A DNA stretch of 55,297 nt from Candidatus Coprousia avicola (lineage in GTDB: Bacteria > Actinomycetota > Coriobacteriia > Coriobacteriales > Coriobacteriaceae). The stretch lies in assembly GCA_018715125.1 (NCBI GenBank), contig DVMF01000081.1:1-55297 (forward strand), written 5' to 3'. The notes beneath the pieces were generated by a model. That model was not told the origin of the DNA, made no database searches, and saw only the letters and a list, made by a program, of their open reading frames with translations. Shown piece after piece: positions 1 through 55,297 of this stretch; within the stretch, counting starts at the first letter, position 1, and each line of letters begins with the position of its first letter. The translations under genes were made by a program, and so were the position numbers.

Positions 1-47
1 TCCCTGAAGTCCGCCAGGATCCTCTCCCTCTCCTCCCTGCTGTACAT
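1..47 (-). CDS. Partial IS3-type transposase OrfA, N-terminus only
   Basis: The minus strand opens at 47 with ATG and reads MYSREERERILADFR before leaving the window. A G-rich Shine-Dalgarno (AAGGGGG) lies about 6 bases upstream. The charged start resembles the first helix of IS3-family OrfA proteins, but 15 residues cannot settle a family. The OrfB fragment at the other edge of the window makes an IS3 reading more plausible. The rest of the gene is outside the window. Confidence 0.4.
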   Translation of the reverse strand, partial: MYSREERERILADFR

Positions 48-390
48 GCGCAGCCCCCTTCCGTGGGTTCGCGCCGCGCGGGGGAGGGGGCATGCCCCCT
101 CCCCCGCGGTCCAGGATTCTGCCGCGCTCCCACATGACCAGAAAAAATGTCCAGAATAGGCCGGGGTTTATCCTCTCCTATTGAAAAACAGCATACGGTG
201 AAATTACGCAGTAGAAATCGCGGGAGAACCAACGCGAGATACGTGACAGGCTGCGCGCACGAGGAATAACCGGCGTCCGCCGATATCGACTCGTCGCCAT
301 TGGGTTGTCTTTGGATTTCTCCCAATCGGCTCTGCGCCCGACTGGGTGGGGAAGTCGGGCCCTACTCTGACCGCTCGGACCTAATTTTAC
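48..390. other. Non-coding flank of the left-edge insertion sequence
   Basis: No credible gene is visible here. The stretch holds the perfect palindrome at 77-108 and, at about 134-165, a TGACC...TGTCC sequence that resembles an insertion-sequence terminus. Its partner end is not in the window. The part from about 180 to 390 separates this element from the 3' end of the broken Abi gene and shows nothing further. Confidence 0.4.
77..108. repeat. Perfect 32-base palindrome
   Basis: Arms 77-91 and 94-108 are exact reverse complements built from G5-A-G5 and C5-T-C5 tracts, with a self-complementary AT centre. It sits 30 bases upstream of the transposase start. It could protect the element from read-through transcription or be part of its terminal structure. 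It has no adjacent U-run on either strand, so it is not a standard terminator. Confidence 0.7.
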
Positions 391-1134
391 CTACTCATAC
401 CTACTCCGCCCCATTCTCATGGGAAGCCCCTGACTGGCAAAGGCTTTGGAGAACGTGTCAAAGAGGGTATCGGCGTAATCGAGGAAGGACTTCACCGCGT
501 AGGTCTTGTCGAACCAGGGGGCGCACTCCGGAGTACGGGGAGCCGGCCATCCCGGCGATAGCGTGCTCGACGTGCCGCGGGTCTCGCCCCTTGGTAACTT
601 CCGACAGCGTCTCCGTGGCATCGTTGGCAACCGAGACGATGGCGGGGCGGCTCTCGGGATCGCAGCCCCCGAGTGTCGAGGCGGCCAGCCGGACCGCGCC
701 CGCACCGACGCCCCTGTTGAGCGCCTTCGTCTGCTTGGAGACGACTGACGCGGCGGAGTCCTCCAGGAACGTATCGACGACCTCGAACGGGTCCGCACCC
801 GCGTGCATGGCGGCGGCATTGATCCTCACCTTGAGGAAGTGCTCGATGTCGAGCGCGAGGTCGAGGATGGGCGAACGCAGGACCTTGTCAAGCTTCGAGA
901 GCTCAACGAGGTGGCCGAAGTTGAGGTTGACGCAGCGCCCCTTCTCCCCGGGCTTGCACCCGTACTTCTCGAAGTTCTTGGCGAAGGCCTTGAGCTTGAA
1001 GAAGAAGCTCCTCTCCTCGAGGAAGGCGGCCGCGTCCTCCTCGCTCATGAGCCTGAACGACGCGTTCTTTCGTCTCTCAGGTAGGACACCTGGGCATGGG
1101 CGCCCATTATCGGCATGGTCGCGTCAGCCCTCAT
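391..1134 (-). pseudogene. Abi_2/AbiF-like abortive infection protein, copy 1, frameshifted
   Basis: The parts are recognisable in three frames. A start at 1134 (GGAGG just upstream) gives MRADATMPIM...QVSYLRDE. The frame then shifts near 1090 to ...SFRLMSEEDAAAFLEE, followed by the family hallmarks FFFKLKAFAKNF, VNLNFGHLVELS and LDIEHFLKVRI. Near 540 it shifts again to APWFDKTYAVKSFLDYADTLF and a stop at 391. Abi_2 proteins of this type are HEPN-fold RNases that use an R-N-x-x-A-H motif near the C-terminus. No such motif is visible, so an internal deletion is likely. The order and residues match copy 2 (3746-4190), so the two are paralogues. The frameshifts could be decay or sequencing error. 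The neighbouring TetR/ABC operon is divergent. Confidence 0.7.
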
Positions 1135-1149
1135 CGGGCCTCCATCGAT

Positions 1150-1212
1150 ACAAAAATCGCTCCGGCACGCAGGCGCCCCGGAGCGATAAAAGCACGATGT
1201 GCTTTTTGGTCA
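1150..1212 (-). ncRNA. Two-hairpin leader RNA of Abi copy 1
   Basis: Read on the minus strand, hairpin A has 8-bp arms 1199-1206 and 1188-1195 (AAAAGCAC/GTGCTTTT, 3-base loop). Hairpin B follows at once with 10-bp arms 1178-1187 and 1156-1165 (ATCGCTCCGG/CCGGAGCGAT) and a U-run at 1151-1155. The Abi start lies about 20 bases further on. Copy 2 (4206-4266) has the same order, A-U and G-C pattern, spacing and terminator-like U-run, with different stem bases. A short stable RNA, or an attenuator with read-through into the Abi gene, is inferred. AbiF-type genes are known to be associated with an upstream non-coding RNA. Confidence 0.6.
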
Positions 1213-1217
1213 GGGGC

Positions 1218-1223
1218 AGTGTA
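1218..1223 (-). promoter_or_regulatory. Candidate -10 box for the leader RNA, copy 1
   Basis: The minus strand reads TACACT, 11 bases before hairpin A. Copy 2 has TATACT at almost the same distance (12 bases). The conserved placement would start transcription at the foot of hairpin A. No good -35 hexamer is visible. Confidence 0.4.
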
Positions 1224-1391
1224 CCCCATTTCTCCGGGCAGGGTGGGCTTCGCTTCATGGTTTCACGTCGTCCCCTCACCTCCTTCGATTTCGATACGTG
1301 CTCCTAGAGCTGTTTTGCCAGCTCACAGCCCCTTCCATATTTTGGTCAACGGGGTAGCCTTGTTCTCGAAAGACGAGGAAAGCGAGGCCCC

Positions 1392-2021
1392 ATGTCAGAC
1401 AGGTTCGAGCGTTTCGAGAACCTCCCCGAGGACCGCAGGCGCGCCGTTGTGGACGCAGCCGCCGAAGTGTTCGGCTACGAGGATTACGCCCGCGCGTCCA
1501 CGGCGGACATAGCCAGGCGCGCCGGTGTGTCGAAGAGCCAGCTCTTCTTCTACTTCAGGAACAAAAGAGAGCTCTACCTATACGTCCTCACGGCCCTCAC
1601 GCGCCGCGTCGCAGACGCGGTGGTCGACGAGCGCTGGTATAAGATCGACGACTTCTTTGAGGTCATGCGCTACGCCGCGACGCAGAAGGCCGGACTCGTG
1701 GGGTCGAGCCCGCGCATTATAGATTTCTTCGTCCGGGCGTTCTATCTCGGCCATCGGGACGTCTCGGGGGTGCTCGATGCATTCATGACGGATGCCGTGC
1801 CCGCGATGGTGCAGACGTATCTGGGACACGTGCGTTGGGAGCGATTCCGGGGGGACGTCGATCCCATGCGCGTGGTGCGCATGCTCGTGTGGTGCGGAGA
1901 CGGCTACCTGCACGAGCAGCTGCGCGGTGGAGGGGAGCTCGACATGGAGACGATGCTCTCGGAGTTTCTCGTCTGGCTCGACTGGCTCAAACGGGCCACG
2001 TACAAGGAGGAATACCTATGA
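1392..2021 (+). CDS. TetR/AcrR-family transcriptional regulator
   Basis: This 209-residue protein has the normal TetR length. Residues about 15-60 form the helix-turn-helix DNA-binding domain (ADIARRAGVSKSQLFFYFRNK, with the usual small-x-G turn and FYFxNK end). The rest is a variable helical ligand-binding and dimerisation domain. Its stop codon overlaps the next start (ATGA at 2018-2021), so it is co-transcribed and translationally coupled with the ABC exporter genes. It probably represses this operon and responds to an exported compound. No clear palindromic operator was found in the short leader. The ligand is unknown. Confidence 0.9.
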   Translation: MSDRFERFENLPEDRRRAVVDAAAEVFGYEDYARASTADIARRAGVSKSQLFFYFRNKRELYLYVLTALTRRVADAVVDERWYKIDDFFEVMRYAATQKAGLVGSSPRIIDFFVRAFYLGHRDVSGVLDAFMTDAVPAMVQTYLGHVRWERFRGDVDPMRVVRMLVWCGDGYLHEQLRGGGELDMETMLSEFLVWLDWLKRATYKEEYL

Positions 2022-2938
2022 CGGCGAACGGAACGGTCCCTGCGATCTGCGTGCGCGGGCTTACGAAGGATTACGGGCACGGTCGCGGCATCTTCGACGT
2101 TAGCCTCGAGGTCGGTGCTGGCGAGGTGCTCGGTTTTCTGGGTCCCAACGGGGCGGGAAAGACGGTCACGATGCGCCACCTCATGGGGTTTGTCAGGTCG
2201 CAGAGGGGGACGGCCGAGATCCTCGGGCACGATTGTTTCCGGGAGCGGCCGCGTGTCCAGGCGCGTCTGGGTTACCTGCCCGGCGAGAACGCCTGCATGC
2301 AGGAGATGACCGCGCGGGCCTTTCTCGACCTCATGGCGGGGATGCGGGGCCTGCGCGACCGCTCCCGGATGCGGGAGCTTGCCGACGCCTTCGAACTGGA
2401 CCTCGGTGCACGTATCGGCGGGATGTCCAAAGGCAACCGGCAGAAGGTTGCGATCGTCGCGGCTTTCATGGCACGCCCGGACGTGCTTCTCCTCGATGAG
2501 CCCACGAGCGGTCTCGACCCGCTCATGCAGGAGCGCTTTCTCGACGTGGTTGCCGAGGAGCGGGCGCGGGGCGCTGCCATCCTGCTCTCCTCGCACATCT
2601 TCGAAGAGGTCGGGCGGGCGTGCGACCGCGTGGCGTTCATCCGCGCGGGGCGCGTTGTCATGGCCTGCAGCATGGACGAGGTGCGCTCGATGCGCGGCCG
2701 CGGCTACTCGGTCGAGTTCTCCAGCGCGCGGGAACGCTCGCGCTGGGAGCTCGCCCACGGGGTCGAGCCCACTGAGGGGGATGCCCGAGGTGTGGAGCTC
2801 CGCGACGTGCGAGATGTGAACGCCCTCATCCGCGAGCTCTCCTCCTACGACGTTGCCGCGGTCACGTCTCGCGATCAGACGCTCGAAGAGCTGTTCCTTC
2901 ATCTGTACGAGGGCTCCGAGCCCTTGCGGCAAAGCTAG
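2018..2938 (+). CDS. ABC-2 type exporter, ATP-binding subunit
   Basis: 306 residues from the ATG at 2018, chosen because AAGGAGG lies at 2004-2010 and the start overlaps the regulator stop. Walker A GPNGAGKT is at residues 42-49. The signature MSKGNRQ is a common variant of LSGGQ. It is followed by Walker B VLLLDEP with TSGLDP, then a switch histidine (LSSH). This is the CcmA/DrrA-like ATPase type that energises two-component drug or lipid exporters. The C-terminal 80 residues form the usual variable regulatory tail. The permease follows 9 bases downstream. The transported substrate cannot be inferred. Confidence 0.93.
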   Translation: MTANGTVPAICVRGLTKDYGHGRGIFDVSLEVGAGEVLGFLGPNGAGKTVTMRHLMGFVRSQRGTAEILGHDCFRERPRVQARLGYLPGENACMQEMTARAFLDLMAGMRGLRDRSRMRELADAFELDLGARIGGMSKGNRQKVAIVAAFMARPDVLLLDEPTSGLDPLMQERFLDVVAEERARGAAILLSSHIFEEVGRACDRVAFIRAGRVVMACSMDEVRSMRGRGYSVEFSSARERSRWELAHGVEPTEGDARGVELRDVRDVNALIRELSSYDVAAVTSRDQTLEELFLHLYEGSEPLRQS

Positions 2939-2947
2939 GAGATTCCG

Positions 2948-3745
2948 ATGATCCTTCCCCTCTTCAAGCGCGAGCTGCGCTCCTGTCTGTTCCCGACCGC
3001 CATCATCGCAGCGGTGATCGCTCTTTATGCTGGTGTGATCATCGGCATGTACGATCCGGCACTCGGCGAGTCGCTCGCCCTCATGCGCGACGCTATGCCC
3101 GAGCTCTTCGCCGCCTTCGGTATGGCGGACCAGGGGACGACGCTTCTTGAGTTTATGGTTAACTACCTGTACGGCTTTTTGCTCGTGGCGCTTCCCCTCG
3201 TTCTCGTGGCGGTGCTCACCAGTCGGCTCGTGGTCCGTCATATCGAGCGCGGCAGCATCTCCTATCTGCTCGCGCAGCCTGTGAGCCGTACGAGACTCAT
3301 GCTCTCGCAGGCGGGCGTTCTCGTCTTCTGCCTCGTTCTCCTTGCGGCGGTGCTTACTGTGTTCGAGCTGGCTTGCGCCCATGCCATGTTTCCCGGCGAG
3401 CTCGACGCCTCCGACCTTATTGTCGCCAACGCGGCGACCTTCTGTCTCTGGCTATTTCTCTCCGGAGTGTGCTGGGCAGGTGCCTGTGTGCTGCCGAACG
3501 TCTCGGCGGCGCGGTGGGCGGGTGTCGCCCTGTGTGTCCTCTTCGTGCTGGTGCAGATGCTTTCGGGGGTTGGGGATGAGCTCTCTTGGCTTGCCGACGT
3601 CACGCCGCTTGCCCTATTCGATCCGCTCGGGGTTGCGTCTGGGGGAATGGATGCCTTGGCAGGCGCGACTGTGCTTGGCGTTTCAGGCGCGGTGCTCTTT
3701 GCGCTCGGAACCATCGCTTTTGCGCGGCGCGATTTGAGCGTATGA
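2948..3745 (+). CDS. ABC-2 type exporter, membrane subunit
   Basis: 265 residues with about six hydrophobic segments (first at residues 13-32; others near 75-98, 118-138, 158-178, 186-205 and 236-258), as expected for an ABC-2 permease. A large loop between the first two segments contains the usual ALMRDAMPELFAAFG region. AGGAG precedes the start. It forms the membrane channel for the ATPase encoded just upstream, under control of the TetR protein. Its 3' end abuts the broken Abi copy 2 on the other strand, which looks as if it lost its C-terminus at this junction. Confidence 0.88.
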   Translation: MILPLFKRELRSCLFPTAIIAAVIALYAGVIIGMYDPALGESLALMRDAMPELFAAFGMADQGTTLLEFMVNYLYGFLLVALPLVLVAVLTSRLVVRHIERGSISYLLAQPVSRTRLMLSQAGVLVFCLVLLAAVLTVFELACAHAMFPGELDASDLIVANAATFCLWLFLSGVCWAGACVLPNVSAARWAGVALCVLFVLVQMLSGVGDELSWLADVTPLALFDPLGVASGGMDALAGATVLGVSGAVLFALGTIAFARRDLSV

Positions 3746-4190
3746 GGGTCGATTGAGGGACATTCTGCACGGTACCTTTAGCTTTCTTTCGCGCTCGGAG
3801 TCGAAGAAGGGGGCCATGAGTCCGTAGGGGGTCGCCTCCCGGGTCCATGACCATCCTGTTGAGGTCGACCTTCATATAGTGCCCGATGTTGAGCGTGAGG
3901 GAGAGGACCGTCTCGCAGAGGTGGTGGTCGAGCCTCGTGAGCTCGGCGAGGTGGGCGAAGTCGAGGTTGATGTAGGAGCCGAAGCGCTCCGAGCCGGGGC
4001 TGGTGTAGCGGGAGAAGCACTTCGCGAACGCCTTCACCTTGAAGAAGAAGTTGCTCTCCCGCAGGAACCGCTCGGCCTCCCGCTCGTCCGTCAGCTCGAA
4101 GCGGACCCCTCGGTCCTCGAGGTGGCGGACCTGCTGGTCGGCGTCGATGAGCGGCAGTCCCTTCGTTGTCGCGGTGACGGGATCTTCCAT
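3746..4190 (-). pseudogene. Abi_2/AbiF-like abortive infection protein, copy 2, truncated
   Basis: From ATG 4190 the protein reads cleanly through the N-terminal half of the family: RGVRFELTDEREAERFLRE, FFFKVKAFAKCFSRY, YINLDFAHLAELTRLD and LNIGHYMKVDLNRMV. At the C5 run in GACCCCCTACGG (about 3820-3830) it leaves frame. Removing one C restores DPYGLMAPFFDSERERK, which is the expected continuation. The gene then runs into the 3' end of the ABC permease, so the catalytic C-terminal half is missing. It is a paralogue of copy 1 and carries the same leader RNA design. The N-terminal half alone is unlikely to be an active nuclease. Confidence 0.7.
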
Positions 4191-4205
4191 CTCGGTGTCA
4201 AAAGA

Positions 4206-4266
4206 TAAGAAAAATGCGGCTGAAGGTACGGGTACCCGCAGCCGCTAAAAGCCCTAGGGCTTTTCA
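4206..4266 (-). ncRNA. Two-hairpin leader RNA of Abi copy 2
   Basis: On the minus strand, hairpin A is the palindrome AAAAGCCCTAGGGCTTTT (4247-4264). Hairpin B has outer arms 4239-4245 and 4216-4222 (GCGGCTG/CAGCCGC) around an inner CGGGTACCCG palindrome, and is followed by AUUUUUC. The Abi start is about 25 bases on. Compared with copy 1, hairpin A keeps its A-U base and loop position but changes a stem pair on both sides (AAAAGCAC/GTGCTTTT against AAAAGCCC/GGGCTTTT), a compensatory change. Hairpin B differs throughout yet keeps its pairing and U-run. This argues for a selected RNA structure. Confidence 0.6.
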
Positions 4267-4276
4267 CAATGACTGA

Positions 4277-4282
4277 AGTATA
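4277..4282 (-). promoter_or_regulatory. Candidate -10 box for the leader RNA, copy 2
   Basis: The minus strand reads TATACT 12 bases upstream of hairpin A, matching the position of TACACT in copy 1. No convincing -35 hexamer is visible. Confidence 0.4.
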
Positions 4283-4417
4283 CCCGACTGAGGCGGATGA
4301 GGAAGCGCTTGGGAAGTTCGGGCCATCCGTCAGAGGGGTTCCACACCCTCGACACAGGGGGGTCTGCGCGCACGACGATCGCGCCGGCGCCGGCGGGGGC
4401 GGGGGTAGGCTAGTCCC

Positions 4418-4522
4418 TCACCTCCGCGACATGCCGAAGATGAGGGCGTCCTCTCGCTCGACGTCCGAGGGCTCCGCCTCGCCGCGCATGGCGGAGAACT
4501 CCCGCGCGAGGAAGTCGACCGT
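4418..4522 (-). pseudogene. Possible gene tail upstream of Abi copy 2
   Basis: The minus strand reads VDFLAREFSAMRGEAEPSD then VEREDALIFGMSRR and a stop at 4418-4420. It looks like natural protein, but a stop codon (4523-4525) precedes it and no start codon fits. It could be the last 33 residues of a lost gene. The family is not recognised and the call is weak. Confidence 0.25.
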
Positions 4523-4634
4523 CTAGGCGAGGCCCCGTCGATTTCGCCCGAGGAGCGCGCCGGGCGCATGTTACACTGAACCCGCTTGATTTGCCCCGGT
4601 GAACACCGGTGTATCAAGTTTGGAGGCGATGCAC

Positions 4635-5114
4635 ATGGACCACGATTTCTACGAGTGGGCGTCCGACGCTCCGCTGCGCGCGCCCGACGGTTTTTCAGAG
4701 GCGGCGACTGCGGCTGGAGTTGCCGCTTCGGTTGCGGAGCGAAATGAGATGATGGCATTCGCGCTCCGCACCTTCAGCCGTGGTCATGGCCAACTGCTCG
4801 ACCGCATTGTCTCCGGCTATGAAAAGGCAAAGAAGCTGCAGCTTCGTGGCATGATCGCTTATGCGGTGGTTGCGGTGGTGGCCCTCGTGCTCATGCTGGT
4901 GCTTCCGCTTTCTATGGATATGGAACTTAGGATTATCCTGTGGCTCTCGATTGCCGGGCTGCTTTTCATCCCGTTTATTCCCCTATGGATTCTGCTCTGC
5001 AATCATGTTTTTGCGCCCGATTGGAATACCTACGCGACGTGGTATCGCCGTCGAGATCGCAAAGGGCTTGGCTTCGAGGACCTTTATCGCGCCATGGGTG
5101 TGACGCGCCCGTAA
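4635..5114 (+). CDS. Small membrane protein of unknown function
   Basis: 159 residues from the ATG at 4635, preferred over 4599 and 4629 because GGAGG at 4622-4626 is 8 bases upstream. The N-terminal 75 residues are soluble and partly helical. Two adjacent membrane helices follow, at about residues 76-98 and 103-125, with a positively charged cytoplasmic tail (YRRRDRKG). This two-helix hairpin layout is common in uncharacterised actinobacterial proteins. No catalytic motif is visible and the neighbours give no functional hint. Confidence 0.75.
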   Translation: MDHDFYEWASDAPLRAPDGFSEAATAAGVAASVAERNEMMAFALRTFSRGHGQLLDRIVSGYEKAKKLQLRGMIAYAVVAVVALVLMLVLPLSMDMELRIILWLSIAGLLFIPFIPLWILLCNHVFAPDWNTYATWYRRRDRKGLGFEDLYRAMGVTRP

Positions 5115-5199
5115 GTCAGGGGGAAGGAATCGCATCCGCTGCCAGACTTTTGGGGCGAAGAGCCGTCTGCCTGTAGGTGGGGATTGTAGGCAGCGAGTG

Positions 5200-5661
5200 C
5201 TAGCCAACAGCTTCCGATGCCTCTGCTTCTTCAAGAATGGCAAGTGCGGCACGGTACGTCATGCGCTGCCGCTCCAGTGCGTCTGCGGCCGGCTGCGTCC
5301 CGCCCGCATAGCGCGTCTCGTCCATGTTGTGCCTAAGGTCTGCCCGCTTGACCGCGCGTGCGACGGGGTCGGCCGCGAGGGAGCGCACATAGTCGAGGTA
5401 GGGTACGCCCGGCTCGTGCGTGAGCAGGCGGAGCGCCTCAATCACCTCCGCAGGAAACTCCCGAGCTAGATCGCTCAGGGTGACGTCGGTGTCCTCTGCG
5501 ACATCGTGCAGGAGCGCGACGCACGCGGTAACCTCGTCCTCCATTTGTTCGGCGACGTGGTAGGGGTGGAAGACGTAAGGTGTGCCGCACTTGTCCACTT
5601 GGCCGGCATGCGCATCGTAGGAGATGCGTAGGGCGCGGTTTGTGAGTGGCGTGTAGATCAT
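5200..5661 (-). CDS. HD-domain hydrolase, MESH1/SpoT-like
   Basis: 153 residues, about the size of stand-alone (p)ppGpp hydrolases. The metal-binding HD pattern is complete: the Y-x-x-H-x-G-Q region at residues 15-21, PYVFHPYHV with His32, HDVAED with His52-Asp53 and Glu56-Asp57, and a later KRADLRHNM block supplying the last Asp. These match the hydrolase domain of RelA/SpoT enzymes. No synthetase domain is present. It probably removes pyrophosphate from an alarmone or a related nucleotide, but small HD proteins of this type also include other phosphohydrolases. It is transcribed alone. Confidence 0.75.
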   Translation of the reverse strand: MIYTPLTNRALRISYDAHAGQVDKCGTPYVFHPYHVAEQMEDEVTACVALLHDVAEDTDVTLSDLAREFPAEVIEALRLLTHEPGVPYLDYVRSLAADPVARAVKRADLRHNMDETRYAGGTQPAADALERQRMTYRAALAILEEAEASEAVG

Positions 5662-5907
5662 GGTGGTGCCTCCCCGTTGCCGTCTGGCGCCTGGTCATCA
5701 GTTTACGTGTTCAAAATGGGTGCGTGTCTGTACGGATACACGAGGTGGACACCCGCAAAACCAGGGGGGCTGTTCTGTTCGTGCAACACTTCCCCACAAG
5801 ACCCCGAAAGACTATCTCTCGTCTTGAGGCGTGCCGAGCCAGATCCTCCGCGGAAAACTGGGGCTTGACGCTGACTTGGCACGTCCGACTGCTTCGGTCC
5901 TGGTCAC

Positions 5908-6456
5908 TTATAGGGAAGCGAACGTAGCAGACTCGTCATGGAGTAGGGAAACGGTGGAGCCTTGGTCGGGGGACCCAAGGAGTTCGCTTGGTAGGTTTAT
6001 GGGGCGCTCTCCGCGCATGACCATGTTGTAGCTCATGTTGAGGCTCCTGCGCATGAACACCCGAGCTCGTTCGACGGCGTTTGGGTGCAGCTTGGCTTCC
6101 GCATGTGCCTCCTCGAGGGGAATATCCTCAACCAGCACGGGATATCCCGGGTCTCTCATTCCGGCAATCATGTCAATCCACATGAATCCCCAGCCTGACG
6201 GTTGGTATATGCGCGCCCCGGCAACCACGGCGAATAGGGTTCCCTTCTTGACGACGGGCATTTCATCTTCCGGTATGTCGGAGAGTTTTCGCTCTCCAAA
6301 CATCCCTCCATGGTAAAGGTCGGTTCTGGCGCGTGCGGCGCAGCAGCAGGCGAGGTACTCAAGCCGCTTCAACTCCTCAGACTCCTCTATCGCGCGACAG
6401 ATGCCGGAGACCTCTGCGAGGTTATTGACCGGAATTAAAGATTCTTGATAGCCCAT
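5908..6456 (-). CDS. Conserved hypothetical protein
   Basis: 182 residues from the ATG at 6456, chosen over the upstream ATG at 6489 because GGAGGAG sits directly before it. The protein is mixed alpha/beta, without signal peptide or membrane helices. A double cysteine run (ACCCAARARTDLYHGG) and a region rich in aromatic and hydrophobic residues (YQPSGWGFMWIDMIAG) are the only notable features. I do not recognise the family. It is divergent from the coiled-coil protein gene at 6614 across an AT-rich 157-base promoter region. Confidence 0.6.
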   Translation of the reverse strand: MGYQESLIPVNNLAEVSGICRAIEESEELKRLEYLACCCAARARTDLYHGGMFGERKLSDIPEDEMPVVKKGTLFAVVAGARIYQPSGWGFMWIDMIAGMRDPGYPVLVEDIPLEEAHAEAKLHPNAVERARVFMRRSLNMSYNMVMRGERPINLPSELLGSPDQGSTVSLLHDESATFASL

Positions 6457-6613
6457 TGCTCCTCCTCTTTGTTGCGCAGTGCCAAGCACGTTAATTCAAA
6501 AACGGAATGACAATTCCAAATATATCATGTACTATCATAATGGAAATGAACTTCCGATAGTTCTTAAGAGCGCTGTTTGAACGAGAACGGTAGCAGTGGA
6601 GAGGAGTATGGGC

Positions 6614-7141
6614 ATGCGGACAGTGACATTTACCTCTGCAAGCGCGGCGAAGTTTATCAAACGGTTGGAGAACGAAAAGAGTCGCCTGATTGATATCGAG
6701 CAGAAGAACTCGACATATGTGCTTGCACAGGGTGAGGAAAGCGAGCCTCCCGTATACGATTATGACGAGATCATCGATCGCGTGGATGAACTCGATAACA
6801 CTATTCGGCGTGTTCGCCATGCACTCCATGCGTTCAACGCCCGAACCGTGATTCCAGAAGAAGGGGTCTCGATTGATGAGGCGCTCATACGGCTGGCGCA
6901 AATGAACGGAAAGCTGAGACGCCTAGAGCGCCTTCGCGCGACTGAGCCAAAGAAGCGCTTATCGAGCGGCTACTTTGGCAACAAAGGCCTCATTGAGTAC
7001 GAATACGCAAACTTCGACGTAAAACAAGCGCTTTCCGATTATGAGGAGCTCTACAAGCGTATCGGCGATTTGCAGCTTCGGCTTGATTTTGCGAACCAAA
7101 CAGAGACGTTCTCAGTTGAGTTGGATGACTGGATACGCTAA
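6614..7141 (+). CDS. Coiled-coil conserved hypothetical protein
   Basis: 175 residues from the ATG at 6614, chosen because GAGAGGAG lies 7 bases upstream. GTG 6596 and ATG 6608 are alternatives. The sequence is mostly charged helix: an N-terminal S-x-S-A-A-K-F-I-K-R-L-E-N-E-K segment, a long helical hairpin, an invariant-looking DEALIRLAQMNGKL block, then a tail with NFDVKQALSDYEELYKR. I recall similar proteins as a widespread cytosolic family of unknown role in Firmicutes and Actinobacteria, sometimes near restriction-modification genes. The HsdM/TRD gene next door fits that pattern. Confidence 0.65.
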   Translation: MRTVTFTSASAAKFIKRLENEKSRLIDIEQKNSTYVLAQGEESEPPVYDYDEIIDRVDELDNTIRRVRHALHAFNARTVIPEEGVSIDEALIRLAQMNGKLRRLERLRATEPKKRLSSGYFGNKGLIEYEYANFDVKQALSDYEELYKRIGDLQLRLDFANQTETFSVELDDWIR

Positions 7142-7310
7142 GGGGTGCATCGTTCCGGACCTAAGATGCCTTATCCCTCTTTAGGCTGCAAATGAGGATA
7201 CGGTTGAATCGTTCGCGTTGTCCTTAGTTGGTAGTCGGTTGTATCGTGCGGTTTTGCGTTAAGGCGACCAGAAGGACGATCCTTCTTCCTATCTGGCATG
7301 TTGGGTCGAA

Positions 7311-7355
7311 AACTTCCTAGGGGTGGCGGTGCCAACCCCTAGGGCTGCGGAAGTT
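7311..7355. terminator. Extended hairpin between convergent genes
   Basis: Arms 7316-7327 (CCTAGGGGTGGC) and 7331-7343 pair with one bulged A. An outer AACTT/AAGTT pairing extends the structure to about 45 bases. It lies between the convergent genes ending at 7141 and 7374, so it could end transcription from both sides. It lacks a clear U-run on either strand. Confidence 0.45.
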
Positions 7356-7373
7356 CGGTTTCATGCGGCGCAC

Positions 7374-8765
7374 TCATACCTCGTTGGAAAACCACTGCTC
7401 ACGTTCGGCGGCAAATTCCGTGCGCTTGCGCTTCATGTCGGCGATAGCGTTGAGTTGAGCAAGATAGCGTGCGGCGATATCGCGCTGTTGTTCTATAGGC
7501 GGCAGAGGGATGAACATATCCCTGAGGTCGTTGGGGGATATCTGCTGCATGGTGGTTGCACTACTCGCAACACGGCAAAGTGCTTGTTGACCTGGTGCGC
7601 TGTTGAAGAAAGCAAGCAGGTATTCCGGAATAAGGAGGTTGCCAGGTTGGATGCAAAACAGGTTGTCGGCGGTAAGATATGCGCCGGCGGGGTGCGCGAA
7701 AGATGCGCATCCCAGTCGGCAGGCCTTGAACGGGGTGCCGGTGCGGGAGAGCAAGATGCTATCAGTGGTAATGAGGGCTACACCAGCGGCCTTGAGATCC
7801 CGTGCTGAGAAATAGGAAGAAGTTGGGTGCATGTTGACTGAGGCAAGGTGGCAATAGTCGTACCCATGCTCGAAATCTTTTGATGTGAGATAGGCTACGG
7901 GAGTGTCGTTATCGGGTGTGGGCTCAATGCTTCCTAATGATGAAACGGTAAGGAGTCGGAAATCGCGTAGTCGTGCCTTTGGTACGCCGCGAGTGACCGT
8001 TGCCACTTCTCTAAGACGAACGCCGTTGGAGAACGTTGGTTGGGATGATCTATAGCGAAGCGGGGTGAGAAGATAGCCGTTGCTCACGACACTTTCATAG
8101 GGAATCAGTGCATCGTCTACGTGCGCAGGACCCTTCTTTTGGGTGAGTCGATCGAGTTCTTGGGGGGAGATGAACGCGATGCGGTCAGCGAAAGCACGAT
8201 TCTCTGCGTTGTTCAGCATGACAAGCGAATCGTAGGCGACAGTATCCGGGCGGTGCCTTGAGGGTTGACGGGGATCGTCTACGACGGCGGAGATGGTGTC
8301 CGGTAGCGCAACGACCGCTTCGATGAGCCGGTGATCGACAAAGTCTTGTTGGCCCATGCGCCAAGCAGAGCGCGAGAGGCTGGTCTGAGGCATGAGGACT
8401 ATAGCGGTGCCTTTGGGTCCTGCATGGTAGAGCGCGAGTGCGGCGAACAGCCAAAACGTGAGCCGGGGAGGTTTGATATCCAATGCTGCGCAGATGGCGC
8501 GGCATGCCGATTCTTCATCGGCTGAGAGCATCTCTTGTTTTGGTGGGACACAGAGAACGATACGTCCGTGCGAATCGGAGGCGGGCCTTTCACTGAACGG
8601 CTCGATGAACCGAGGTGGTTCCGACGCGTGGGGGAGCAAGGCCGGGAGGATGCCGGCAATGATACCCACAGGGTCGATGACGCCTAGGGGAAGCCTGCTA
8701 ATCCGCGCAGCGCGCTCGACGCAGGCGGCGATGGTAGAGATGGCATTTGTTTCAATCGTTGTCAT
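7374..8765 (-). CDS. HsdM-like/target-recognition fusion protein (orphan type I RM-like)
   Basis: 463 residues from the ATG at 8765. The long in-frame extension to 8930 looks unnatural. The N-terminal 200 residues resemble the second half of N6-adenine methyltransferases of HsdM type: LTFWLFAALALYHAGPKGTAIVLMPQ followed by LIEAVVALPDTISA. The catalytic NPPY/F motif appears only as CVPPKQ, and no clear SAM-binding glycine motif is visible. The C-terminal 240 residues are a specificity (TRD) domain: VRLREVATVTRG, SRTGTPFKACRLG, LTADNLFCIQPGN, YLLAFFNSAPGQQ and PLPPIEQQRDIAARYLAQLNAI. No HsdR or second subunit is nearby. It may bind a DNA site without modifying it, or be a divergent solo methyltransferase. 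Confidence 0.65.
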   Translation of the reverse strand: MTTIETNAISTIAACVERAARISRLPLGVIDPVGIIAGILPALLPHASEPPRFIEPFSERPASDSHGRIVLCVPPKQEMLSADEESACRAICAALDIKPPRLTFWLFAALALYHAGPKGTAIVLMPQTSLSRSAWRMGQQDFVDHRLIEAVVALPDTISAVVDDPRQPSRHRPDTVAYDSLVMLNNAENRAFADRIAFISPQELDRLTQKKGPAHVDDALIPYESVVSNGYLLTPLRYRSSQPTFSNGVRLREVATVTRGVPKARLRDFRLLTVSSLGSIEPTPDNDTPVAYLTSKDFEHGYDYCHLASVNMHPTSSYFSARDLKAAGVALITTDSILLSRTGTPFKACRLGCASFAHPAGAYLTADNLFCIQPGNLLIPEYLLAFFNSAPGQQALCRVASSATTMQQISPNDLRDMFIPLPPIEQQRDIAARYLAQLNAIADMKRKRTEFAAEREQWFSNEV

Positions 8766-8997
8766 GGGTGCCAATCGATGGTGGTGTCGGTATGCCGGAA
8801 AGGCGGGCGCTGTATGCTCACCGCGATACTCGGAATTGTATTTCCGAACCCGCCTTAGGACAAGCCTGCTTACCCGAACGCCCAGGTGCAGCCATGGCGC
8901 GGAAGCCATTGCGTGCCAGCGCTTTGCCAATGATGCGCTAAACCAACGTTTTTCTGTGTCCTGATGGCGCTACAAAATGCAAACAAAGGAGGATTAG

Positions 8998-10380
8998 ATG
9001 GAATATAAGCTCGTTGCGCCTGATATCGACAGGCTGCTTAACTGTTTTGATGGGAGATACGAGAATCCGTCTGCCCAGCCGCGCGCCGTGCTCGCTGCGC
9101 TCGACCGGCTGTTTGACGTGCTAGGCGATCTCGCTCCGCTAGAGACCAACGATGAGGCTAAGTCTATCTGGCTCAGGATTCCCCGAGGGAACATAGATGA
9201 TTTCGACAGTTACGAAGACCTGGTAAACGAGGGTGAGGTGAGCTCGCGTGAGGAATACCTCGCGCTTTGGGAACGTGAGTACCCCGACGACTATGTCTGG
9301 TATAGGCTCGTTGTAGTGGATAACGAACGGTGTCGAGCGGTCTCAGTTAACAGGGCGTCTGTTGTTTGCGCCGACCTCGAGAAGAAGCCTCTTGAGGTGA
9401 GTTGGTCAAGCAACTATATGGTCGACCTTCTCAACTTGCTCGCGCTTGCTGCGCGCGAAAGTATGCGGGCGCTGAGGGAGGGGATATACAACGCGCTCGT
9501 CGCCGAACAGCTGCCATACTTCCATCGTACGGGCGTAATCGCGCGGGACGTTCTTTGGGAATGCGACCAAGCGGGGAGGGACGCGGTCTTCAAGGGGATA
9601 GACGAAGCGACCTATAACGCGTTTTGTGCGTATGCAGAGATGGATGCTGAAGACGAGCGAGCAATCGGGCGCTTGCCTGTCCTGACGGGAAACGATTTCT
9701 TGTCCGCATGCGCGCTCGGCTACGAGGCGTGCGGATACGGCCTGTGCGGAAAGGATGGCAAGCGCCTGCCGCTTGACGAGTTGTATCTGCGGTATGCAGA
9801 CGGGCGCGACGAAGGACTTACCGGCAAGGGAGCGGGCCTCCACTCCGGGTCGGGCATCGATCTTACGAGTCCCGAGGCGTGGGAGGCGTGGTACTTCGAT
9901 CGGAAACGACGGGGCGGGCATCCATGGGAGGTTTGCCGCGGTGGCAACTCTACGCATGTAAGCTTGGTCGTTTGCCACGACAGATTCAATATGGCATTTC
10001 GTCGCCGCGCAGGAGAGATTAGCGATGACGAGATCCAAGAGGCGAAGAGAGCTTGGGGCTACTACTATGTCGTTGCGGGTAAGGCGTGGAGCAGGGCAGC
10101 CGAAGCGGTGAACTTCTATATCGCGCTCAAACGTGCGGGTTTGCCCGTCGTCCTCAGAGATGCACGTGCGATCCTCGCGCGCTTCAAAGGTGAAGATCTG
10201 GTCGGTATAGTTCCTCATGGGGTCATTCCCGTCTACTGTGAGGGCATGTTTCCCAAGCGTCTTGGGACGATTCTCGACTTCATGCACGTCTACGACGAAG
10301 ATATGGCAAACTTTGGCGACAAGATCGAGTGGCTGCCCGAGCCCGATGCCCGGCTTGCGAACGAGCCCACCTTGCGGTGA
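8998..10380 (+). CDS. Large conserved hypothetical protein
   Basis: 460 residues with a strong AAAGGAGG ribosome site before the ATG. It is soluble and acidic, rich in Asp and Trp/Tyr, without signal peptide, membrane helix or nucleotide-binding loop. Recognisable blocks are LDRLFDVLGDLAPLETNDEAKSIW near the N-terminus, WEAWYFDRKRRGGHPWEVCR in the middle, and RRAGEISDDEIQEAKRAWGYYYVVAGKAW in the C-terminal third. I recall similar long unknown proteins in gut Firmicutes and coriobacteria. No function is proposed. It is divergent from the HsdM/TRD gene across about 230 bases. Confidence 0.65.
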   Translation: MEYKLVAPDIDRLLNCFDGRYENPSAQPRAVLAALDRLFDVLGDLAPLETNDEAKSIWLRIPRGNIDDFDSYEDLVNEGEVSSREEYLALWEREYPDDYVWYRLVVVDNERCRAVSVNRASVVCADLEKKPLEVSWSSNYMVDLLNLLALAARESMRALREGIYNALVAEQLPYFHRTGVIARDVLWECDQAGRDAVFKGIDEATYNAFCAYAEMDAEDERAIGRLPVLTGNDFLSACALGYEACGYGLCGKDGKRLPLDELYLRYADGRDEGLTGKGAGLHSGSGIDLTSPEAWEAWYFDRKRRGGHPWEVCRGGNSTHVSLVVCHDRFNMAFRRRAGEISDDEIQEAKRAWGYYYVVAGKAWSRAAEAVNFYIALKRAGLPVVLRDARAILARFKGEDLVGIVPHGVIPVYCEGMFPKRLGTILDFMHVYDEDMANFGDKIEWLPEPDARLANEPTLR

Positions 10381-10504
10381 GGGCATCATTTTGAGACGGT
10401 CAGGTACGTTATGCGTTCGGTTCCTGGAGGGCGCCAGCCGCGGTATGTTCTTGCGCTCGCACGTGTAGGATGGTGTGCGCCGTCGCGATTGAAGGAGTCG
10501 ATAC

Positions 10505-11461
10505 ATGCTGTTGTCGCTGGCGCCCATGGAGGGGCTTACGGGTCATGTGTTCCGCAGGGTGCACGCGGAGCATTTTGGCGCGCTCGATCGATATTACACG
10601 CCGTTTCTGACGCCGCCGCACCCGGGCAGCTCGTTTGGCAAGCGCGCCGCGGCTGAGGTTGACCCTGCCAACAACCGTGGGCTGACCGTTGTGCCGCAGC
10701 TTCTGACCAAGGACGCGGACCAGTTTGTATGGGCTGCCGAGGTGCTGGCCGAGATGGGCTACACCGAGGTCAACCTCAACGCAGGCTGCCCTTCGGGGAC
10801 GGTCGTTGCCAAGGGAAGGGGCGCGGGGCTTCTGCGCGATGTGGAGGCGCTCGACGCGTTTTTGCAAGATGTATGCGCGCGCTCGCCCCTTGCGGTATCG
10901 GTTAAAACGAGAATCGGTGTGGTGGATGACGGGGAGTTCGAGAAGATCCTCGCAATGTATTGCCGCCACCCCTTGGTGGAACTCATCGTGCATCCGCGCG
11001 TCCAAAAAGACCGCTATGATGGCGTCCCCCGGCGGAGCATATACGCCGAGGCGCTCGCCGCAGCCCCGTTTCCGGTGGCGTACAACGGTGACATCTTTGG
11101 GGTGGACGATAGAGATGCGCTCCTCGCGGCCTATCCCCAGACGCGCCACGTGATGCTCGGCCGCGGCGTGCTCGCCAATCCCGCTTTGGCGCGCGTGCTG
11201 CGCGGCGGGGCGGCGCTCTCGCGCGAAGAGCTCGAGCGTTTCCACGACGATCTCTTCGACGCCTATCTCGCAGAAATAGGCGGCAACGCGGTCTTTCGCA
11301 TGAAGGAGTGGTGGTTCTACGCCCAGCACGCCTTTGCCAACCCGCTTTCGGTGCACCGTCGAGTGCGCAAGGTGCGCAAGGTTGCGGAATACCGTGCGGC
11401 GGTCGAGGGCATTTTTGGCTCCGAGGCATTTGCCGCGGTCGCCCGGTTTGATACCAAGTAG
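10505..11461 (+). CDS. dus: tRNA-dihydrouridine synthase
   Basis: 318 residues, a normal Dus length. The FMN-dependent TIM barrel is complete: SLAPMEGLTGHVFRR at residues 4-18, VPQLLTKD at about 63-70, and the active-site segment VNLNAGCPSG with catalytic Cys95. The K-x-R motif (VKTRIG), HPRVQKDRYDG and the phosphate-binding GDIFGVDD plus MLGRGVLANP follow, and a helical RNA-binding domain forms the end. It reduces a uridine in tRNA using NADPH. Which position it modifies cannot be read from the sequence. The weak fit to classical DusA/B/C suggests naming it only dus. Confidence 0.9.
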   Translation: MLLSLAPMEGLTGHVFRRVHAEHFGALDRYYTPFLTPPHPGSSFGKRAAAEVDPANNRGLTVVPQLLTKDADQFVWAAEVLAEMGYTEVNLNAGCPSGTVVAKGRGAGLLRDVEALDAFLQDVCARSPLAVSVKTRIGVVDDGEFEKILAMYCRHPLVELIVHPRVQKDRYDGVPRRSIYAEALAAAPFPVAYNGDIFGVDDRDALLAAYPQTRHVMLGRGVLANPALARVLRGGAALSREELERFHDDLFDAYLAEIGGNAVFRMKEWWFYAQHAFANPLSVHRRVRKVRKVAEYRAAVEGIFGSEAFAAVARFDTK

Positions 11462-11524
11462 CACGGGGGCACGATGGCATAATCCTATAGGAGCCGATGG
11501 GTTGCCGGGCAAGAAAGGTAAGCC

Positions 11525-11866
11525 GTGAACATCCAGATCTTTGGTACCAAGAAGAGCTTCGATACCAAAAAGGCGCAGCGCTACTTTAAGGAGCGCCGCA
11601 TCCCGTTCCAGTTCATCAACCTCGCCGAGAAGCCCATGAGCAAAGGCGAGTTGCAGAGCGTGGCGCGAGCGGTGGGCGGACTAGACGCGCTCGTCAACCC
11701 CGACGCACGCGATCGAGATGCCGCCGCGCTCGTCATGCACATCGCCGAGGTGCAGCGCTTTGAGATGCTGCTCGAGAACCAGCAGGTCCTGCGCGAGCCC
11801 ATCGTGCGCAATGGGCGCCAGGCGACGGTGGGGTACGCGCCCGATACATGGAAGAGCTGGTCTTAA
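11525..11866 (+). CDS. ArsC/Spx-family protein lacking the catalytic cysteine
   Basis: 113 residues from GTG at 11525, with AAGGTAAGC upstream. The fold is that of ArsC/Spx thioredoxin-like proteins: beta strand IQIFGTKKSFDTKKAQRYFKE, then FQFINLAEKPMSKGEL, LVNPDARD, and the cis-Pro block LREPIVRNGRQATVGYAPDTW. The redox cysteine normally found after the first strand is Ser11 here, and the protein has no cysteine at all. It therefore cannot be an arsenate reductase and probably acts as a binding or regulatory protein, as Spx does with RNA polymerase. It follows dus by 63 bases. Confidence 0.85.
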   Translation: MNIQIFGTKKSFDTKKAQRYFKERRIPFQFINLAEKPMSKGELQSVARAVGGLDALVNPDARDRDAAALVMHIAEVQRFEMLLENQQVLREPIVRNGRQATVGYAPDTWKSWS

Positions 11867-11973
11867 GTGCCTTTTGCGCTCTACGGTCCGTAGGTAGCCC
11901 TGCACGGTCGCGCGGGAGATACTGGTCCCGTTGTGACATGCGCCCGCGAAGGCGCTTCTGAGAGAGGACCCTC

Positions 11974-12579
11974 ATGGCCGGATACCTGACTGCCGATACT
12001 ATCAAAACGCTCCGCGAGGGGCGCAAGCTCACCCAACGCGCCCTCGCCGAGGCGGTGGGCGTGACCGACAAGGCTGTTTCCAAATGGGAATCGGGACGCG
12101 GGCTGCCCGATATCTCGCTGGTAGAGCCGCTTGCCGCTGCGCTCGGCGTGTCGGTGGCGGAGCTGTTGACCGGCGACGTCCGCCAAAACGCCAATCGCGC
12201 GGGCAACCTGTTGCGGTCGCACTTCTACGTGTGCCCGGTGTGCGGTAACGTGCTGTATGCGCTGGGGGAGGGCTCGTACTCGTGCTGCGGCGTCGCGCTC
12301 GCGCCCGCCGAGGCCGAGGAGCCCGATGAGAGCCATGCGCTCGTGGTCGAGAGCATCGAGGACGAATGGTACGTGACGCTCGACCACCCCATGCGCAAGG
12401 ACCACTACATCAGCTTTATCGCCTATGTCACCACCGATGGCGTAACGATCAAGAAGCTCTATCCCGAGCAAGAGGCCGCCGCACGGTTCCGGCGCGGGCA
12501 ATCGGGCATCATCGTTGCCTATTGCAACCGCCATGGGCTCGTGAACGTCCGCACGCCGCGGCGCGTCGCGCGGTCGTAG
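11974..12579 (+). CDS. HTH-desulfoferrodoxin fusion regulator
   Basis: 201 residues in three modules. Residues 5-66 are an XRE/Cro helix-turn-helix (LREGRKLTQRALAEAVGVTD, SKWESGRGLPDISL). Residues 85-106 form a desulforedoxin-type knuckle with Cys87, Cys90 and the Cys104-Cys105 pair. Residues 118-193 are a superoxide-reductase (neelaredoxin) domain with all five expected iron ligands: His121, His138 (DHPM), His144 (DHYI), Cys184 and His187 (YCNRHG). Class I desulfoferrodoxins reduce superoxide. Fused to a DNA-binding domain, the module suggests a superoxide- or redox-sensing transcription factor. It is preceded by the ArsC-like gene and followed by a Cys-rich small protein, which hints at a redox neighbourhood. 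Confidence 0.88.
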   Translation: MAGYLTADTIKTLREGRKLTQRALAEAVGVTDKAVSKWESGRGLPDISLVEPLAAALGVSVAELLTGDVRQNANRAGNLLRSHFYVCPVCGNVLYALGEGSYSCCGVALAPAEAEEPDESHALVVESIEDEWYVTLDHPMRKDHYISFIAYVTTDGVTIKKLYPEQEAAARFRRGQSGIIVAYCNRHGLVNVRTPRRVARS

Positions 12580-12719
12580 GGCGCCGCCGGGCGGCTTCTC
12601 GGCTCGTTTTGCAGGGCGTGCGCCTGTGCGACACCCGGAGCGGAAAGATATGGTATAAACTAGGTAGCATATTACCGGCGGGCGTTGCCGCCCGCATGCC
12701 GATTCTGGGAGTAACCACG

Positions 12720-12938
12720 ATGGGTGCCTGCCTCAAGCTCTGCAAGAAATGCTCCGGCGTCTCGCCCAAGGATTTCAAGGGCGTCGTCGCCAAGGGCGAT
12801 ATTCGCACCGGCTGCTTTGGCCATTGTGCCAAAAAGCACAAGGAGCTCGAGGGCAAGGCGTACGTGAAGTACGACGGCGCCATCGTTGCCCGCGGGTCCA
12901 AGAAAAAGCTCGTCAAGGCGGTGGCGGAGCGCGCATAG
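12720..12938 (+). CDS. Small Cys-rich protein
   Basis: 72 residues from the ATG at 12720, with GGGAG upstream. Cysteines lie at 4, 8, 11, 32 and 36 (CLKLCKKC and GCFGHC). The spacing, followed by a basic tail, recalls thioredoxin-like [2Fe-2S] ferredoxins, but the protein is shorter than those. It might bind zinc or an iron-sulfur cluster. It lies 140 bases after the HTH-desulfoferrodoxin gene and could share its regulation. Confidence 0.6.
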   Translation: MGACLKLCKKCSGVSPKDFKGVVAKGDIRTGCFGHCAKKHKELEGKAYVKYDGAIVARGSKKKLVKAVAERA

Positions 12939-13025
12939 CGGGGTGTGCCTCAGCCCTCGCAGCGCACGGTTGTCCGGCGCGCGCGACGGGGCGCGTATGC
13001 CGAGGGCCCGTTTGCCGGCGCCGCC

Positions 13026-14411
13026 TTAGAGGCGCACCAAGCGTATCAGCTCATCGCGATAGAGCGTGCCTCCCCGATGCTGATAGCCGTTGGCGAGCGT
13101 CGTCTCGCGCATCCAGCCGATGACGAGCTCGGGCCCGTCGGGAAAATCCTTGACGGCAGGGTTTTCCTCCACTGAATAAAGGGAGGGCGTGAGGGCGCCG
13201 GGCGTGACGCCGAGGCCGGCGAGCCCCGTCTCCGGATCGGTATTGTCGTACGCGATGCGGACGCTGAGCCAGCCCTTGTCCTGCACGCTTGCCGGCAGCG
13301 CGGCAAACAGGCCCTCGGCGGGCGCGAGCTCATAGGTCTCGAAGACCGCGGGGTCATAGACGCGCACATCGTTGTTGGTGAGGTTGCTCTTCTCTACGAG
13401 GTCGTCAAACGTATAGGGGGCCGCCGTCTCCTCAAGCGTTACGTCGCCGGGATGCAGGCGCACCCCGTGCTCGTCTGAGGTCAGGTAGACGCCGTGGCCG
13501 AGTCCGATCCAGTCGACGATGAGCCAATCGCCCACATCGCGCGTGCGGTCGAAGGGGGAGAGCTCGCCTAGGAGGCCGCTCTCGCCGTTGTCGTCCGTGG
13601 CGACCCCGTAGAAGCCCGCCTGATAGACGCGCACCTCGGTTCGGGGGCTTCCCGCGGTGAGGGGGAGAAGCTCGCGGCACATCGCGTCGATGGGATGGGT
13701 CCAGCCGGGAGCGTCGGGCACGCCGGTGGGAAACCCGTTCGCGTAGGCGGCGTCCGCGCCGGTGATCTCAAAGGTGATCTGCGGGGTCCGGATGGTGATG
13801 CGGGCGGCCTCCTCCTCAAAAAAGCGTTCGTCCCCCGTGTAGCGCGTGTAGAAAAACGATCCGGACCGATTGCCGCCCCCTTCGCTGTCATCCCAGTCAT
13901 AGTGCGAGATGCAGCCGGTAAAGAAGCCCTTCTCGGTCAGGTCGTAGCCGTTGATCAGGACGAGGGAGACGGTGTAGCCGGCGTCTTGCAGCAGCCGTTT
14001 GCCCTCGACGACGGCGGAGCGGAAGCGCTTCTCGTACGCCGCGGTGATCTCTGCCTCCTGCCGGGTGTCGCCGAGCGGGCCCTCCTCAAAATCGACGAGC
14101 ACGCAGGAGCCGTCCGTCATGGTGCAGAAGGCGCGCTTTAGCGAATAGTAGGCGAAGAGCGAATAGCGGCGGTCCTCCCAGACGTCGGTCACGGCAGCGT
14201 GCTCGCCGTACTTTGCTGCGTAATAGTCTTCCGCTTGGCGTGCGACGGCGGCTTCGTCAAAGGCGCCGAGGTCCGAGCAGCCGGCAAGGCCGAGCACGAC
14301 CGCCATGGCGAGGGCGATGCTGAGGGCGAGGGGCGCGAAGAGGCGATGCCGCGGCGTGGTGCCCGGCCGGGCGGCGCGGCGGCGGCCGGCGGATGCGGTG
14401 GCAAGGGACAT
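13026..14411 (-). CDS. Lipoprotein of unknown function
   Basis: 461 residues from the ATG at 14411, supported by GAGGGGAGG. Residues 1-45 are an Arg-rich start, a hydrophobic stretch (LALSIALAMAVVLGL) and the lipobox LAGC, so the mature protein is anchored by a lipid on Cys at the outer face of the membrane. The mature part contains EDYYAAKYGEHAAVTDVW near the start and repeats of mixed beta sheet with many acidic and aromatic residues. No enzyme motif or known domain is recognised. It is transcribed alone, and its stop faces the end of the Cys-rich protein gene. Confidence 0.75.
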   Translation of the reverse strand: MSLATASAGRRRAARPGTTPRHRLFAPLALSIALAMAVVLGLAGCSDLGAFDEAAVARQAEDYYAAKYGEHAAVTDVWEDRRYSLFAYYSLKRAFCTMTDGSCVLVDFEEGPLGDTRQEAEITAAYEKRFRSAVVEGKRLLQDAGYTVSLVLINGYDLTEKGFFTGCISHYDWDDSEGGGNRSGSFFYTRYTGDERFFEEEAARITIRTPQITFEITGADAAYANGFPTGVPDAPGWTHPIDAMCRELLPLTAGSPRTEVRVYQAGFYGVATDDNGESGLLGELSPFDRTRDVGDWLIVDWIGLGHGVYLTSDEHGVRLHPGDVTLEETAAPYTFDDLVEKSNLTNNDVRVYDPAVFETYELAPAEGLFAALPASVQDKGWLSVRIAYDNTDPETGLAGLGVTPGALTPSLYSVEENPAVKDFPDGPELVIGWMRETTLANGYQHRGGTLYRDELIRLVRL

Positions 14412-14641
14412 GGGGCAGCCTCCCCTCTGAGGCCCGGGCGGCGCGGTTGCCGTGCGGAGCGCATGGATGCCGTCATGGGTATAGCCTAGCCCAAGGAGCC
14501 CTGCCGCGGAAACCCGCTGGGGGAGCGAATCGGTGAGCGTGAGGGGCTCAGGTGGCGCCCGCGCGTTTCTGTCCACAGGGGCGGGCTCGCCATCGCCGTC
14601 TCTTCGTTAGCGAGCGCGGTGACGCGAGGGCTTACGCAGGC

Positions 14642-15220
14642 TCAACCCCAAGCGCTCGCCGCGATCCATAGCGTGGCGCCGAGCGCGGCTACTGCCAAAG
14701 CGAGCTCCGTAAGCGTGATGAGGCCTACGGTCTTTCGGGTGATGAAGGTTGCGGGGTGGTTGGGGTTAAGGTAGATGGTGCAGGTTCCTGCCTCGGCCAT
14801 CCTGCGGGCGTGACGTTTGGAGACGCTCTGGACCGATCTTGCGCAATACGTCCTCCCTTTGTAGGTGTACGAGAAGGTGGGGTAGCGGAGCGTTACGGCC
14901 TCGCCGGTCGGCTGGTCGAGGCTGCCGCGCCATACGGCATCCACGGCGACGGTGCACCTGAGGAGCGCCCGGATGTCGTTGGCGGCGACGCTCGCAAACA
15001 GCACGGCGAGCGACAGCGTTATCGCGACGGCAGCGAGGGCGTCCCCGCCCGGGACGAACGCTGCGAACACGAAGGCAAGCGTGAAGCCGATCGAAATGGC
15101 CACGAGCGCTCGGAAGATCACCGGTGAGCTTTGCTGGTTGCCCTGCCTGATGACCATAACGGTCACCGCATCAAAGAAGGCTGCGACAAAGAACAGCACG
15201 ATGAGCGTTCCGATGTCCAT
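14642..15220 (-). CDS. Membrane protein, DUF3592-like
   Basis: 192 residues from the ATG at 15220, chosen over 15247 because of GGAGG. Helices run at about residues 3-25, 35-55, 62-82 and 168-190. Between the last two is an extracytoplasmic or cytosolic beta domain with YPTFSYTYKGRTYCARS and the CTIYLNPNHP motif, which resembles DUF3592 domains (a Y-x-Y-x-G-x-x-Y core and a Y-x-P-x-x-P end). The function of that domain is unknown. It is transcribed alone, divergent from tex. Confidence 0.7.
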   Translation of the reverse strand: MDIGTLIVLFFVAAFFDAVTVMVIRQGNQQSSPVIFRALVAISIGFTLAFVFAAFVPGGDALAAVAITLSLAVLFASVAANDIRALLRCTVAVDAVWRGSLDQPTGEAVTLRYPTFSYTYKGRTYCARSVQSVSKRHARRMAEAGTCTIYLNPNHPATFITRKTVGLITLTELALAVAALGATLWIAASAWG

Positions 15221-15409
15221 GGGGTACCTCCGTTGGGTTATGGCCATCTTGCGGCACGCGATGGGCGGGCGTGTCCGTGCCCTTCAGTTTACTCGGTGGC
15301 GAGGGGCGCACGCGGGGCAAGCGCGCGGGCCTGCGTTTATCTGCCCCATTTGCCCGTGTCCGCACGGGCGGGTATCCTAGTCACTCCCACACCCGACCTA
15401 GGGAGTTAC

Positions 15410-17566
15410 ATGGATATCATCTCTGCGCTCGCGCAAGAGCTCGGCCTTGCACCTTCCGCCGTCCAGGCGGCCGTCAGCCTTATCGACGAGGGCAACACCA
15501 TCCCCTTTATCGCGCGCTACCGCAAGGAGGCGACGGGCGGTATGGACGACGTCGCCCTGCGCACGCTCGACGACCGCCTTACCTACCTGCGCAACCTCGA
15601 GCAGCGCAAGGAGGATGTCATCACCCTCATCGGCGTCCAGGGCAAGCTCACGCCCGAGCTCGAGGCCGAGATTCGCGCGGCCACGCAGCTCCAGCGCGTC
15701 GAGGACCTCTACAAGCCCTACCGCAAGAAGCGCCAGACGCGCGCGCAGAAGGCGCGCGAGGCGGGGCTCGAACCCTTGGCGAACATGATCATCATGCAGG
15801 TGAAGACCAAGGGCTCGGCGCTCGACGAGGCGGCGCGCTTCGTCACGCCCGAGGCGGCGCAGGCGGGTTTCGACTCGGCCGAGAAGGCGCTCGCCGGCGC
15901 ATCGGACATCGTGGCCGAGGTGGTTGCGGAGGACGCGGAGAACGTGGCCGACCTGCGCTCGTTTACCGAGGGGACGGGCGAGGTCGTCTCGGTGGCGACC
16001 GATGCGGACGAGAAGACGCCCTACGAGCCGTACTACGCGTACGAGGAGCCCGCGCGCAAGATCCCCAACCATCGCGTCCTCGCCATCGACCGCGGCGAGC
16101 GCGAGGGGAAGCTCCGGGTGCGCGTCGAAGTGGATACCGAGGCAGCCATCGCCCGCTTGGGGGCGCGTTGGCCGCGCCGCCAGGGCGTGTTCGCACCGGT
16201 GCTCGACGCCGCCATCACCGACGGCTATAAGCGCCTGATGGCGCCGTCGCTCGAGCGCGAGCTCAGGGCGAAGCTCACCGTGCGCGCGCAGACCGATGCC
16301 ATCAAGGTGTTCGCCAAGAACCTCGAGGGCCTGCTCTCGGCACGTCCCGTGCGCGGTGCGCGCATCATCGCGCTCGACCCGGGCTACCGCACGGGCTGCA
16401 AGGTCGCCGTGCTCGACGAGACGGGCAAGCTACTCGACCACGGCGTCGTCTACCCCACGCCCCCGCGCCGCGATGTGGCGGGCACGCGCCGCGAGCTGGC
16501 GCGCCTGATCGCGCGCTACCGCATCAACACCATCGTCATCGGCAACGGCACGGCGAGCCGCGAGACGGAGGAGGTCGTCTCCGACTTCATCGCGGCCGAG
16601 GCGCCGGAGCTCCGCTACACCATCGTCAACGAGGCGGGCGCGTCGGTCTACTCCGCGAGCCAGCTCGCGAGCGAGGAGTATCCCGACCTCGACGTCACCA
16701 CGCGCGGCGCCATGAGTCTGGGCCGCCGCCTGCAGGACCCGCTCGCGGAGCTCGTCAAGATTCCGCCGCAGTCCATCGGCGTGGGCCAGTACCAGCACGA
16801 CCTCGACCAGACGGAGCTCGCGCGCACTCTCGGGCACGTGGTGGAGGACGTGGTGAACCGCGTGGGCGTTGACGTCAACACGGCGAGCGCGAGCCTTCTG
16901 GGCTATGTGTCGGGCATCACGCCGACGGTGGCCAAAAATATCGTCGCCTACCGCGAGGAGCACGGCGCCTTTACCGACCGGCGCCAGCTGAAGGACGTTC
17001 CCAAGCTGGGGCCCAAGGCGTTCCAGAACGCCGCGGGATTCCTGCGCATCGCGGGCGGGGCGAACCCGCTCGACGCGACGAGCGTGCACCCCGAGAGCTA
17101 CGCCGTCGCCCGCGAGGTGCTGAAGCGCGCTGGCGTGGCGCCCGCGGAGCTCACGCGCGGAGGCATCCCGGACATCGCGCGCCGGGTGGGCAGCGTGGCC
17201 TCGCTCGCCGGCGAGCTGGGCTGCGGCATGCTCACGCTCATCGACATCGTGTCCGAGCTGGAGAAGCCCGGACGCGACCCGCGTGACGACGCGCCCGAGG
17301 TGGTCTTCAGCAAGGCGGCGCTCTCCATCGAGGACCTGCAGCCCGGGATGGAGCTCACCGGCACCGTGCGCAACGTAGTCGACTTCGGCGCGTTTGTGGA
17401 CGTTGGCGTGCACCAGGACGGTCTCGTGCATATCTCCAAGCTGGCCCGCCGCTTCGTGAAGCACCCGAGCGACGTGGTGGCCGTGGGCGACACCGTGAAG
17501 GTGTGGGTGGAGAAGGTCGACCGCGAGCGCGGCAAGATCTCGCTCACCATGGTGCAGGGGAAGTAA
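15410..17566 (+). CDS. tex: Tex-family S1 RNA-binding transcription accessory protein
   Basis: 718 residues from the ATG at 15410 (GGGAG at 15401). The in-frame extension back to 15131 overlaps the neighbour's promoter and is rejected. The order is typical of Tex: N-terminal helices with IPFIARYRKEATGGMDD, the YqgF/RNase H-like domain with ALDPGYRTGCKVAVLD, helix-hairpin-helix repeats (NTASASLLGYVSGI and LKDVPKLGPKAFQNAAGFLRI), and a C-terminal S1 domain with GTVRNVVDFGAFVDVG and HISKLA. Tex binds nucleic acid and affects transcription and stress tolerance. All domains appear intact and it stands alone as a monocistronic gene. Confidence 0.95.
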   Translation: MDIISALAQELGLAPSAVQAAVSLIDEGNTIPFIARYRKEATGGMDDVALRTLDDRLTYLRNLEQRKEDVITLIGVQGKLTPELEAEIRAATQLQRVEDLYKPYRKKRQTRAQKAREAGLEPLANMIIMQVKTKGSALDEAARFVTPEAAQAGFDSAEKALAGASDIVAEVVAEDAENVADLRSFTEGTGEVVSVATDADEKTPYEPYYAYEEPARKIPNHRVLAIDRGEREGKLRVRVEVDTEAAIARLGARWPRRQGVFAPVLDAAITDGYKRLMAPSLERELRAKLTVRAQTDAIKVFAKNLEGLLSARPVRGARIIALDPGYRTGCKVAVLDETGKLLDHGVVYPTPPRRDVAGTRRELARLIARYRINTIVIGNGTASRETEEVVSDFIAAEAPELRYTIVNEAGASVYSASQLASEEYPDLDVTTRGAMSLGRRLQDPLAELVKIPPQSIGVGQYQHDLDQTELARTLGHVVEDVVNRVGVDVNTASASLLGYVSGITPTVAKNIVAYREEHGAFTDRRQLKDVPKLGPKAFQNAAGFLRIAGGANPLDATSVHPESYAVAREVLKRAGVAPAELTRGGIPDIARRVGSVASLAGELGCGMLTLIDIVSELEKPGRDPRDDAPEVVFSKAALSIEDLQPGMELTGTVRNVVDFGAFVDVGVHQDGLVHISKLARRFVKHPSDVVAVGDTVKVWVEKVDRERGKISLTMVQGK

Positions 17567-17713
17567 CAACAGGACCGCCGTTGGCCAGTCGTTCTCAGCC
17601 AAGCCGCAGGGAGGCCGAGAGCGACCGGTAAGCCCCTTCACGGTTGCCGGCGCCGAATCTGCCAGAGTATGATGGGGCAACGTAGAGTATCCGGGCGAGG
17701 ACGGAGGTCCGTT

Positions 17714-18439
17714 ATGCCTACGACGGAGTGGATGACTCGGTACGAGGCGGTCATGAGCAAGCTGGATTGCAGGGCCGACCTCGACGCGTATTTCTCCGAG
17801 AGCACTATCGGTTGCATGCCGGTCGACGTGCTGGACATCGGCGGCATCAACGTTCCCACCGGCACGGTATTCGCATGTGACCCGCTGGTATGGCTCGAGG
17901 GCGCACCGCCGTTCCTCCAAACCATCCCCGCGGGGACGTATCCCGTCAGGCTCTGCGTGGTCGTGGACGAACGGCTCGGCGACCGCTATGCCTGCATCAA
18001 AGTCGAGGTGAGCGATCAGAAGCCCGTTCGCTACGAGCTGGGCATGATCGGCGACGAGGACCTGGAGGAGGAGCTGGAGGACGGCGCGTTCTTTGGGTTC
18101 GGTGTCGACGCCGGCATGGGATGCATCGCGGATATCCAGACCCAGAAGGCGTTCCAGGCGTATTGGGCGAAGCGGCTGGAAGAAGATGAGGACATCAATC
18201 CGTACGACGACCTCTTCTGCGGGTTGCTGGAGGAGAATGCTCGGATGAACCCTCGGCACCAGACCGAGGGCGGCGACTGGCTCAACTGGACGGTGCCCGG
18301 GACGGACTGCAACCTCGTTATGTGCGCAGCAGGCTGGGGCGACGGGGTCTACCCGGTCTACTTTGGACGCGATGCAAAGGGCAAGATCTGCGGCGTGTAC
18401 GTGCACTTCATCGATATCGTGGAGTGCTACGGCGCGTAG
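17714..18439 (+). CDS. DUF4241-like protein
   Basis: 241 residues with GGAGG nine bases before the ATG. The acidic, Trp-poor sequence carries blocks characteristic of DUF4241: FACDPLVW...PAGTYPV near the middle, [17 protein letters not shown], then [21 protein letters not shown] and [21 protein letters not shown] at the end. DUF4241 proteins are secretion-associated or immunity-like proteins of unknown activity. No secretion signal is visible and no partner toxin is adjacent. The RF-like gene follows 71 bases later. Confidence 0.7.
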
Positions 18440-18510
18440 TTCGCGCATGCGCCCGATTGCATCTGCAGGTAGGATTGTTCCCGTACCGAGTGCAACGTGA
18501 GGGGCGCAGC

Positions 18511-18876
18511 ATGAACTGGCGAGACTATGCGAAATATGCTCGGCAGAGCGCCGACGAACTCGCGCGTAACTGCGAAGTGCAGGTGTTCCGGGCAAAGGGG
18601 CCGGGTGGCCAAGGGGTGAACACCACCGATTCTGCGGTGCGCATGACGCATGTGCCCACAGGCATCACCGTGACCGCGCGTGAGACGCGCAGTCAGTTTC
18701 AAAACCGCCGGCTCTGCCTGCAGAAGATCGCCCAGATCATCGAGCGGCGCGCCCAGCCGCCCCGCGTGCGCAAGAAGACCAAGGTGCCCAAGGCAGCGCG
18801 CGAGCGCCGGCTGGCCGACAAGCGCCGCCGCTCGCAGCTGAAGCAGCAGCGTGGCCGCGCGGGGGATGAGTGGTAG
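18511..18876 (+). CDS. RF-1 domain protein (ArfB/PrfH-like)
   Basis: 121 residues consisting almost wholly of the peptide-release domain of class I release factors. The catalytic GGQ is at residues 32-34 within [17 protein letters not shown] very basic C-terminal tail (residues 80-121, [13 protein letters not shown]...) follows. Such short codon-independent proteins hydrolyse peptidyl-tRNA on stalled ribosomes, the basic tail entering the mRNA channel. That fits ArfB/ICT1, though tail length and sequence vary. No codon-recognition domain is present. ATG 18511 has only a modest ribosome site (GAGGGG). Confidence 0.85.
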
Positions 18877-18960
18877 TGGGGGCTGACGATGAGATGGAAA
18901 CGATCCCCTAATGCATCTCATCCAACTCGATGAACAGAGTTGAGCTGTTTGGTGTGCACA

Positions 18961-20103
18961 TTAAGCCCGAGCGTGAGAAAAGCCCGTACCGATAACAATG
19001 CGGGCCCGTTCGCTTACGGGGAACGTGTCCTGAACCATGCAGACGATGGTACCTGTTCTAATTTCACGTTTGTACATCGAGAGCTCGGGCGCCACGCCAG
19101 ACGCATTGACTGGGTCCAAGGCGTTTAGGTTGCGCGTGTCTTTGCGTGAGGGCGACGCCGTTTTCTTCACCTCAATGGGGAAGAGCGCGCCATCTCGCTC
19201 CATCAGTAGGTCGATTTCCTTCTTGTCGTTGTTACGGAAGAAGTAGAGCGGTGCTCGTTGCCCGGCGTTGAGGAAGCTCTTGTAAATCTCCCCAAAAACA
19301 TGGGTCTCAAAGATCTGCCCGCTCATGGCACCGGCTTCAATAGCTTGCGGGCTGGTCCAACCCGTGAGATACGCTGCCAGGCCAGTGTCAAGAAAATGCA
19401 TGACCGGCTGCTTGGAAAGGCGCTTCAGCAAGTTGTTCGCGTAAGGTTCGACAATCTTGACGATGTACAAGCTCACGAGCAGGGACAGCCACGTCTTGGC
19501 TGTCTTCTCGTCGATGTCCGCGATGCGCGCGAGTTCCGCATAGACCACGGGTTTCGAGGTGAGCGCAGCGCAGGCTGTCATGAAGCAGCGAAACTTCAGC
19601 TCGTCGCCAATCTGTGAGAGGTCGCGGATGTCGCGCATGATGTATGTGTCGAGGTGCGACTCGTATGCCCCTGCGCGCAGGTCTTCCGGCAGGGAGCGGA
19701 TGCCCGGAAGCGAGCCAGCACAGATGCGGTCGTATGCTTCTATCACGTTATATGACTTGGACGCGGTTACGCGACGAACGAAGTAATCCTGTTCAGGGGA
19801 GAACGGTTCAGAAGGAACGCCGGAAATCTCGGCACCAGAGAGGCCGAGCATTTCTATTACGCCGACGCGTCCCGCAAACGATTCGGAGACCTCCTTCATG
19901 AGGTGGAATGGCTGGGAACCGGTAAGCCAAACGGTCCCGGTCTGGTTGGACGCGTCGACGATTTCCTTGATATAGGGGAGAAGCTCCGGTGCCTTCTGGA
20001 TCTCGTCGATGAGAGTGGGTGGGCAGTAGCGCTGGAGGAACAGCGCGGGATCTTCCTTCGCAGTTTGCAAGATGGCGGTGTTGTCGACCAATATAAGAAG
20101 CAA
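18961..20103 (-). pseudogene. AAA-type ATPase, DUF4143 family, 5'-truncated
   Basis: The reading frame gives ILQTAKEDPALFLQRYCPP and LIDEIQKAPELLPYIKEIVD (Walker B). It continues with the sensor region TGTVWLTGSQPFHLM and a complete DUF4143 domain ending in the nuclease-like block KKEIDLLMERDGALFPIEVKKTA. Full proteins of this family begin with a Walker A domain (G-P-R-Q-x-G-K-T) about 40 residues before this point. Here the upstream minus strand has no such motif in any frame. The ATP-binding loop is therefore lost and the protein is probably inactive. It sits at the edge of an AT-richer stretch, so the truncation may mark an insertion junction. Confidence 0.75.
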
Positions 20104-20284
20104 AGTGCAGGTTGGAAAGACACAAGATATAGGTCAAGGCTGGATGTCTACCGTCTACCGAAAGGCGAGCGGCGCGAAGCGTTAAGCCACTGAATACATT
20201 CCTGCAGGCAACTGCTTCAAAAGATGAATTATCTTCAGCCCAACGATTCCTGAAAAACTATACTCCGGTGCGTTGACGAGCAAA

Positions 20285-20302
20285 AACACAACATATTGTG
20301 TT
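20285..20302. promoter_or_regulatory. Inverted repeat upstream of the basic peptide gene
   Basis: Arms AACACAA (20285-20291) and TTGTGTT (20296-20302) flank CATA. It lies about 120 bases before the peptide start in an AT-rich leader and has the size of a regulator binding site. No partner regulator is known. Confidence 0.35.
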
Positions 20303-20363
20303 ATGTGGTAAAGAAAAACAAGATGTGGGATTCATCTTCTATGTTACTATCAATCAGGAAAAA

Positions 20364-20397
20364 GGAGGGAACAATAGTTCGAGCTGCTGTTCCCTCC
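20364..20397 (+). promoter_or_regulatory. Leader hairpin upstream of the basic peptide gene
   Basis: A 9-bp stem joins GGAGGGAAC (20364-20372) and GTTCCCTCC (20389-20397) with a 16-base loop. It ends 24 bases before the ATG at 20422. A second, free Shine-Dalgarno (GGGAGGTGAT) lies between the stem and the start, so the hairpin could serve as a leader structure or stabilise the transcript. Confidence 0.4.
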
Positions 20398-20421
20398 GTT
20401 GGACAAGAGGGAGGTGATTTG

Positions 20422-20523
20422 ATGGCCAAAGCGAAGTCGACAGTACGAATTCGGATTAAGCGCACTGTCAAGGTCGGCAGCCGTAAGGTGACGAAGACTG
20501 CCAACAAAACAATCCGAGTTTAA
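20422..20523 (+). CDS. 33-residue highly basic peptide
   Basis: The ATG at 20422 has an excellent ribosome site (GGGAGGTGAT). It encodes MAKAKSTVRIRIKRTVKVG followed by a Lys/Thr-rich end, with 12 Lys or Arg and no acidic residue. The longer frame from 20296 has no ribosome site. The repeated V-R-I-R-I-K-R pattern suggests beta strands or nucleic-acid binding. No family is recognised. It sits alone in an AT-rich gap with a structured leader. Confidence 0.55.
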   Translation: MAKAKSTVRIRIKRTVKVGSRKVTKTANKTIRV

Positions 20524-20647
20524 CCTCGGCGCCCGCCCCGAGCGATATCGGGGCATCCCTCTCCTGCTTCCAATAATACTTTTGAGTAGAGTTTCTAATC
20601 GGGGAGATTCGAATTCGCCACAAGGGAAGCGGAGACTCCCTCTTTTC

Positions 20648-20685
20648 CCGCTGAGAATCAGCCGAGAAGATGTTAATCTCAGCGG
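20648..20685. repeat. Hairpin in the AT-rich gap after the basic peptide gene
   Basis: A 9-bp inverted repeat pairs CCGCTGAGA (20648-20656) with TCTCAGCGG (20677-20685). It lies in a gene-free stretch 125 bases after the peptide stop. It may be a weak terminator or part of a small RNA. No adjacent U-run is seen. Confidence 0.35.
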
Positions 20686-20814
20686 CTTAAGACTGTTGAT
20701 GGGCTGGCTGGCTAAAGCGAAGTGCTTTGGCGTCTAATATGCTGCATAATAGCTATGCAATTGTGACCATTAAAGTATTCGACTTAATAATCAATATAGA
20801 GGCAGGTAGGATAA

Positions 20815-21318
20815 ATGGATGATGCAGTTATAACGGCAATTGCGACAACGAGTTCTCAACTCGCCGTTCTCGCCGCAAAAGGAACAGCCACTCAAGTTAG
20901 CAATAGATTTCAGGCTATTAGACAAAAGAAAGCTCATGAAGAGCTTTGTAACTCGTACGAGGAACTGATAAATGAATTAGTCGCAGAGCGTGCTCAAGCG
21001 ATTGCTATTGCCCAAGCATATGAATCAGAGTTGAACAGGTATGAGATAACTGATGAGGATATCAATCACCTACAAAACACGGCTGGGCATGCACTAGATA
21101 TTCTGAAATCTTTCTCGCCCGATAATGACCTCTCGAGCTTCGAGCAGTTCAAATCCCTTCTATCTGTCGATACGCTAAAAGCCATGCAGCTCCTAGGATT
21201 TGACTATAAGAAAGCGATAGGCGATCCTTTGACTGAGGTATGCGCGGATGCGATCAGGGTGAAGCTGGGGCAGAAACAAACGACTGCCAACCGTAATAAC
21301 CAGAAGAAGCGCAACTAA
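20815..21318 (+). CDS. Helical hypothetical protein
   Basis: 167 residues, clearly AT-richer than the surrounding genome. The first 25 residues (DDAVITAIATTSSQLAVLAAKG) are weakly amphipathic. The rest is helical and charged, with a long helix (HEELCNSYEELINELVAERAQA), a C-terminal half without motif, and a basic tail (QKQTTANRNNQKKRN). I do not recognise the family. Base composition points to transfer, perhaps together with the basic peptide gene. Confidence 0.6.
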   Translation: MDDAVITAIATTSSQLAVLAAKGTATQVSNRFQAIRQKKAHEELCNSYEELINELVAERAQAIAIAQAYESELNRYEITDEDINHLQNTAGHALDILKSFSPDNDLSSFEQFKSLLSVDTLKAMQLLGFDYKKAIGDPLTEVCADAIRVKLGQKQTTANRNNQKKRN

Positions 21319-21835
21319 GTAAAAAACATTTAGGCGCTTACTCAATACCAATGCGGAATAGCTTGAGCTGCTTCCGGACCTGTCGCTGAATCATTTCCAC
21401 AGTGCTAGGAACAGTCGTCGACGATTTTGTTCAGCCCGTCGATGCGCCTAATCGGACGCCTGCCTTCCGTCCTTTATCCATTTTGATTCAATCATTTTGA
21501 ATTACACATATCTGTGGTGTAAACGCTGAAGACCCTCCGGTGGGAAATCAGCTGCGGGAAAGGTGCAGAGCGAGAGATCAACAACGAGGCCGAGTTTGAA
21601 TGGGGTCTCTGAGTGGATTGATCGACCTGAGGGCCGCTTCAGTTTCGCCCTCTTCAGCTTGTGTCGATAACGTTTCCATCGACATACGGCGAGTATGAGC
21701 CGTCTGCGCTTGCTACATCTGAAGAGGAGATGGTCGGGGGCTGTACCAGCAGGCTGTGGATTAGACGGTGTCTATTGTCTGCGCTCTACTAAGTATTCGT
21801 GTATGACTACATGGAAAACGCCTATCGGTTCCGTG
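21319..21835. other. Gene-free stretch with decayed sequence
   Basis: No intact gene is visible. On the minus strand, the end (about 21345-21415) reads TVPSTVEMIQRQVRKQLKLF then a stop, which looks like the tail of a lost gene. Upstream of it the frame is broken. No tRNA, terminator or repeat was recognised. Confidence 0.4.
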
Positions 21836-22117
21836 CTACTCATCAAATAGGTCCGCGTGAGTTCCGGTTCGCGAAGCGACGAGAATGAGCTTGTCCCTGT
21901 CTGTGGCGTATATCAGAAGCCAGTCGGGCCGGATATGGCATTCGCGAAAGCCGGCATATCTGCCAACTAGTGCATGATCGCGATATCTTTCTTCCAGGGG
22001 CTTCTCAGCGCATAGCTTATCAAGTACGGTTCGAAGTTCATCTATATTGAGCCCGCGCTTCTTGACGCGCTTATAATCACGTTTGAATTGCGAGGTGGGT
22101 ACGAGCTTGAGCGCCAT
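21836..22117 (-). CDS. yafQ: YafQ-family mRNA interferase toxin
   Basis: 93 residues, the standard YafQ/RelE length. Family blocks are KRDYKRVKKRGLNIDEL, a central LEERYRDHALVG and the catalytic core ECHIRPDWLLIYATDRDKLILVASRTGTHADLF. The His, Asp and Arg pattern of the YafQ active site is retained. The toxin cuts mRNA on the ribosome and is held by the DinJ-like antitoxin encoded 7 bases upstream in the same operon. Both genes look intact, so this should be a functional toxin-antitoxin pair. Confidence 0.88.
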   Translation of the reverse strand: MALKLVPTSQFKRDYKRVKKRGLNIDELRTVLDKLCAEKPLEERYRDHALVGRYAGFRECHIRPDWLLIYATDRDKLILVASRTGTHADLFDE

Positions 22118-22124
22118 GTTCGGC

Positions 22125-22403
22125 CTACTCGTCTAGCGCGGCGAGCATGGCGGATGCCGAATCGTAGGACTCTGCTTGCGTGTTCCCGGCGAGAATCTCC
22201 CGGGCTTCGTGTATTGCTGCTTCGGTCTCTCGGTTATATCGTGGCTGCCGAACATCGAAAGGCAGTCCACCCTCGAGAATCGATTTGTGGAGGAAAATGT
22301 TGATCGCTTCAGTAAGCGTCATGCCCAGGCTCCCGTAAATCGACTCAGCCTCTGCCTTGATTTGTGGATTAACCCTCATGCTGATGGACGCACTCTTGCT
22401 CAT
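22125..22403 (-). CDS. dinJ: DinJ/RelB-family antitoxin
   Basis: 92 residues from the ATG at 22403, preferred over 22424 because of AAGGAGAAG. The N-terminus SKSASISMRVNPQIKAEAES is a ribbon-helix-helix DNA-binding fold. LGMTLTEAINIFLHKSILEGGLPFD is the DinJ/RelB signature, followed by a toxin-binding acidic tail. It neutralises the YafQ toxin and autoregulates. The palindrome at 22421-22438, just upstream, is the likely operator. Confidence 0.88.
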   Translation of the reverse strand: MSKSASISMRVNPQIKAEAESIYGSLGMTLTEAINIFLHKSILEGGLPFDVRQPRYNRETEAAIHEAREILAGNTQAESYDSASAMLAALDE

Positions 22404-22420
22404 TGCTTCTCCTTGCATAG

Positions 22421-22438
22421 ACAATGCATATGCATTGT
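22421..22438 (-). promoter_or_regulatory. Perfect palindromic operator of the dinJ-yafQ pair
   Basis: ACAATGCATATGCATTGT is an exact 18-base palindrome starting 18 bases upstream of the antitoxin ATG. On the minus strand it overlaps a TACAAT -10-like element, so bound antitoxin would block the promoter. Ribbon-helix-helix antitoxins typically bind such sites. Confidence 0.7.
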
Positions 22439-22659
22439 ATCACTTTACCCATTTGTGTTTGCGGCTGTTCGATGCGTAGGGTTCCCGCGCAATCATCGTT
22501 TTGCCAAGAGCGTGAGCAGCGTGGTGTCCGCCTTCATAGCGACCTTCAGGCATTCCTAAGCATGTTCCCGGCAACATCCCCTCGTATTCGGGCAGAAGAG
22601 AAGCACTACACCAACTGCTCCGCCGGTTTCGCCGCGCGGTAAGGAAAGGGGGCGGGCCC

Positions 22660-23646
22660 ATGTGCACGGGCATCCGCTTTACCAGCACGACCGGATCGAT
22701 GTACTTCGGTCGCAATCTCGATTGGACTCAGGGCTATGGTGAGCGCGTGGTGGTGACGCCTCCTGCGGCGCAGGTGCCCGCCGCCTTCGATCGCCCCGGC
22801 GATGTGGACGCAGGTCACGCCCATGCCGTCATCGGCATGGCCATTGTGTTCAACGAGACGCCGCTCTACTTTGATTGCGGCAACGACGCCGGCCTCGCGG
22901 TCGCAGGCCTCAATTTCCCGCAGAGCGCCTGCTATGCGCCCGAGGCCTCAGCGGACCCCGACGCCATCAACGTCGCCGCTTACGAGCTTCCCTTCTGGGT
23001 CGCGCGCAACTTCAGCACGCTCGACGAGGTCCGCCAGGCCCTCGCGAAGACAACCATCGTCGCCAAGCCCGTCTCGTCCGATCTCCCCGTCGCAAACTTG
23101 CACTGGATTATCGCCGACGCCACGGGCAGCATCGTGGTCGAGTACATGCGCGACGGCATGCATGTGTGGGAGGACGACGTCGATGTGCTCACCAACGAGC
23201 CGGATTTCGGCTGGCAGCGCACAAACCTCCGCAACTATCTCACGCTGACGGACGCTGAGCCCGCATCGCCCTCATGGGGTCGCGCCCAGCTCGCGCCCTT
23301 TGGGTCCGGAGCGGGCCTACAGGGGATCCCCGGCGATTACAGCGGGCCGGCGCGGTTCGTAAAGGCTGCGTTTGTGAACAGCCATTACCCCGCAAAGGAC
23401 TCCGAAGGCGAGAACGTGACACGGCTCTTCCGCACCCTCGGCGCGGTTGCCGTGCCGGACGGTGCGGCGCGCATGGCCGACGGCTCCTGCGAGAAGACGC
23501 TCTATACCAGCTGCTTCTCCGCTGAGGCGCTCACGTATTACCACGCCACCTATGACGATCCGCGCATTCGCGCCTACCGCCTCGCGTCGTGCGACCTTAG
23601 CGGGAGCGCGCCGCTCTATGCCTCCGAGGCTCCGCTGACGGCATAG
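22660..23646 (+). CDS. bsh: Bile-salt hydrolase (choloylglycine hydrolase)
   Basis: 328 residues with a strong ribosome site (GGAAAGGGGG). The protein begins MCTG, so removal of Met exposes the nucleophile Cys2, and Arg18 and Asp21 follow in FGRNLDW. The family blocks CGNDAGLAVAGLNFPQSA, LTNEPDFGWQRTNL (active-site Asn) and GLQGIPGDYSGPARFVKAAF (active-site Arg) are intact. The length matches bacterial bile-salt hydrolases rather than the plant-like or penicillin acylase branches. It releases glycine or taurine from conjugated bile acids in the gut. The adjacent 14-helix MFS protein could move substrate or product. Confidence 0.93.
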   Translation: MCTGIRFTSTTGSMYFGRNLDWTQGYGERVVVTPPAAQVPAAFDRPGDVDAGHAHAVIGMAIVFNETPLYFDCGNDAGLAVAGLNFPQSACYAPEASADPDAINVAAYELPFWVARNFSTLDEVRQALAKTTIVAKPVSSDLPVANLHWIIADATGSIVVEYMRDGMHVWEDDVDVLTNEPDFGWQRTNLRNYLTLTDAEPASPSWGRAQLAPFGSGAGLQGIPGDYSGPARFVKAAFVNSHYPAKDSEGENVTRLFRTLGAVAVPDGAARMADGSCEKTLYTSCFSAEALTYYHATYDDPRIRAYRLASCDLSGSAPLYASEAPLTA

Positions 23647-23669
23647 GCCCGTCAGCGCTCCCTTGCGCC

Positions 23670-25385
23670 GTGGTGGGCATCTCGCTCGCCGCGGCGCAGG
23701 TGGCTCCCGAGTACTTCTTCGCGCACCAGATTGGACACAACGTGCATACCTCAACCTCCGTGCAGGCGGCTCAGCCTGCAGGGACCGCCCGGCCCGCAGG
23801 CGCGGGGCGGTTCCTCGTACTTCCCATCCTCGTTCTGATTCTCGCCCAGATGGGTGCCACGGGCGATAACGGCGCCCTTTCGCTTGCCACGTCCGCCCTC
23901 ACGAGCGAGCTCGGCGCCACGACGGCGCAGATACAGCTGGCAAACATGATCTATCCGCTCGTGGGGGGCGCCTTTATGATCGCCGGCGGCCTTGCCGGTA
24001 CCATCGTCGGGTGGAAGCGAACCTTCCGCGGTGGCATCCTGCTCTGCGCGGTAGGCGAGGTCGTTCTCGCGGCGGCGCCGAGCATGGCGGTCTTCATCTG
24101 GGGCGGCCGCGTGCTCGTGGGGCTCGGTGCGAGCTTTATGATCCCCGCGGTCCTGGGTCTCATCCCGCTTATATACCAAGGCGGCAACCGGACCATCGCC
24201 TTCGGCGCCATCGGCGCGGCGTCGGGTCTCTCGGCGCTTCTGCCGCTCGCCCTCGGCGTGGTGATGGAGACCGCGGGCATGCACGCCACGTTCCTCGCGC
24301 TCGCAGGCTACTTCGCCCTCGTCTTCGCCGCGTCCTTCACCTTGCCGGCCATCGAGCAGCCGCATGAGCGCACCGCGTTCGACGGCGGCGGCGTGGCGCT
24401 TGCGGCGCTGGGTCTCTTCCTGTTGCTCATCGGCGTCTCGAGCGTCTCCTCTTGGGGCTTGGTGACTCCGCTGGCAGGAGCGCCCTTCACGGTTCTCGGT
24501 ATCTCGCCGGCGCTTCCCCTCGCAGCAATCGGTCTTGTGGTTCTCGGCCTTCTCGTCGTGTACGAGCGACGCGTCGAGGCGCGTGGCGGCATCGCGGTGC
24601 TGCCGAGCGTGTTTCTGGCGACCCCGCAGGTCCGCGCCGGCCTCATCGCGTGCGCCCTCACCTTCTTCTTTATGGGGGCGCAGTCCATCCTTATGGCTCC
24701 CTACCTGCAGCTCGTTGCGGGCTGGTCGCCGGTTGCCGTGGGCTCCATCTCGCTTGTCACGGGGCTTCCCACCTTTGCGTTCGCACTCGGCATCCCCAAG
24801 TTCCTGCCCCATGCCAGCCCCCGCCGCGTGATTCAGCTCGGCTACGTTGCCATGGCGGCGGCCTTGGGGCTCATGGCGCTGTCGGTGACGACGGAGGGCG
24901 CCTCGGCGCCGCTCGTGTTCCTCGGGGCCTTTATGGCCGGTGTGGGCGCCGGCACGGTTTCCTCCCATGCGAGCAATGTGGTGGCGGCCGCCCTGCCCGA
25001 GCGCGAGGCGTCGCAGTCCGGCGGCATCCAGAGCACGATGCGCAACGTGGGCCAGGCCTTTGGCGTGGCGCTGCTCGGCGCCGTCCTGCTCTTTGGAATC
25101 ACCGGCACGGTGCGATCGCAGGCCGCGGCGGATGCGTCAATCACCCCTGAGGTGGCAAGCCGGCTCGACGCGGTGAGCATCGACTTGGGGAGCGACCGGA
25201 CCTTTGAGGACGAGATCGCCGGTATCACCATGTCCGATGCCGAGCGGACGGAGCTCGTGAAGATCGAGGCCGGGGCTCGGGTAGACGCGGTGCGGATCGC
25301 CTACGCCGTGGGCGCGGTCATCGTGCTTGCCGGGCTGGCGTCGACCCCCGCCATCAAAGAGCGGCCGCGCACTGCACGCGCGTGA
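23670..25385 (+). CDS. MFS transporter, DHA2-like with 14 membrane helices
   Basis: 571 residues. The start is uncertain: GTG 23670 lies 23 bases after the bile-salt hydrolase stop without a clear ribosome site, so it may be translationally coupled. Residues 46-420 carry most of the membrane helices, including AQMGATGDNGALSLATSALTSELG and the GRVLVGLGASFMIPAVLG motif of 14-helix drug:proton antiporters. A soluble loop at about residues 480-540 precedes the last helix. Because it follows bsh directly, a role in bile acid or conjugate transport is a reasonable inference but is not shown by sequence. A strong terminator follows. Confidence 0.85.
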   Translation: MVGISLAAAQVAPEYFFAHQIGHNVHTSTSVQAAQPAGTARPAGAGRFLVLPILVLILAQMGATGDNGALSLATSALTSELGATTAQIQLANMIYPLVGGAFMIAGGLAGTIVGWKRTFRGGILLCAVGEVVLAAAPSMAVFIWGGRVLVGLGASFMIPAVLGLIPLIYQGGNRTIAFGAIGAASGLSALLPLALGVVMETAGMHATFLALAGYFALVFAASFTLPAIEQPHERTAFDGGGVALAALGLFLLLIGVSSVSSWGLVTPLAGAPFTVLGISPALPLAAIGLVVLGLLVVYERRVEARGGIAVLPSVFLATPQVRAGLIACALTFFFMGAQSILMAPYLQLVAGWSPVAVGSISLVTGLPTFAFALGIPKFLPHASPRRVIQLGYVAMAAALGLMALSVTTEGASAPLVFLGAFMAGVGAGTVSSHASNVVAAALPEREASQSGGIQSTMRNVGQAFGVALLGAVLLFGITGTVRSQAAADASITPEVASRLDAVSIDLGSDRTFEDEIAGITMSDAERTELVKIEAGARVDAVRIAYAVGAVIVLAGLASTPAIKERPRTARA

Positions 25386-25426
25386 CGTAGTCCTTGCGCG
25401 CAAGGCGGAACCAGACAGCGATTAAG

Positions 25427-25467
25427 AAGGCCGGCGCCCCAGGGGGACTCCCTGGGGCGCCGGCCTT
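25427..25467. terminator. Strong bidirectional hairpin terminator
   Basis: Arms AAGGCCGGCGCCCCAGGG (25427-25444) and its exact complement (25450-25467) form an 18-bp GC-rich stem with a 5-base loop. The ends are AAG and CTTT. It lies between the convergent MFS and surface peptidase genes, so it would end both transcripts. Confidence 0.85.
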
Positions 25468-25500
25468 TACCGTGCGGTATGGGTGGCGCGTGCGCCTACG

Positions 25501-28500
25501 TTACGATTCCCGCTTGAACCGGTTTGCGAGCGCTCCGCCGGCGATGGCGATGCCGCCGCCAAGCGCGGTGATGAGCGTCGCCCAGAGCGTATGGTCGCCC
25601 GTTGCGGCGAGCACCGTCCGCCCGCCCGTTGCCGCGTCGGTCTGCTGCGACGGGTCGGTTCCAGACGCTCCGGCGCCGTCTGCGGAACCTGTGCCGCCGC
25701 CCGGCGCGTTAGGCTCCTGGCCGTCCGGCTGCTGCGTGCCGTCGGTTCCCCCATCGGGGTCGCCCGAACCGTCGCCGGGCTTCTGACCGCTTCCGTCGCC
25801 GTCATCCGACCCGTCGCCCGGTTCCTGGCCACCGCCCTCGGGCGGGGTCACCTCGCCTTCGCCGCCGGAGCCGTCGCCGCCCTCGGGCGGGGTGGTCTCA
25901 CCGGAGCCGCCTCCCTCTTCGCCGCCGCCGGGTTCCTCGCCGGAATCGTCGCCGATAAGCGCGGTATGCGGGTTCAGGCGCACGTCATAGGCCACTACGC
26001 TGAAGGATGCCGGGTCGCCGTCGCCCGCGTCGCCGGTGAGCTCGAACACCCCGTCACGCGAGAATCCCACGAGCTGCCCGTCGCGGTAGAGCTCCCACGC
26101 CGTCGTGGCGCGCGCGAGCTCGTCGCTCGGCATCGAGGCCTTCAGGCGCAGCGCGTCGCCCGCGATCTCGACCGTAAGCTCGGGCTCAACCGTGCCGTTC
26201 TCGCCCACGACCTCGGCATAGGTCTTCGCCCCGTTGATGATCTGCGCATCGGTGTTCAGCGAGAAGTACTTCACCTTGCGCGGCATCGAGGGGTACTGCG
26301 CGCACCACTCTCGCACCTCGGGTGCGAGATCGCGCTCGCCGAGCTCGTACAGGTATTCGGCAAAGTTGTAGCCCGTCCCCATGGTGAAAGCCACGGCCAT
26401 GCGGTTGTATTTGACGCCCGTGGTGGCGTTGCTCGCTAGGTCCTCGATGGTCTTCACGGCGGCGGCGTCGCTGCGCAGGATGCGCACGGTCGCTCCGTAG
26501 GCGCCGTACGTCTCCACGTCGGCGGCGATTATCTCGGTATAGGGGCTCGCGGAGAAGTCGTAGCCCGCGTAATCCCAGTCGTCGAAGAAGTGCAGGCCGT
26601 TCCACCACGTGGTCACGTGCGTCCAGATGTAGGTGCCCCATACGTCGCCGTTCATCCAGTCGGGCACATAGCTCGGGTCGGCGGCCATCTGCGCGAGCTC
26701 GGCATCGCGGCGCTTGGTAGCGTTCATGGCGTTTACGTGGTAGTACGCCGAGGGGTTGAACGCCGTTCCCGCCCCCCGCGACGCCTCGATGCCGCCGTGG
26801 CGCGAGCCGGCGATGGAGTAGAGGTTGTTCGTCTCCTCGGCAACCGCGATCACGTTGTTATCGAGCATGTGCCCGTATTCGTGCGACATGCCCCAGCCGT
26901 ACATACTCTCGCCCGATAGGAACGACGCGGCCGAGCCCTCGGGCATGTGGAAGTAGCGTCCGTAGGCGTACATGGTCGAGGGGCTCTTGACCGTGCGGGT
27001 GAAGGCCGTGTGCACGCGCGCGGTGGTGATGGCGTTGGGGCCGCTTGTCTCGGCCGGGTCGAAGCCGTCGAAGGCCCAGTAGAACTCGAGCCGGTCCTGG
27101 ATGGCCTTGTTCGATTTCTCGATATAGGCGATGGCATCCTCCTGAGACGTGATGCCGGCATACGCCCTCGCCATGGCGGTGGCGCTCACGGCGAACTGCG
27201 CGCTGCCCTCGTCGCCCATCTGGAGGAGCGTCATATCGGCCACCTGGCCCGCCTGCGCTTGCGCGGCGTACGTGCGGATGTCTTGCACAAAGGTCCAGAA
27301 GCGCTCGGGGTGGGCGGGGTCGTGCTCGTAGAAGGGGTGCGCGCCCAGGCTCGTGCCGAGGGCGGGGTTGGCGCCGCCTGCCGAGATGCCGGCGCCCGCG
27401 GCGTCGCCCCCGGTTGCGCCCAGGGCGACCTCGGCGGCATCGGCCGCCTCGATGCGCACCTGCGCCGCGTTATTGGTGGAGTCGTTACGCAGGTAGAGCA
27501 TGGAGCCGTAGGTTTTGCCGGCGAGGTCGACGGTGATGCGGTTGGCGCCGTTGACGAGGCCGTTTTTCTGGCCGAGGTTGAGCGAGGGGTAGTTGCTCGT
27601 GTCGGTCACGCCCACCTGGCGCCAGGCAACCGAGAGCTTCGACGGGTCGTCGGCATCGACGTAGACCACGATCTCGTTCACCTGGCCGGGCTTGAGGTAG
27701 AGGCCGGTGGCGTCGAGGTTGTCGAACTGGTAGCCCTGTTTGGTGCGCTGCGCCTCAGCCCACGGGTCGCCCAGCTGCGAGAGCGTGCGCACCGTGCCCG
27801 TGAGCTCGTCGCCGTGGGCGGTAAGGTAGGCAGCATAGCGCTCGATGTCCTCCAGCTGCTGCAGCCTCACGCGCTTCTCGGGCGTGTCCACGCCGGCGAA
27901 GTGTCCCTCCACCGTCGCGCGCAGATTCTCGAGGGCATCCGACCCGGTGAGCTCGCCGCGCAGCTCGAGGCCGAGGTTGTCGGCGAAGGGGTGGTCGAGG
28001 AGGTCGAAGAGCGCCGCCACATCGGCAGGCGCCAGGGTGATGCGGCTCTGGTCGGCGGCGTCGATGCCCACCGAGGCCGTGCGCTCGGGCGTTCCGGCGC
28101 GGCGCACCGCGAGGCGCTCGAGTGCGGCGCGAGCCACCTCGGGCGTGGTGGCGGTGGCCACCACGCCGCCCGCCGGCCATTCGCCCGCGAGCACGACCTC
28201 GATCGGGTCGTCTGTGGTGTGCGCCCCGGGCGCGCTTGCAAACGAGAGCGCGGCGCCCTGTGCCAGGCTTACGCGGTCGGCGCCCTCGAAGCGCGCCTCG
28301 CCGCCCAGCTCAAGCGATCCGCGGGCGTCTACGCGCACGCCGAAGGTGTTGTTGGGATTGTTGTTGCCGACGGTGCCGCCCGTGAAGCTGAGCGTACCGC
28401 CCTCGAGCACGTGCACCACGCCGTCGCTCGACACGTTGGACGAGTTGCCCGCGATGGAGCCGCCGCTCATGCGCACGGTGCCCTTGGTCCACACGATGGA

Positions 28501-29280
28501 CTCGGAGTAGCTCGTGCGGTTGCCGGTGATGGTGCCCGCCCGCATCTCGAAGGTGCTCCCGTGCTCCACCGCCACGGCGGCGTTGCGCATGGCAAAGCCG
28601 TTGCGTATCTCGCCGCCGTCCAGCACAAACGTGCCCTCGCGCACGTAGACGGCGCCCCAGGGCTTCCAGGAGCACTGGGCCCTCTCGATGACCGTGCCCG
28701 CGCGCATGATGAAGGTCGACTGGCCGCGCAGGGTGACGACGGCTTCGTTCGAGTCGGTCTGGCCGTTGTCGATGACGAGGGCGCCGGCGGAGGGGTCGGC
28801 CGCCTCCAGCGTGAGCGCGGCGGCTCCCACGAGGCGGAACATGCCCGCCGCCTTGCCGCCCTCCTGCGGGAACTGCGCCGTGCGGGTGATGGTGGCGCCT
28901 GCGGTGGCGCGCAGCGTGAGGGTGCGGCCCGCGTCGACGACCACGGGCTCGCTGATGCTGAGCGCGCCGGAGACCTCGATTACGTCGCCGCTTTGCGCCG
29001 CACGGACCGCCTCGACGAGCGAGTCAAACGCCGTGCGCTCGTCGCCGCGGACGAGGGTGACGGCACCGGCGGCGGCGTCCGCTGCGGAGGTCGAGGGCTC
29101 GGCCGCACCCTCCGGGACGGCCGCTGCATACTCCGGGACGGGGGCGGCGGATGCGCCCTCTTCATCCGCATAGGCATGGAGGGGTGCGGCAAGGGTCGCG
29201 CCCGCCCCCGCGCCGGACAGCGCCAAGCTCGCGGCAAGGACTGCGCGCAAGGTCGTGGGGGCTATTCTGTTGTGGGGCAT
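25501..29280 (-). CDS. Cell-wall-anchored M60-like peptidase with beta-helix domain
   Basis: 1259 residues from the ATG at 29280 (AAAGGA upstream; 29301 is an alternative). A signal peptide covers residues 1-40 (AVLAASLALSGAGAGATLA). Residues about 60-360 are a right-handed beta-helix made of short repeats such as GTFVLDGGEIRNG and GTVRMSGGSIAGN. The catalytic domain carries HEYGH at 800-804 with a Glu further on, the M60/enhancin-like zinc-peptidase pattern that attacks glycoproteins such as mucin. After a Ig-like segment comes a Gly/Pro/Glu-rich spacer, then LAATG (about 1224-1228), a helix and a basic tail. LAxTG is the site used by class E sortases of actinobacteria. The sortase itself is not in the window. 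Confidence 0.85.
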   Translation of the reverse strand: MPHNRIAPTTLRAVLAASLALSGAGAGATLAAPLHAYADEEGASAAPVPEYAAAVPEGAAEPSTSAADAAAGAVTLVRGDERTAFDSLVEAVRAAQSGDVIEVSGALSISEPVVVDAGRTLTLRATAGATITRTAQFPQEGGKAAGMFRLVGAAALTLEAADPSAGALVIDNGQTDSNEAVVTLRGQSTFIMRAGTVIERAQCSWKPWGAVYVREGTFVLDGGEIRNGFAMRNAAVAVEHGSTFEMRAGTITGNRTSYSESIVWTKGTVRMSGGSIAGNSSNVSSDGVVHVLEGGTLSFTGGTVGNNNPNNTFGVRVDARGSLELGGEARFEGADRVSLAQGAALSFASAPGAHTTDDPIEVVLAGEWPAGGVVATATTPEVARAALERLAVRRAGTPERTASVGIDAADQSRITLAPADVAALFDLLDHPFADNLGLELRGELTGSDALENLRATVEGHFAGVDTPEKRVRLQQLEDIERYAAYLTAHGDELTGTVRTLSQLGDPWAEAQRTKQGYQFDNLDATGLYLKPGQVNEIVVYVDADDPSKLSVAWRQVGVTDTSNYPSLNLGQKNGLVNGANRITVDLAGKTYGSMLYLRNDSTNNAAQVRIEAADAAEVALGATGGDAAGAGISAGGANPALGTSLGAHPFYEHDPAHPERFWTFVQDIRTYAAQAQAGQVADMTLLQMGDEGSAQFAVSATAMARAYAGITSQEDAIAYIEKSNKAIQDRLEFYWAFDGFDPAETSGPNAITTARVHTAFTRTVKSPSTMYAYGRYFHMPEGSAASFLSGESMYGWGMSHEYGHMLDNNVIAVAEETNNLYSIAGSRHGGIEASRGAGTAFNPSAYYHVNAMNATKRRDAELAQMAADPSYVPDWMNGDVWGTYIWTHVTTWWNGLHFFDDWDYAGYDFSASPYTEIIAADVETYGAYGATVRILRSDAAAVKTIEDLASNATTGVKYNRMAVAFTMGTGYNFAEYLYELGERDLAPEVREWCAQYPSMPRKVKYFSLNTDAQIINGAKTYAEVVGENGTVEPELTVEIAGDALRLKASMPSDELARATTAWELYRDGQLVGFSRDGVFELTGDAGDGDPASFSVVAYDVRLNPHTALIGDDSGEEPGGGEEGGGSGETTPPEGGDGSGGEGEVTPPEGGGQEPGDGSDDGDGSGQKPGDGSGDPDGGTDGTQQPDGQEPNAPGGGTGSADGAGASGTDPSQQTDAATGGRTVLAATGDHTLWATLITALGGGIAIAGGALANRFKRES

Positions 29281-29480
29281 GATGTCCAAATCCTTTCGCA
29301 TCTCGCGCCTGGGAAGGCGTGGCCGCGCTGGGGAATCATTTGAGCGCGGAGGCAGTGTCTGTCTAGGTGCAGAACTGGTATACCCCCGCCACTATGGGGG
29401 AGGGAAGGGTCCGGGACCGAATCCACAGGTTCTGCACCGCCCGGTTGGCGCACCCCGCACCCGCCCGCCGCATCGCCGCC

Positions 29481-29580
29481 ACGCTAGGAGTTCGCGCGTG
29501 CTGCTGCGTTGGGAGTTCGCGCGCACCGCGGTGCTAGGAACTCGCGCGCGCGGCGGCGCTAGGCGCCCGCGCCCTCGGTG
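29481..29580. repeat. Four imperfect tandem repeats of about 25 bases
   Basis: Copies begin near 29481, 29507, 29531 and 29556, with the core GCTAGGAGTTCGCGCG. The fourth copy covers the end of the GH2 gene, and its CTA is that gene's stop codon (TAG on the minus strand). The other copies carry the same CTA or a one-base variant, so the array looks like repeated copies of the gene end, placed in the spacer before the surface peptidase gene. Confidence 0.7.
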
Positions 29581-31646
29581 ACGTCTGGGGCGGCAAGTTT
29601 GTTGACGCGGCGGTCGTAGGTGAGGATGCCGTTGGCCTCGTCCTCCACGTCGGAGAGTTGCGTGTAGACGTAGCCGGCGAGACCGTGCGGCGCGAGCGCC
29701 TCGGCCTCGGCGAGCGATGTACGGACGGCGGCGCGCCAGGCGGCAGGAGATGCAAAGTCGCCGTAGCCGTAGACCGCGTCCGAGAAGCGGTGACCCTCCA
29801 CGGGCTGCGCCCAGCCGCCAAACTCCGAGAGGAAAAACGCGCGGAAGCCACGCTCGCGCGCATAACCCTTGAGGCGGCCCCGGTCACGCGGCGCGGTGAG
29901 CGGGCGGAAGTAGTTGTGATGCGAGAGAACGTCGCCGCAGTGCTGGTCGTACCAGCCGCTCGCCGCGTCGAGGGGGCGCGTGGGGTCGATCGTGTGGACG
30001 AGTTCCGCCGCGGCGCAGGCGTCGAACTGGCCCATGCCTTCGTTAAAGAGCGACCAGGCGACGATCGAGGGGTGCCCGGCGAGATGGCGCACCATGTCGG
30101 CGCACGTTGCCGTCCATTCGAGCTGGTAGCGCGCATCGTCTGACGAGAGGGCCACGCGGTGGTGGGGGATGTCGTCGCGATAGCGCCCCCACGTCGCGCT
30201 GAAGACGGTGGGCTTGCGGCTCGTGTGCCAGAGGTTGTAGGTGCCGCCGCCCTGCACGGCGTCCTGACAGACGAGCATGCCCATGCGGTCGCAGTGGTAG
30301 TACCAGCGCGCACGCTCGACCTTGAGGTGCTTGCGCAGCAGGTTGAAGCCGGACGCGCGCGCAGCCTCGATATCGTGGACGAGGGCGGCGTCGGCGGGCG
30401 CCGTCATGAGGCCGTCCGGCCAGTAGCCCTGGTCGAGCACCCCTTTGAGCAGGAGGGGCTCCCCGTTGAGGAAGAAGCGCGGCGTGCCCGCGCCGTCGCG
30501 CTCCACGCGAACGGTGCGGAAGGCGGCGTAGCTGCGCACGCGGTCGGGCTCGGCGGCGGCCTGCGCGCTAGCGCCCCCGTCGGCGGTGCAGGGCGCGGTG
30601 CCGACGATAAGCGCGGCCTCCACGCGGTAGAGATACGGCTCGGTGGGCGACCAGAGCCGGGGCGCGTCGAGCGCGAGGGTGGCGTGCAGGCGCCGTGCGG
30701 GCGCCGCGTCGGGGGAGGGTGCACCCATGGCGATGGCAAGCTGGGCGAGCGAGGGCGCCGTTGCCGTGGCGGGGCGCGCGTCAAAGGGGAGGCGCGCGTC
30801 GAGCACGCGGGCCCCCTCCGCATCAAACACGGCGAGGTCGAGCGCGAGGGCGGTGTCAGCGCCGAGGGGCTCCGCCACGCGTGCCAGCGCCTCGACGGCG
30901 AGCGTGCCGTCGGCCGCGCCCCGGCAGGTGAGCGCCGTCAGATGCGCGGCGGGCACCACCTCGAGCCAGACGCTCTGCCAGATGCCGCTCTGCGCCGTGT
31001 ACCAGATGCCGCCGGGGTGGAGCCGCTGCTTGCCGCGCGGCTGCGTGCCGGCGTCCGAGGGGTCGTAGACGCAGACCTCGATGAGGAAGGTCCCGTCGGT
31101 ATCCGCATCGGCGCCGTCGTCGAGATAGGGGGTCACGTCGAGCTCGAAGGGCAGATAGCCGCCTGCATGCGTGGCGGCGAGCCTGCCGTTCACGCGAATC
31201 GCCGCCACCCAGTCGACGGCGTCGATGTGCAGGATGATGCGGTCGTGCGCGCCGCGCGCGGGCGCGCAGGCGCGGCGGCGGTACCAGAGGAGCTCGCCGG
31301 GGGTGAGGGTGCGGCGCACGCCCGAGAGCGGCGCCTCGGGCGAGAAGGGCACGCGGATGCGCCCGGCAAACGTCGCCGGCGGCGCCGCCGTGCTCACGAG
31401 GGCGAGGGCGCCGGCGAGGTCGAGGGGCGCGGCGTCCGCCCGCCCGGTGGGGACGAATGCATAGTCCCACCAGCCGTTGAGCATGGTGTAGGAGGCGCGC
31501 TCGAGTGCGGGGCGGGGATGCTCGGGCAGGACCTCGGCATCATCTCCCGCCGCCGCGAGGGCATCGCCCCACGGGGTGGAGAGGGGGAGGGTGTGCGTGC
31601 GTTCTGGCGCGCGGGCGGCGGCGAGCGCGCGTTTGACATCGAGCAT
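29559..31646 (-). CDS. Glycoside hydrolase family 2 enzyme
   Basis: 695 residues from the ATG at 31646; upstream extensions overlap the next gene and are rejected. The N-terminal third is a jelly-roll sugar-binding domain (LLWYRRR, THAGGYLPFELDVTPYL and GIWYTAQSGIWQSVWLE, all GH2 hallmarks). An Ig-like domain follows, then the TIM barrel with LFNEGMGQFD (acid/base Glu) and LSEFGGW (nucleophile Glu). It lacks a signal peptide, so it is cytosolic and probably acts on imported oligosaccharides. The family includes beta-galactosidases, mannosidases and glucuronidases. The substrate cannot be read from sequence. It may process sugars released by the neighbouring surface enzyme. Confidence 0.9.
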   Translation of the reverse strand: MLDVKRALAAARAPERTHTLPLSTPWGDALAAAGDDAEVLPEHPRPALERASYTMLNGWWDYAFVPTGRADAAPLDLAGALALVSTAAPPATFAGRIRVPFSPEAPLSGVRRTLTPGELLWYRRRACAPARGAHDRIILHIDAVDWVAAIRVNGRLAATHAGGYLPFELDVTPYLDDGADADTDGTFLIEVCVYDPSDAGTQPRGKQRLHPGGIWYTAQSGIWQSVWLEVVPAAHLTALTCRGAADGTLAVEALARVAEPLGADTALALDLAVFDAEGARVLDARLPFDARPATATAPSLAQLAIAMGAPSPDAAPARRLHATLALDAPRLWSPTEPYLYRVEAALIVGTAPCTADGGASAQAAAEPDRVRSYAAFRTVRVERDGAGTPRFFLNGEPLLLKGVLDQGYWPDGLMTAPADAALVHDIEAARASGFNLLRKHLKVERARWYYHCDRMGMLVCQDAVQGGGTYNLWHTSRKPTVFSATWGRYRDDIPHHRVALSSDDARYQLEWTATCADMVRHLAGHPSIVAWSLFNEGMGQFDACAAAELVHTIDPTRPLDAASGWYDQHCGDVLSHHNYFRPLTAPRDRGRLKGYARERGFRAFFLSEFGGWAQPVEGHRFSDAVYGYGDFASPAAWRAAVRTSLAEAEALAPHGLAGYVYTQLSDVEDEANGILTYDRRVNKLAAPDVTEGAGA

Positions 31647-31726
31647 ACAAAATCGCCTCGTCTTGTGGGGAACAGCGCTGCTGCCATGGTACCCCGGCGG
31701 GCCCCCGGCTTTCAGCTCGCGCGCCC

Positions 31727-32314
31727 TTATGCCGCAACCGGTGCGAGCGCGCCCGTCTCGATGTCGATGGTGTAGCCGGTGACGCGCACACCCGCGGGCA
31801 TGAGCGGATGGGTGCGGATGGTGCGCACACTCGCCGCCACCTCGCAGGCGAGGTCGGCGAAGCCCGTGAGGACTCGGTCGAGCTCCGGATGGGCGGCTCG
31901 CTCGCGAGCGATCTGCTCGGCCGGCACGCCCGCCTCGACGAGGGCGTGCGCGAGATGGTCGGCATGCATGCCGCAGGTGCCGCAATCGGTATGGCCGATC
32001 ACCATGATGTGGCGGACGCCGAGCTCGCCCACCGCGACGAGCAGCGAGCGCATGGCCTCGCCGTAGGGGTCGACGATGGTGGCTCCGGCGACCTGGATGA
32101 GGGCGGCGTCGCCGTCCGCAAGGCCGAGCGCGGCGGGCAGAAGGCGCGTCAGGCGCGCGTCCATGCAGGTGACGATGGCGAGACCGCGCGCGGGTCTGCC
32201 GGTGGCGGGGCGCGGGCCCGCGGCGCCGGCGGTGGCAAACGCGCGGTTGTGGGCGAGGACCGCGTCGACGGGCGCGGGGGCGGTAGGGGAGCATGCGGTG
32301 TCGTGAGCGTTCAT
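31727..32314 (-). CDS. Beta-carbonic anhydrase
   Basis: 195 residues from the ATG at 32314, chosen because GGAAAGG is 6 bases upstream. Zinc ligands are in place: Cys in TCMDARLTRLLP, then His and Cys in GHTDCGTCGMHAD. The MDAR Asp/Arg dyad follows the first Cys. The length is typical of the small beta class. It interconverts carbon dioxide and bicarbonate for carboxylation and pH balance. No partner genes are evident; the gene is 80 bases upstream of the GH2 gene on the same strand. Confidence 0.88.
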   Translation of the reverse strand: MNAHDTACSPTAPAPVDAVLAHNRAFATAGAAGPRPATGRPARGLAIVTCMDARLTRLLPAALGLADGDAALIQVAGATIVDPYGEAMRSLLVAVGELGVRHIMVIGHTDCGTCGMHADHLAHALVEAGVPAEQIARERAAHPELDRVLTGFADLACEVAASVRTIRTHPLMPAGVRVTGYTIDIETGALAPVAA

Positions 32315-32518
32315 GGGCATCCTTTCCGGGTGGTGCTTCCATGGTAGGCCATAGGGGCGCCCGCGGCGATCGCGAATGCCGGGCGGGATGTACCGGACGC
32401 CCTGCCAGCGGGACGTTCGCCGAGGGCGCGCTACCGGTAAGGGTCGCCGGCCTCGCGCCCCCAGCACCCGGCCGTCTATACTGGCAGCAGGTATGAACCC
32501 CTGCTACGAGGAGGCCCC

Positions 32519-33502
32519 ATGGATCCCAACAAGCGTCCCGACGACATGGTCCGCATCACCACCCCCGAGCTCGCCCAAGCGTTCATCGACGAGCAGGTCG
32601 AGGCCCTGCGCGCCCAGATCGGCGACAAGAACGTGCTGCTCGCGCTCTCGGGCGGTGTGGATTCGAGCGTTGTGGCGGCGCTGCTCATCCGTGCGGTGGG
32701 GCGTCAGCTCATCTGCGTCCACGTGAACCACGGCCTCATGCGCAAGGGCGAGTCCGAGCAGGTCATCGACGTGCTCCGCAACCAGATGGACGCGAACCTC
32801 GTCTACGTGGACGCGACCGACCGCTTCCTCGACCTGCTGGCGGGTGTGGCCGAGCCGGAGCGCAAGCGCAAGATCATCGGCGCTGAGTTCATCCGCGTGT
32901 TTGAGGAGGAGGCCCGCAAAGTCGCCGGCGAGGTGGACTTCCTGGCCCAGGGCACCATCTACCCCGACATCCTCGAGTCCGACGGCGTAAAGGCGCACCA
33001 TAATGTGGGCGGTCTGCCCGAGGACCTTACGTTCGAGCTTGTCGAGCCCGTAAAGCTCCTGTTTAAGGACGAGGTGCGGGTGGTCGGCCGCGCGCTGGGG
33101 CTCCCCGAGTCCATGGTCGAGCGCCAGCCGTTCCCGGGTCCGGGTTTGGGCGTGCGCTGCCTCGGCGCCATCACGCGCGACCGTCTGGAGGCCCTGCGCG
33201 AGGCCGACGCCATCCTGCGCGAGGAATTCGGCGCCGCCGGTCTTGCCGGCAAGGTCTGGCAGTATTTCGTGGTGGTGCCGGACATGCGCGCCACCGGCGT
33301 GCGCGACGGCAAGCGCGCCTACGAGTGGCCGGCGATCATCCGCGCCGTCAACACGGTCGACGCGATGACGGCAACGGTGCCGGAGCTCGATTGGGCCCTT
33401 ATGAAGCGCATCACCGAGCGCATTCTCGCCGAGGTGCCGGGCATCTGCCGCGTGGCGATGGATCTGACGCCCAAGCCCATCGGCACCATCGAATGGGAGT
33501 AG
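32519..33502 (+). CDS. guaA: GMP synthetase, ATP pyrophosphatase subunit only
   Basis: 327 residues with AGGAGG before the ATG. The PP-loop SGGVDSS is at residues 44-50, followed by HVNHGLMRKGE, KRKIIGAEFIRVFEEEA, HNVGGLPED, the specific RQPFPGPGLGVR and a C-terminal dimerisation domain ending KPIGTIEWE. These form the ATP-pyrophosphatase domain of GuaA. The N-terminal glutamine amidotransferase domain found in most bacterial GuaA (about 200 residues) is absent, and no upstream frame supplies it. The enzyme would use ammonia or a separate glutaminase subunit, as in archaeal split enzymes. Confidence 0.85.
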   Translation: MDPNKRPDDMVRITTPELAQAFIDEQVEALRAQIGDKNVLLALSGGVDSSVVAALLIRAVGRQLICVHVNHGLMRKGESEQVIDVLRNQMDANLVYVDATDRFLDLLAGVAEPERKRKIIGAEFIRVFEEEARKVAGEVDFLAQGTIYPDILESDGVKAHHNVGGLPEDLTFELVEPVKLLFKDEVRVVGRALGLPESMVERQPFPGPGLGVRCLGAITRDRLEALREADAILREEFGAAGLAGKVWQYFVVVPDMRATGVRDGKRAYEWPAIIRAVNTVDAMTATVPELDWALMKRITERILAEVPGICRVAMDLTPKPIGTIEWE

Positions 33503-33546
33503 CGATTACCTTTTGAGGTCTCCGCTCGGCGCGGTATATTCTTGCG

Positions 33547-33604
33547 GAGTGGTTTTCTGCCATCTGGAAGCCCTCGGGGGATGCGGAAGAGCAGAAAACC
33601 ACTC
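33547..33604. repeat. 14-bp inverted repeat downstream of guaA
   Basis: GAGTGGTTTTCTGC (33547-33560) and GCAGAAAACCACTC (33591-33604) are exact complements around a 30-base spacer. It begins 45 bases after the guaA stop. There is no U-run, so a terminator is not certain. A small mobile element end or an RNA stem are alternatives. Confidence 0.6.
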
Positions 33605-33670
33605 GCGGGCATTTGCCATCAAATCCCACAGCGTCGCTTTTAAATGATGTTGCCCCCGAGTCGTCAGATG

Positions 33671-33739
33671 CCTCTCACTTGTACAAGCATACTGAATATG
33701 CAATCATATTAAGCAACATTGTACATCAGCGGTGAGAGG
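33671..33739 (+). promoter_or_regulatory. Nested repeats in the AbiEi promoter
   Basis: Arms CCTCTCAC (33671-33678) and GTGAGAGG (33732-33739) flank an AT-rich centre containing two TGTACA elements (33680-33685, 33720-33725). The second arm overlaps the ribosome site of the AbiEi-like gene. AbiEi proteins are known to repress their own operon by binding paired inverted repeats, so this is the likely operator. Confidence 0.5.
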
Positions 33740-33744
33740 GCGGA

Positions 33745-34329
33745 ATGACTGACGTCGTCAAGATGGCCAGAGAGAACAACGGCTACATATCGTCCGCCCA
33801 GGTAACCTCGGCGGGGATGCCTAGAAGGCTTCTGGCAGAAGCCGTCGCAGCCGATGAGCTCGTCCAGGTTGAGCGCGGCCTGTACACCCTGCCCGACACC
33901 TGGGAGGACGAGCTCTATATCACACAGCAGAGATTCTCTAGGGGGATATTCTCAGACGAGACGGCGCTCTACCTGCATCGCATGACCGACCGCGCCCCGT
34001 TTTCACTCACTATGACATTCCCCAGGTCCTACAACGCCAACGCAGTCAGAGGTGCGGGGATTGTTTGCCGCACGTGCGCCGATGACGTGCTGGACCTTGG
34101 CAAGTGCGAAGTGAGAACCCCGTACGGCAACTTCGTGAGGGCCTACGATATCGAGAGGACGCTGTGCGACATCGTGCGCGGGCAGAAGACCGTTGACTCT
34201 CAGGTTGTCGTGCCCGCTATGCGGGCTTATGCCGCAAGCAGGGATCGCAACGTGTCGAAGTTGATGGGGTACGCCCGCAAGCTTGGGGTCGAGCGGAAAA
34301 TACGGAGCTACATGGAGGTGCTCTTGTGA
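33745..34329 (+). CDS. AbiEi-family antitoxin, orphan
   Basis: 194 residues. The N-terminal winged helix (NGYISSAQVTSAGMPRRLLAEAV, then LVQVERGLYTLPDTWED) is the AbiEi DNA-binding domain. The C-terminal part (ALYLHRMTDRAPFSLTMTFP through YDIERTLCDIVRG) is the antitoxin fold that counters AbiEii nucleotidyltransferase toxins. AbiEi normally lies immediately upstream of AbiEii in a type IV toxin-antitoxin phage-defence pair. Here only seven codons of a possible AbiEii remain, so this is an orphan repressor/antitoxin. It may still neutralise other AbiEii proteins in the cell. Confidence 0.85.
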   Translation: MTDVVKMARENNGYISSAQVTSAGMPRRLLAEAVAADELVQVERGLYTLPDTWEDELYITQQRFSRGIFSDETALYLHRMTDRAPFSLTMTFPRSYNANAVRGAGIVCRTCADDVLDLGKCEVRTPYGNFVRAYDIERTLCDIVRGQKTVDSQVVVPAMRAYAASRDRNVSKLMGYARKLGVERKIRSYMEVLL

Positions 34330-34349
34330 GGACCGCGAGAGCGAAGTAG
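34326..34349 (+). pseudogene. AbiEii toxin remnant, first seven codons
   Basis: GTG at 34326 overlaps the AbiEi stop (GTGA) as in intact AbiE operons and encodes MRTARAK before TAG. AbiEii proteins often begin with a similar M-R-T start. The rest of the toxin gene is missing, so this is a decayed start rather than a gene. Confidence 0.4.
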
Positions 34350-34408
34350 CCATTACCAGGCAAAACCTCAACCCTGATGTGGTCTTACGGCTTCACTCGA
34401 TGTAAGTG

Positions 34409-34621
34409 TCAGGCATATGGCCAAACGATTCCCTGGTACATAAGGGTATGCATTTCCTCGGTAGACGGATAGAGATTGGCGCCGCCGAACGTAAGATGGG
34501 GCTGCGCGAGGGCAGATTCAAGCAGTCCCTCGTTGCGCGCGTCGCCAAGACCGCCGAAGGGGGCTATGGCGTACTCGTGAATCCTGAGCACGTCAACCTT
34601 GGAAAGGCGCAGCGGGCTCAT
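34409..34621 (-). pseudogene. doc: Doc-family toxin fragment
   Basis: 70 residues. The N-terminus is the Doc family signature: SKVDVLRIHEYAIAPFGG, ARNEGLLESALAQP and FGGANLYPS. The catalytic Fic motif (H-x-F-x-D-x-N-K-R) normally comes about 10 residues after the point where this frame stops (MYQGIVWPYA), so it is missing. Doc phosphorylates elongation factor Tu, and without the motif it is inactive. Its start overlaps the antitoxin stop by four bases (ATGA at 34618-34621), the usual phd-doc arrangement. Confidence 0.7.
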
Positions 34622-34824
34622 TTAGCGAGCTCCTCGAAGACCTCGGCGTACTCGTCCATAAAGTCGATGGCGACATCTGCTGCCGAGGGCTCAACGGGGG
34701 CAATCACCACCCACGGCTTGTTGTTCTTAAGCACGGTAACCGGTCTTCCCGTCACGTTCACCTCAGCGGTGACCTTCGAGAAGTTCGTCTTCGCCTCTGC
34801 GAGTCCAATCGTGATTGCCGTGAT
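34618..34824 (-). CDS. Phd/YefM-like antitoxin without a canonical start codon
   Basis: The frame reads ITAITIGLAEAKTNFSKVTA, then VNVTGRPVTVLKNNKPWVVI and an acidic tail ending in FEELAK. This is the Phd/YefM fold that binds DNA and covers Doc. A TGA stop lies nine bases before the ATC at 34824-34822, with GAGGAG between them, and no ATG, GTG or TTG occurs before the conserved ITIG block. Either ATC acts as a rare start or the start codon is mutated. The stop overlaps the Doc fragment start. Confidence 0.6.
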   Translation of the reverse strand: MTAITIGLAEAKTNFSKVTAEVNVTGRPVTVLKNNKPWVVIAPVEPSAADVAIDFMDEYAEVFEELAK

Positions 34825-35173
34825 AGCTCCTCAATAATGACTATAACTATGGTTAGAGTATAGGATATTAATTTGGACCACTTGATGACGGAGGTTGCTC
34901 TTGAGTAGAGTTCGCCACCATAATTCAGTTCCCACTTGGGCGCCGTGCTCGTCTTGACGGAAGTTGAAGATTCGGGTAGAAGGTCCTTTCAGCCGCGCCA
35001 ATGAGCTGGTAGTAGCTAGAAATACTTTGTCGCTCTGATTCGAAGCCTTGGCGAGCCTGTCACTGTTTTGGTGCAGTGTGTCTTGCGAGGGCGTGATTGA
35101 AATGCTCGGTTGTCACGTAGTCGCAATCGGGGTGGTTATACGAGCTGCTCGGATTCGCTGGAATCTAGCGAAA
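34825..35173. other. Gene-free spacer before the phage remnant
   Basis: No credible gene, tRNA, repeat or terminator is visible. Short open frames on both strands lack ribosome sites and protein-like composition. It may contain decayed phage or transposase sequence. Confidence 0.5.
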
Positions 35174-35695
35174 TTACGGTTTCGAACCGCATCTACGGCA
35201 TCTTCGCCACACGGCGAAGTTCTCGAGTACGGGGTTCGCCAGCGAGGGGCCGCCTAACGCGACCTCGGTTTCGGCGTCCGTGAAGTCCTCCTCTGCGGAT
35301 ACGATGCCCTCATGCTCCGTGATATCGGAGCAGGTTAGAGCGTCGGCATCCAGCGCCACCTGCGTACGCTGCAGCTCGGAGCCCACCTCAACGAAGCAGT
35401 CGAGCACGCCGGTTTCTTCCACGTCCATGACGTCCGCGAGCAGTTTGATGCCCCGGTCGTAGTTGGACGTTTTGGTCTCGTACTCGTCGGTGATCGAGCC
35501 CGTCTTGAAGCCCACGTTGCGCGTGTAGTCCCCGAGCCCCGAGACCTCGATCTTGGGGATCATGATCTCCTTGGTGTTGCGCCCCGCGCGCGCTATGTGT
35601 CGGGGAGAGTTCAGGCAGGTCGAGCACGCGGCGCGCTGGTACACCTCATCAAGGATGGTCGTGTAGTTCTTGACCGCTGCGATGTTGTTGGCCAT
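35174..35695 (-). pseudogene. Phage major capsid protein, N-terminal half
   Basis: 173 residues. The first 120 match the start of phage major capsid proteins: NNIAAVKNYTTILDEVYQRA, IMIPKIEVSGLGDYTRNVGF, EYETKTSNYDRGIKLLADVM and DVEETGVLDCF. Intact proteins of this type are about 300 residues. Here the reading frame ends in an Arg/Cys-rich tail (WRRCRRCGSKP), so the C-terminal half is gone. The scaffold gene ends three bases upstream on the same strand, as in intact head modules. Confidence 0.75.
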
Positions 35696-35698
35696 CGG

Positions 35699-36214
35699 TT
35701 ACTCCTCGTCCGCGATGCCCGCGATCTCGCGCCACCGCTTCATCGTCTTGCCCTCGTCGGACGTCGCGCCCGCGTTCGGGAGCCCGGTCTTTTCGGCCTG
35801 CTTGGGTGCGCTGCCCTCGAACAGCCAAGGCTCCGCCTCCTTGAGTGCCGCGACGTCGCTGCCGTGGTCATCAAGCAGGACGCGGGCCGCCTTCACAATG
35901 CGGCACCCCGCCATCTGAAGCTCGAACCCGATGCGCTGCTCGTCACCCTGGCGGCGCAGCTCGTCCATCTCGGCGCGCAGCTTATCGGCGCTCTCGGCGG
36001 TCTTTGCGGCCTCCACGATCTCGCCCTCGAGCGCAGCGCTCTTGTCATCGCGCTCCCTGAGCGCCGCCTCGTAGTCCGCGCGCGCCTTGTCGGCATCGCC
36101 GCTGCCAGCACTGCCCGTCACCTGCGCCTGCTGCGCCGTCGCCCCTTCGCCCTGCGCCCGCGGCTCACCCGCGGCCTGCGCCTGCGCGCCCTTGCCATCG
36201 TCCTCGCCACCCAT
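35699..36214 (-). CDS. Phage scaffolding protein
   Basis: 171 residues, highly charged and mostly helical. A Gly/Ala/Gln-rich N-terminal tail leads into a coiled coil (RADYEAALRERDDKSAALEG, EMDELRRQGDEQR) and ends with DEGKTMKRWREIAGIADEE, the pattern of DUF4355-like capsid scaffolds. Such proteins guide capsid assembly and are removed afterwards. It precedes the capsid gene fragment. A Rho-independent terminator lies just upstream, unusual inside an intact head operon. Confidence 0.7.
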   Translation of the reverse strand: MGGEDDGKGAQAQAAGEPRAQGEGATAQQAQVTGSAGSGDADKARADYEAALRERDDKSAALEGEIVEAAKTAESADKLRAEMDELRRQGDEQRIGFELQMAGCRIVKAARVLLDDHGSDVAALKEAEPWLFEGSAPKQAEKTGLPNAGATSDEGKTMKRWREIAGIADEE

Positions 36215-36249
36215 AAAGCTGCCTCCCGTCTCGCGGCAGACAAAGGAAA

Positions 36250-36280
36250 AGCCTGCACCCGGTTGTGTCGGGTACAGGCT
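36250..36280 (-). terminator. Terminator upstream of the scaffold gene
   Basis: On the minus strand AGCCTGTACCC pairs with GGGTGCAGGCT with one mismatch, followed by TTTTCCTTT. It would end transcripts coming from the cargo region before the scaffold gene. Confidence 0.65.
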
Positions 36281-36356
36281 ATGGGGCTGTCACAAAGGAT
36301 GATCACCTAGGAAGAGATGTGTTTCCGGAAACATGAAAAACATGTACCGGCTTCGC

Positions 36357-37430
36357 CTATCTTGTTATCCATCTTCCACCGCTGCTGCAAAGCATGACAT
36401 CCCCAGATTTCATCACCCATTCAATTTCAGATAAATAAATATCAAATGCATCTTGCTCGCCTTCTTTAGTCGAAACGCATTCATAGGCCATAAACTGTGC
36501 CTTTGGACGAGCATTTGTAGTTGGCGTTACGACTATTGTGTCATCAAATCTATATATTGATTTTGCTGGAAAGCTTCTGTCAAATACAAGCGTAAAGCTT
36601 GCAATCCTATTCCCAGATTCAATCGCAGAGGTAATCATACTGCGCCATATTCCAACAACTTCAAAGGTCTTTTCCTTAAGGTAATCATTTGAAACATTAA
36701 TAAAATCTGCATATGGGGTAAAGAAGGGAGAGTCTGGGCTGAGCAGAGCAACCCGGACAGAAAGATCCTCGCGTGCCAGCGCTGATCGCAAGAACTCTCT
36801 ATTTTGATTGGTCCACGATAGGCCATGAAAATGCACTATATCCAAGTTGTTTTCGACAGCCTTAATTTTATATGGATAGTTAGTTTCGGTAACATTAAAA
36901 TAAAACTGGCGGATTCCATACTGCAGATTATTTGCACCTGATTTTATTGAGTTGACTGCCAGCTGAAAAGACTCCTTCGCGGCCATGCGAATAGATGCTT
37001 TTGAGACGCTCCGTTTATCAATGAATAGCGTCATCATTGTTCTTGTTATTTCAAGCATGACAGTCTTTTTTCGATTTTTCATATCGCTGGTATCCGAATA
37101 TCGAAACGAAATATCGCTGCCTTCTATTCCGCTGTAAGAGGAGATGGTTGTAGCAAGTCTGCTCGAGAACTCCATCGCATCGATTGAATTAAGAGCACCG
37201 CTTAACGCTCTATCGGCCATCTGTAAGTATCTCGAGCAAGTGGTCTCATTAATCGCTAGACCGTTTGTTGAATGCAACCTTCTATCAAAGTAGAGGACGC
37301 GATCATTCAGCGTGTTAAATAAATCGGAGCAACCTAGCTTCGCAATGGAGAATGTAGTCTGACCGTATACATCAATAAGAAAATGTCTCAAAAAGTCCTC
37401 TGAAGTGACTTCTTCTTTGATTGGCGACAT
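36357..37430 (-). CDS. AT-rich protein with PLD-like C-terminal domain
   Basis: 357 residues from the ATG at 37430 (GGGGATG upstream). GC content is far below the neighbours. The N-terminal 200 residues are helical with unknown fold. Residues about 200-345 (IVHFHGLSWTNQNREFLRSA, LSVRVALLSPDSPFFTPYAD) recall the phospholipase-D-like nuclease domain seen in many uncharacterised effector and regulator proteins, but the catalytic HKD motif is not visible. It could be a defence or toxin effector. It is divergent from two tiny genes at 37686 and 38012, which share its low GC. Confidence 0.5.
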   Translation of the reverse strand: MSPIKEEVTSEDFLRHFLIDVYGQTTFSIAKLGCSDLFNTLNDRVLYFDRRLHSTNGLAINETTCSRYLQMADRALSGALNSIDAMEFSSRLATTISSYSGIEGSDISFRYSDTSDMKNRKKTVMLEITRTMMTLFIDKRSVSKASIRMAAKESFQLAVNSIKSGANNLQYGIRQFYFNVTETNYPYKIKAVENNLDIVHFHGLSWTNQNREFLRSALAREDLSVRVALLSPDSPFFTPYADFINVSNDYLKEKTFEVVGIWRSMITSAIESGNRIASFTLVFDRSFPAKSIYRFDDTIVVTPTTNARPKAQFMAYECVSTKEGEQDAFDIYLSEIEWVMKSGDVMLCSSGGRWITR

Positions 37431-37685
37431 ATCAGCATCCCCATAGCTACTAAATCCAGAGTGTTAGATGATTGTGCGGATAGAACGCCCGCCTCACTTC
37501 CGTCTATAGCCAGATAAACGATGCGCACATGTAACAGTTTATAACAGTGCGCATTATGGAGGGTAACAGATGGCGTTGATATCCTCCAGATAAGGGAAAT
37601 GGCCGAAGAGACTTTGTATTCGTAATTCAAGTCTGATGTAGGCAACCCGGACAAGATGCCAGTACCGGAAGGAAAGGAGTGAGCG

Positions 37686-37895
37686 ATGAGTAGCTATTGG
37701 GATCCTCGCGATTACACCATTGAGGACCAGCTTCGGGAGATGGTGAATGGGCGTGATGTAGCGACATCTGGAAATGAGGTCTTTAAGGGTCAGTCTAACG
37801 GAGATGTAAGCATGTATTGGCCCAGCAACTCTGAGAAGGGTCATGGACACGCCGTGTTTCATTCTGACGGCTCTTCTGAAATTGTTCATAAGTAA
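37686..37895 (+). CDS. 69-residue hypothetical protein
   Basis: ATG with a good ribosome site (GGAAAGGAG). The protein is polar and aromatic (MSSYWDPRDYTIEDQLREMV, then a Gly/Ser/His-rich half). No family is recognised. Its position and AT content link it with the PLD-like gene and the 51-residue gene. Confidence 0.55.
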   Translation: MSSYWDPRDYTIEDQLREMVNGRDVATSGNEVFKGQSNGDVSMYWPSNSEKGHGHAVFHSDGSSEIVHK

Positions 37896-38011
37896 TCTCT
37901 CAAGAAATTCGCACTGCATAAGTTTGCCGGTATCTCTTTACTATCTGCATCTTCAACATGAGGTAACCAGACAACTGTATTTGCATGTCAATTGTTTTTT
38001 TGGGGGTAAAT

Positions 38012-38167
38012 ATGTCAGCAGAGCACACGAAAAACGCCCGTCCCTCGACATGGGACAAGCATACGAATCGAGATAAAGGACGCTCTCAGAAGAAAATGAA
38101 CGGTAACCCGAATTGGGTTGACCAAGGGAAGCACACTAACTCAGGCCGCAACAAGGCACGCAAGTGA
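38012..38167 (+). CDS. 51-residue basic protein
   Basis: ATG 38012 after GGGGG. Lys/Arg/Asn-rich sequence (SAEHTKNARPSTWDKHTNR, ending KARK), probably nucleic-acid binding. I recall similar very small basic proteins in other AT-rich islands, of unknown function. Confidence 0.5.
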   Translation: MSAEHTKNARPSTWDKHTNRDKGRSQKKMNGNPNWVDQGKHTNSGRNKARK

Positions 38168-38527
38168 TAGCGGGTTGATACCTTATTGTCATTAGGTAGT
38201 TGTTTTGGGCCCTGCCTGAATTGATATCAAGCTATATTCCAAGCATATCTAGAGTTTTTCTTAGGAGTTAAGGAAAAATCCAGATGCGAGCCATTCGATT
38301 CAGCAGGGCCTGAAGTGCCTGAATAGTTAGTCGTTGCCGACCTTCGGAGCTCCCGTGTCTAGCCGAAAAGCAGTCAGGAGTTTAGGCTAAAACTTGATGA
38401 GCGCCAGAATGAACCGCCGCAAAGGCAAATATCGCAAATGGGTTTGAGGCTTAGTTTGCCACGTTATTCCGATGGGTAACTCCAGCGCGCCGCTCGTCAG
38501 GTTCGGCCGTAAAGATAGCTCATTAAC
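38168..38527. other. Gene-free spacer
   Basis: Between the small basic protein gene and the beta-propeller gene. No gene, repeat of note, tRNA or terminator is visible. Base composition shifts from AT-rich toward the genome average across it, marking the edge of the AT-rich insert. Confidence 0.45.
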
Positions 38528-39742
38528 TCAATTAGAAAGCCAAGTGGACGGAGCGGCTACAATTACGGTTGGTCTAGGTGTCTCCAAGACACATGCCGGA
38601 TTGCTAATCGCTCCATCCCCTCCGATGTCGAAACGCAAGATTCGGTCGAAATCCGTATCTGCTAGAAATACATATCTACCATCAGGGGAAACGATAATGT
38701 CGCGCGCTCGTTTCCCGTCAATGCCATATGAAGCAAACTTGGATAACACTGGGGCACGATTATCGAACGTGAAACAATCAATTTGAGATTCAGCGCGATT
38801 GATGGCATATGCCCATCGTCCATACGGATGAATTGCGAATGAAGAGTTGGACTGTACCGTGAGATTGTCGTTTGAAGACCAATTGATGCGACGTACCACC
38901 ATTTCCATGTTGGCTTCATCACGCCGGCTTGATCCCCTACGTTCCCGACACGAATGATTGTCAGCGGGATCGAGAGGATGCGCCCGTCCGAGACACTTTT
39001 GGAACAAAAACCCAAATCCGTTGTCAAACTCGTAGTTAAAAATGACGATTCGGCTTTGTTTAAGCACTTTAATGTTTCGAGGCCCCGAGCCTAAAGCGTC
39101 GAGTATGGTGTTTTGAACGGGGTGCATTGCGTTATTGGCACAAATACAGTACATGTCTATCGTATTTGCGCCCGTGTTCGAAGCGAGCACTAAATCGTCA
39201 TCCAAAAAGGCGACCGAATGATAGTACGATTGCGATGAAGTGGCGACGTCTTGTCTCTCTAGCACCTGCCAATCACCTGATGGTATGCCATCATCAAGTT
39301 GATGAAGCACAAGATACCCTGGCCTGCTCTCCTCGAAAAGCCCAAAGGAGGAATTGAGTCCGTGATGGGCCACCGCCAGTACGCTGCCCCTCGAATCGAC
39401 CGCAAGCGCGCACGGATAGGCGTCACCGCTCGGAAATGTGCCCAGTTCTTCGAGCTTGTCGTTGGACAAGCGGTATGCGCGTATCGTTCCGCTGCCTTGG
39501 AGACGCACATCCGACGCATGCTCTTCCGCTACATACAGTATGCCGCCTTCGCATGCAAAGCAGACGGCTCCAACGCGCATATTAGCGTCCGTCTCGTCAA
39601 GCAGGCGAAGTCGCCCTCGCTCATACGCGCACAGCTTCACGCCCGCAACATTCGCCGCACCCCAGCCGAACCCGATGGCCACGATGCAGCAATTGCCTGA
39701 AACCGACGCCCCGAAGGAAGATAGGCTCTGATTCGAATACAT
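38528..39742 (-). CDS. Beta-propeller (lactonase-like) protein
   Basis: 404 residues from the ATG at 39742 (AAGGG upstream), with GTG 39772 as an alternative. Repeating blocks of about 50 residues have the propeller pattern: strand, short turn, then SPDGRYVFLADTDFDRILRFD or CALAVDSRGSVLAVAHHG. This resembles the lactonase/6-phosphogluconolactonase family fold, but the metal ligands cannot be assigned and no sugar-pathway neighbours exist. A Cys/Arg-rich stretch near residue 250 (CLGRAHPLDPADNHSCRERR) interrupts the repeats and may be a local frame error. It has no signal peptide. Confidence 0.55.
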   Translation of the reverse strand: MYSNQSLSSFGASVSGNCCIVAIGFGWGAANVAGVKLCAYERGRLRLLDETDANMRVGAVCFACEGGILYVAEEHASDVRLQGSGTIRAYRLSNDKLEELGTFPSGDAYPCALAVDSRGSVLAVAHHGLNSSFGLFEESRPGYLVLHQLDDGIPSGDWQVLERQDVATSSQSYYHSVAFLDDDLVLASNTGANTIDMYCICANNAMHPVQNTILDALGSGPRNIKVLKQSRIVIFNYEFDNGFGFLFQKCLGRAHPLDPADNHSCRERRGSSRRDEANMEMVVRRINWSSNDNLTVQSNSSFAIHPYGRWAYAINRAESQIDCFTFDNRAPVLSKFASYGIDGKRARDIIVSPDGRYVFLADTDFDRILRFDIGGDGAISNPACVLETPRPTVIVAAPSTWLSN

Positions 39743-40042
39743 TTCCGAAGCCCTTTCATAATCGCTCGACACTTGCAGGGCACGCAGAGCGGTTTACGCG
39801 CATCGCGACACAATGCCTCCGGCGCAGGTTCAGCCGAAACCCCGTGTACAGCTAACCGTCTCTTTCGATTGCCATGAGAGTACAATACCAAAGAGGTTAC
39901 GGCAAACCATCTTGGCGGCATGTATGCGGGGTGAATCAGTTAGCTCACAGCGCTGCCAATCGCCCATTTGACCGGCTCATACGAGAACCTTTGTCGTCGC
40001 CTCTGCGACTGCCATTTTTCGAACCGTTGGAATCGAGGCCCT

Positions 40043-41968
40043 ATGAGGTGCTTCATATGCATCCCCGGAGACGACACCCAATCGGGCATCTACCCTCCCG
40101 TGGGTTTAGCCTACATCAATGCGGTCTTGCGCGGCGCCGGACACGACGTCCACTGCTTCAACTGGTGCTTCCGCTCGGACGATGAGCTGGCGTGTGCCCT
40201 TTCGGAGTTCAATCCGCAGGTGGCTCTGATGGGTGGCACATCCTACGACCTTGACGCGTTCAGGACGTTTTTCCGCCTCGCAAAAGCCGCGGTGCCGGGC
40301 GTGGTTTGCATAGGTGGAGGCGCGGGCTTCACATCCGAGCCCGTCGTATTCAGCGAGCTCACCGGGGCTGACATAGCGATTGTCGGCGAGGGGGAGCGGA
40401 CGACGGCGCGCGTCATCTCCATCCTCGAGCAGGGCCGCACGGAGCTGCTGCAATCGCTGCCCGGCATAGTGGTGCGCTCCGAAGGCCGCCTGCGATACAC
40501 CGGCGACGCGAAAGAGATCGAGGATATCGACAGTATCCCCTTCCCCGACTATACGGGTTTCGAGATGGAGAGATACTTCGAGAACCAGCGCGACCGGGGC
40601 TTCGCACGCTATTTCAACGACCTTGGCGGCTCCCCTAGGGCGATGGTCATGTTCACGTCGCGCTCCTGCCCCTACGCTTGCGGCTTCTGCTGCCATACGC
40701 TGGGACGGCGTTACAGGAAGCGATCGCTCGACGCGGTGTTCGCCGAGCTTGACCTGCTGATGGAGCGTTACGCAATCAACGCCGTCTACTTCGCCGACGA
40801 GCTGTTCGTCAACGACCTGGAGCGGCTTGCGGAATTCTGCCGGCGCATAGCCCCCTATGGCATCCGCTGGGCGGCGGATTGCCGCGTGGAGGCGGTGTCG
40901 CGCCCCATGCTCGCCATGATGAAAGAGGCGGGGTGCGTGGCGCTGATGCTCGGGCTCGAAAGCTATTCGGACGACGTGCTGCAAGAAATGGGCAAACGCA
41001 TTTCTCCCTCTCAGATAGAGGCGGCGCTCGATGCCGTGGAAGAGGCGAAGATGTGCATCGAAGGGCATTTTATCTTCGGCACGCCGCATGAGACGCGTGG
41101 GACGTTTCTGGAATCGTTCAGATGCTGGAAGCGCTACCGCCGCATAGGGGTGGACATTCTGTGGCTTCTGCTCTACCCCGGCACGCGCTATTACTGCGAG
41201 GCGTGCGAGAGGGGCCTGATAAAGGACCGCGCGCGCTTCATCGAGGACGGCATGCCGCACATAAACATAACCCACATGCCGCAGCCTGAATACGAGGCGC
41301 TCGCACGTATCGGCACGCTCTGCCTCCTCGATGATTCGATCTGGGGTCGGATAGCGCGCGCAGAAGCGGGGGGAGGCGCTGGCCAGGCCGAGCTGGAATG
41401 CCCGCTCTGCGGGGCGAAGTTCACCCGCAGCATAGGCAGGCGCGATGCTTTTCGCGGCATAGGGCGCCAAAAGCTCGAGTTCGAATGCCCTGCGTGCAAA
41501 CGTTATAGCGTCTACTCATTCAAAGGAACGGCGCCTGCCGTGACCGACCTCATCCTTCGCCAGATAGAGGCGGGACAGACGACGGATGGCGCGCAGCAGA
41601 GCCCGCTCGCCTCGTTCTGCCGCAGAAACGGCATCCGCCGCTGCGCCGTGCTGGGGTACTCGCGCCAGCAGGCAGCAGTCGTGCATGCTCTGGGCGAGGC
41701 GGGCGTGGACGTGTGTACCCGAGAGCAGATTCCCGCAGGCGCCGACCCGCGCGATGCGGCACACGACGCGATGGATGCGTGGGAGCGAATGCGCAGTCAG
41801 GCAAAAGCCTGCAAGGCAGACACGGTTATATGCGCCGTCGGGTGCGCGTTCGAGGCGGTGGAAGACGCGCTTGCCGACACGCTTGCAGAGGACGGGTTGA
41901 GCATATTCTCCGCAATTGATGCCGTGTTCGATTTCCCATATCATGCCGAACGGCCCGAAGAGACGTAG
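40043..41968 (+). CDS. B12-type radical SAM protein with C-terminal zinc ribbon
   Basis: 641 residues from the ATG at 40043 (GAGG upstream). Residues 5-140 resemble a cobalamin-binding fold (IYPPVGLAYINAVLRGAGHDV, SELTGADIAIVGEGE), although the D-x-H-x-x-G ligand motif is not evident. The radical SAM core carries SCPYACGFC with Cys209, 213 and 216 and a conserved YFADELF. Near residue 455, CPLCGAKF...FECPACKRY is a four-cysteine metal site. A Rossmann-like C-terminal domain (AVLGYSRQQAAVVHALGEAG) follows. It is convergent with, and overlaps by 28 bases, the TmcAL-like gene. The reaction is unknown. Confidence 0.8.
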   Translation: MRCFICIPGDDTQSGIYPPVGLAYINAVLRGAGHDVHCFNWCFRSDDELACALSEFNPQVALMGGTSYDLDAFRTFFRLAKAAVPGVVCIGGGAGFTSEPVVFSELTGADIAIVGEGERTTARVISILEQGRTELLQSLPGIVVRSEGRLRYTGDAKEIEDIDSIPFPDYTGFEMERYFENQRDRGFARYFNDLGGSPRAMVMFTSRSCPYACGFCCHTLGRRYRKRSLDAVFAELDLLMERYAINAVYFADELFVNDLERLAEFCRRIAPYGIRWAADCRVEAVSRPMLAMMKEAGCVALMLGLESYSDDVLQEMGKRISPSQIEAALDAVEEAKMCIEGHFIFGTPHETRGTFLESFRCWKRYRRIGVDILWLLLYPGTRYYCEACERGLIKDRARFIEDGMPHINITHMPQPEYEALARIGTLCLLDDSIWGRIARAEAGGGAGQAELECPLCGAKFTRSIGRRDAFRGIGRQKLEFECPACKRYSVYSFKGTAPAVTDLILRQIEAGQTTDGAQQSPLASFCRRNGIRRCAVLGYSRQQAAVVHALGEAGVDVCTREQIPAGADPRDAAHDAMDAWERMRSQAKACKADTVICAVGCAFEAVEDALADTLAEDGLSIFSAIDAVFDFPYHAERPEET

Positions 41969-43287
41969 TGGCGATAGAGGTTATCGCACGCATCGGCATG
42001 GGCAATCTCCTCTGCGACCGACCGCGAATCGGACGCGGCCCCCGTCAGCAAGCTGCTGCCCTGGGCCGCCAGGCCGCGAGCGGGCGCGAGCTCTGCGCAT
42101 TCCTCGAGCGAGAAACCCTCCGAACAGGCGAGCAAGCGTGTCCACTGCACGCCATGGCAGCATGCCGGTTCGCTCGGCCGCAGGCCCTCGATGCCCAGCA
42201 GGAAGCGCGTCAGGATGCGCGTCGCCTTGTTCGGCGCCACCCCCGCACTCGCCCAGGCGGTCGAAGCGGCAGCGTAAGAACCCGCCTCAAGGGCGAGCCG
42301 CGCCAAGCCGTCTGCCCGTGAAGGCTCGTCGGGGAAGAACGTCCGCATCCCATGGGGGCGCTCCCGCAGCGCGCGCATCAAGGGCGCGCTGAACCTGTTC
42401 GGATGAACGGGGAACGACTCATCGTCCATAACGGCCTCAAACGATGCGCGAGGAAGGGTCATCTCGGCGAACCGCCTTTGGGCGTCCTTGTCGTCGCCAA
42501 GCGAAAACAGCCGCCTCCGAATGCAACTTGCCGAGAGAGGCTCGGCGGCAAAGGCCTGCCGCTCCATGCCGTCGCCCGGCGCAGAAGGCGCGACTTCGGG
42601 CATGCAATCGTCGAAAAATGCCTGGCCAACGCGGGGGTTCGTGGCGAACCGCACCCTCGCCCGCGAACGGATGGCTTGGAAGATGTACAGGATGCCCAAG
42701 ATATTGTTGGGCTGCCCCAGCGCCTCGATGCAAAGCGGGAAGGCCTCGGGCGGCACGAAGCCATCGAGCCCGCACGCGAAGGCATCCTCCTCCGCTATGC
42801 CGCGCGCCATAGCGCTTCGAAGCGTCTTGCACACGCGCTCGTCCTGCGCCATGGCGCTCGCCATCGTCGCCAGAAGGCGCGCATGCCCCGGCCCCGATTC
42901 GCTGCCGAAAAGCACCACGTCGATGCAACCTAGAGCATCGAGCAGCGACACCGCGCCCCATGCGAACGAATCGATAGGCGAGGTGGAAAATGCCACGGGA
43001 ATCTCGAAGACCGCGTCGGCCCCGCAATTCACCGCTGCCTGCGCTCGCGCCTCCTTGCTCGCGACAGCAGGAAACCCGCGCTGCGTGAAATTGCCGTTCA
43101 GCGTCACGATGACGCGGCGCGCGTGAAGGACTTCGCGCGCATAGGCGATCTGCATCAGATGCCCTTGGTGGAAGGGGTCGTAATCTGCTATCACCCCCAC
43201 CGTAGGGGCCGCACCCTCGCCAGGCCGCCAAAGGGGCAGCCCGTCGTAATCCGGGGAAGACTCGGGGTCCCGAGGAGAATTTCGCAT
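41941..43287 (-). CDS. TmcAL-like HIGH-superfamily nucleotidyltransferase
   Basis: 448 residues from the ATG at 43287 (GGGG upstream). The catalytic block VGVIADYDPFHQGH has His40 and His43, followed by VTLNGNFTQRGFPAVASKEA, GADAVFEIPVAFSTSP and LLDALGCIDVVLFGSE. These are the signatures of TmcAL (tRNA-Met cytidine acetate ligase), which adenylates acetate. The normal family is about 400 residues; the long C-terminal part here has helical blocks (ASTAWASAGVAPNKATRILT). As the last gene of the CMP-sugar operon, it may activate a different carboxylate. Its 3' end overlaps the B12-type gene. Confidence 0.75.
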   Translation of the reverse strand: MRNSPRDPESSPDYDGLPLWRPGEGAAPTVGVIADYDPFHQGHLMQIAYAREVLHARRVIVTLNGNFTQRGFPAVASKEARAQAAVNCGADAVFEIPVAFSTSPIDSFAWGAVSLLDALGCIDVVLFGSESGPGHARLLATMASAMAQDERVCKTLRSAMARGIAEEDAFACGLDGFVPPEAFPLCIEALGQPNNILGILYIFQAIRSRARVRFATNPRVGQAFFDDCMPEVAPSAPGDGMERQAFAAEPLSASCIRRRLFSLGDDKDAQRRFAEMTLPRASFEAVMDDESFPVHPNRFSAPLMRALRERPHGMRTFFPDEPSRADGLARLALEAGSYAAASTAWASAGVAPNKATRILTRFLLGIEGLRPSEPACCHGVQWTRLLACSEGFSLEECAELAPARGLAAQGSSLLTGAASDSRSVAEEIAHADACDNLYRHYVSSGRSA

Positions 43288-43326
43288 AATACCCCATCCG
43301 TGCGGCGCACCCAACGTGCGCCTGAA

Positions 43327-44424
43327 CTATTCGGCCCTGTGAAGCGAATAATATGTGACGACGACGGTCGAGAGCGCCAAGGCCGCGGCTATGAGCAGAG
43401 TGATGTCCAGGCTTATGCCCGCCAACGCGATACCCGCAAGCGCCGCCACTCCCAGCAGATGCCCGATATTCTCGGATAGCACCCAAATCTGCGAATGGTA
43501 GCTGCGCTTGCACTCGAAGAGCTGCTTGATGCAGAACACGTTGCCGCCGCCGAACCCCGTGAGCACCCACAGGATGAGCGCGGCGGTAAGCGAATGCGAC
43601 AGGACGGCGTACATGCCCAGAAGCACGGTCGACACCAAGATGTGCCCGCCGAGGAAAAACACCATCCAGTTGGAGCTTTTCGTCGCCTTGGCCAAAGGCT
43701 CGGTGGCAATGTATGGCACCCAGTTGCCGACGAACCACAGCCCTGCGGCAAGTGGGCTACCCGTGCCCAGAAACGCGATGATCAGCATGGCGTAGCAGTA
43801 CACGAAATAGTGCATCTGGTGAAGCACCATGGCCACACACAGGCGATTGTCGCCGTATTCTCCCCTGATCAGGCGGGCAGCCCAGCATCCGTCGTCAAAG
43901 CGAGGCGTGACCACCGACAGCGCCAGAAGAAGCGCAGGCACCGCCGCCATCAAGGCGTTTCCCGCGAAAAAGAATACGCCCGAAACAGCGAACCCCACCA
44001 CGCGGAACACGCGCTTACGCCATCGGGGCTCGCTTCCCTTTACGGCGCTGCGCATCGTTTGCAGCAGCGTCGAAAGAAGGACGACTTCGACGAAGCACAG
44101 CGCGTAGGCAACGGCGCTTCCGCCAGGCAGCAGGGCAACCGCGCGTCCCAGGATGAGAGCGACACACACGAAGAGGCTCTGAAGTTTGCGTATGCGCCTG
44201 GTGATGAGGAACAGGAAGATGTTTCCCAGCTGGTATGCCACCGTCATGCCCACGGCATAGACGACCCCGTACCCCTGCCCCAGCGCCCAGAATATGCCCC
44301 CGAGCTCGATAGCCCCCGAAAGCACGCAGGTGGCGTAGAAGGTGAATACCGTGATGCGCCTCCCGCGCGCATCGGGTTCGCGCGGGGCGGGTGCCCTCGC
44401 GGCGGGCGCGTCGTTCTTATTCAT
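43327..44424 (-). CDS. MFS-like membrane protein
   Basis: 365 residues with 10-11 hydrophobic helices spread evenly and a charged ArgArgIleArgLys loop after the third. It has no signature strong enough to name a family. The fold resembles major facilitator transporters. Part of it (LAKATKSSNWMVFFLGGHILV) suggests a cytoplasmic loop between two halves. It lies one base after the radical SAM gene, so it should be made with the operon and may export its product. Confidence 0.65.
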   Translation of the reverse strand: MNKNDAPAARAPAPREPDARGRRITVFTFYATCVLSGAIELGGIFWALGQGYGVVYAVGMTVAYQLGNIFLFLITRRIRKLQSLFVCVALILGRAVALLPGGSAVAYALCFVEVVLLSTLLQTMRSAVKGSEPRWRKRVFRVVGFAVSGVFFFAGNALMAAVPALLLALSVVTPRFDDGCWAARLIRGEYGDNRLCVAMVLHQMHYFVYCYAMLIIAFLGTGSPLAAGLWFVGNWVPYIATEPLAKATKSSNWMVFFLGGHILVSTVLLGMYAVLSHSLTAALILWVLTGFGGGNVFCIKQLFECKRSYHSQIWVLSENIGHLLGVAALAGIALAGISLDITLLIAAALALSTVVVTYYSLHRAE

Positions 44425-44425
44425 A

Positions 44426-45694
44426 CTACCCTCGTTTCATCGAACGCATCACGGGGCATAACACCTCACAGCAGGTACAATGCCGCCTTTCAATGAGCGG
44501 GCAGCGCGCCTCGGACCCATCGCAGGCCGCATGGGCGGCGGCAGCGTTTCGAAGGATGATCTCGTCGAGCTGACTAGCAAATGATGCGCCCTGGCGGAAC
44601 ACGGGTTCGCTCAGCACAGGGCACCCGTCTGTCTGCCACGCACCCCCGGCGAGCACCCCCTCGGGCGTGATGCCCACGGTGACGCTTCGTTGCGCCCCTG
44701 AAGGCATGCCCGCGCACGCCGCGCGCCACATGCGCGCAAGAGCCGCAGGGGTTTTCGATCTGCGGCCCCCGTCGGCGAGGATCGTGAGCAGCGCCGCGAA
44801 CATCCGCTCGATCGAATGGTGCACGTGCACGCGCTGGGACGTTCGCTCCGACACTTCCAAAAGCTCCACGAGCAGCTTGAAGTATTGCTCTAAAGAAGGC
44901 AGGAGTTCCCCGTGAGCCCTCATCCTACCCGCGCGGACGGCGCGATGCACGCTGTAGCGCTGAACACCTACCCCTGCCAGACGCTCCATCAACACGGGCA
45001 AATCGTCGCAGTTCATCGAGGTGGCAACGGATGTCACTTCGACGATGCGCGCGTCCTCGTCGCTCTCGCACAGCTCGCGGACCACGGCGTATGCGCTCTC
45101 GAACGGATCGCCTTCGCTTGCGCCCGCCCACCAGTTGTGGTAAGAGCGCGGGCCATTCAGGCTCACTCCCAGGTAGGAAAGATGCGGAAGCAGCGCCTTG
45201 AGTACGCTCGCCGCTTGGGGAAGCGCGGCGTTGGTGTCGATTCCTACGCCCTGCGGGCCGAACAGTTCGGCGGCATGGCGCACAATCCGCTCGATGTCGG
45301 GCCTCAACAAAGGCTCGCCGCCGCCCAGATCGAGCTTCACATCCATGGTGCGCCTTTGCGCTTCGCCGGCTATGGCATCAAGAATGGCCAGGATCTTTTG
45401 GGTAGACAGAGGCGCATCGGACACAGTGGTCTTCCCCACAATGGCGATGGCGTTTATTCCGCAGCCGCGGCAGGCTAGGTTGCATTGGGGCAGAAGGTCG
45501 AACACAACGTGCAGCACGGGCCGCCCGATGGCCTCCTCGCGACGCCTTTGAGCAAGATGGGTGCACAGAAGGGCCGCCTGGCTTTCAGACAGTGGCGAGA
45601 AGAAGCCTTCTATCGACTTGTATGTCGCATCAAGCTCCGCAGCGTCGAGCGCCGGGGCGGGGGCGGATATGTTCGAAACATGCTGAGTGTCCAC
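44426..45694 (-). CDS. Radical SAM enzyme with C-terminal Cys-rich region
   Basis: 422 residues from GTG 45694 (GGAGGCG upstream). The [4Fe-4S] motif is CNLACRGC with Cys71, 75 and 78. LDLGGGEPLLRPDIERIVRH is the usual SAM-binding GGEP, and a TIM-barrel half follows. The tail carries clustered cysteines (CDGSEARCP, CTCCEVLCPV), a SPASM-like auxiliary cluster site. SPASM enzymes modify peptides or carbohydrates. It starts one base after the KdsC-like fusion gene stop, so both are translated from one message. The substrate is unknown. Confidence 0.8.
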   Translation of the reverse strand: MDTQHVSNISAPAPALDAAELDATYKSIEGFFSPLSESQAALLCTHLAQRRREEAIGRPVLHVVFDLLPQCNLACRGCGINAIAIVGKTTVSDAPLSTQKILAILDAIAGEAQRRTMDVKLDLGGGEPLLRPDIERIVRHAAELFGPQGVGIDTNAALPQAASVLKALLPHLSYLGVSLNGPRSYHNWWAGASEGDPFESAYAVVRELCESDEDARIVEVTSVATSMNCDDLPVLMERLAGVGVQRYSVHRAVRAGRMRAHGELLPSLEQYFKLLVELLEVSERTSQRVHVHHSIERMFAALLTILADGGRRSKTPAALARMWRAACAGMPSGAQRSVTVGITPEGVLAGGAWQTDGCPVLSEPVFRQGASFASQLDEIILRNAAAAHAACDGSEARCPLIERRHCTCCEVLCPVMRSMKRG

Positions 45695-45695
45695 G

Positions 45696-46688
45696 CTACG
45701 CCTCCGTCTTGCTCGTTAAGACGAGCGTCTGCGCGGCAAGGTCGCACTCGGCGAACATGTCAGGATGCTCGGGCGCGCCCCATGAGGCCACCTGGGTGAA
45801 TTCCACCTCGAACGCCATCTCGTCCTCAAGGTGCGAGTATTCCGCGAACGCCTTGGGAAACGCCTGCTCGAAATCATAGGCGAACGAGGCGGCTTTTTGG
45901 CTGAACGGATGGCCCAGCGGCCTGCACACGCCTTTGAGCTGGAATTTGTCGAACGACACGGCAACGTGCGGGTTGCCCGCCACCTCGATTGCTTTGGCGG
46001 AACGGGAGTTCGTCTGGAACTGCATCGTGCGGCCGTCGAACAACGCACTCACGGAACGCACGGACGGAGTGGAATCGTTACCGCAGGTAGCGAGCGCCAC
46101 CACACGCGCGCCTTCGAGCTCGCGGAAGGCCCAAGCCGCGAAGGCCTCCGCGGCTTGCGGGCCAGCCTCTTCGCGTCCCGCTCGTTTCCGGACGTCGTCA
46201 GCGCTGGCATGTTCCCGCTCGCAATCATTGCGCGCGATCGCCCATTCGGCGAATTCCCTCAGGGCGCCCTGCCCTCCCTTGAGGTGGCATATGTACGTCG
46301 CATGCTGCTTCGCCTGGTCGATGGCGTCAGAGGGGCACCCCGAAACGCCTGCGGCGGCAAGGGCCTCCACGTCGTTGAGGTCGTCTCCGATGTACGCCAC
46401 GTTGTCCATCTCGCAGCCAATGCTCGCTGCAAGCTCCCGAAGGACAGCCTCTTTGTCGTTGCGTCCCAAAAAGACACGGCGCACACCCAGCTCTTCGCAG
46501 CGCTTTCGCACGATGTCGGATTGACGGCCGGTCACCACGGCAGCCTCGATGCCCGCATCGGGGAGCAGGGATTTGAGCGCCCAGCCATCCCTGGCGTTGA
46601 ACGACTTGAACAGCTCCCCCTGCGCGGAAAGATGGAGCTCGTTATCGGTCATGGTGCCGTCTACGTCGGTGCATAATACGCGAATCAT
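45696..46688 (-). CDS. KdsC-type HAD phosphatase fused to a flavin split-barrel domain
   Basis: 330 residues from the ATG at 46688. Residues 1-165 are a KdsC-family HAD phosphatase: CTDVDGTMTDNELHLSAQGE with the nucleophile Asp8 and Asp10, FNARDGWALKSL, VVTGRQSDIV, and the acidic VAYIGDDLNDVEAL block. KdsC removes phosphate from Kdo-8-phosphate. Residues about 195-330 match the pyridoxamine-phosphate-oxidase-like split barrel that binds FMN (ALATCGNDSTPSVRSVSALF, NSRSAKAIEVAGNPHVAVSF). I know no other protein with this fusion. It sits between the KdsB-like and radical SAM genes. Confidence 0.85.
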   Translation of the reverse strand: MIRVLCTDVDGTMTDNELHLSAQGELFKSFNARDGWALKSLLPDAGIEAAVVTGRQSDIVRKRCEELGVRRVFLGRNDKEAVLRELAASIGCEMDNVAYIGDDLNDVEALAAAGVSGCPSDAIDQAKQHATYICHLKGGQGALREFAEWAIARNDCEREHASADDVRKRAGREEAGPQAAEAFAAWAFRELEGARVVALATCGNDSTPSVRSVSALFDGRTMQFQTNSRSAKAIEVAGNPHVAVSFDKFQLKGVCRPLGHPFSQKAASFAYDFEQAFPKAFAEYSHLEDEMAFEVEFTQVASWGAPEHPDMFAECDLAAQTLVLTSKTEA

Positions 46689-46692
46689 CAGG

Positions 46693-47466
46693 CTATACCT
46701 CTCTTTCCGAAACGATGCGCGCTTCAATGGCCGCAATGTCGCCCGGGTAATCGACCGCAGGGGACACCTCATCAGTGATAAGCGCACGCACTGGCACCCC
46801 ATGCTCTATCAGGCGCAGCATCTCTACGTCCTCGATGCGCTCAAGGGGGCTTTTCCCCTCTTCCTTGCCATACCGGGCGAACGCGCTTAGGACCTGGGGG
46901 CGAATCGCGTACACTCCCAATTGACGATAGTAGGGCACGGTCGCCCCCTCCAGGGCCGCACGGCCCGCCGCTCCGCCTTTCATCCCTGGAATGAGGCTTC
47001 GGGAAAGGTAGAGGATGTCTCCCCCTATTCCGCAGACCACCTTCACGACGGACTCCCTCTGCGCCTGCTCGGCGTCGGCAAGTGGCGCGATGAGGTTGAC
47101 CGCCTGAACGTCGGGATGCGCGGTGCAGTAATCCACCAGAGCACCGAGCGCTTCCGGTGCGACGAGGGGCTCGTCGCCTTGGACATTCACAAATAGATCG
47201 GCCTGCAGCTCCGCCGCCGCCTCAGCTATGCGGTCGGTTCCCGTGGGATGGCTGGCCGAAGTCATCACGGCCTTCGCGCCGAACGATTCGCATGCCTGCA
47301 CGATTCGGCGGTCATCGGTGGCGACGACCACATCGTCGAACTGCGGCACGCACATGCACTGCCTATGGACCCACCAGATCATCGGTTTGCCTGAGATGAG
47401 GGCCAGGGGCTTACCGGGAAAGCGCGACGACTCCCAGCGCGCGGGTATGAGACCGATAGTTTTCAT
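46693..47466 (-). CDS. KdsB-like CMP-sugar-acid synthetase
   Basis: 257 residues, normal length for KdsB (CMP-Kdo synthetase). Hallmarks are IGLIPARWESSRFPGKPL at the N-terminus, VATDDRRIV, LFVNVQGDEPLV (Asp pair for Mg-CTP) and the C-terminal VDYPGDIAAIEAR. The enzyme couples CTP to a 3-deoxy-ulosonic acid such as Kdo or a related sugar acid. KdsB is nearly confined to Gram-negative bacteria making lipopolysaccharide, so its presence here is unusual. It overlaps the previous gene by four bases (ATGA) and is followed after 4 bases by the KdsC fusion. Confidence 0.85.
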   Translation of the reverse strand: MKTIGLIPARWESSRFPGKPLALISGKPMIWWVHRQCMCVPQFDDVVVATDDRRIVQACESFGAKAVMTSASHPTGTDRIAEAAAELQADLFVNVQGDEPLVAPEALGALVDYCTAHPDVQAVNLIAPLADAEQAQRESVVKVVCGIGGDILYLSRSLIPGMKGGAAGRAALEGATVPYYRQLGVYAIRPQVLSAFARYGKEEGKSPLERIEDVEMLRLIEHGVPVRALITDEVSPAVDYPGDIAAIEARIVSEREV

Positions 47467-48755
47467 TGGCGAACCTCGTTGCTATTCCATTTCCGAGAAC
47501 CCATCGAACGTTCCAATGCCGCAAGAACGCGCGCTTCGTTTTGCCCGCCGTGCTCGCGCTGCATGCACGACGCGAACTCGTCGTCGTCCATGCCCAAAAG
47601 CTCGCCCAGAACCTCATCGGGCTCAATCAGGCCGCCCTGGTAAAGTCCTATGAGGTAATCCCTGTTGGCGAAGGGGTCATGTTTCGCGAAGCGCAACCGC
47701 GACTCGAATGGCGAAAGGCGCGCCTGAACGTCTCTGCTGCTGTAGCCCCGCTTATACACATCGTGAACGTAGAGGTTGTTATCGGTCACCGCAATGGGCG
47801 CGAAACCGCGGGCGATGAAATCCGACAGGGCGATCTGAAGGAGGTTGGGGCTCGAATAAAGCTGGGAGAACCTGCTCCAGAGCGCCTGGTGCCCACGCCC
47901 CGAACGCACGAACCCCTCGCGCACGGGGGAAGACGATCCGTACTTGAAAACACGGTAGATGCGCCCGTCCGCAAAATCGCCCGGCTGCGCATCGAAGCGT
48001 GCGGCCACGGCCCCGCTGTACACCGAGCATTCGACAGGCGACGCATCGCTGTGCGAATTGGCGTCGCCGCGCACGTCGGCACCCTCAGCAGGCGCGGTGT
48101 CGATGTGGTTGAAATCCACCACGAATAGGCCGTTGTCGTGCGGTCTTTGCTTGCCGCCGCCATTGCGAACGGGGCCCCTGATTGCTATCTTGCGGCCGCC
48201 GACTCGCTTCACCAACTCCGGCGTACTCGATTGCGCAAGGGGCGCGCGCCCCGCTTGCGCTCGCCCGCGTTCCGCAGGCCCGCCGCTCGGGATGCATGCC
48301 GCAAGCCGGTCCAAGGGCTCGCCTGCGGGAAGCGAGTCGCAAAACGTATCCTGCTGCGCCAAACGCGCCGCCTGGCCGTAGCGTCCACGCTGCATGCACA
48401 GGGAGAAACGCTCGAAAGGCGACCCCTCTTGCTCTATCCGAGATTCTAACGCGCGCCGCACCTCGAGCGCCGCGTGGAACAGCCCTTGGGACATAAGGAG
48501 GAAGACGAGCTCCCAATTCGGCGTGCGCCACCCGTCGCCCCAACGGGCTTGGAGCAGCGACGACACCTCGCGCTTCGTCGCGCCGCCGGATAGGGCGTCG
48601 TCGAATCGAAGGCAAAACGCGATAAGGCCATCGAGTCCGAGGGACCGCGCCGTTTGGGCAGGATCGAAGGCGTCATAGGTGAAAGGGGCGTCGCCGCTCG
48701 GGTGCGTGGTGGCAGGGGCGCCGCATATAGCAGACATAGAGGATTCCGTCGCCAT
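47463..48755 (-). CDS. Putative sialyltransferase-like protein
   Basis: 430 residues from the ATG at 48755 (GAGAGG upstream). The N-terminal half is helical, perhaps TPR-like (LLMSQGLFHAALEVRRALES, LCMQRGRYGQAARLA). The C-terminal half reads VKRVGGRKIAIRGPVRNG, FVVDFNHIDT, SSPNLLQIALSDFIARGFAP and HDPFANRDYLIGLYQGGLIE. This spacing recalls the sialyltransferase-like (GT29/42 type) fold, in which a G-rich strand, D-x-x-D-x-V-x-R-F-N, P-S-x-G-L and a late H-D mark the donor site. The match is loose. With KdsB and KdsC neighbours, a CMP-sugar-using glycosyltransferase is a coherent reading. Confidence 0.4.
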   Translation of the reverse strand: MATESSMSAICGAPATTHPSGDAPFTYDAFDPAQTARSLGLDGLIAFCLRFDDALSGGATKREVSSLLQARWGDGWRTPNWELVFLLMSQGLFHAALEVRRALESRIEQEGSPFERFSLCMQRGRYGQAARLAQQDTFCDSLPAGEPLDRLAACIPSGGPAERGRAQAGRAPLAQSSTPELVKRVGGRKIAIRGPVRNGGGKQRPHDNGLFVVDFNHIDTAPAEGADVRGDANSHSDASPVECSVYSGAVAARFDAQPGDFADGRIYRVFKYGSSSPVREGFVRSGRGHQALWSRFSQLYSSPNLLQIALSDFIARGFAPIAVTDNNLYVHDVYKRGYSSRDVQARLSPFESRLRFAKHDPFANRDYLIGLYQGGLIEPDEVLGELLGMDDDEFASCMQREHGGQNEARVLAALERSMGSRKWNSNEVRQ

Positions 48756-48759
48756 GGCG

Positions 48760-49908
48760 CTACCTCTCGGGAAAGATGACGGAAAAGTCCCTATCACCCA
48801 ACTGCAGACCGAAGAACGTCTCGAAGAATCGCGCCACCTCGTCCTCCAATCCGTCCGTCCCGAAAAACTCGGGGTACATGGTGTGCCTGGCCCATGCGAA
48901 CTGAAGAACTGCCTCACATCCGTGATTCGACCACGTGTTCAAAACGGCGGGGTTATCGAACACGTGACCGTTTTTCACGGCGGTGAGCTGCTGGAGCGAC
49001 GGGTCGGCCATCAATTCCTCGCTGCACCCCTCGAAGATGAAGAAGATGTAGTCGGGGTCATAGGCGAGCAGCTGTTCCTTCGTGATGTTGACATATCCGG
49101 TGGGGTCCCCCGTGTCCAACACGTAGTCGCCCCCGCAGCGTTCCACCCATTGGCCTGCGAAGCGCCCACTTCCATACACCTGATAGCTCGATGTGTCGCG
49201 AATCACTATCGCGGTGGGCTCAGGCTCGCCGGACACCTCCTGAACAAGGGCGTCACAGGCAGAAAGCATCTCGTCGAAATACGCGCACCAATCGCGCGCC
49301 TTGGCCCTCGCTTCGTCGGTGTTCAAAACGTCGGCGACAAGGGCCACGGCATCTTTCAGGCCGTCGTAGCTGTTGAAGGCGATATCAACCGTCGCCACGC
49401 CCGCGGAGGCAAGGCGCTCCGCCAGGTCGGGATTGTCGGACGCGCGCATGAATACTACCTGCGCTCCCTGGGCGATTACCTCTTCCGCGGAAGCCTGCTC
49501 GGCATCGCAGGACGGAATGCCGGCCATGCCGGGGTAAAAATCGAAAAGCAGGGGATATCCGCCGGAAACGTCTGGGTACATGACGATATGGGAAAGTCCG
49601 TCGAGCATCGCCAGGATATCGGTGCCGGCAACCCAGAGCACGGCGTACCGCTCGACGGCGGAGGACACCTCTACCGCGTTGCCGCCCAGATCGGTGACGG
49701 TGCGCGTGGAAGAATCATCTTGCTCGCCGCCCGTCTGCGCACCGCCGTCCGACGAGCAGGATCCAAGTCCTGCCGTCAGAGGGGCGAGACAGGCGCCGGC
49801 GGCCAAAACGAGCATGTCACGCCTGGAGAAAACCGGCACGCACGTCGCCTCGGCGCGTCTGCGAGAACCGTCGGATGCGGCCACTCTTCCTACCAATGAA
49901 CGGCGCAT
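48760..49908 (-). CDS. FecB-like iron-siderophore/corrinoid-type substrate-binding protein
   Basis: 382 residues. The N-terminus has a twin-Arg-like start (FSRRDMLVLAAGACLAPLTAG) ending in GSC, so it is a lipoprotein. The mature part shows the class III binding-protein pattern: VTDLGGNAVEVSSAVERYAV, a central rigid helix (SYDGLKDAVALVADVLN), and ITKEQLLAYDPDYIFF at the second lobe. Such proteins bind ferric siderophores, heme or cobalamin outside the cell. It is encoded with its ATPase and permease. The ligand is not determined, though corrinoid or iron would suit the radical SAM enzymes nearby. Confidence 0.85.
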   Translation of the reverse strand: MRRSLVGRVAASDGSRRRAEATCVPVFSRRDMLVLAAGACLAPLTAGLGSCSSDGGAQTGGEQDDSSTRTVTDLGGNAVEVSSAVERYAVLWVAGTDILAMLDGLSHIVMYPDVSGGYPLLFDFYPGMAGIPSCDAEQASAEEVIAQGAQVVFMRASDNPDLAERLASAGVATVDIAFNSYDGLKDAVALVADVLNTDEARAKARDWCAYFDEMLSACDALVQEVSGEPEPTAIVIRDTSSYQVYGSGRFAGQWVERCGGDYVLDTGDPTGYVNITKEQLLAYDPDYIFFIFEGCSEELMADPSLQQLTAVKNGHVFDNPAVLNTWSNHGCEAVLQFAWARHTMYPEFFGTDGLEDEVARFFETFFGLQLGDRDFSVIFPER

Positions 49909-50663
49909 GAGACGCCCCTTCCTTCACCAGATTCCACCGAAACGTCCACTCCGTAAAGTTTCTCCAGGCTCTCCTTGGTGATTACCTCGTGGGACGCCCC
50001 GAACGAGAACGTTCCGCCTCCCTCAAGCAGCAGGGCACGCGAACAGCATGCCAGCACGTGATCAGGCGCATGGCTTATCATGAAAACGCCCGAACCCCCG
50101 TCGGTGAGCGAACGTATGGCATCGATAAGCATCTTCTGATTATAGTAATCCAAGTTCGATGCGGGTTCGTCCATGAGAATCATGCGAGAACCCTGGGCCA
50201 TCGCCCTGGCAAGAAGCACCATTCGACGCTGGCCCCCCGAAAGCTGTCCGTAATCGGCCTTTCCCAGATCCTGTATGCCCAAACGCTCGAGGGCGCCGCA
50301 GGCGACGGCATAATCCTCTTTGCGGGGGCTCGAGAAGCGGGGGATGTGAGACGCTCTGCCCATCAGCACCATGTCGATGACGGTTTGGCGCATGCTCGAC
50401 CGGTCTGATTGGGGAACGTAGGAGAACACCTGCGCAAGCCGCCCCGCCGAATACTCGTCAAGGTCGCGCCCGTCTATGGAGATCGAACCCGAGCAGGGGC
50501 GAATGAGGCGCAACAGGGTGCGGAACAACGTGGTTTTCCCCATGCCGTTCTTCCCAAGAAGGCCCACCGTGTCGCACGTATCGAACGAGAACGTAAGAGG
50601 ACCCGCGACAACCTGCCGTTCGTATCCGAGAATCACATCGCGCACATCAATTCTCATGGGCAA
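49890..50663 (-). CDS. FecE/BtuD-like ABC ATPase
   Basis: 257 residues. Walker A GKNGMGKT is at residues 37-44, QLSGGQRRMV is the signature, ARAMAQGSRMILMDEPASNLD is Walker B, and MISHAP is the switch. It energises the FecCD-like permease and FecB-like protein encoded around it. Its stop lies inside the SBP gene start (overlap of 19 bases). Length and motifs fit iron/cobalamin import ATPases. Confidence 0.92.
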   Translation of the reverse strand: MPMRIDVRDVILGYERQVVAGPLTFSFDTCDTVGLLGKNGMGKTTLFRTLLRLIRPCSGSISIDGRDLDEYSAGRLAQVFSYVPQSDRSSMRQTVIDMVLMGRASHIPRFSSPRKEDYAVACGALERLGIQDLGKADYGQLSGGQRRMVLLARAMAQGSRMILMDEPASNLDYYNQKMLIDAIRSLTDGGSGVFMISHAPDHVLACCSRALLLEGGGTFSFGASHEVITKESLEKLYGVDVSVESGEGRGVSCAVHW

Positions 50664-51693
50664 GCATCCTTCTGTTGCGCACGAGTAGAGCGAAGAACAA
50701 CGGGGCGCCGAGCAGCGACGTCAGCACGCTCACCGGCAGCTCGGCTGCCGAGGCACACCGAGCTATGTCATCGATCGCCAGAAGGAATACGCTTCCGAGC
50801 AGGATGTTCACGGGAAGGGTCTTGCGGAAGTCGTTGCCCGCCAGAAGGCGCGCGGCGTGGGGAATCACAAGGCCTATCCAGCTGATTCCTCCCGTCACCG
50901 CCGTGGCTGCTGCCGTCAGGAGCGATGCGGCCACGATGGCCACGCAGCGCAGCGCACGCACGTTCGCGCCCATCGAACGGCTCTCAATATCCGAGACGAG
51001 GAGCAGATTAATCCTCCATCGGATGGCCCAGAGCGCGGCTGTGCCCGTGAGGAAAAACGGCGCGAAAAGCCAGACGTCCTCCGGCGCAGCGTGGCTCAGG
51101 CTCCCCATGAGCCAATACGTAATCTGGGGCAGCTGTTCTTCGGGGTCGGCGATGTATTTCGCCATGGCAACCAGGGCGTCGAACACCGACGCAGCCATCA
51201 TGCCTATCAGCACAAGGAATACGATTGAACCCAGGTTACGCGCCAGGCGCGAAGCGCACCAATACACCAAGTAGGCGACGGCACACCCAAAAACAAAGGC
51301 GCCGAGCTTGACGCCTAGCCACGAGAAACCCAGGAGCATTCCCGCCGCGGCGCCGAACGCCGACGCCTGCGTTGCCCCAATCGTCTCAGGCGAGGCTATA
51401 GGGTTCGAGAAAACCGTTTGATATGCCGACCCCGCAACAGCGAGTGAAGCGCCAACAAGTACGGAAAGCACGATGCGGGGCAGCCGCAGCTGGAGCACGG
51501 CGGCCTCTTCGGCAGGGGTCCAGGAAATTGGGTAATCGGGGAACACTGAGTGAGCGACAATACCGAATGCCTTGTCCAAGCCTATGCCATCCACGCGGCC
51601 GAAACAGACGGAGGCGAAGAAAAGAAAGAAGAGGCCCACCGAAAGAGTAGCGACGAGAGCGGCGTATGGGCTTTTCCCTCGTACGGCATTCAT
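50647..51693 (-). CDS. FecCD-family import permease
   Basis: 348 residues with about nine hydrophobic helices. Blocks VDGIGLDKAFGIVAHSVFPD, LRLPRIVLSVLVGASLAVAG, NPIASPETIGATQASAFGAA and the coupling region WLMGSLSHAAPEDVWLFAP match BtuC/FecCD importers. The C-terminus contains the TGGISWIGLVIPHAARLLAG signature. Its ATG overlaps the stop of the 16-codon ORF upstream (ATGA) and its 3' end overlaps the ATPase gene by 17 bases. Confidence 0.92.
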   Translation of the reverse strand: MNAVRGKSPYAALVATLSVGLFFLFFASVCFGRVDGIGLDKAFGIVAHSVFPDYPISWTPAEEAAVLQLRLPRIVLSVLVGASLAVAGSAYQTVFSNPIASPETIGATQASAFGAAAGMLLGFSWLGVKLGAFVFGCAVAYLVYWCASRLARNLGSIVFLVLIGMMAASVFDALVAMAKYIADPEEQLPQITYWLMGSLSHAAPEDVWLFAPFFLTGTAALWAIRWRINLLLVSDIESRSMGANVRALRCVAIVAASLLTAAATAVTGGISWIGLVIPHAARLLAGNDFRKTLPVNILLGSVFLLAIDDIARCASAAELPVSVLTSLLGAPLFFALLVRNRRMLAHEN

Positions 51694-51740
51694 AATGACC
51701 GAAACATCCCCTTTACGATAGGCTTCCCATCTATCGCCAT
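51690..51740 (-). CDS. 16-residue leader ORF of the importer/CMP-sugar operon
   Basis: ATG 51740 has AGGAG eight bases upstream and encodes MAIDGKPIVKGMFRSL. Its TGA overlaps the permease ATG (ATGA at 51690-51693). The permease itself has only a distant G-run, so its translation is probably coupled to this ORF. It could be a regulatory leader or a very short peptide for the operon's radical SAM enzyme. Confidence 0.5.
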   Translation of the reverse strand: MAIDGKPIVKGMFRSL

Positions 51741-51871
51741 TTTACATTCTCCTGGTCATGATTCAAAACCATACTTGCCAAGGGTCTGATAGGACTATGG
51801 GCAAACGAGATATAACGCCTTCGCTTTCGATAAGGTGAATCATGGATGCGGGGATGTTTTAATCAGACATT

Positions 51872-52720
51872 TTATACACCGCGCGGTATTTCCTCTTCTT
51901 TCTCAATACCACGAAGGCAATACTTGCAGGCTTCAATCGGAGCATGTCTCCACATAAGCCGACGAACTTCCCGACGGTTCTGAGAGGCGGTATTATTCAG
52001 GAGGTCGACGTATTCGCCAGCATTACGAGGGATAATGCCCAAGTCGAATCCATGCGCATGACGAGGACAATAATACATTACTCCATTCAGAACGCTCTTG
52101 GCCCGAAGCCTGCATCGCGCGAACTGGCGAACATGCTCCTTCCTACTCCTTTCTCTGCTTACTGCCTCCCCGTAGTTAATCCAAGTATCAGAATGAGGAA
52201 GCTCATACATAACACCCTCTTGATCTAAGACCGATATGAGCTTTCGTTGAGACTCTGCAGAGGACGGATAGCCGCCCATTACCACAGTAACGCGTTTTTC
52301 CCGCAGCCGCGCATATAGTTCCAAGTCATCCGGGACGATGGACGCATTCGTCGGGATGCTGACCTTCAAGCATTTCTCGCTGGGGACTTCAGCGATGATT
52401 TCCTTTAAATGTTGATTGAGAAAAGGTTCACCGCCTAAAATTCTAAAATGACCACATATATCGAAACATTCAGCGACTTTGCGTATCGACTTGATGACAA
52501 TGTCGGTATCGACGTCATAGGGGCTCTCATAGGCTGGCATAAGATTGGCGCAGTTCGGGCACAGTAGATTGCATCTCGTTGTTATTGGTATTTCTACGAA
52601 GTCGAGATAAAAATGCCGAGGCGAAAGATACACGAGACCTTTGACTCCGCATGATCTCAGCAACCTTTGCACTCTCAGGTAATCTGCATATAAGAAGCTA
52701 TCTCTCCACAAACTGCTCAC
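51872..52720 (-). CDS. Radical SAM protein of the glycosyltransferase pair
   Basis: 282 residues from GTG 52720, AT-richer than the operon. The cluster motif is CNLLCPNC (Cys50, 54, 57), with FRILGGEPFLNQHLKEIIAE, SIPTNASIVPDD and a C-terminal Cys set (RLMWRHAPIEACKYCLRGIE). It matches a short radical SAM type that is often found beside glycosyltransferases in capsule or surface-glycan loci. It lies 92 bases downstream of a GT2 gene on the same strand. The reaction is unknown. Confidence 0.75.
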   Translation of the reverse strand: MSSLWRDSFLYADYLRVQRLLRSCGVKGLVYLSPRHFYLDFVEIPITTRCNLLCPNCANLMPAYESPYDVDTDIVIKSIRKVAECFDICGHFRILGGEPFLNQHLKEIIAEVPSEKCLKVSIPTNASIVPDDLELYARLREKRVTVVMGGYPSSAESQRKLISVLDQEGVMYELPHSDTWINYGEAVSRERSRKEHVRQFARCRLRAKSVLNGVMYYCPRHAHGFDLGIIPRNAGEYVDLLNNTASQNRREVRRLMWRHAPIEACKYCLRGIEKEEEIPRGV

Positions 52721-52812
52721 ATCCGTTCCCAGATCAAATCAAAACAGGAGAACGCAACCATCCCCAATGCTCAAAATATATTAAAATCGTAATAAATTGA
52801 TTTTACCCTCCT

Positions 52813-53958
52813 CTAGTTTATTTTTCTGATTTGATGCGGAATAATCTCCCATCGCAGCTTGCGAAATAGGGAGAATAATAATTGGTCTATAGCAAGAACG
52901 GCATGAAAAATAACCCGTGGGAAAACGCGAGAGAAAACGATAAGAATCAAAATATGCCACTCACAATAGTTGCAATACACGAGATTTGGGTATCTTCTTG
53001 CTGCATAGTCTTCACGCGACGATGGAGACGAGTGTGCCCTTTTTCTTACATCGTTTATATAATATGGATTATCTCGCCAACCCGATATGTTCTCTTTCAG
53101 GGTTGCGAATATACCTTTCACCAAACCAACGCGAAGATTCGTCGGTGCATCAACCCTTGCGACTGCGGCCGAACAGAGGCGAATGCTTTTCGCGATTATG
53201 AAGAACTCCAATTCAACTCGATACCTGGAAAAGGAGTCATCCGACCGCACAAGCATGCATAACCGCTCCATAGCTTTCACCCAATCGAGTCGTTCACTCC
53301 CGAAGGATGAGGTTATTCCATTGTATGTTTCGCGATAATAATGATAAAGGACACATTTCACAGATCCAATGCTTCGAGCGAGGCAAAAAACCTTTGCAGA
53401 AAAAACCTGGTCCTCCGCATACCGCAAGTCATTTGGAAATTGCGCCTTAAAGAATAAGTTCCGCTCAATTAGTTTGCCCCAAGGTGCAATGTTAACTTCT
53501 GCAAGCAAGGTGCGATGATCAGCCATGGTGAAATTTCCCAAGTCGAACAGAGGGCTTGATACGATAATGGATGCGAGATCTTCTTCGACCACGGCGATCT
53601 CATCATGTAAGCACAGCACGAGATCGTTTTCATCCGTTATCGCTTTATCGTACATAGCTTTGCAATAGTCGGGCTCGATGCGGTCGTCGCTATCCACGAA
53701 AGCGAGATAATCACCGCGGGATTGGGTTGCTCCATAGTTTCTCGCATGGCCAGGCCCTTTGTTTTCTGTAGAATAAACCTTGACGAAGGGGTGCACTAAA
53801 GAGAATTTATCGGCAACTCGCAAACTCCCATCCGTGCTGCCATCGTCGACGATAATCACTTCAATGTCATCCATGGTTTGGGACGTTAGTGATTTAAGAC
53901 AGGATTCGAGATGCTCTGCGCCATTGTAAACCGGAACAACGATACTTATCTTACACAT
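52813..53958 (-). CDS. GT2-family glycosyltransferase
   Basis: 381 residues with AAGGGG before the ATG. The GT-A fold is clear: ISIVVPVYNGAEHLESCLKS, EVIIVDDGSTDGSL, GPGHARNYGATQSRGDYLAF and VDSDDRIEP (DxD metal site), then a helical C-terminal half with AEDQVFSAKVF. This group adds sugars to surface polysaccharide or teichoic-type polymers. Its low GC and the adjacent radical SAM gene suggest a transferred glycan pair. Confidence 0.9.
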   Translation of the reverse strand: MCKISIVVPVYNGAEHLESCLKSLTSQTMDDIEVIIVDDGSTDGSLRVADKFSLVHPFVKVYSTENKGPGHARNYGATQSRGDYLAFVDSDDRIEPDYCKAMYDKAITDENDLVLCLHDEIAVVEEDLASIIVSSPLFDLGNFTMADHRTLLAEVNIAPWGKLIERNLFFKAQFPNDLRYAEDQVFSAKVFCLARSIGSVKCVLYHYYRETYNGITSSFGSERLDWVKAMERLCMLVRSDDSFSRYRVELEFFIIAKSIRLCSAAVARVDAPTNLRVGLVKGIFATLKENISGWRDNPYYINDVRKRAHSSPSSREDYAARRYPNLVYCNYCEWHILILIVFSRVFPRVIFHAVLAIDQLLFSLFRKLRWEIIPHQIRKIN

Positions 53959-54120
53959 ACATCCCCTTGTCAGGTCTCTATAGCGTTCATCATATTAAAA
54001 CAGCATCTTCACACGCGTGGGCAATCTTCTTCCGTAATCTGATCTATATTCCTGCAAAAGAAGGAGCTGAAACAGGGGATTCTGTTGTTCGTCACGTCAA
54101 ATAATGTTGATGCTATCGTG

Positions 54121-55146
54121 TTACTGCGAAACTGGGCTCTTGGTTAGCTTCATAACCTGATTGCTAGGTTTCGCGTTCATTCTGGCAGTAATTGCTTTAT
54201 GCCCATACCACTTTGCCCGGTACTCTGCCGGCCCCATTAGCCCGGCTGAAACCTCCGTCATGTCCTGCTGCTTCTCTGCCAATGTGTCAGTGATAATCGA
54301 GTCGTCGAAGTTCACCCACACATCGTCTTCGTCGGGCAGGCTCACGCCCAGCGAACGCGAGGCCGCTATCGCCGCCCGGAATATCCCCGCGAGCGCCTTC
54401 TCTAGCACGTGCTCGTGTCGTCGGATGTTGCGCATCAGCGCCGAGTTATCCGACGACACCTCCGCCGCGGTCTTCACGTAGCCCGCTCCGTCGAAATCGA
54501 AGTACGTGATTCCGAACCCGCACAGATGGCCCAGCATCTGCAGCGCCGTCCGCAAGGCCTTCGCCTGCGCGTCAGTGCGCAGCGCCGGCGCGAATTCCTG
54601 TATCGCGTCCTCGGTGCTCATGATCTTTCGGAATACTGTGCAAGCTTGCCGCCCGAACGGGATGGAGGCCTTGCGTCCATTGCCGTCCTCTTCCTGGTCG
54701 AACATCACGTCCGACAGGAACACGCGCATCTTCCCGTTGTCCACCTCCGAGATCGTCGCGTCGAACGCGAGGTCCACCGCCCGTATCGCGTCGATGGCGT
54801 CCGCGAGCACAGGCTGCCCGTACGGCGACATGTCCACCCGCGTGTTGTCGACAGCGGGCTTCACGATCGCGAACGTCGGTCACTCCGATCCCGTTTCGTA
54901 AATCGGGCAAGCGCCAGTCGGCGCAACCTCGTTGCCCTGCCCGTCGAAGCACCCGGTCTCGATGTGGTAGCCGTTCACACCCCTAAGGTGCATCTGCAGC
55001 TGGTCCACCGCCTTACCACGGTAGAATGTCTGCGTCACGAACGCGCGCTCGGTCACGCCCTCCTCGTCCCACGTTAGCGGCACGACCATCCGCGCGTCGT
55101 AGTGCCAGATGTGAACCTTTCCAGCGTCCACGTCCACCCACAGAGC
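54121..55146 (-). pseudogene. Phage portal protein, internal part, nonsense-mutated
   Basis: Two open segments lie in one frame. The first (55146-54880) reads WVDVDAGKVHIWHYDARMVV and ends in YETGSE-stop. The second (54864 on) continues PTFAIVKPAVDNTRVDMSPY, ADAIDAIRAVDLAFDATI and then DDSIITDTLAEKQQDMTEVS, GLMGPAEYRAKWYG, the hallmarks of SPP1-like portal proteins. The separating codon is TGA at 54882-54880, probably from TGG. The N-terminus is cut at 55146 by the transposase fragment, and the C-terminus ends early. In phages this gene precedes the scaffold and capsid genes found at 35-36 kb. Confidence 0.8.
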
Positions 55147-55297
55147 TCACGGACTCGTCGCTTGGAGCCGCCTGCGCGACGCTCTCGCCCGGCGAGCGGC
55201 CGGTGGTGCACTCCGACCGCGGCGGGCACTACCGCTGGAAGGGGTGGGTCCGGATCTGCCGGGCCAACCGGCTCGTCAGGAGCATGTCGCGCAAGGG
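55143..55297 (+). mobile_element. IS3-family transposase OrfB fragment
   Basis: The plus strand reads LTDSSLGAACATL, GERPVVHSDRGGHYRWKG and RLVRSMSRKG up to the window edge. HSDRG-x-x-Y with a following S-M-S-R-K is the second catalytic block of IS3-type (IS150 group) rve integrases. The 5' part is missing because the fragment fuses to the broken portal gene at about 55143. The gene continues outside the window. Confidence 0.85.

Follow-up and report, generated by a model that had tools for sequence, protein, structure and literature searches.

For CMP-Kdo synthetase, KdsB (TIGR00466; structures 3oam and 1gq9), the Mg-binding aspartates and K19 have been described as strictly conserved in the Aquifex enzyme (PMC3149649). 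KdsB and KdsC are already known together in Gram-positives. Modules that join kdsB to an HMGL-like aldolase gene, often with a HAD phosphatase gene as well, are present across many Clostridia, in Bacilli and also in two further genomes of the order studied here; the activating enzymes are part of a sugar-coat pathway that is widespread. Further systems for comparison are TmcAL, the tRNA-Met cytidine acetate ligase, and siderophore loci that carry a FecBCD importer and an exporter. Here we analyse an operon in a 55,297-nucleotide stretch of DNA (the window) from Candidatus Coprousia avicola, a probably Gram-positive host.

Results

A compact operon of nine genes

Nine co-directional genes lie on the minus strand at 41941-51693 (Table 1), separated, from the permease to the TmcAL-like gene, by -17, -19, 4, -4, 4, 1, 1 and 12 bases. 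The compact single-strand operon of the preliminary description is thereby confirmed; its widest gap of +39, beyond our range of -19 to +12, arose because the ATG at 43287 was taken as the TmcAL-like start (43314 in Table 1). GC3 is even across the operon (0.70-0.79), compared with 0.90 for a guaA-type gene on the same contig. Pfam and NCBIfam models (FecCD, ABC_tran, Peripla_BP_2, CTP_transf_3/kdsB, KdsC phosphatase, PNPOx_N, Radical_SAM and HIGH_NTase1) upheld the earlier calls of a FecBCD importer, KdsB, a KdsC-flavin fusion, a radical SAM protein and a TmcAL-like protein. The protein called MFS-like does have about 10 hydrophobic segments but matched no Pfam family, and the proposed leader is unproven, being only 16 codons long, with promoter-like matches around it in no excess over shuffled sequence.

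Table 1. Features of the operon and of its immediate neighbours, in window coordinates
Feature	Position	Strand	Basis or remark
Radical SAM protein and GT2 glycosyltransferase, upstream, not counted in the operon	51872..53958	-	Pfam; L011 matches 5e-13 and 1e-51
16-codon ORF (MAIDGKPIVKGMFRSL), putative leader	51693..51740	-	Read from sequence; stop overlaps permease ATG
FecCD-type permease	50647..51693	-	PF01032 E=1.2e-74
Importer ABC ATPase	49890..50663	-	PF00005 E=6.9e-27
Substrate-binding protein (Peripla_BP_2)	48760..49908	-	PF01497 E=1e-15
Orphan P0001, 430 aa, without family	47463..48755	-	Immediately upstream of kdsB, 4-base overlap
KdsB-like CMP-ulosonate synthetase	46693..47466	-	TIGR00466, PRK13368, catalytic residues, tree
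KdsC-type HAD phosphatase and PNPOx/FMN split-barrel fusion	45696..46688	-	TIGR01670, PF01243, PDB KdsC matches
Radical SAM protein, C71-x3-C75-x2-C78, Cys-rich C-terminus	44426..45694	-	PF04055 E=4.6e-10
Polytopic membrane protein, resembling MFS only in appearance	43327..44424	-	About 10 hydrophobic segments
TmcAL-like HIGH-family nucleotidyltransferase (HIGH_NTase1)	41941..43314	-	PF05636 E=1.1e-51
B12-binding radical SAM protein, convergent with the operon	40043..41968	+	PF02310, PF04055; GC3 0.76; start chosen from sequence

The TmcAL-like protein scored 176.9 against PF05636 (cut-off 27) and stayed under the PRK13670 equivalog cut-off (146.9 versus 360). It shares the HIGH motif and the N-terminal PF05636 domain with TmcAL. 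In contrast to TmcAL, its PDB matches stop at residue 232-266 of 457, that to the T. maritima TmcAL structure being limited to residues 38-232, and its gene sits in a metabolic operon.

Conserved co-occurrence, a prediction of the earlier reading, was not borne out: no second copy of the exact combination was found, although KdsB and KdsC are clustered at other loci. The case for a joint function is therefore carried entirely by operon structure. Among 339 genomes of the order, the membrane and TmcAL-like genes each retrieved only themselves; the operon radical SAM protein gave one weak partial match in other genomes of the order, and P0001 had no relative but itself among 299 genomes of the order and 396 of the phylum. 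Within the order, searches with P0001, the membrane gene and the TmcAL-like gene led back to this genome alone, which fits a single acquired set. Plasmid searches with P0001, P0003 and P0004 were empty, and no description of a cluster of this kind was met in the literature searched. Overall, the operon is a one-off and was probably acquired horizontally; the convergent B12 radical SAM gene possibly belongs to the same island. A search for boundary repeats of the 18-kb insert yielded nothing convincing, and neither a tRNA nor an Rfam match was found at the insert.

The KdsB-like protein and its relatives

The KdsB-like protein exceeds the cut-offs of TIGR00466 (159.3; cut-off 155.2) and PRK13368 (258; cut-off 255) and lies below that of PRK05450.1-1 (155.6 versus 281). 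As in KdsB, a member of the same family, the Mg/CTP catalytic residues R10, R15, K19, D98 and D239 are retained, whereas Trp31-Trp32, Gln182 and Met216 (window numbering) take the place of the usual residues. His182 and Gln216 were each present in 37 of 38 other KdsBs, and these two positions may contact Kdo. In a quick KdsB tree, the protein fell in a clade of 48 members (SH-aLRT 96), within which positions 182 and 216 vary. An HMGL-like aldolase gene lies no more than 5 kb from kdsB in 37 of the 47 other clade members, compared with 0 of 35 loci outside the clade. Because the protein falls in this aldolase-linked, non-lipopolysaccharide clade and two near-invariant positions are altered, the acid that it handles is probably not Kdo. 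Its branch is very long (1.56), so the placement is not secure and the substrate may have changed.

Two of the nearest relatives (47%; loci L018 and L019) belong to Clostridial glycan loci with a PF07388/PF07922 polysialyltransferase/GT52-type gene directly upstream of kdsB; GT2, flippase and polysialyltransferase-type genes are present in the glycan loci of KdsB relatives. The preliminary description had regarded it as new that a Gram-positive should pair KdsB and KdsC with a transferase of CMP-sugar type; this was wrong, as kdsB stands beside a polysialyltransferase/GT52-type gene in Lachnospiraceae/Eubacteriales. Its CMP-linked acidic-sugar step is supported by KdsB and KdsC homology and by the kept catalytic residues; the identity of the transferase is unsupported.

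The KdsC-flavin fusion and the acid synthase

The fusion protein combines a KdsC-type HAD phosphatase (residues 2-151) with a PNPOx/FMN split-barrel (residues 191-303; PF01243 43.9, cut-off 28.1). Its KdsC part scored 123.5 against TIGR01670 (cut-off 106.95), has the DxD motif as DVDGT and matched the KdsC-family profile of the KdsB-aldolase loci at 174 bits. Both enzymes resemble those of the KdsB-aldolase-HAD modules of Clostridia, Bacilli and others, the KdsB-like protein nesting in their clade. The operon differs from these modules in having no glycosyltransferase, flippase or aldolase and in carrying, in addition, FecBCD, a radical SAM protein, a TmcAL-like protein and the flavin domain.

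An HMGL-like aldolase was found neither in the operon nor, with one relative as query, in the genome. The reported lack of KdsA and NeuB held up in the assembly searched (96.6% complete, 93 contigs): NeuB was not found, and neither of the only two PF00793 matches was recognisable as KdsA, both being of DAHP-synthase type. One, on C73, is an AroG-type DAHP synthase; the other, at the start of C7, is a C-terminal fragment, DAHP-synthase-like, that precedes a tyrA-like gene. FecBCD-type systems are transporters of metal chelates, heme or cobamides, and the presence of a KdsC phosphatase implies that the acid is phosphorylated and made within the cell. On these general grounds, import of the sugar-acid precursor by FecBCD, as suggested earlier, is unlikely.

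The orphan protein P0001

P0001 had been described as sialyltransferase-like, and we detected no link to any sialyltransferase in profiles, the PDB or kdsB-linked genes. It belongs to no Pfam, NCBIfam, PHROG or PADLOC family; its best Pfam hit was a spurious sub-threshold plant motif (E=0.32), and its top PDB hit, which covers 70 residues of a mitoribosome assembly factor from a trypanosome (E=0.009), was judged to be chance. Against 106 kdsB-neighbour families the best probability was 2%. P0001 holds the same position directly upstream of kdsB as the PF07388 polysialyltransferase and PF07922 GT52 enzymes of L018 and L019, but shares no sequence or profile similarity with them, nor with the kdsB-linked POLYST profile or genes. 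Pattern scans of GTDB and IMG/VR, which used exact 8-mers and reach close relatives only, were empty. AlphaFold models made without an alignment were unusable (pLDDT 40.5 for the full length and 43.8 for residues 175-430).

Discussion

We consider it about an even bet (probability roughly 0.5) that this is an accessory, acquired operon, present in one genome of its order and built on CMP-activation of a 3-deoxy-2-keto sugar acid, whose product is tailored and then exported or placed on the surface. By homology, KdsC would dephosphorylate a ulosonate phosphate that the cell itself makes, and KdsB, given its kept catalytic residues, would couple the free acid to CMP. P0001 may use the CMP-acid, as its position suggests, near relatives having a polysialyltransferase/GT52-type enzyme there. 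The flavin domain, the radical SAM protein and the TmcAL-like adenylyltransferase could tailor the product, which would be exported by the membrane protein or put on the cell surface. On the positive side are the tight gaps, the even GC3, the KdsB and KdsC cut-offs passed and the gene order of L018 and L019; on the negative side, the acid synthase was not found, P0001 has no transferase relation, there is no second cluster and the KdsB branch is long. The adjacency of FecBCD, the one observation behind the chelator idea, points no less to a chelator-like small molecule that is secreted and taken up again than to a surface glycan. As in siderophore loci, where a FecBCD importer accompanies an exporter, an importer and a membrane protein stand beside biosynthetic-type genes, but Pfam and NCBIfam matches include no NRPS, NIS synthetase or known metallophore enzyme.

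A surface-glycan module is a possible, though doubtful, alternative, in which the operon, along with the GT2 and radical SAM genes just upstream of it, would make a terminal CMP-activated acidic sugar and attach it to cell-wall polysaccharide, and FecBCD is an unrelated neighbour in the transcript. It would accord with the glycan loci of the KdsB relatives, one of which (L011, a KdsB-aldolase locus) holds relatives of the upstream pair in the same order. However, the operon has no flippase, polymerase or aldolase, the GC of the upstream pair is much lower (0.45-0.50), and those loci contain no relative of the orphan, radical SAM, membrane or TmcAL-like protein. Heme or tetrapyrrole uptake with anaerobic processing appears unlikely. 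FecBCD would then import heme or a corrinoid on which the flavin domain, the radical SAM protein and its B12 radical SAM neighbour act, with KdsB and KdsC recruited for another function. The binding protein, the sole PF01497 match in the genome, is indeed weakly like IsdE (E=9e-7), the operon radical SAM protein like NirJ/AhbC/AhbD and the B12 radical SAM neighbour like ChuW/HutW, but every such score is far below its curated cut-off, and KdsB and KdsC keep their canonical signatures.

A further scheme, which is pure inference and which we rate as improbable, would dispense with a missing synthase: DAHP of the shikimate pathway is itself a 3-deoxy-2-ulosonate phosphate, which KdsC might dephosphorylate for KdsB to make CMP-heptulosonate; P0001, the radical SAM protein and the TmcAL-like ligase would build a new class of secreted sugar-acid chelator, re-imported by FecBCD. 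Quite improbable, too, is a set of unrelated or decaying acquired neighbours with no joint function; the cluster occurs once and the adjoining phage genes are broken, but nine open frames with tight gaps, uniform GC3 and intact catalytic motifs speak against this reading. The locus is flanked by broken phage portal and scaffold-type genes, between which Eggerthella phage PMBT5 carries extra genes, and P0003 matches pVip models at 3.5e-10, as might be expected of antiviral prophage cargo in which a viperin-like radical SAM protein and a CTP-using enzyme form a defence system. The pVip score (37.8 bits) reflects generic radical SAM similarity, TIGR04133 and NirJ scoring higher, and FecBCD and KdsC are ill-suited to defence; we dismissed a viperin-like system, leaving such cargo very improbable.

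Under the preferred reading of CMP-activation of a sugar acid, the operon is a case in which KdsB and KdsC appear to act outside lipopolysaccharide. Many Gram-positive KdsBs belong to the aldolase-linked clade, which probably acts on a substrate other than Kdo. What is new is the combination of acid activation, an iron-type importer, radical chemistry and an orphan protein, found nowhere else in the genomes searched, and it is this orphan protein, in unexpected company with radical SAM and FecBCD genes, that singles the locus out.

A compact kdsB operon in phage-type surroundings

Read directly from the sequence, nine co-directional protein genes form the operon, from a permease gene to a TmcAL-like gene (see table, in operon order). 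The eight intergenic gaps are -17, -19, 4, -4, 4, 1, 1 and 12 bases, and because of this tight spacing the nine genes are probably carried on one transcript. The compact layout proposed in the preliminary description stands, whereas for its leader, an ORF of 16 codons, gene status is unproven. Family profiles and motifs also bear out its calls for KdsB, KdsC and the flavin fusion of the latter, as well as for the importer, radical SAM and TmcAL-like proteins. GC3 is 0.70-0.79 throughout the operon as against 0.90 in the guaA-type gene at 32.5 kb, and this even, lower value fits a common, foreign origin of the genes.

Portal and head genes of phage type are set apart by ~18 kb of bacterial-type genes, the operon included, compared with ~3 kb in phage record MT835795, and Eggerthella phage PMBT5 has several extra genes between its minor head gene and minor structural gene. 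The operon therefore appears to occupy a cargo site in a prophage that has decayed, provided that the contig is correctly assembled. A search for boundary repeats of the ~18-kb stretch gave none that were convincing. The IS3-type transposase-like sequence at the contig end points to a possible contig break within a repeat.

Features of the operon and its surroundings
Feature	Coordinates (strand)	Family or motif	Remarks
Operon	41941-51693 (-)		nine protein genes
Permease		PF01032
ATPase		PF00005
Binding protein		PF01497	only match in the 2.42-Mb genome
P0001, orphan protein	47463-48755 (-)	no Pfam family above cut-off	430 aa
KdsB	46693-47466 (-)	TIGR00466, PRK13368	both above cut-off
KdsC-flavin fusion		TIGR01670, PNPOx_N	residues 2-151 (cut-off passed), 191-303
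Radical SAM protein		CxxxCxxC, Cys-rich tail	no named NCBIfam equivalog reached; all scores far under cut-off
MFS-like membrane protein		no Pfam family above cut-off
TmcAL-like protein		PF05636, FHQGH	similarity to solved TmcAL structures ends near residue 232-266 of 457
Broken portal gene	54121-55137	PHROG 533	phage type
Truncated major head gene and scaffold-type gene	35174-36214	PHROGs 422 and 31118	orientation as portal gene
Transposase-like contig end	55150-55297	IS3-type (HSDRGGHY)	judged by eye
B12-binding radical SAM protein	40043-41968 (+)	resembles BchE and P-methyltransferase families, far under cut-offs	convergent with operon; CxxC-rich stretch in C-terminal part
Radical SAM and GT2 genes	51872-53958 (-)		just upstream of operon; both low-GC; relatives of both, in the same order, in L011, a KdsB-aldolase glycan locus
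357-aa protein	36357-37430 (-)	no Pfam, PHROG or PADLOC match	adjoins scaffold-type gene
Lactonase-like protein	38528-39772 (-)	PF10282, seven-bladed beta-propeller	GC3 0.53; divergent from B12 radical SAM gene
1266-aa protein	25501-29301 (-)	PF13402, M60-like peptidase	apparently secreted; Gly-rich C-terminal tail

KdsB groups with an aldolase-linked clade

KdsB homologues (E<=1e-15) occur in 3 of 299 Coriobacteriales genomes; in the other two, kdsB lies beside an HMGL-like (4-hydroxy-2-oxovalerate aldolase-like) gene, a HAD phosphatase and glycan genes. In GTDB, a scan with these three KdsB sequences yielded 80 loci, chiefly from Clostridia, Bacteroidia and others. The scan used a pair of peptide patterns, GKPM[IV]WW being one, and its sample is thus biased to that type. 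The pairing of KdsB/KdsC with a CMP-sugar-type transferase in a Gram-positive, thought to be new in the preliminary description, is present in public genomes. By maximum likelihood (a quick tree search with SH-aLRT as the sole support measure), the window KdsB was placed in a clade of 48 rows that has a support of 96; the branch of the window KdsB is the longest in the tree (1.56), and we are unsure of its exact position. An aldolase gene lies within 5 kb of kdsB in 37 of the 47 other clade members as opposed to 0 of 35 loci outside (Fisher p 1.8e-14, relatedness of loci ignored). Among the kdsB loci L008, L009 and L016-L095, it is the KdsBs with a Trp-Trp motif after GKPM that make up this clade linked to the HMGL-like aldolase.

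The window KdsB keeps the CTP/Mg residues R10, R15, K19, D98 and D239 (PMC3149649). At position 182, 37 of 38 KdsBs outside the clade have His, whereas the window KdsB has Gln and the clade is mixed (17 His, 18 Gln, others). Gln at position 216 is equally constant outside (37/38) but rare within the clade (2 of 47 members), and the window KdsB has Met. In the E. coli enzyme both positions presumably point towards the sugar. The simplest reading of these residues is that the window KdsB is a CMP-ulosonate synthetase for an acid other than Kdo.

The reported absence of a sugar-acid synthase was upheld: NeuB was not found in the genome, nor was an HMGL-like aldolase (queried with one relative), and both PF00793 matches are DAHP-synthase-like, although at 96.6% completeness in 93 contigs absence is no proof. 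Import of the free acid, one of the suggested sources, is opposed by the KdsC phosphatase, whose presence implies that the cell itself makes a phosphorylated precursor; DAHP could readily be that compound.

P0001 and the operon combination

The sialyltransferase-like label given to P0001 finds no support in its sequence. It had only a self-match among 299 order and 396 phylum genomes; plasmids gave no match, nor did pattern scans of GTDB and IMG/VR, a method limited to close relatives. Its profile matched none of the recurrent families around related KdsB genes, polysialyltransferase-type included, and AlphaFold predictions from the single sequence reached a mean pLDDT of 40.5 in one model and 43.8 in the other. 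Of the three KdsBs most closely related to the window KdsB, two, those of L018 and L019, have a PF07388 or PF07922 gene directly upstream of their own gene, and a GT2 fusion protein in L016 has its C-terminal part in the same family. By position only, as in L018 and L019, P0001 may be a transferase using a CMP-sugar.

Conserved co-occurrence of the full set of operon genes was not seen; neighbourhoods of related kdsB genes hold no homologue of P0001 or of the radical SAM, membrane or TmcAL-like proteins, generic radical SAM similarity aside. The MFS-like and TmcAL-like genes are in none of the other order genomes (339 searched), which is notable for the latter because TmcAL elsewhere is a tRNA enzyme and here accompanies the operon; the radical SAM protein had one partial match (29% identity) among 299. 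All homologue searches began with a loose first look, which can miss remote relatives. Within the genomes searched, the combination of FecBCD, radical SAM, flavin and TmcAL-like genes with KdsB/KdsC is confined to this genome, whose host, placed in Coriobacteriia, is presumably Gram-positive. In this organism, KdsB would activate a non-Kdo acid with CMP, other operon enzymes would tailor it, and the product would be secreted. More broadly, the aldolase-linked clade with its varying His182/Gln216 suggests that CMP activation of a non-Kdo sugar acid is widespread.
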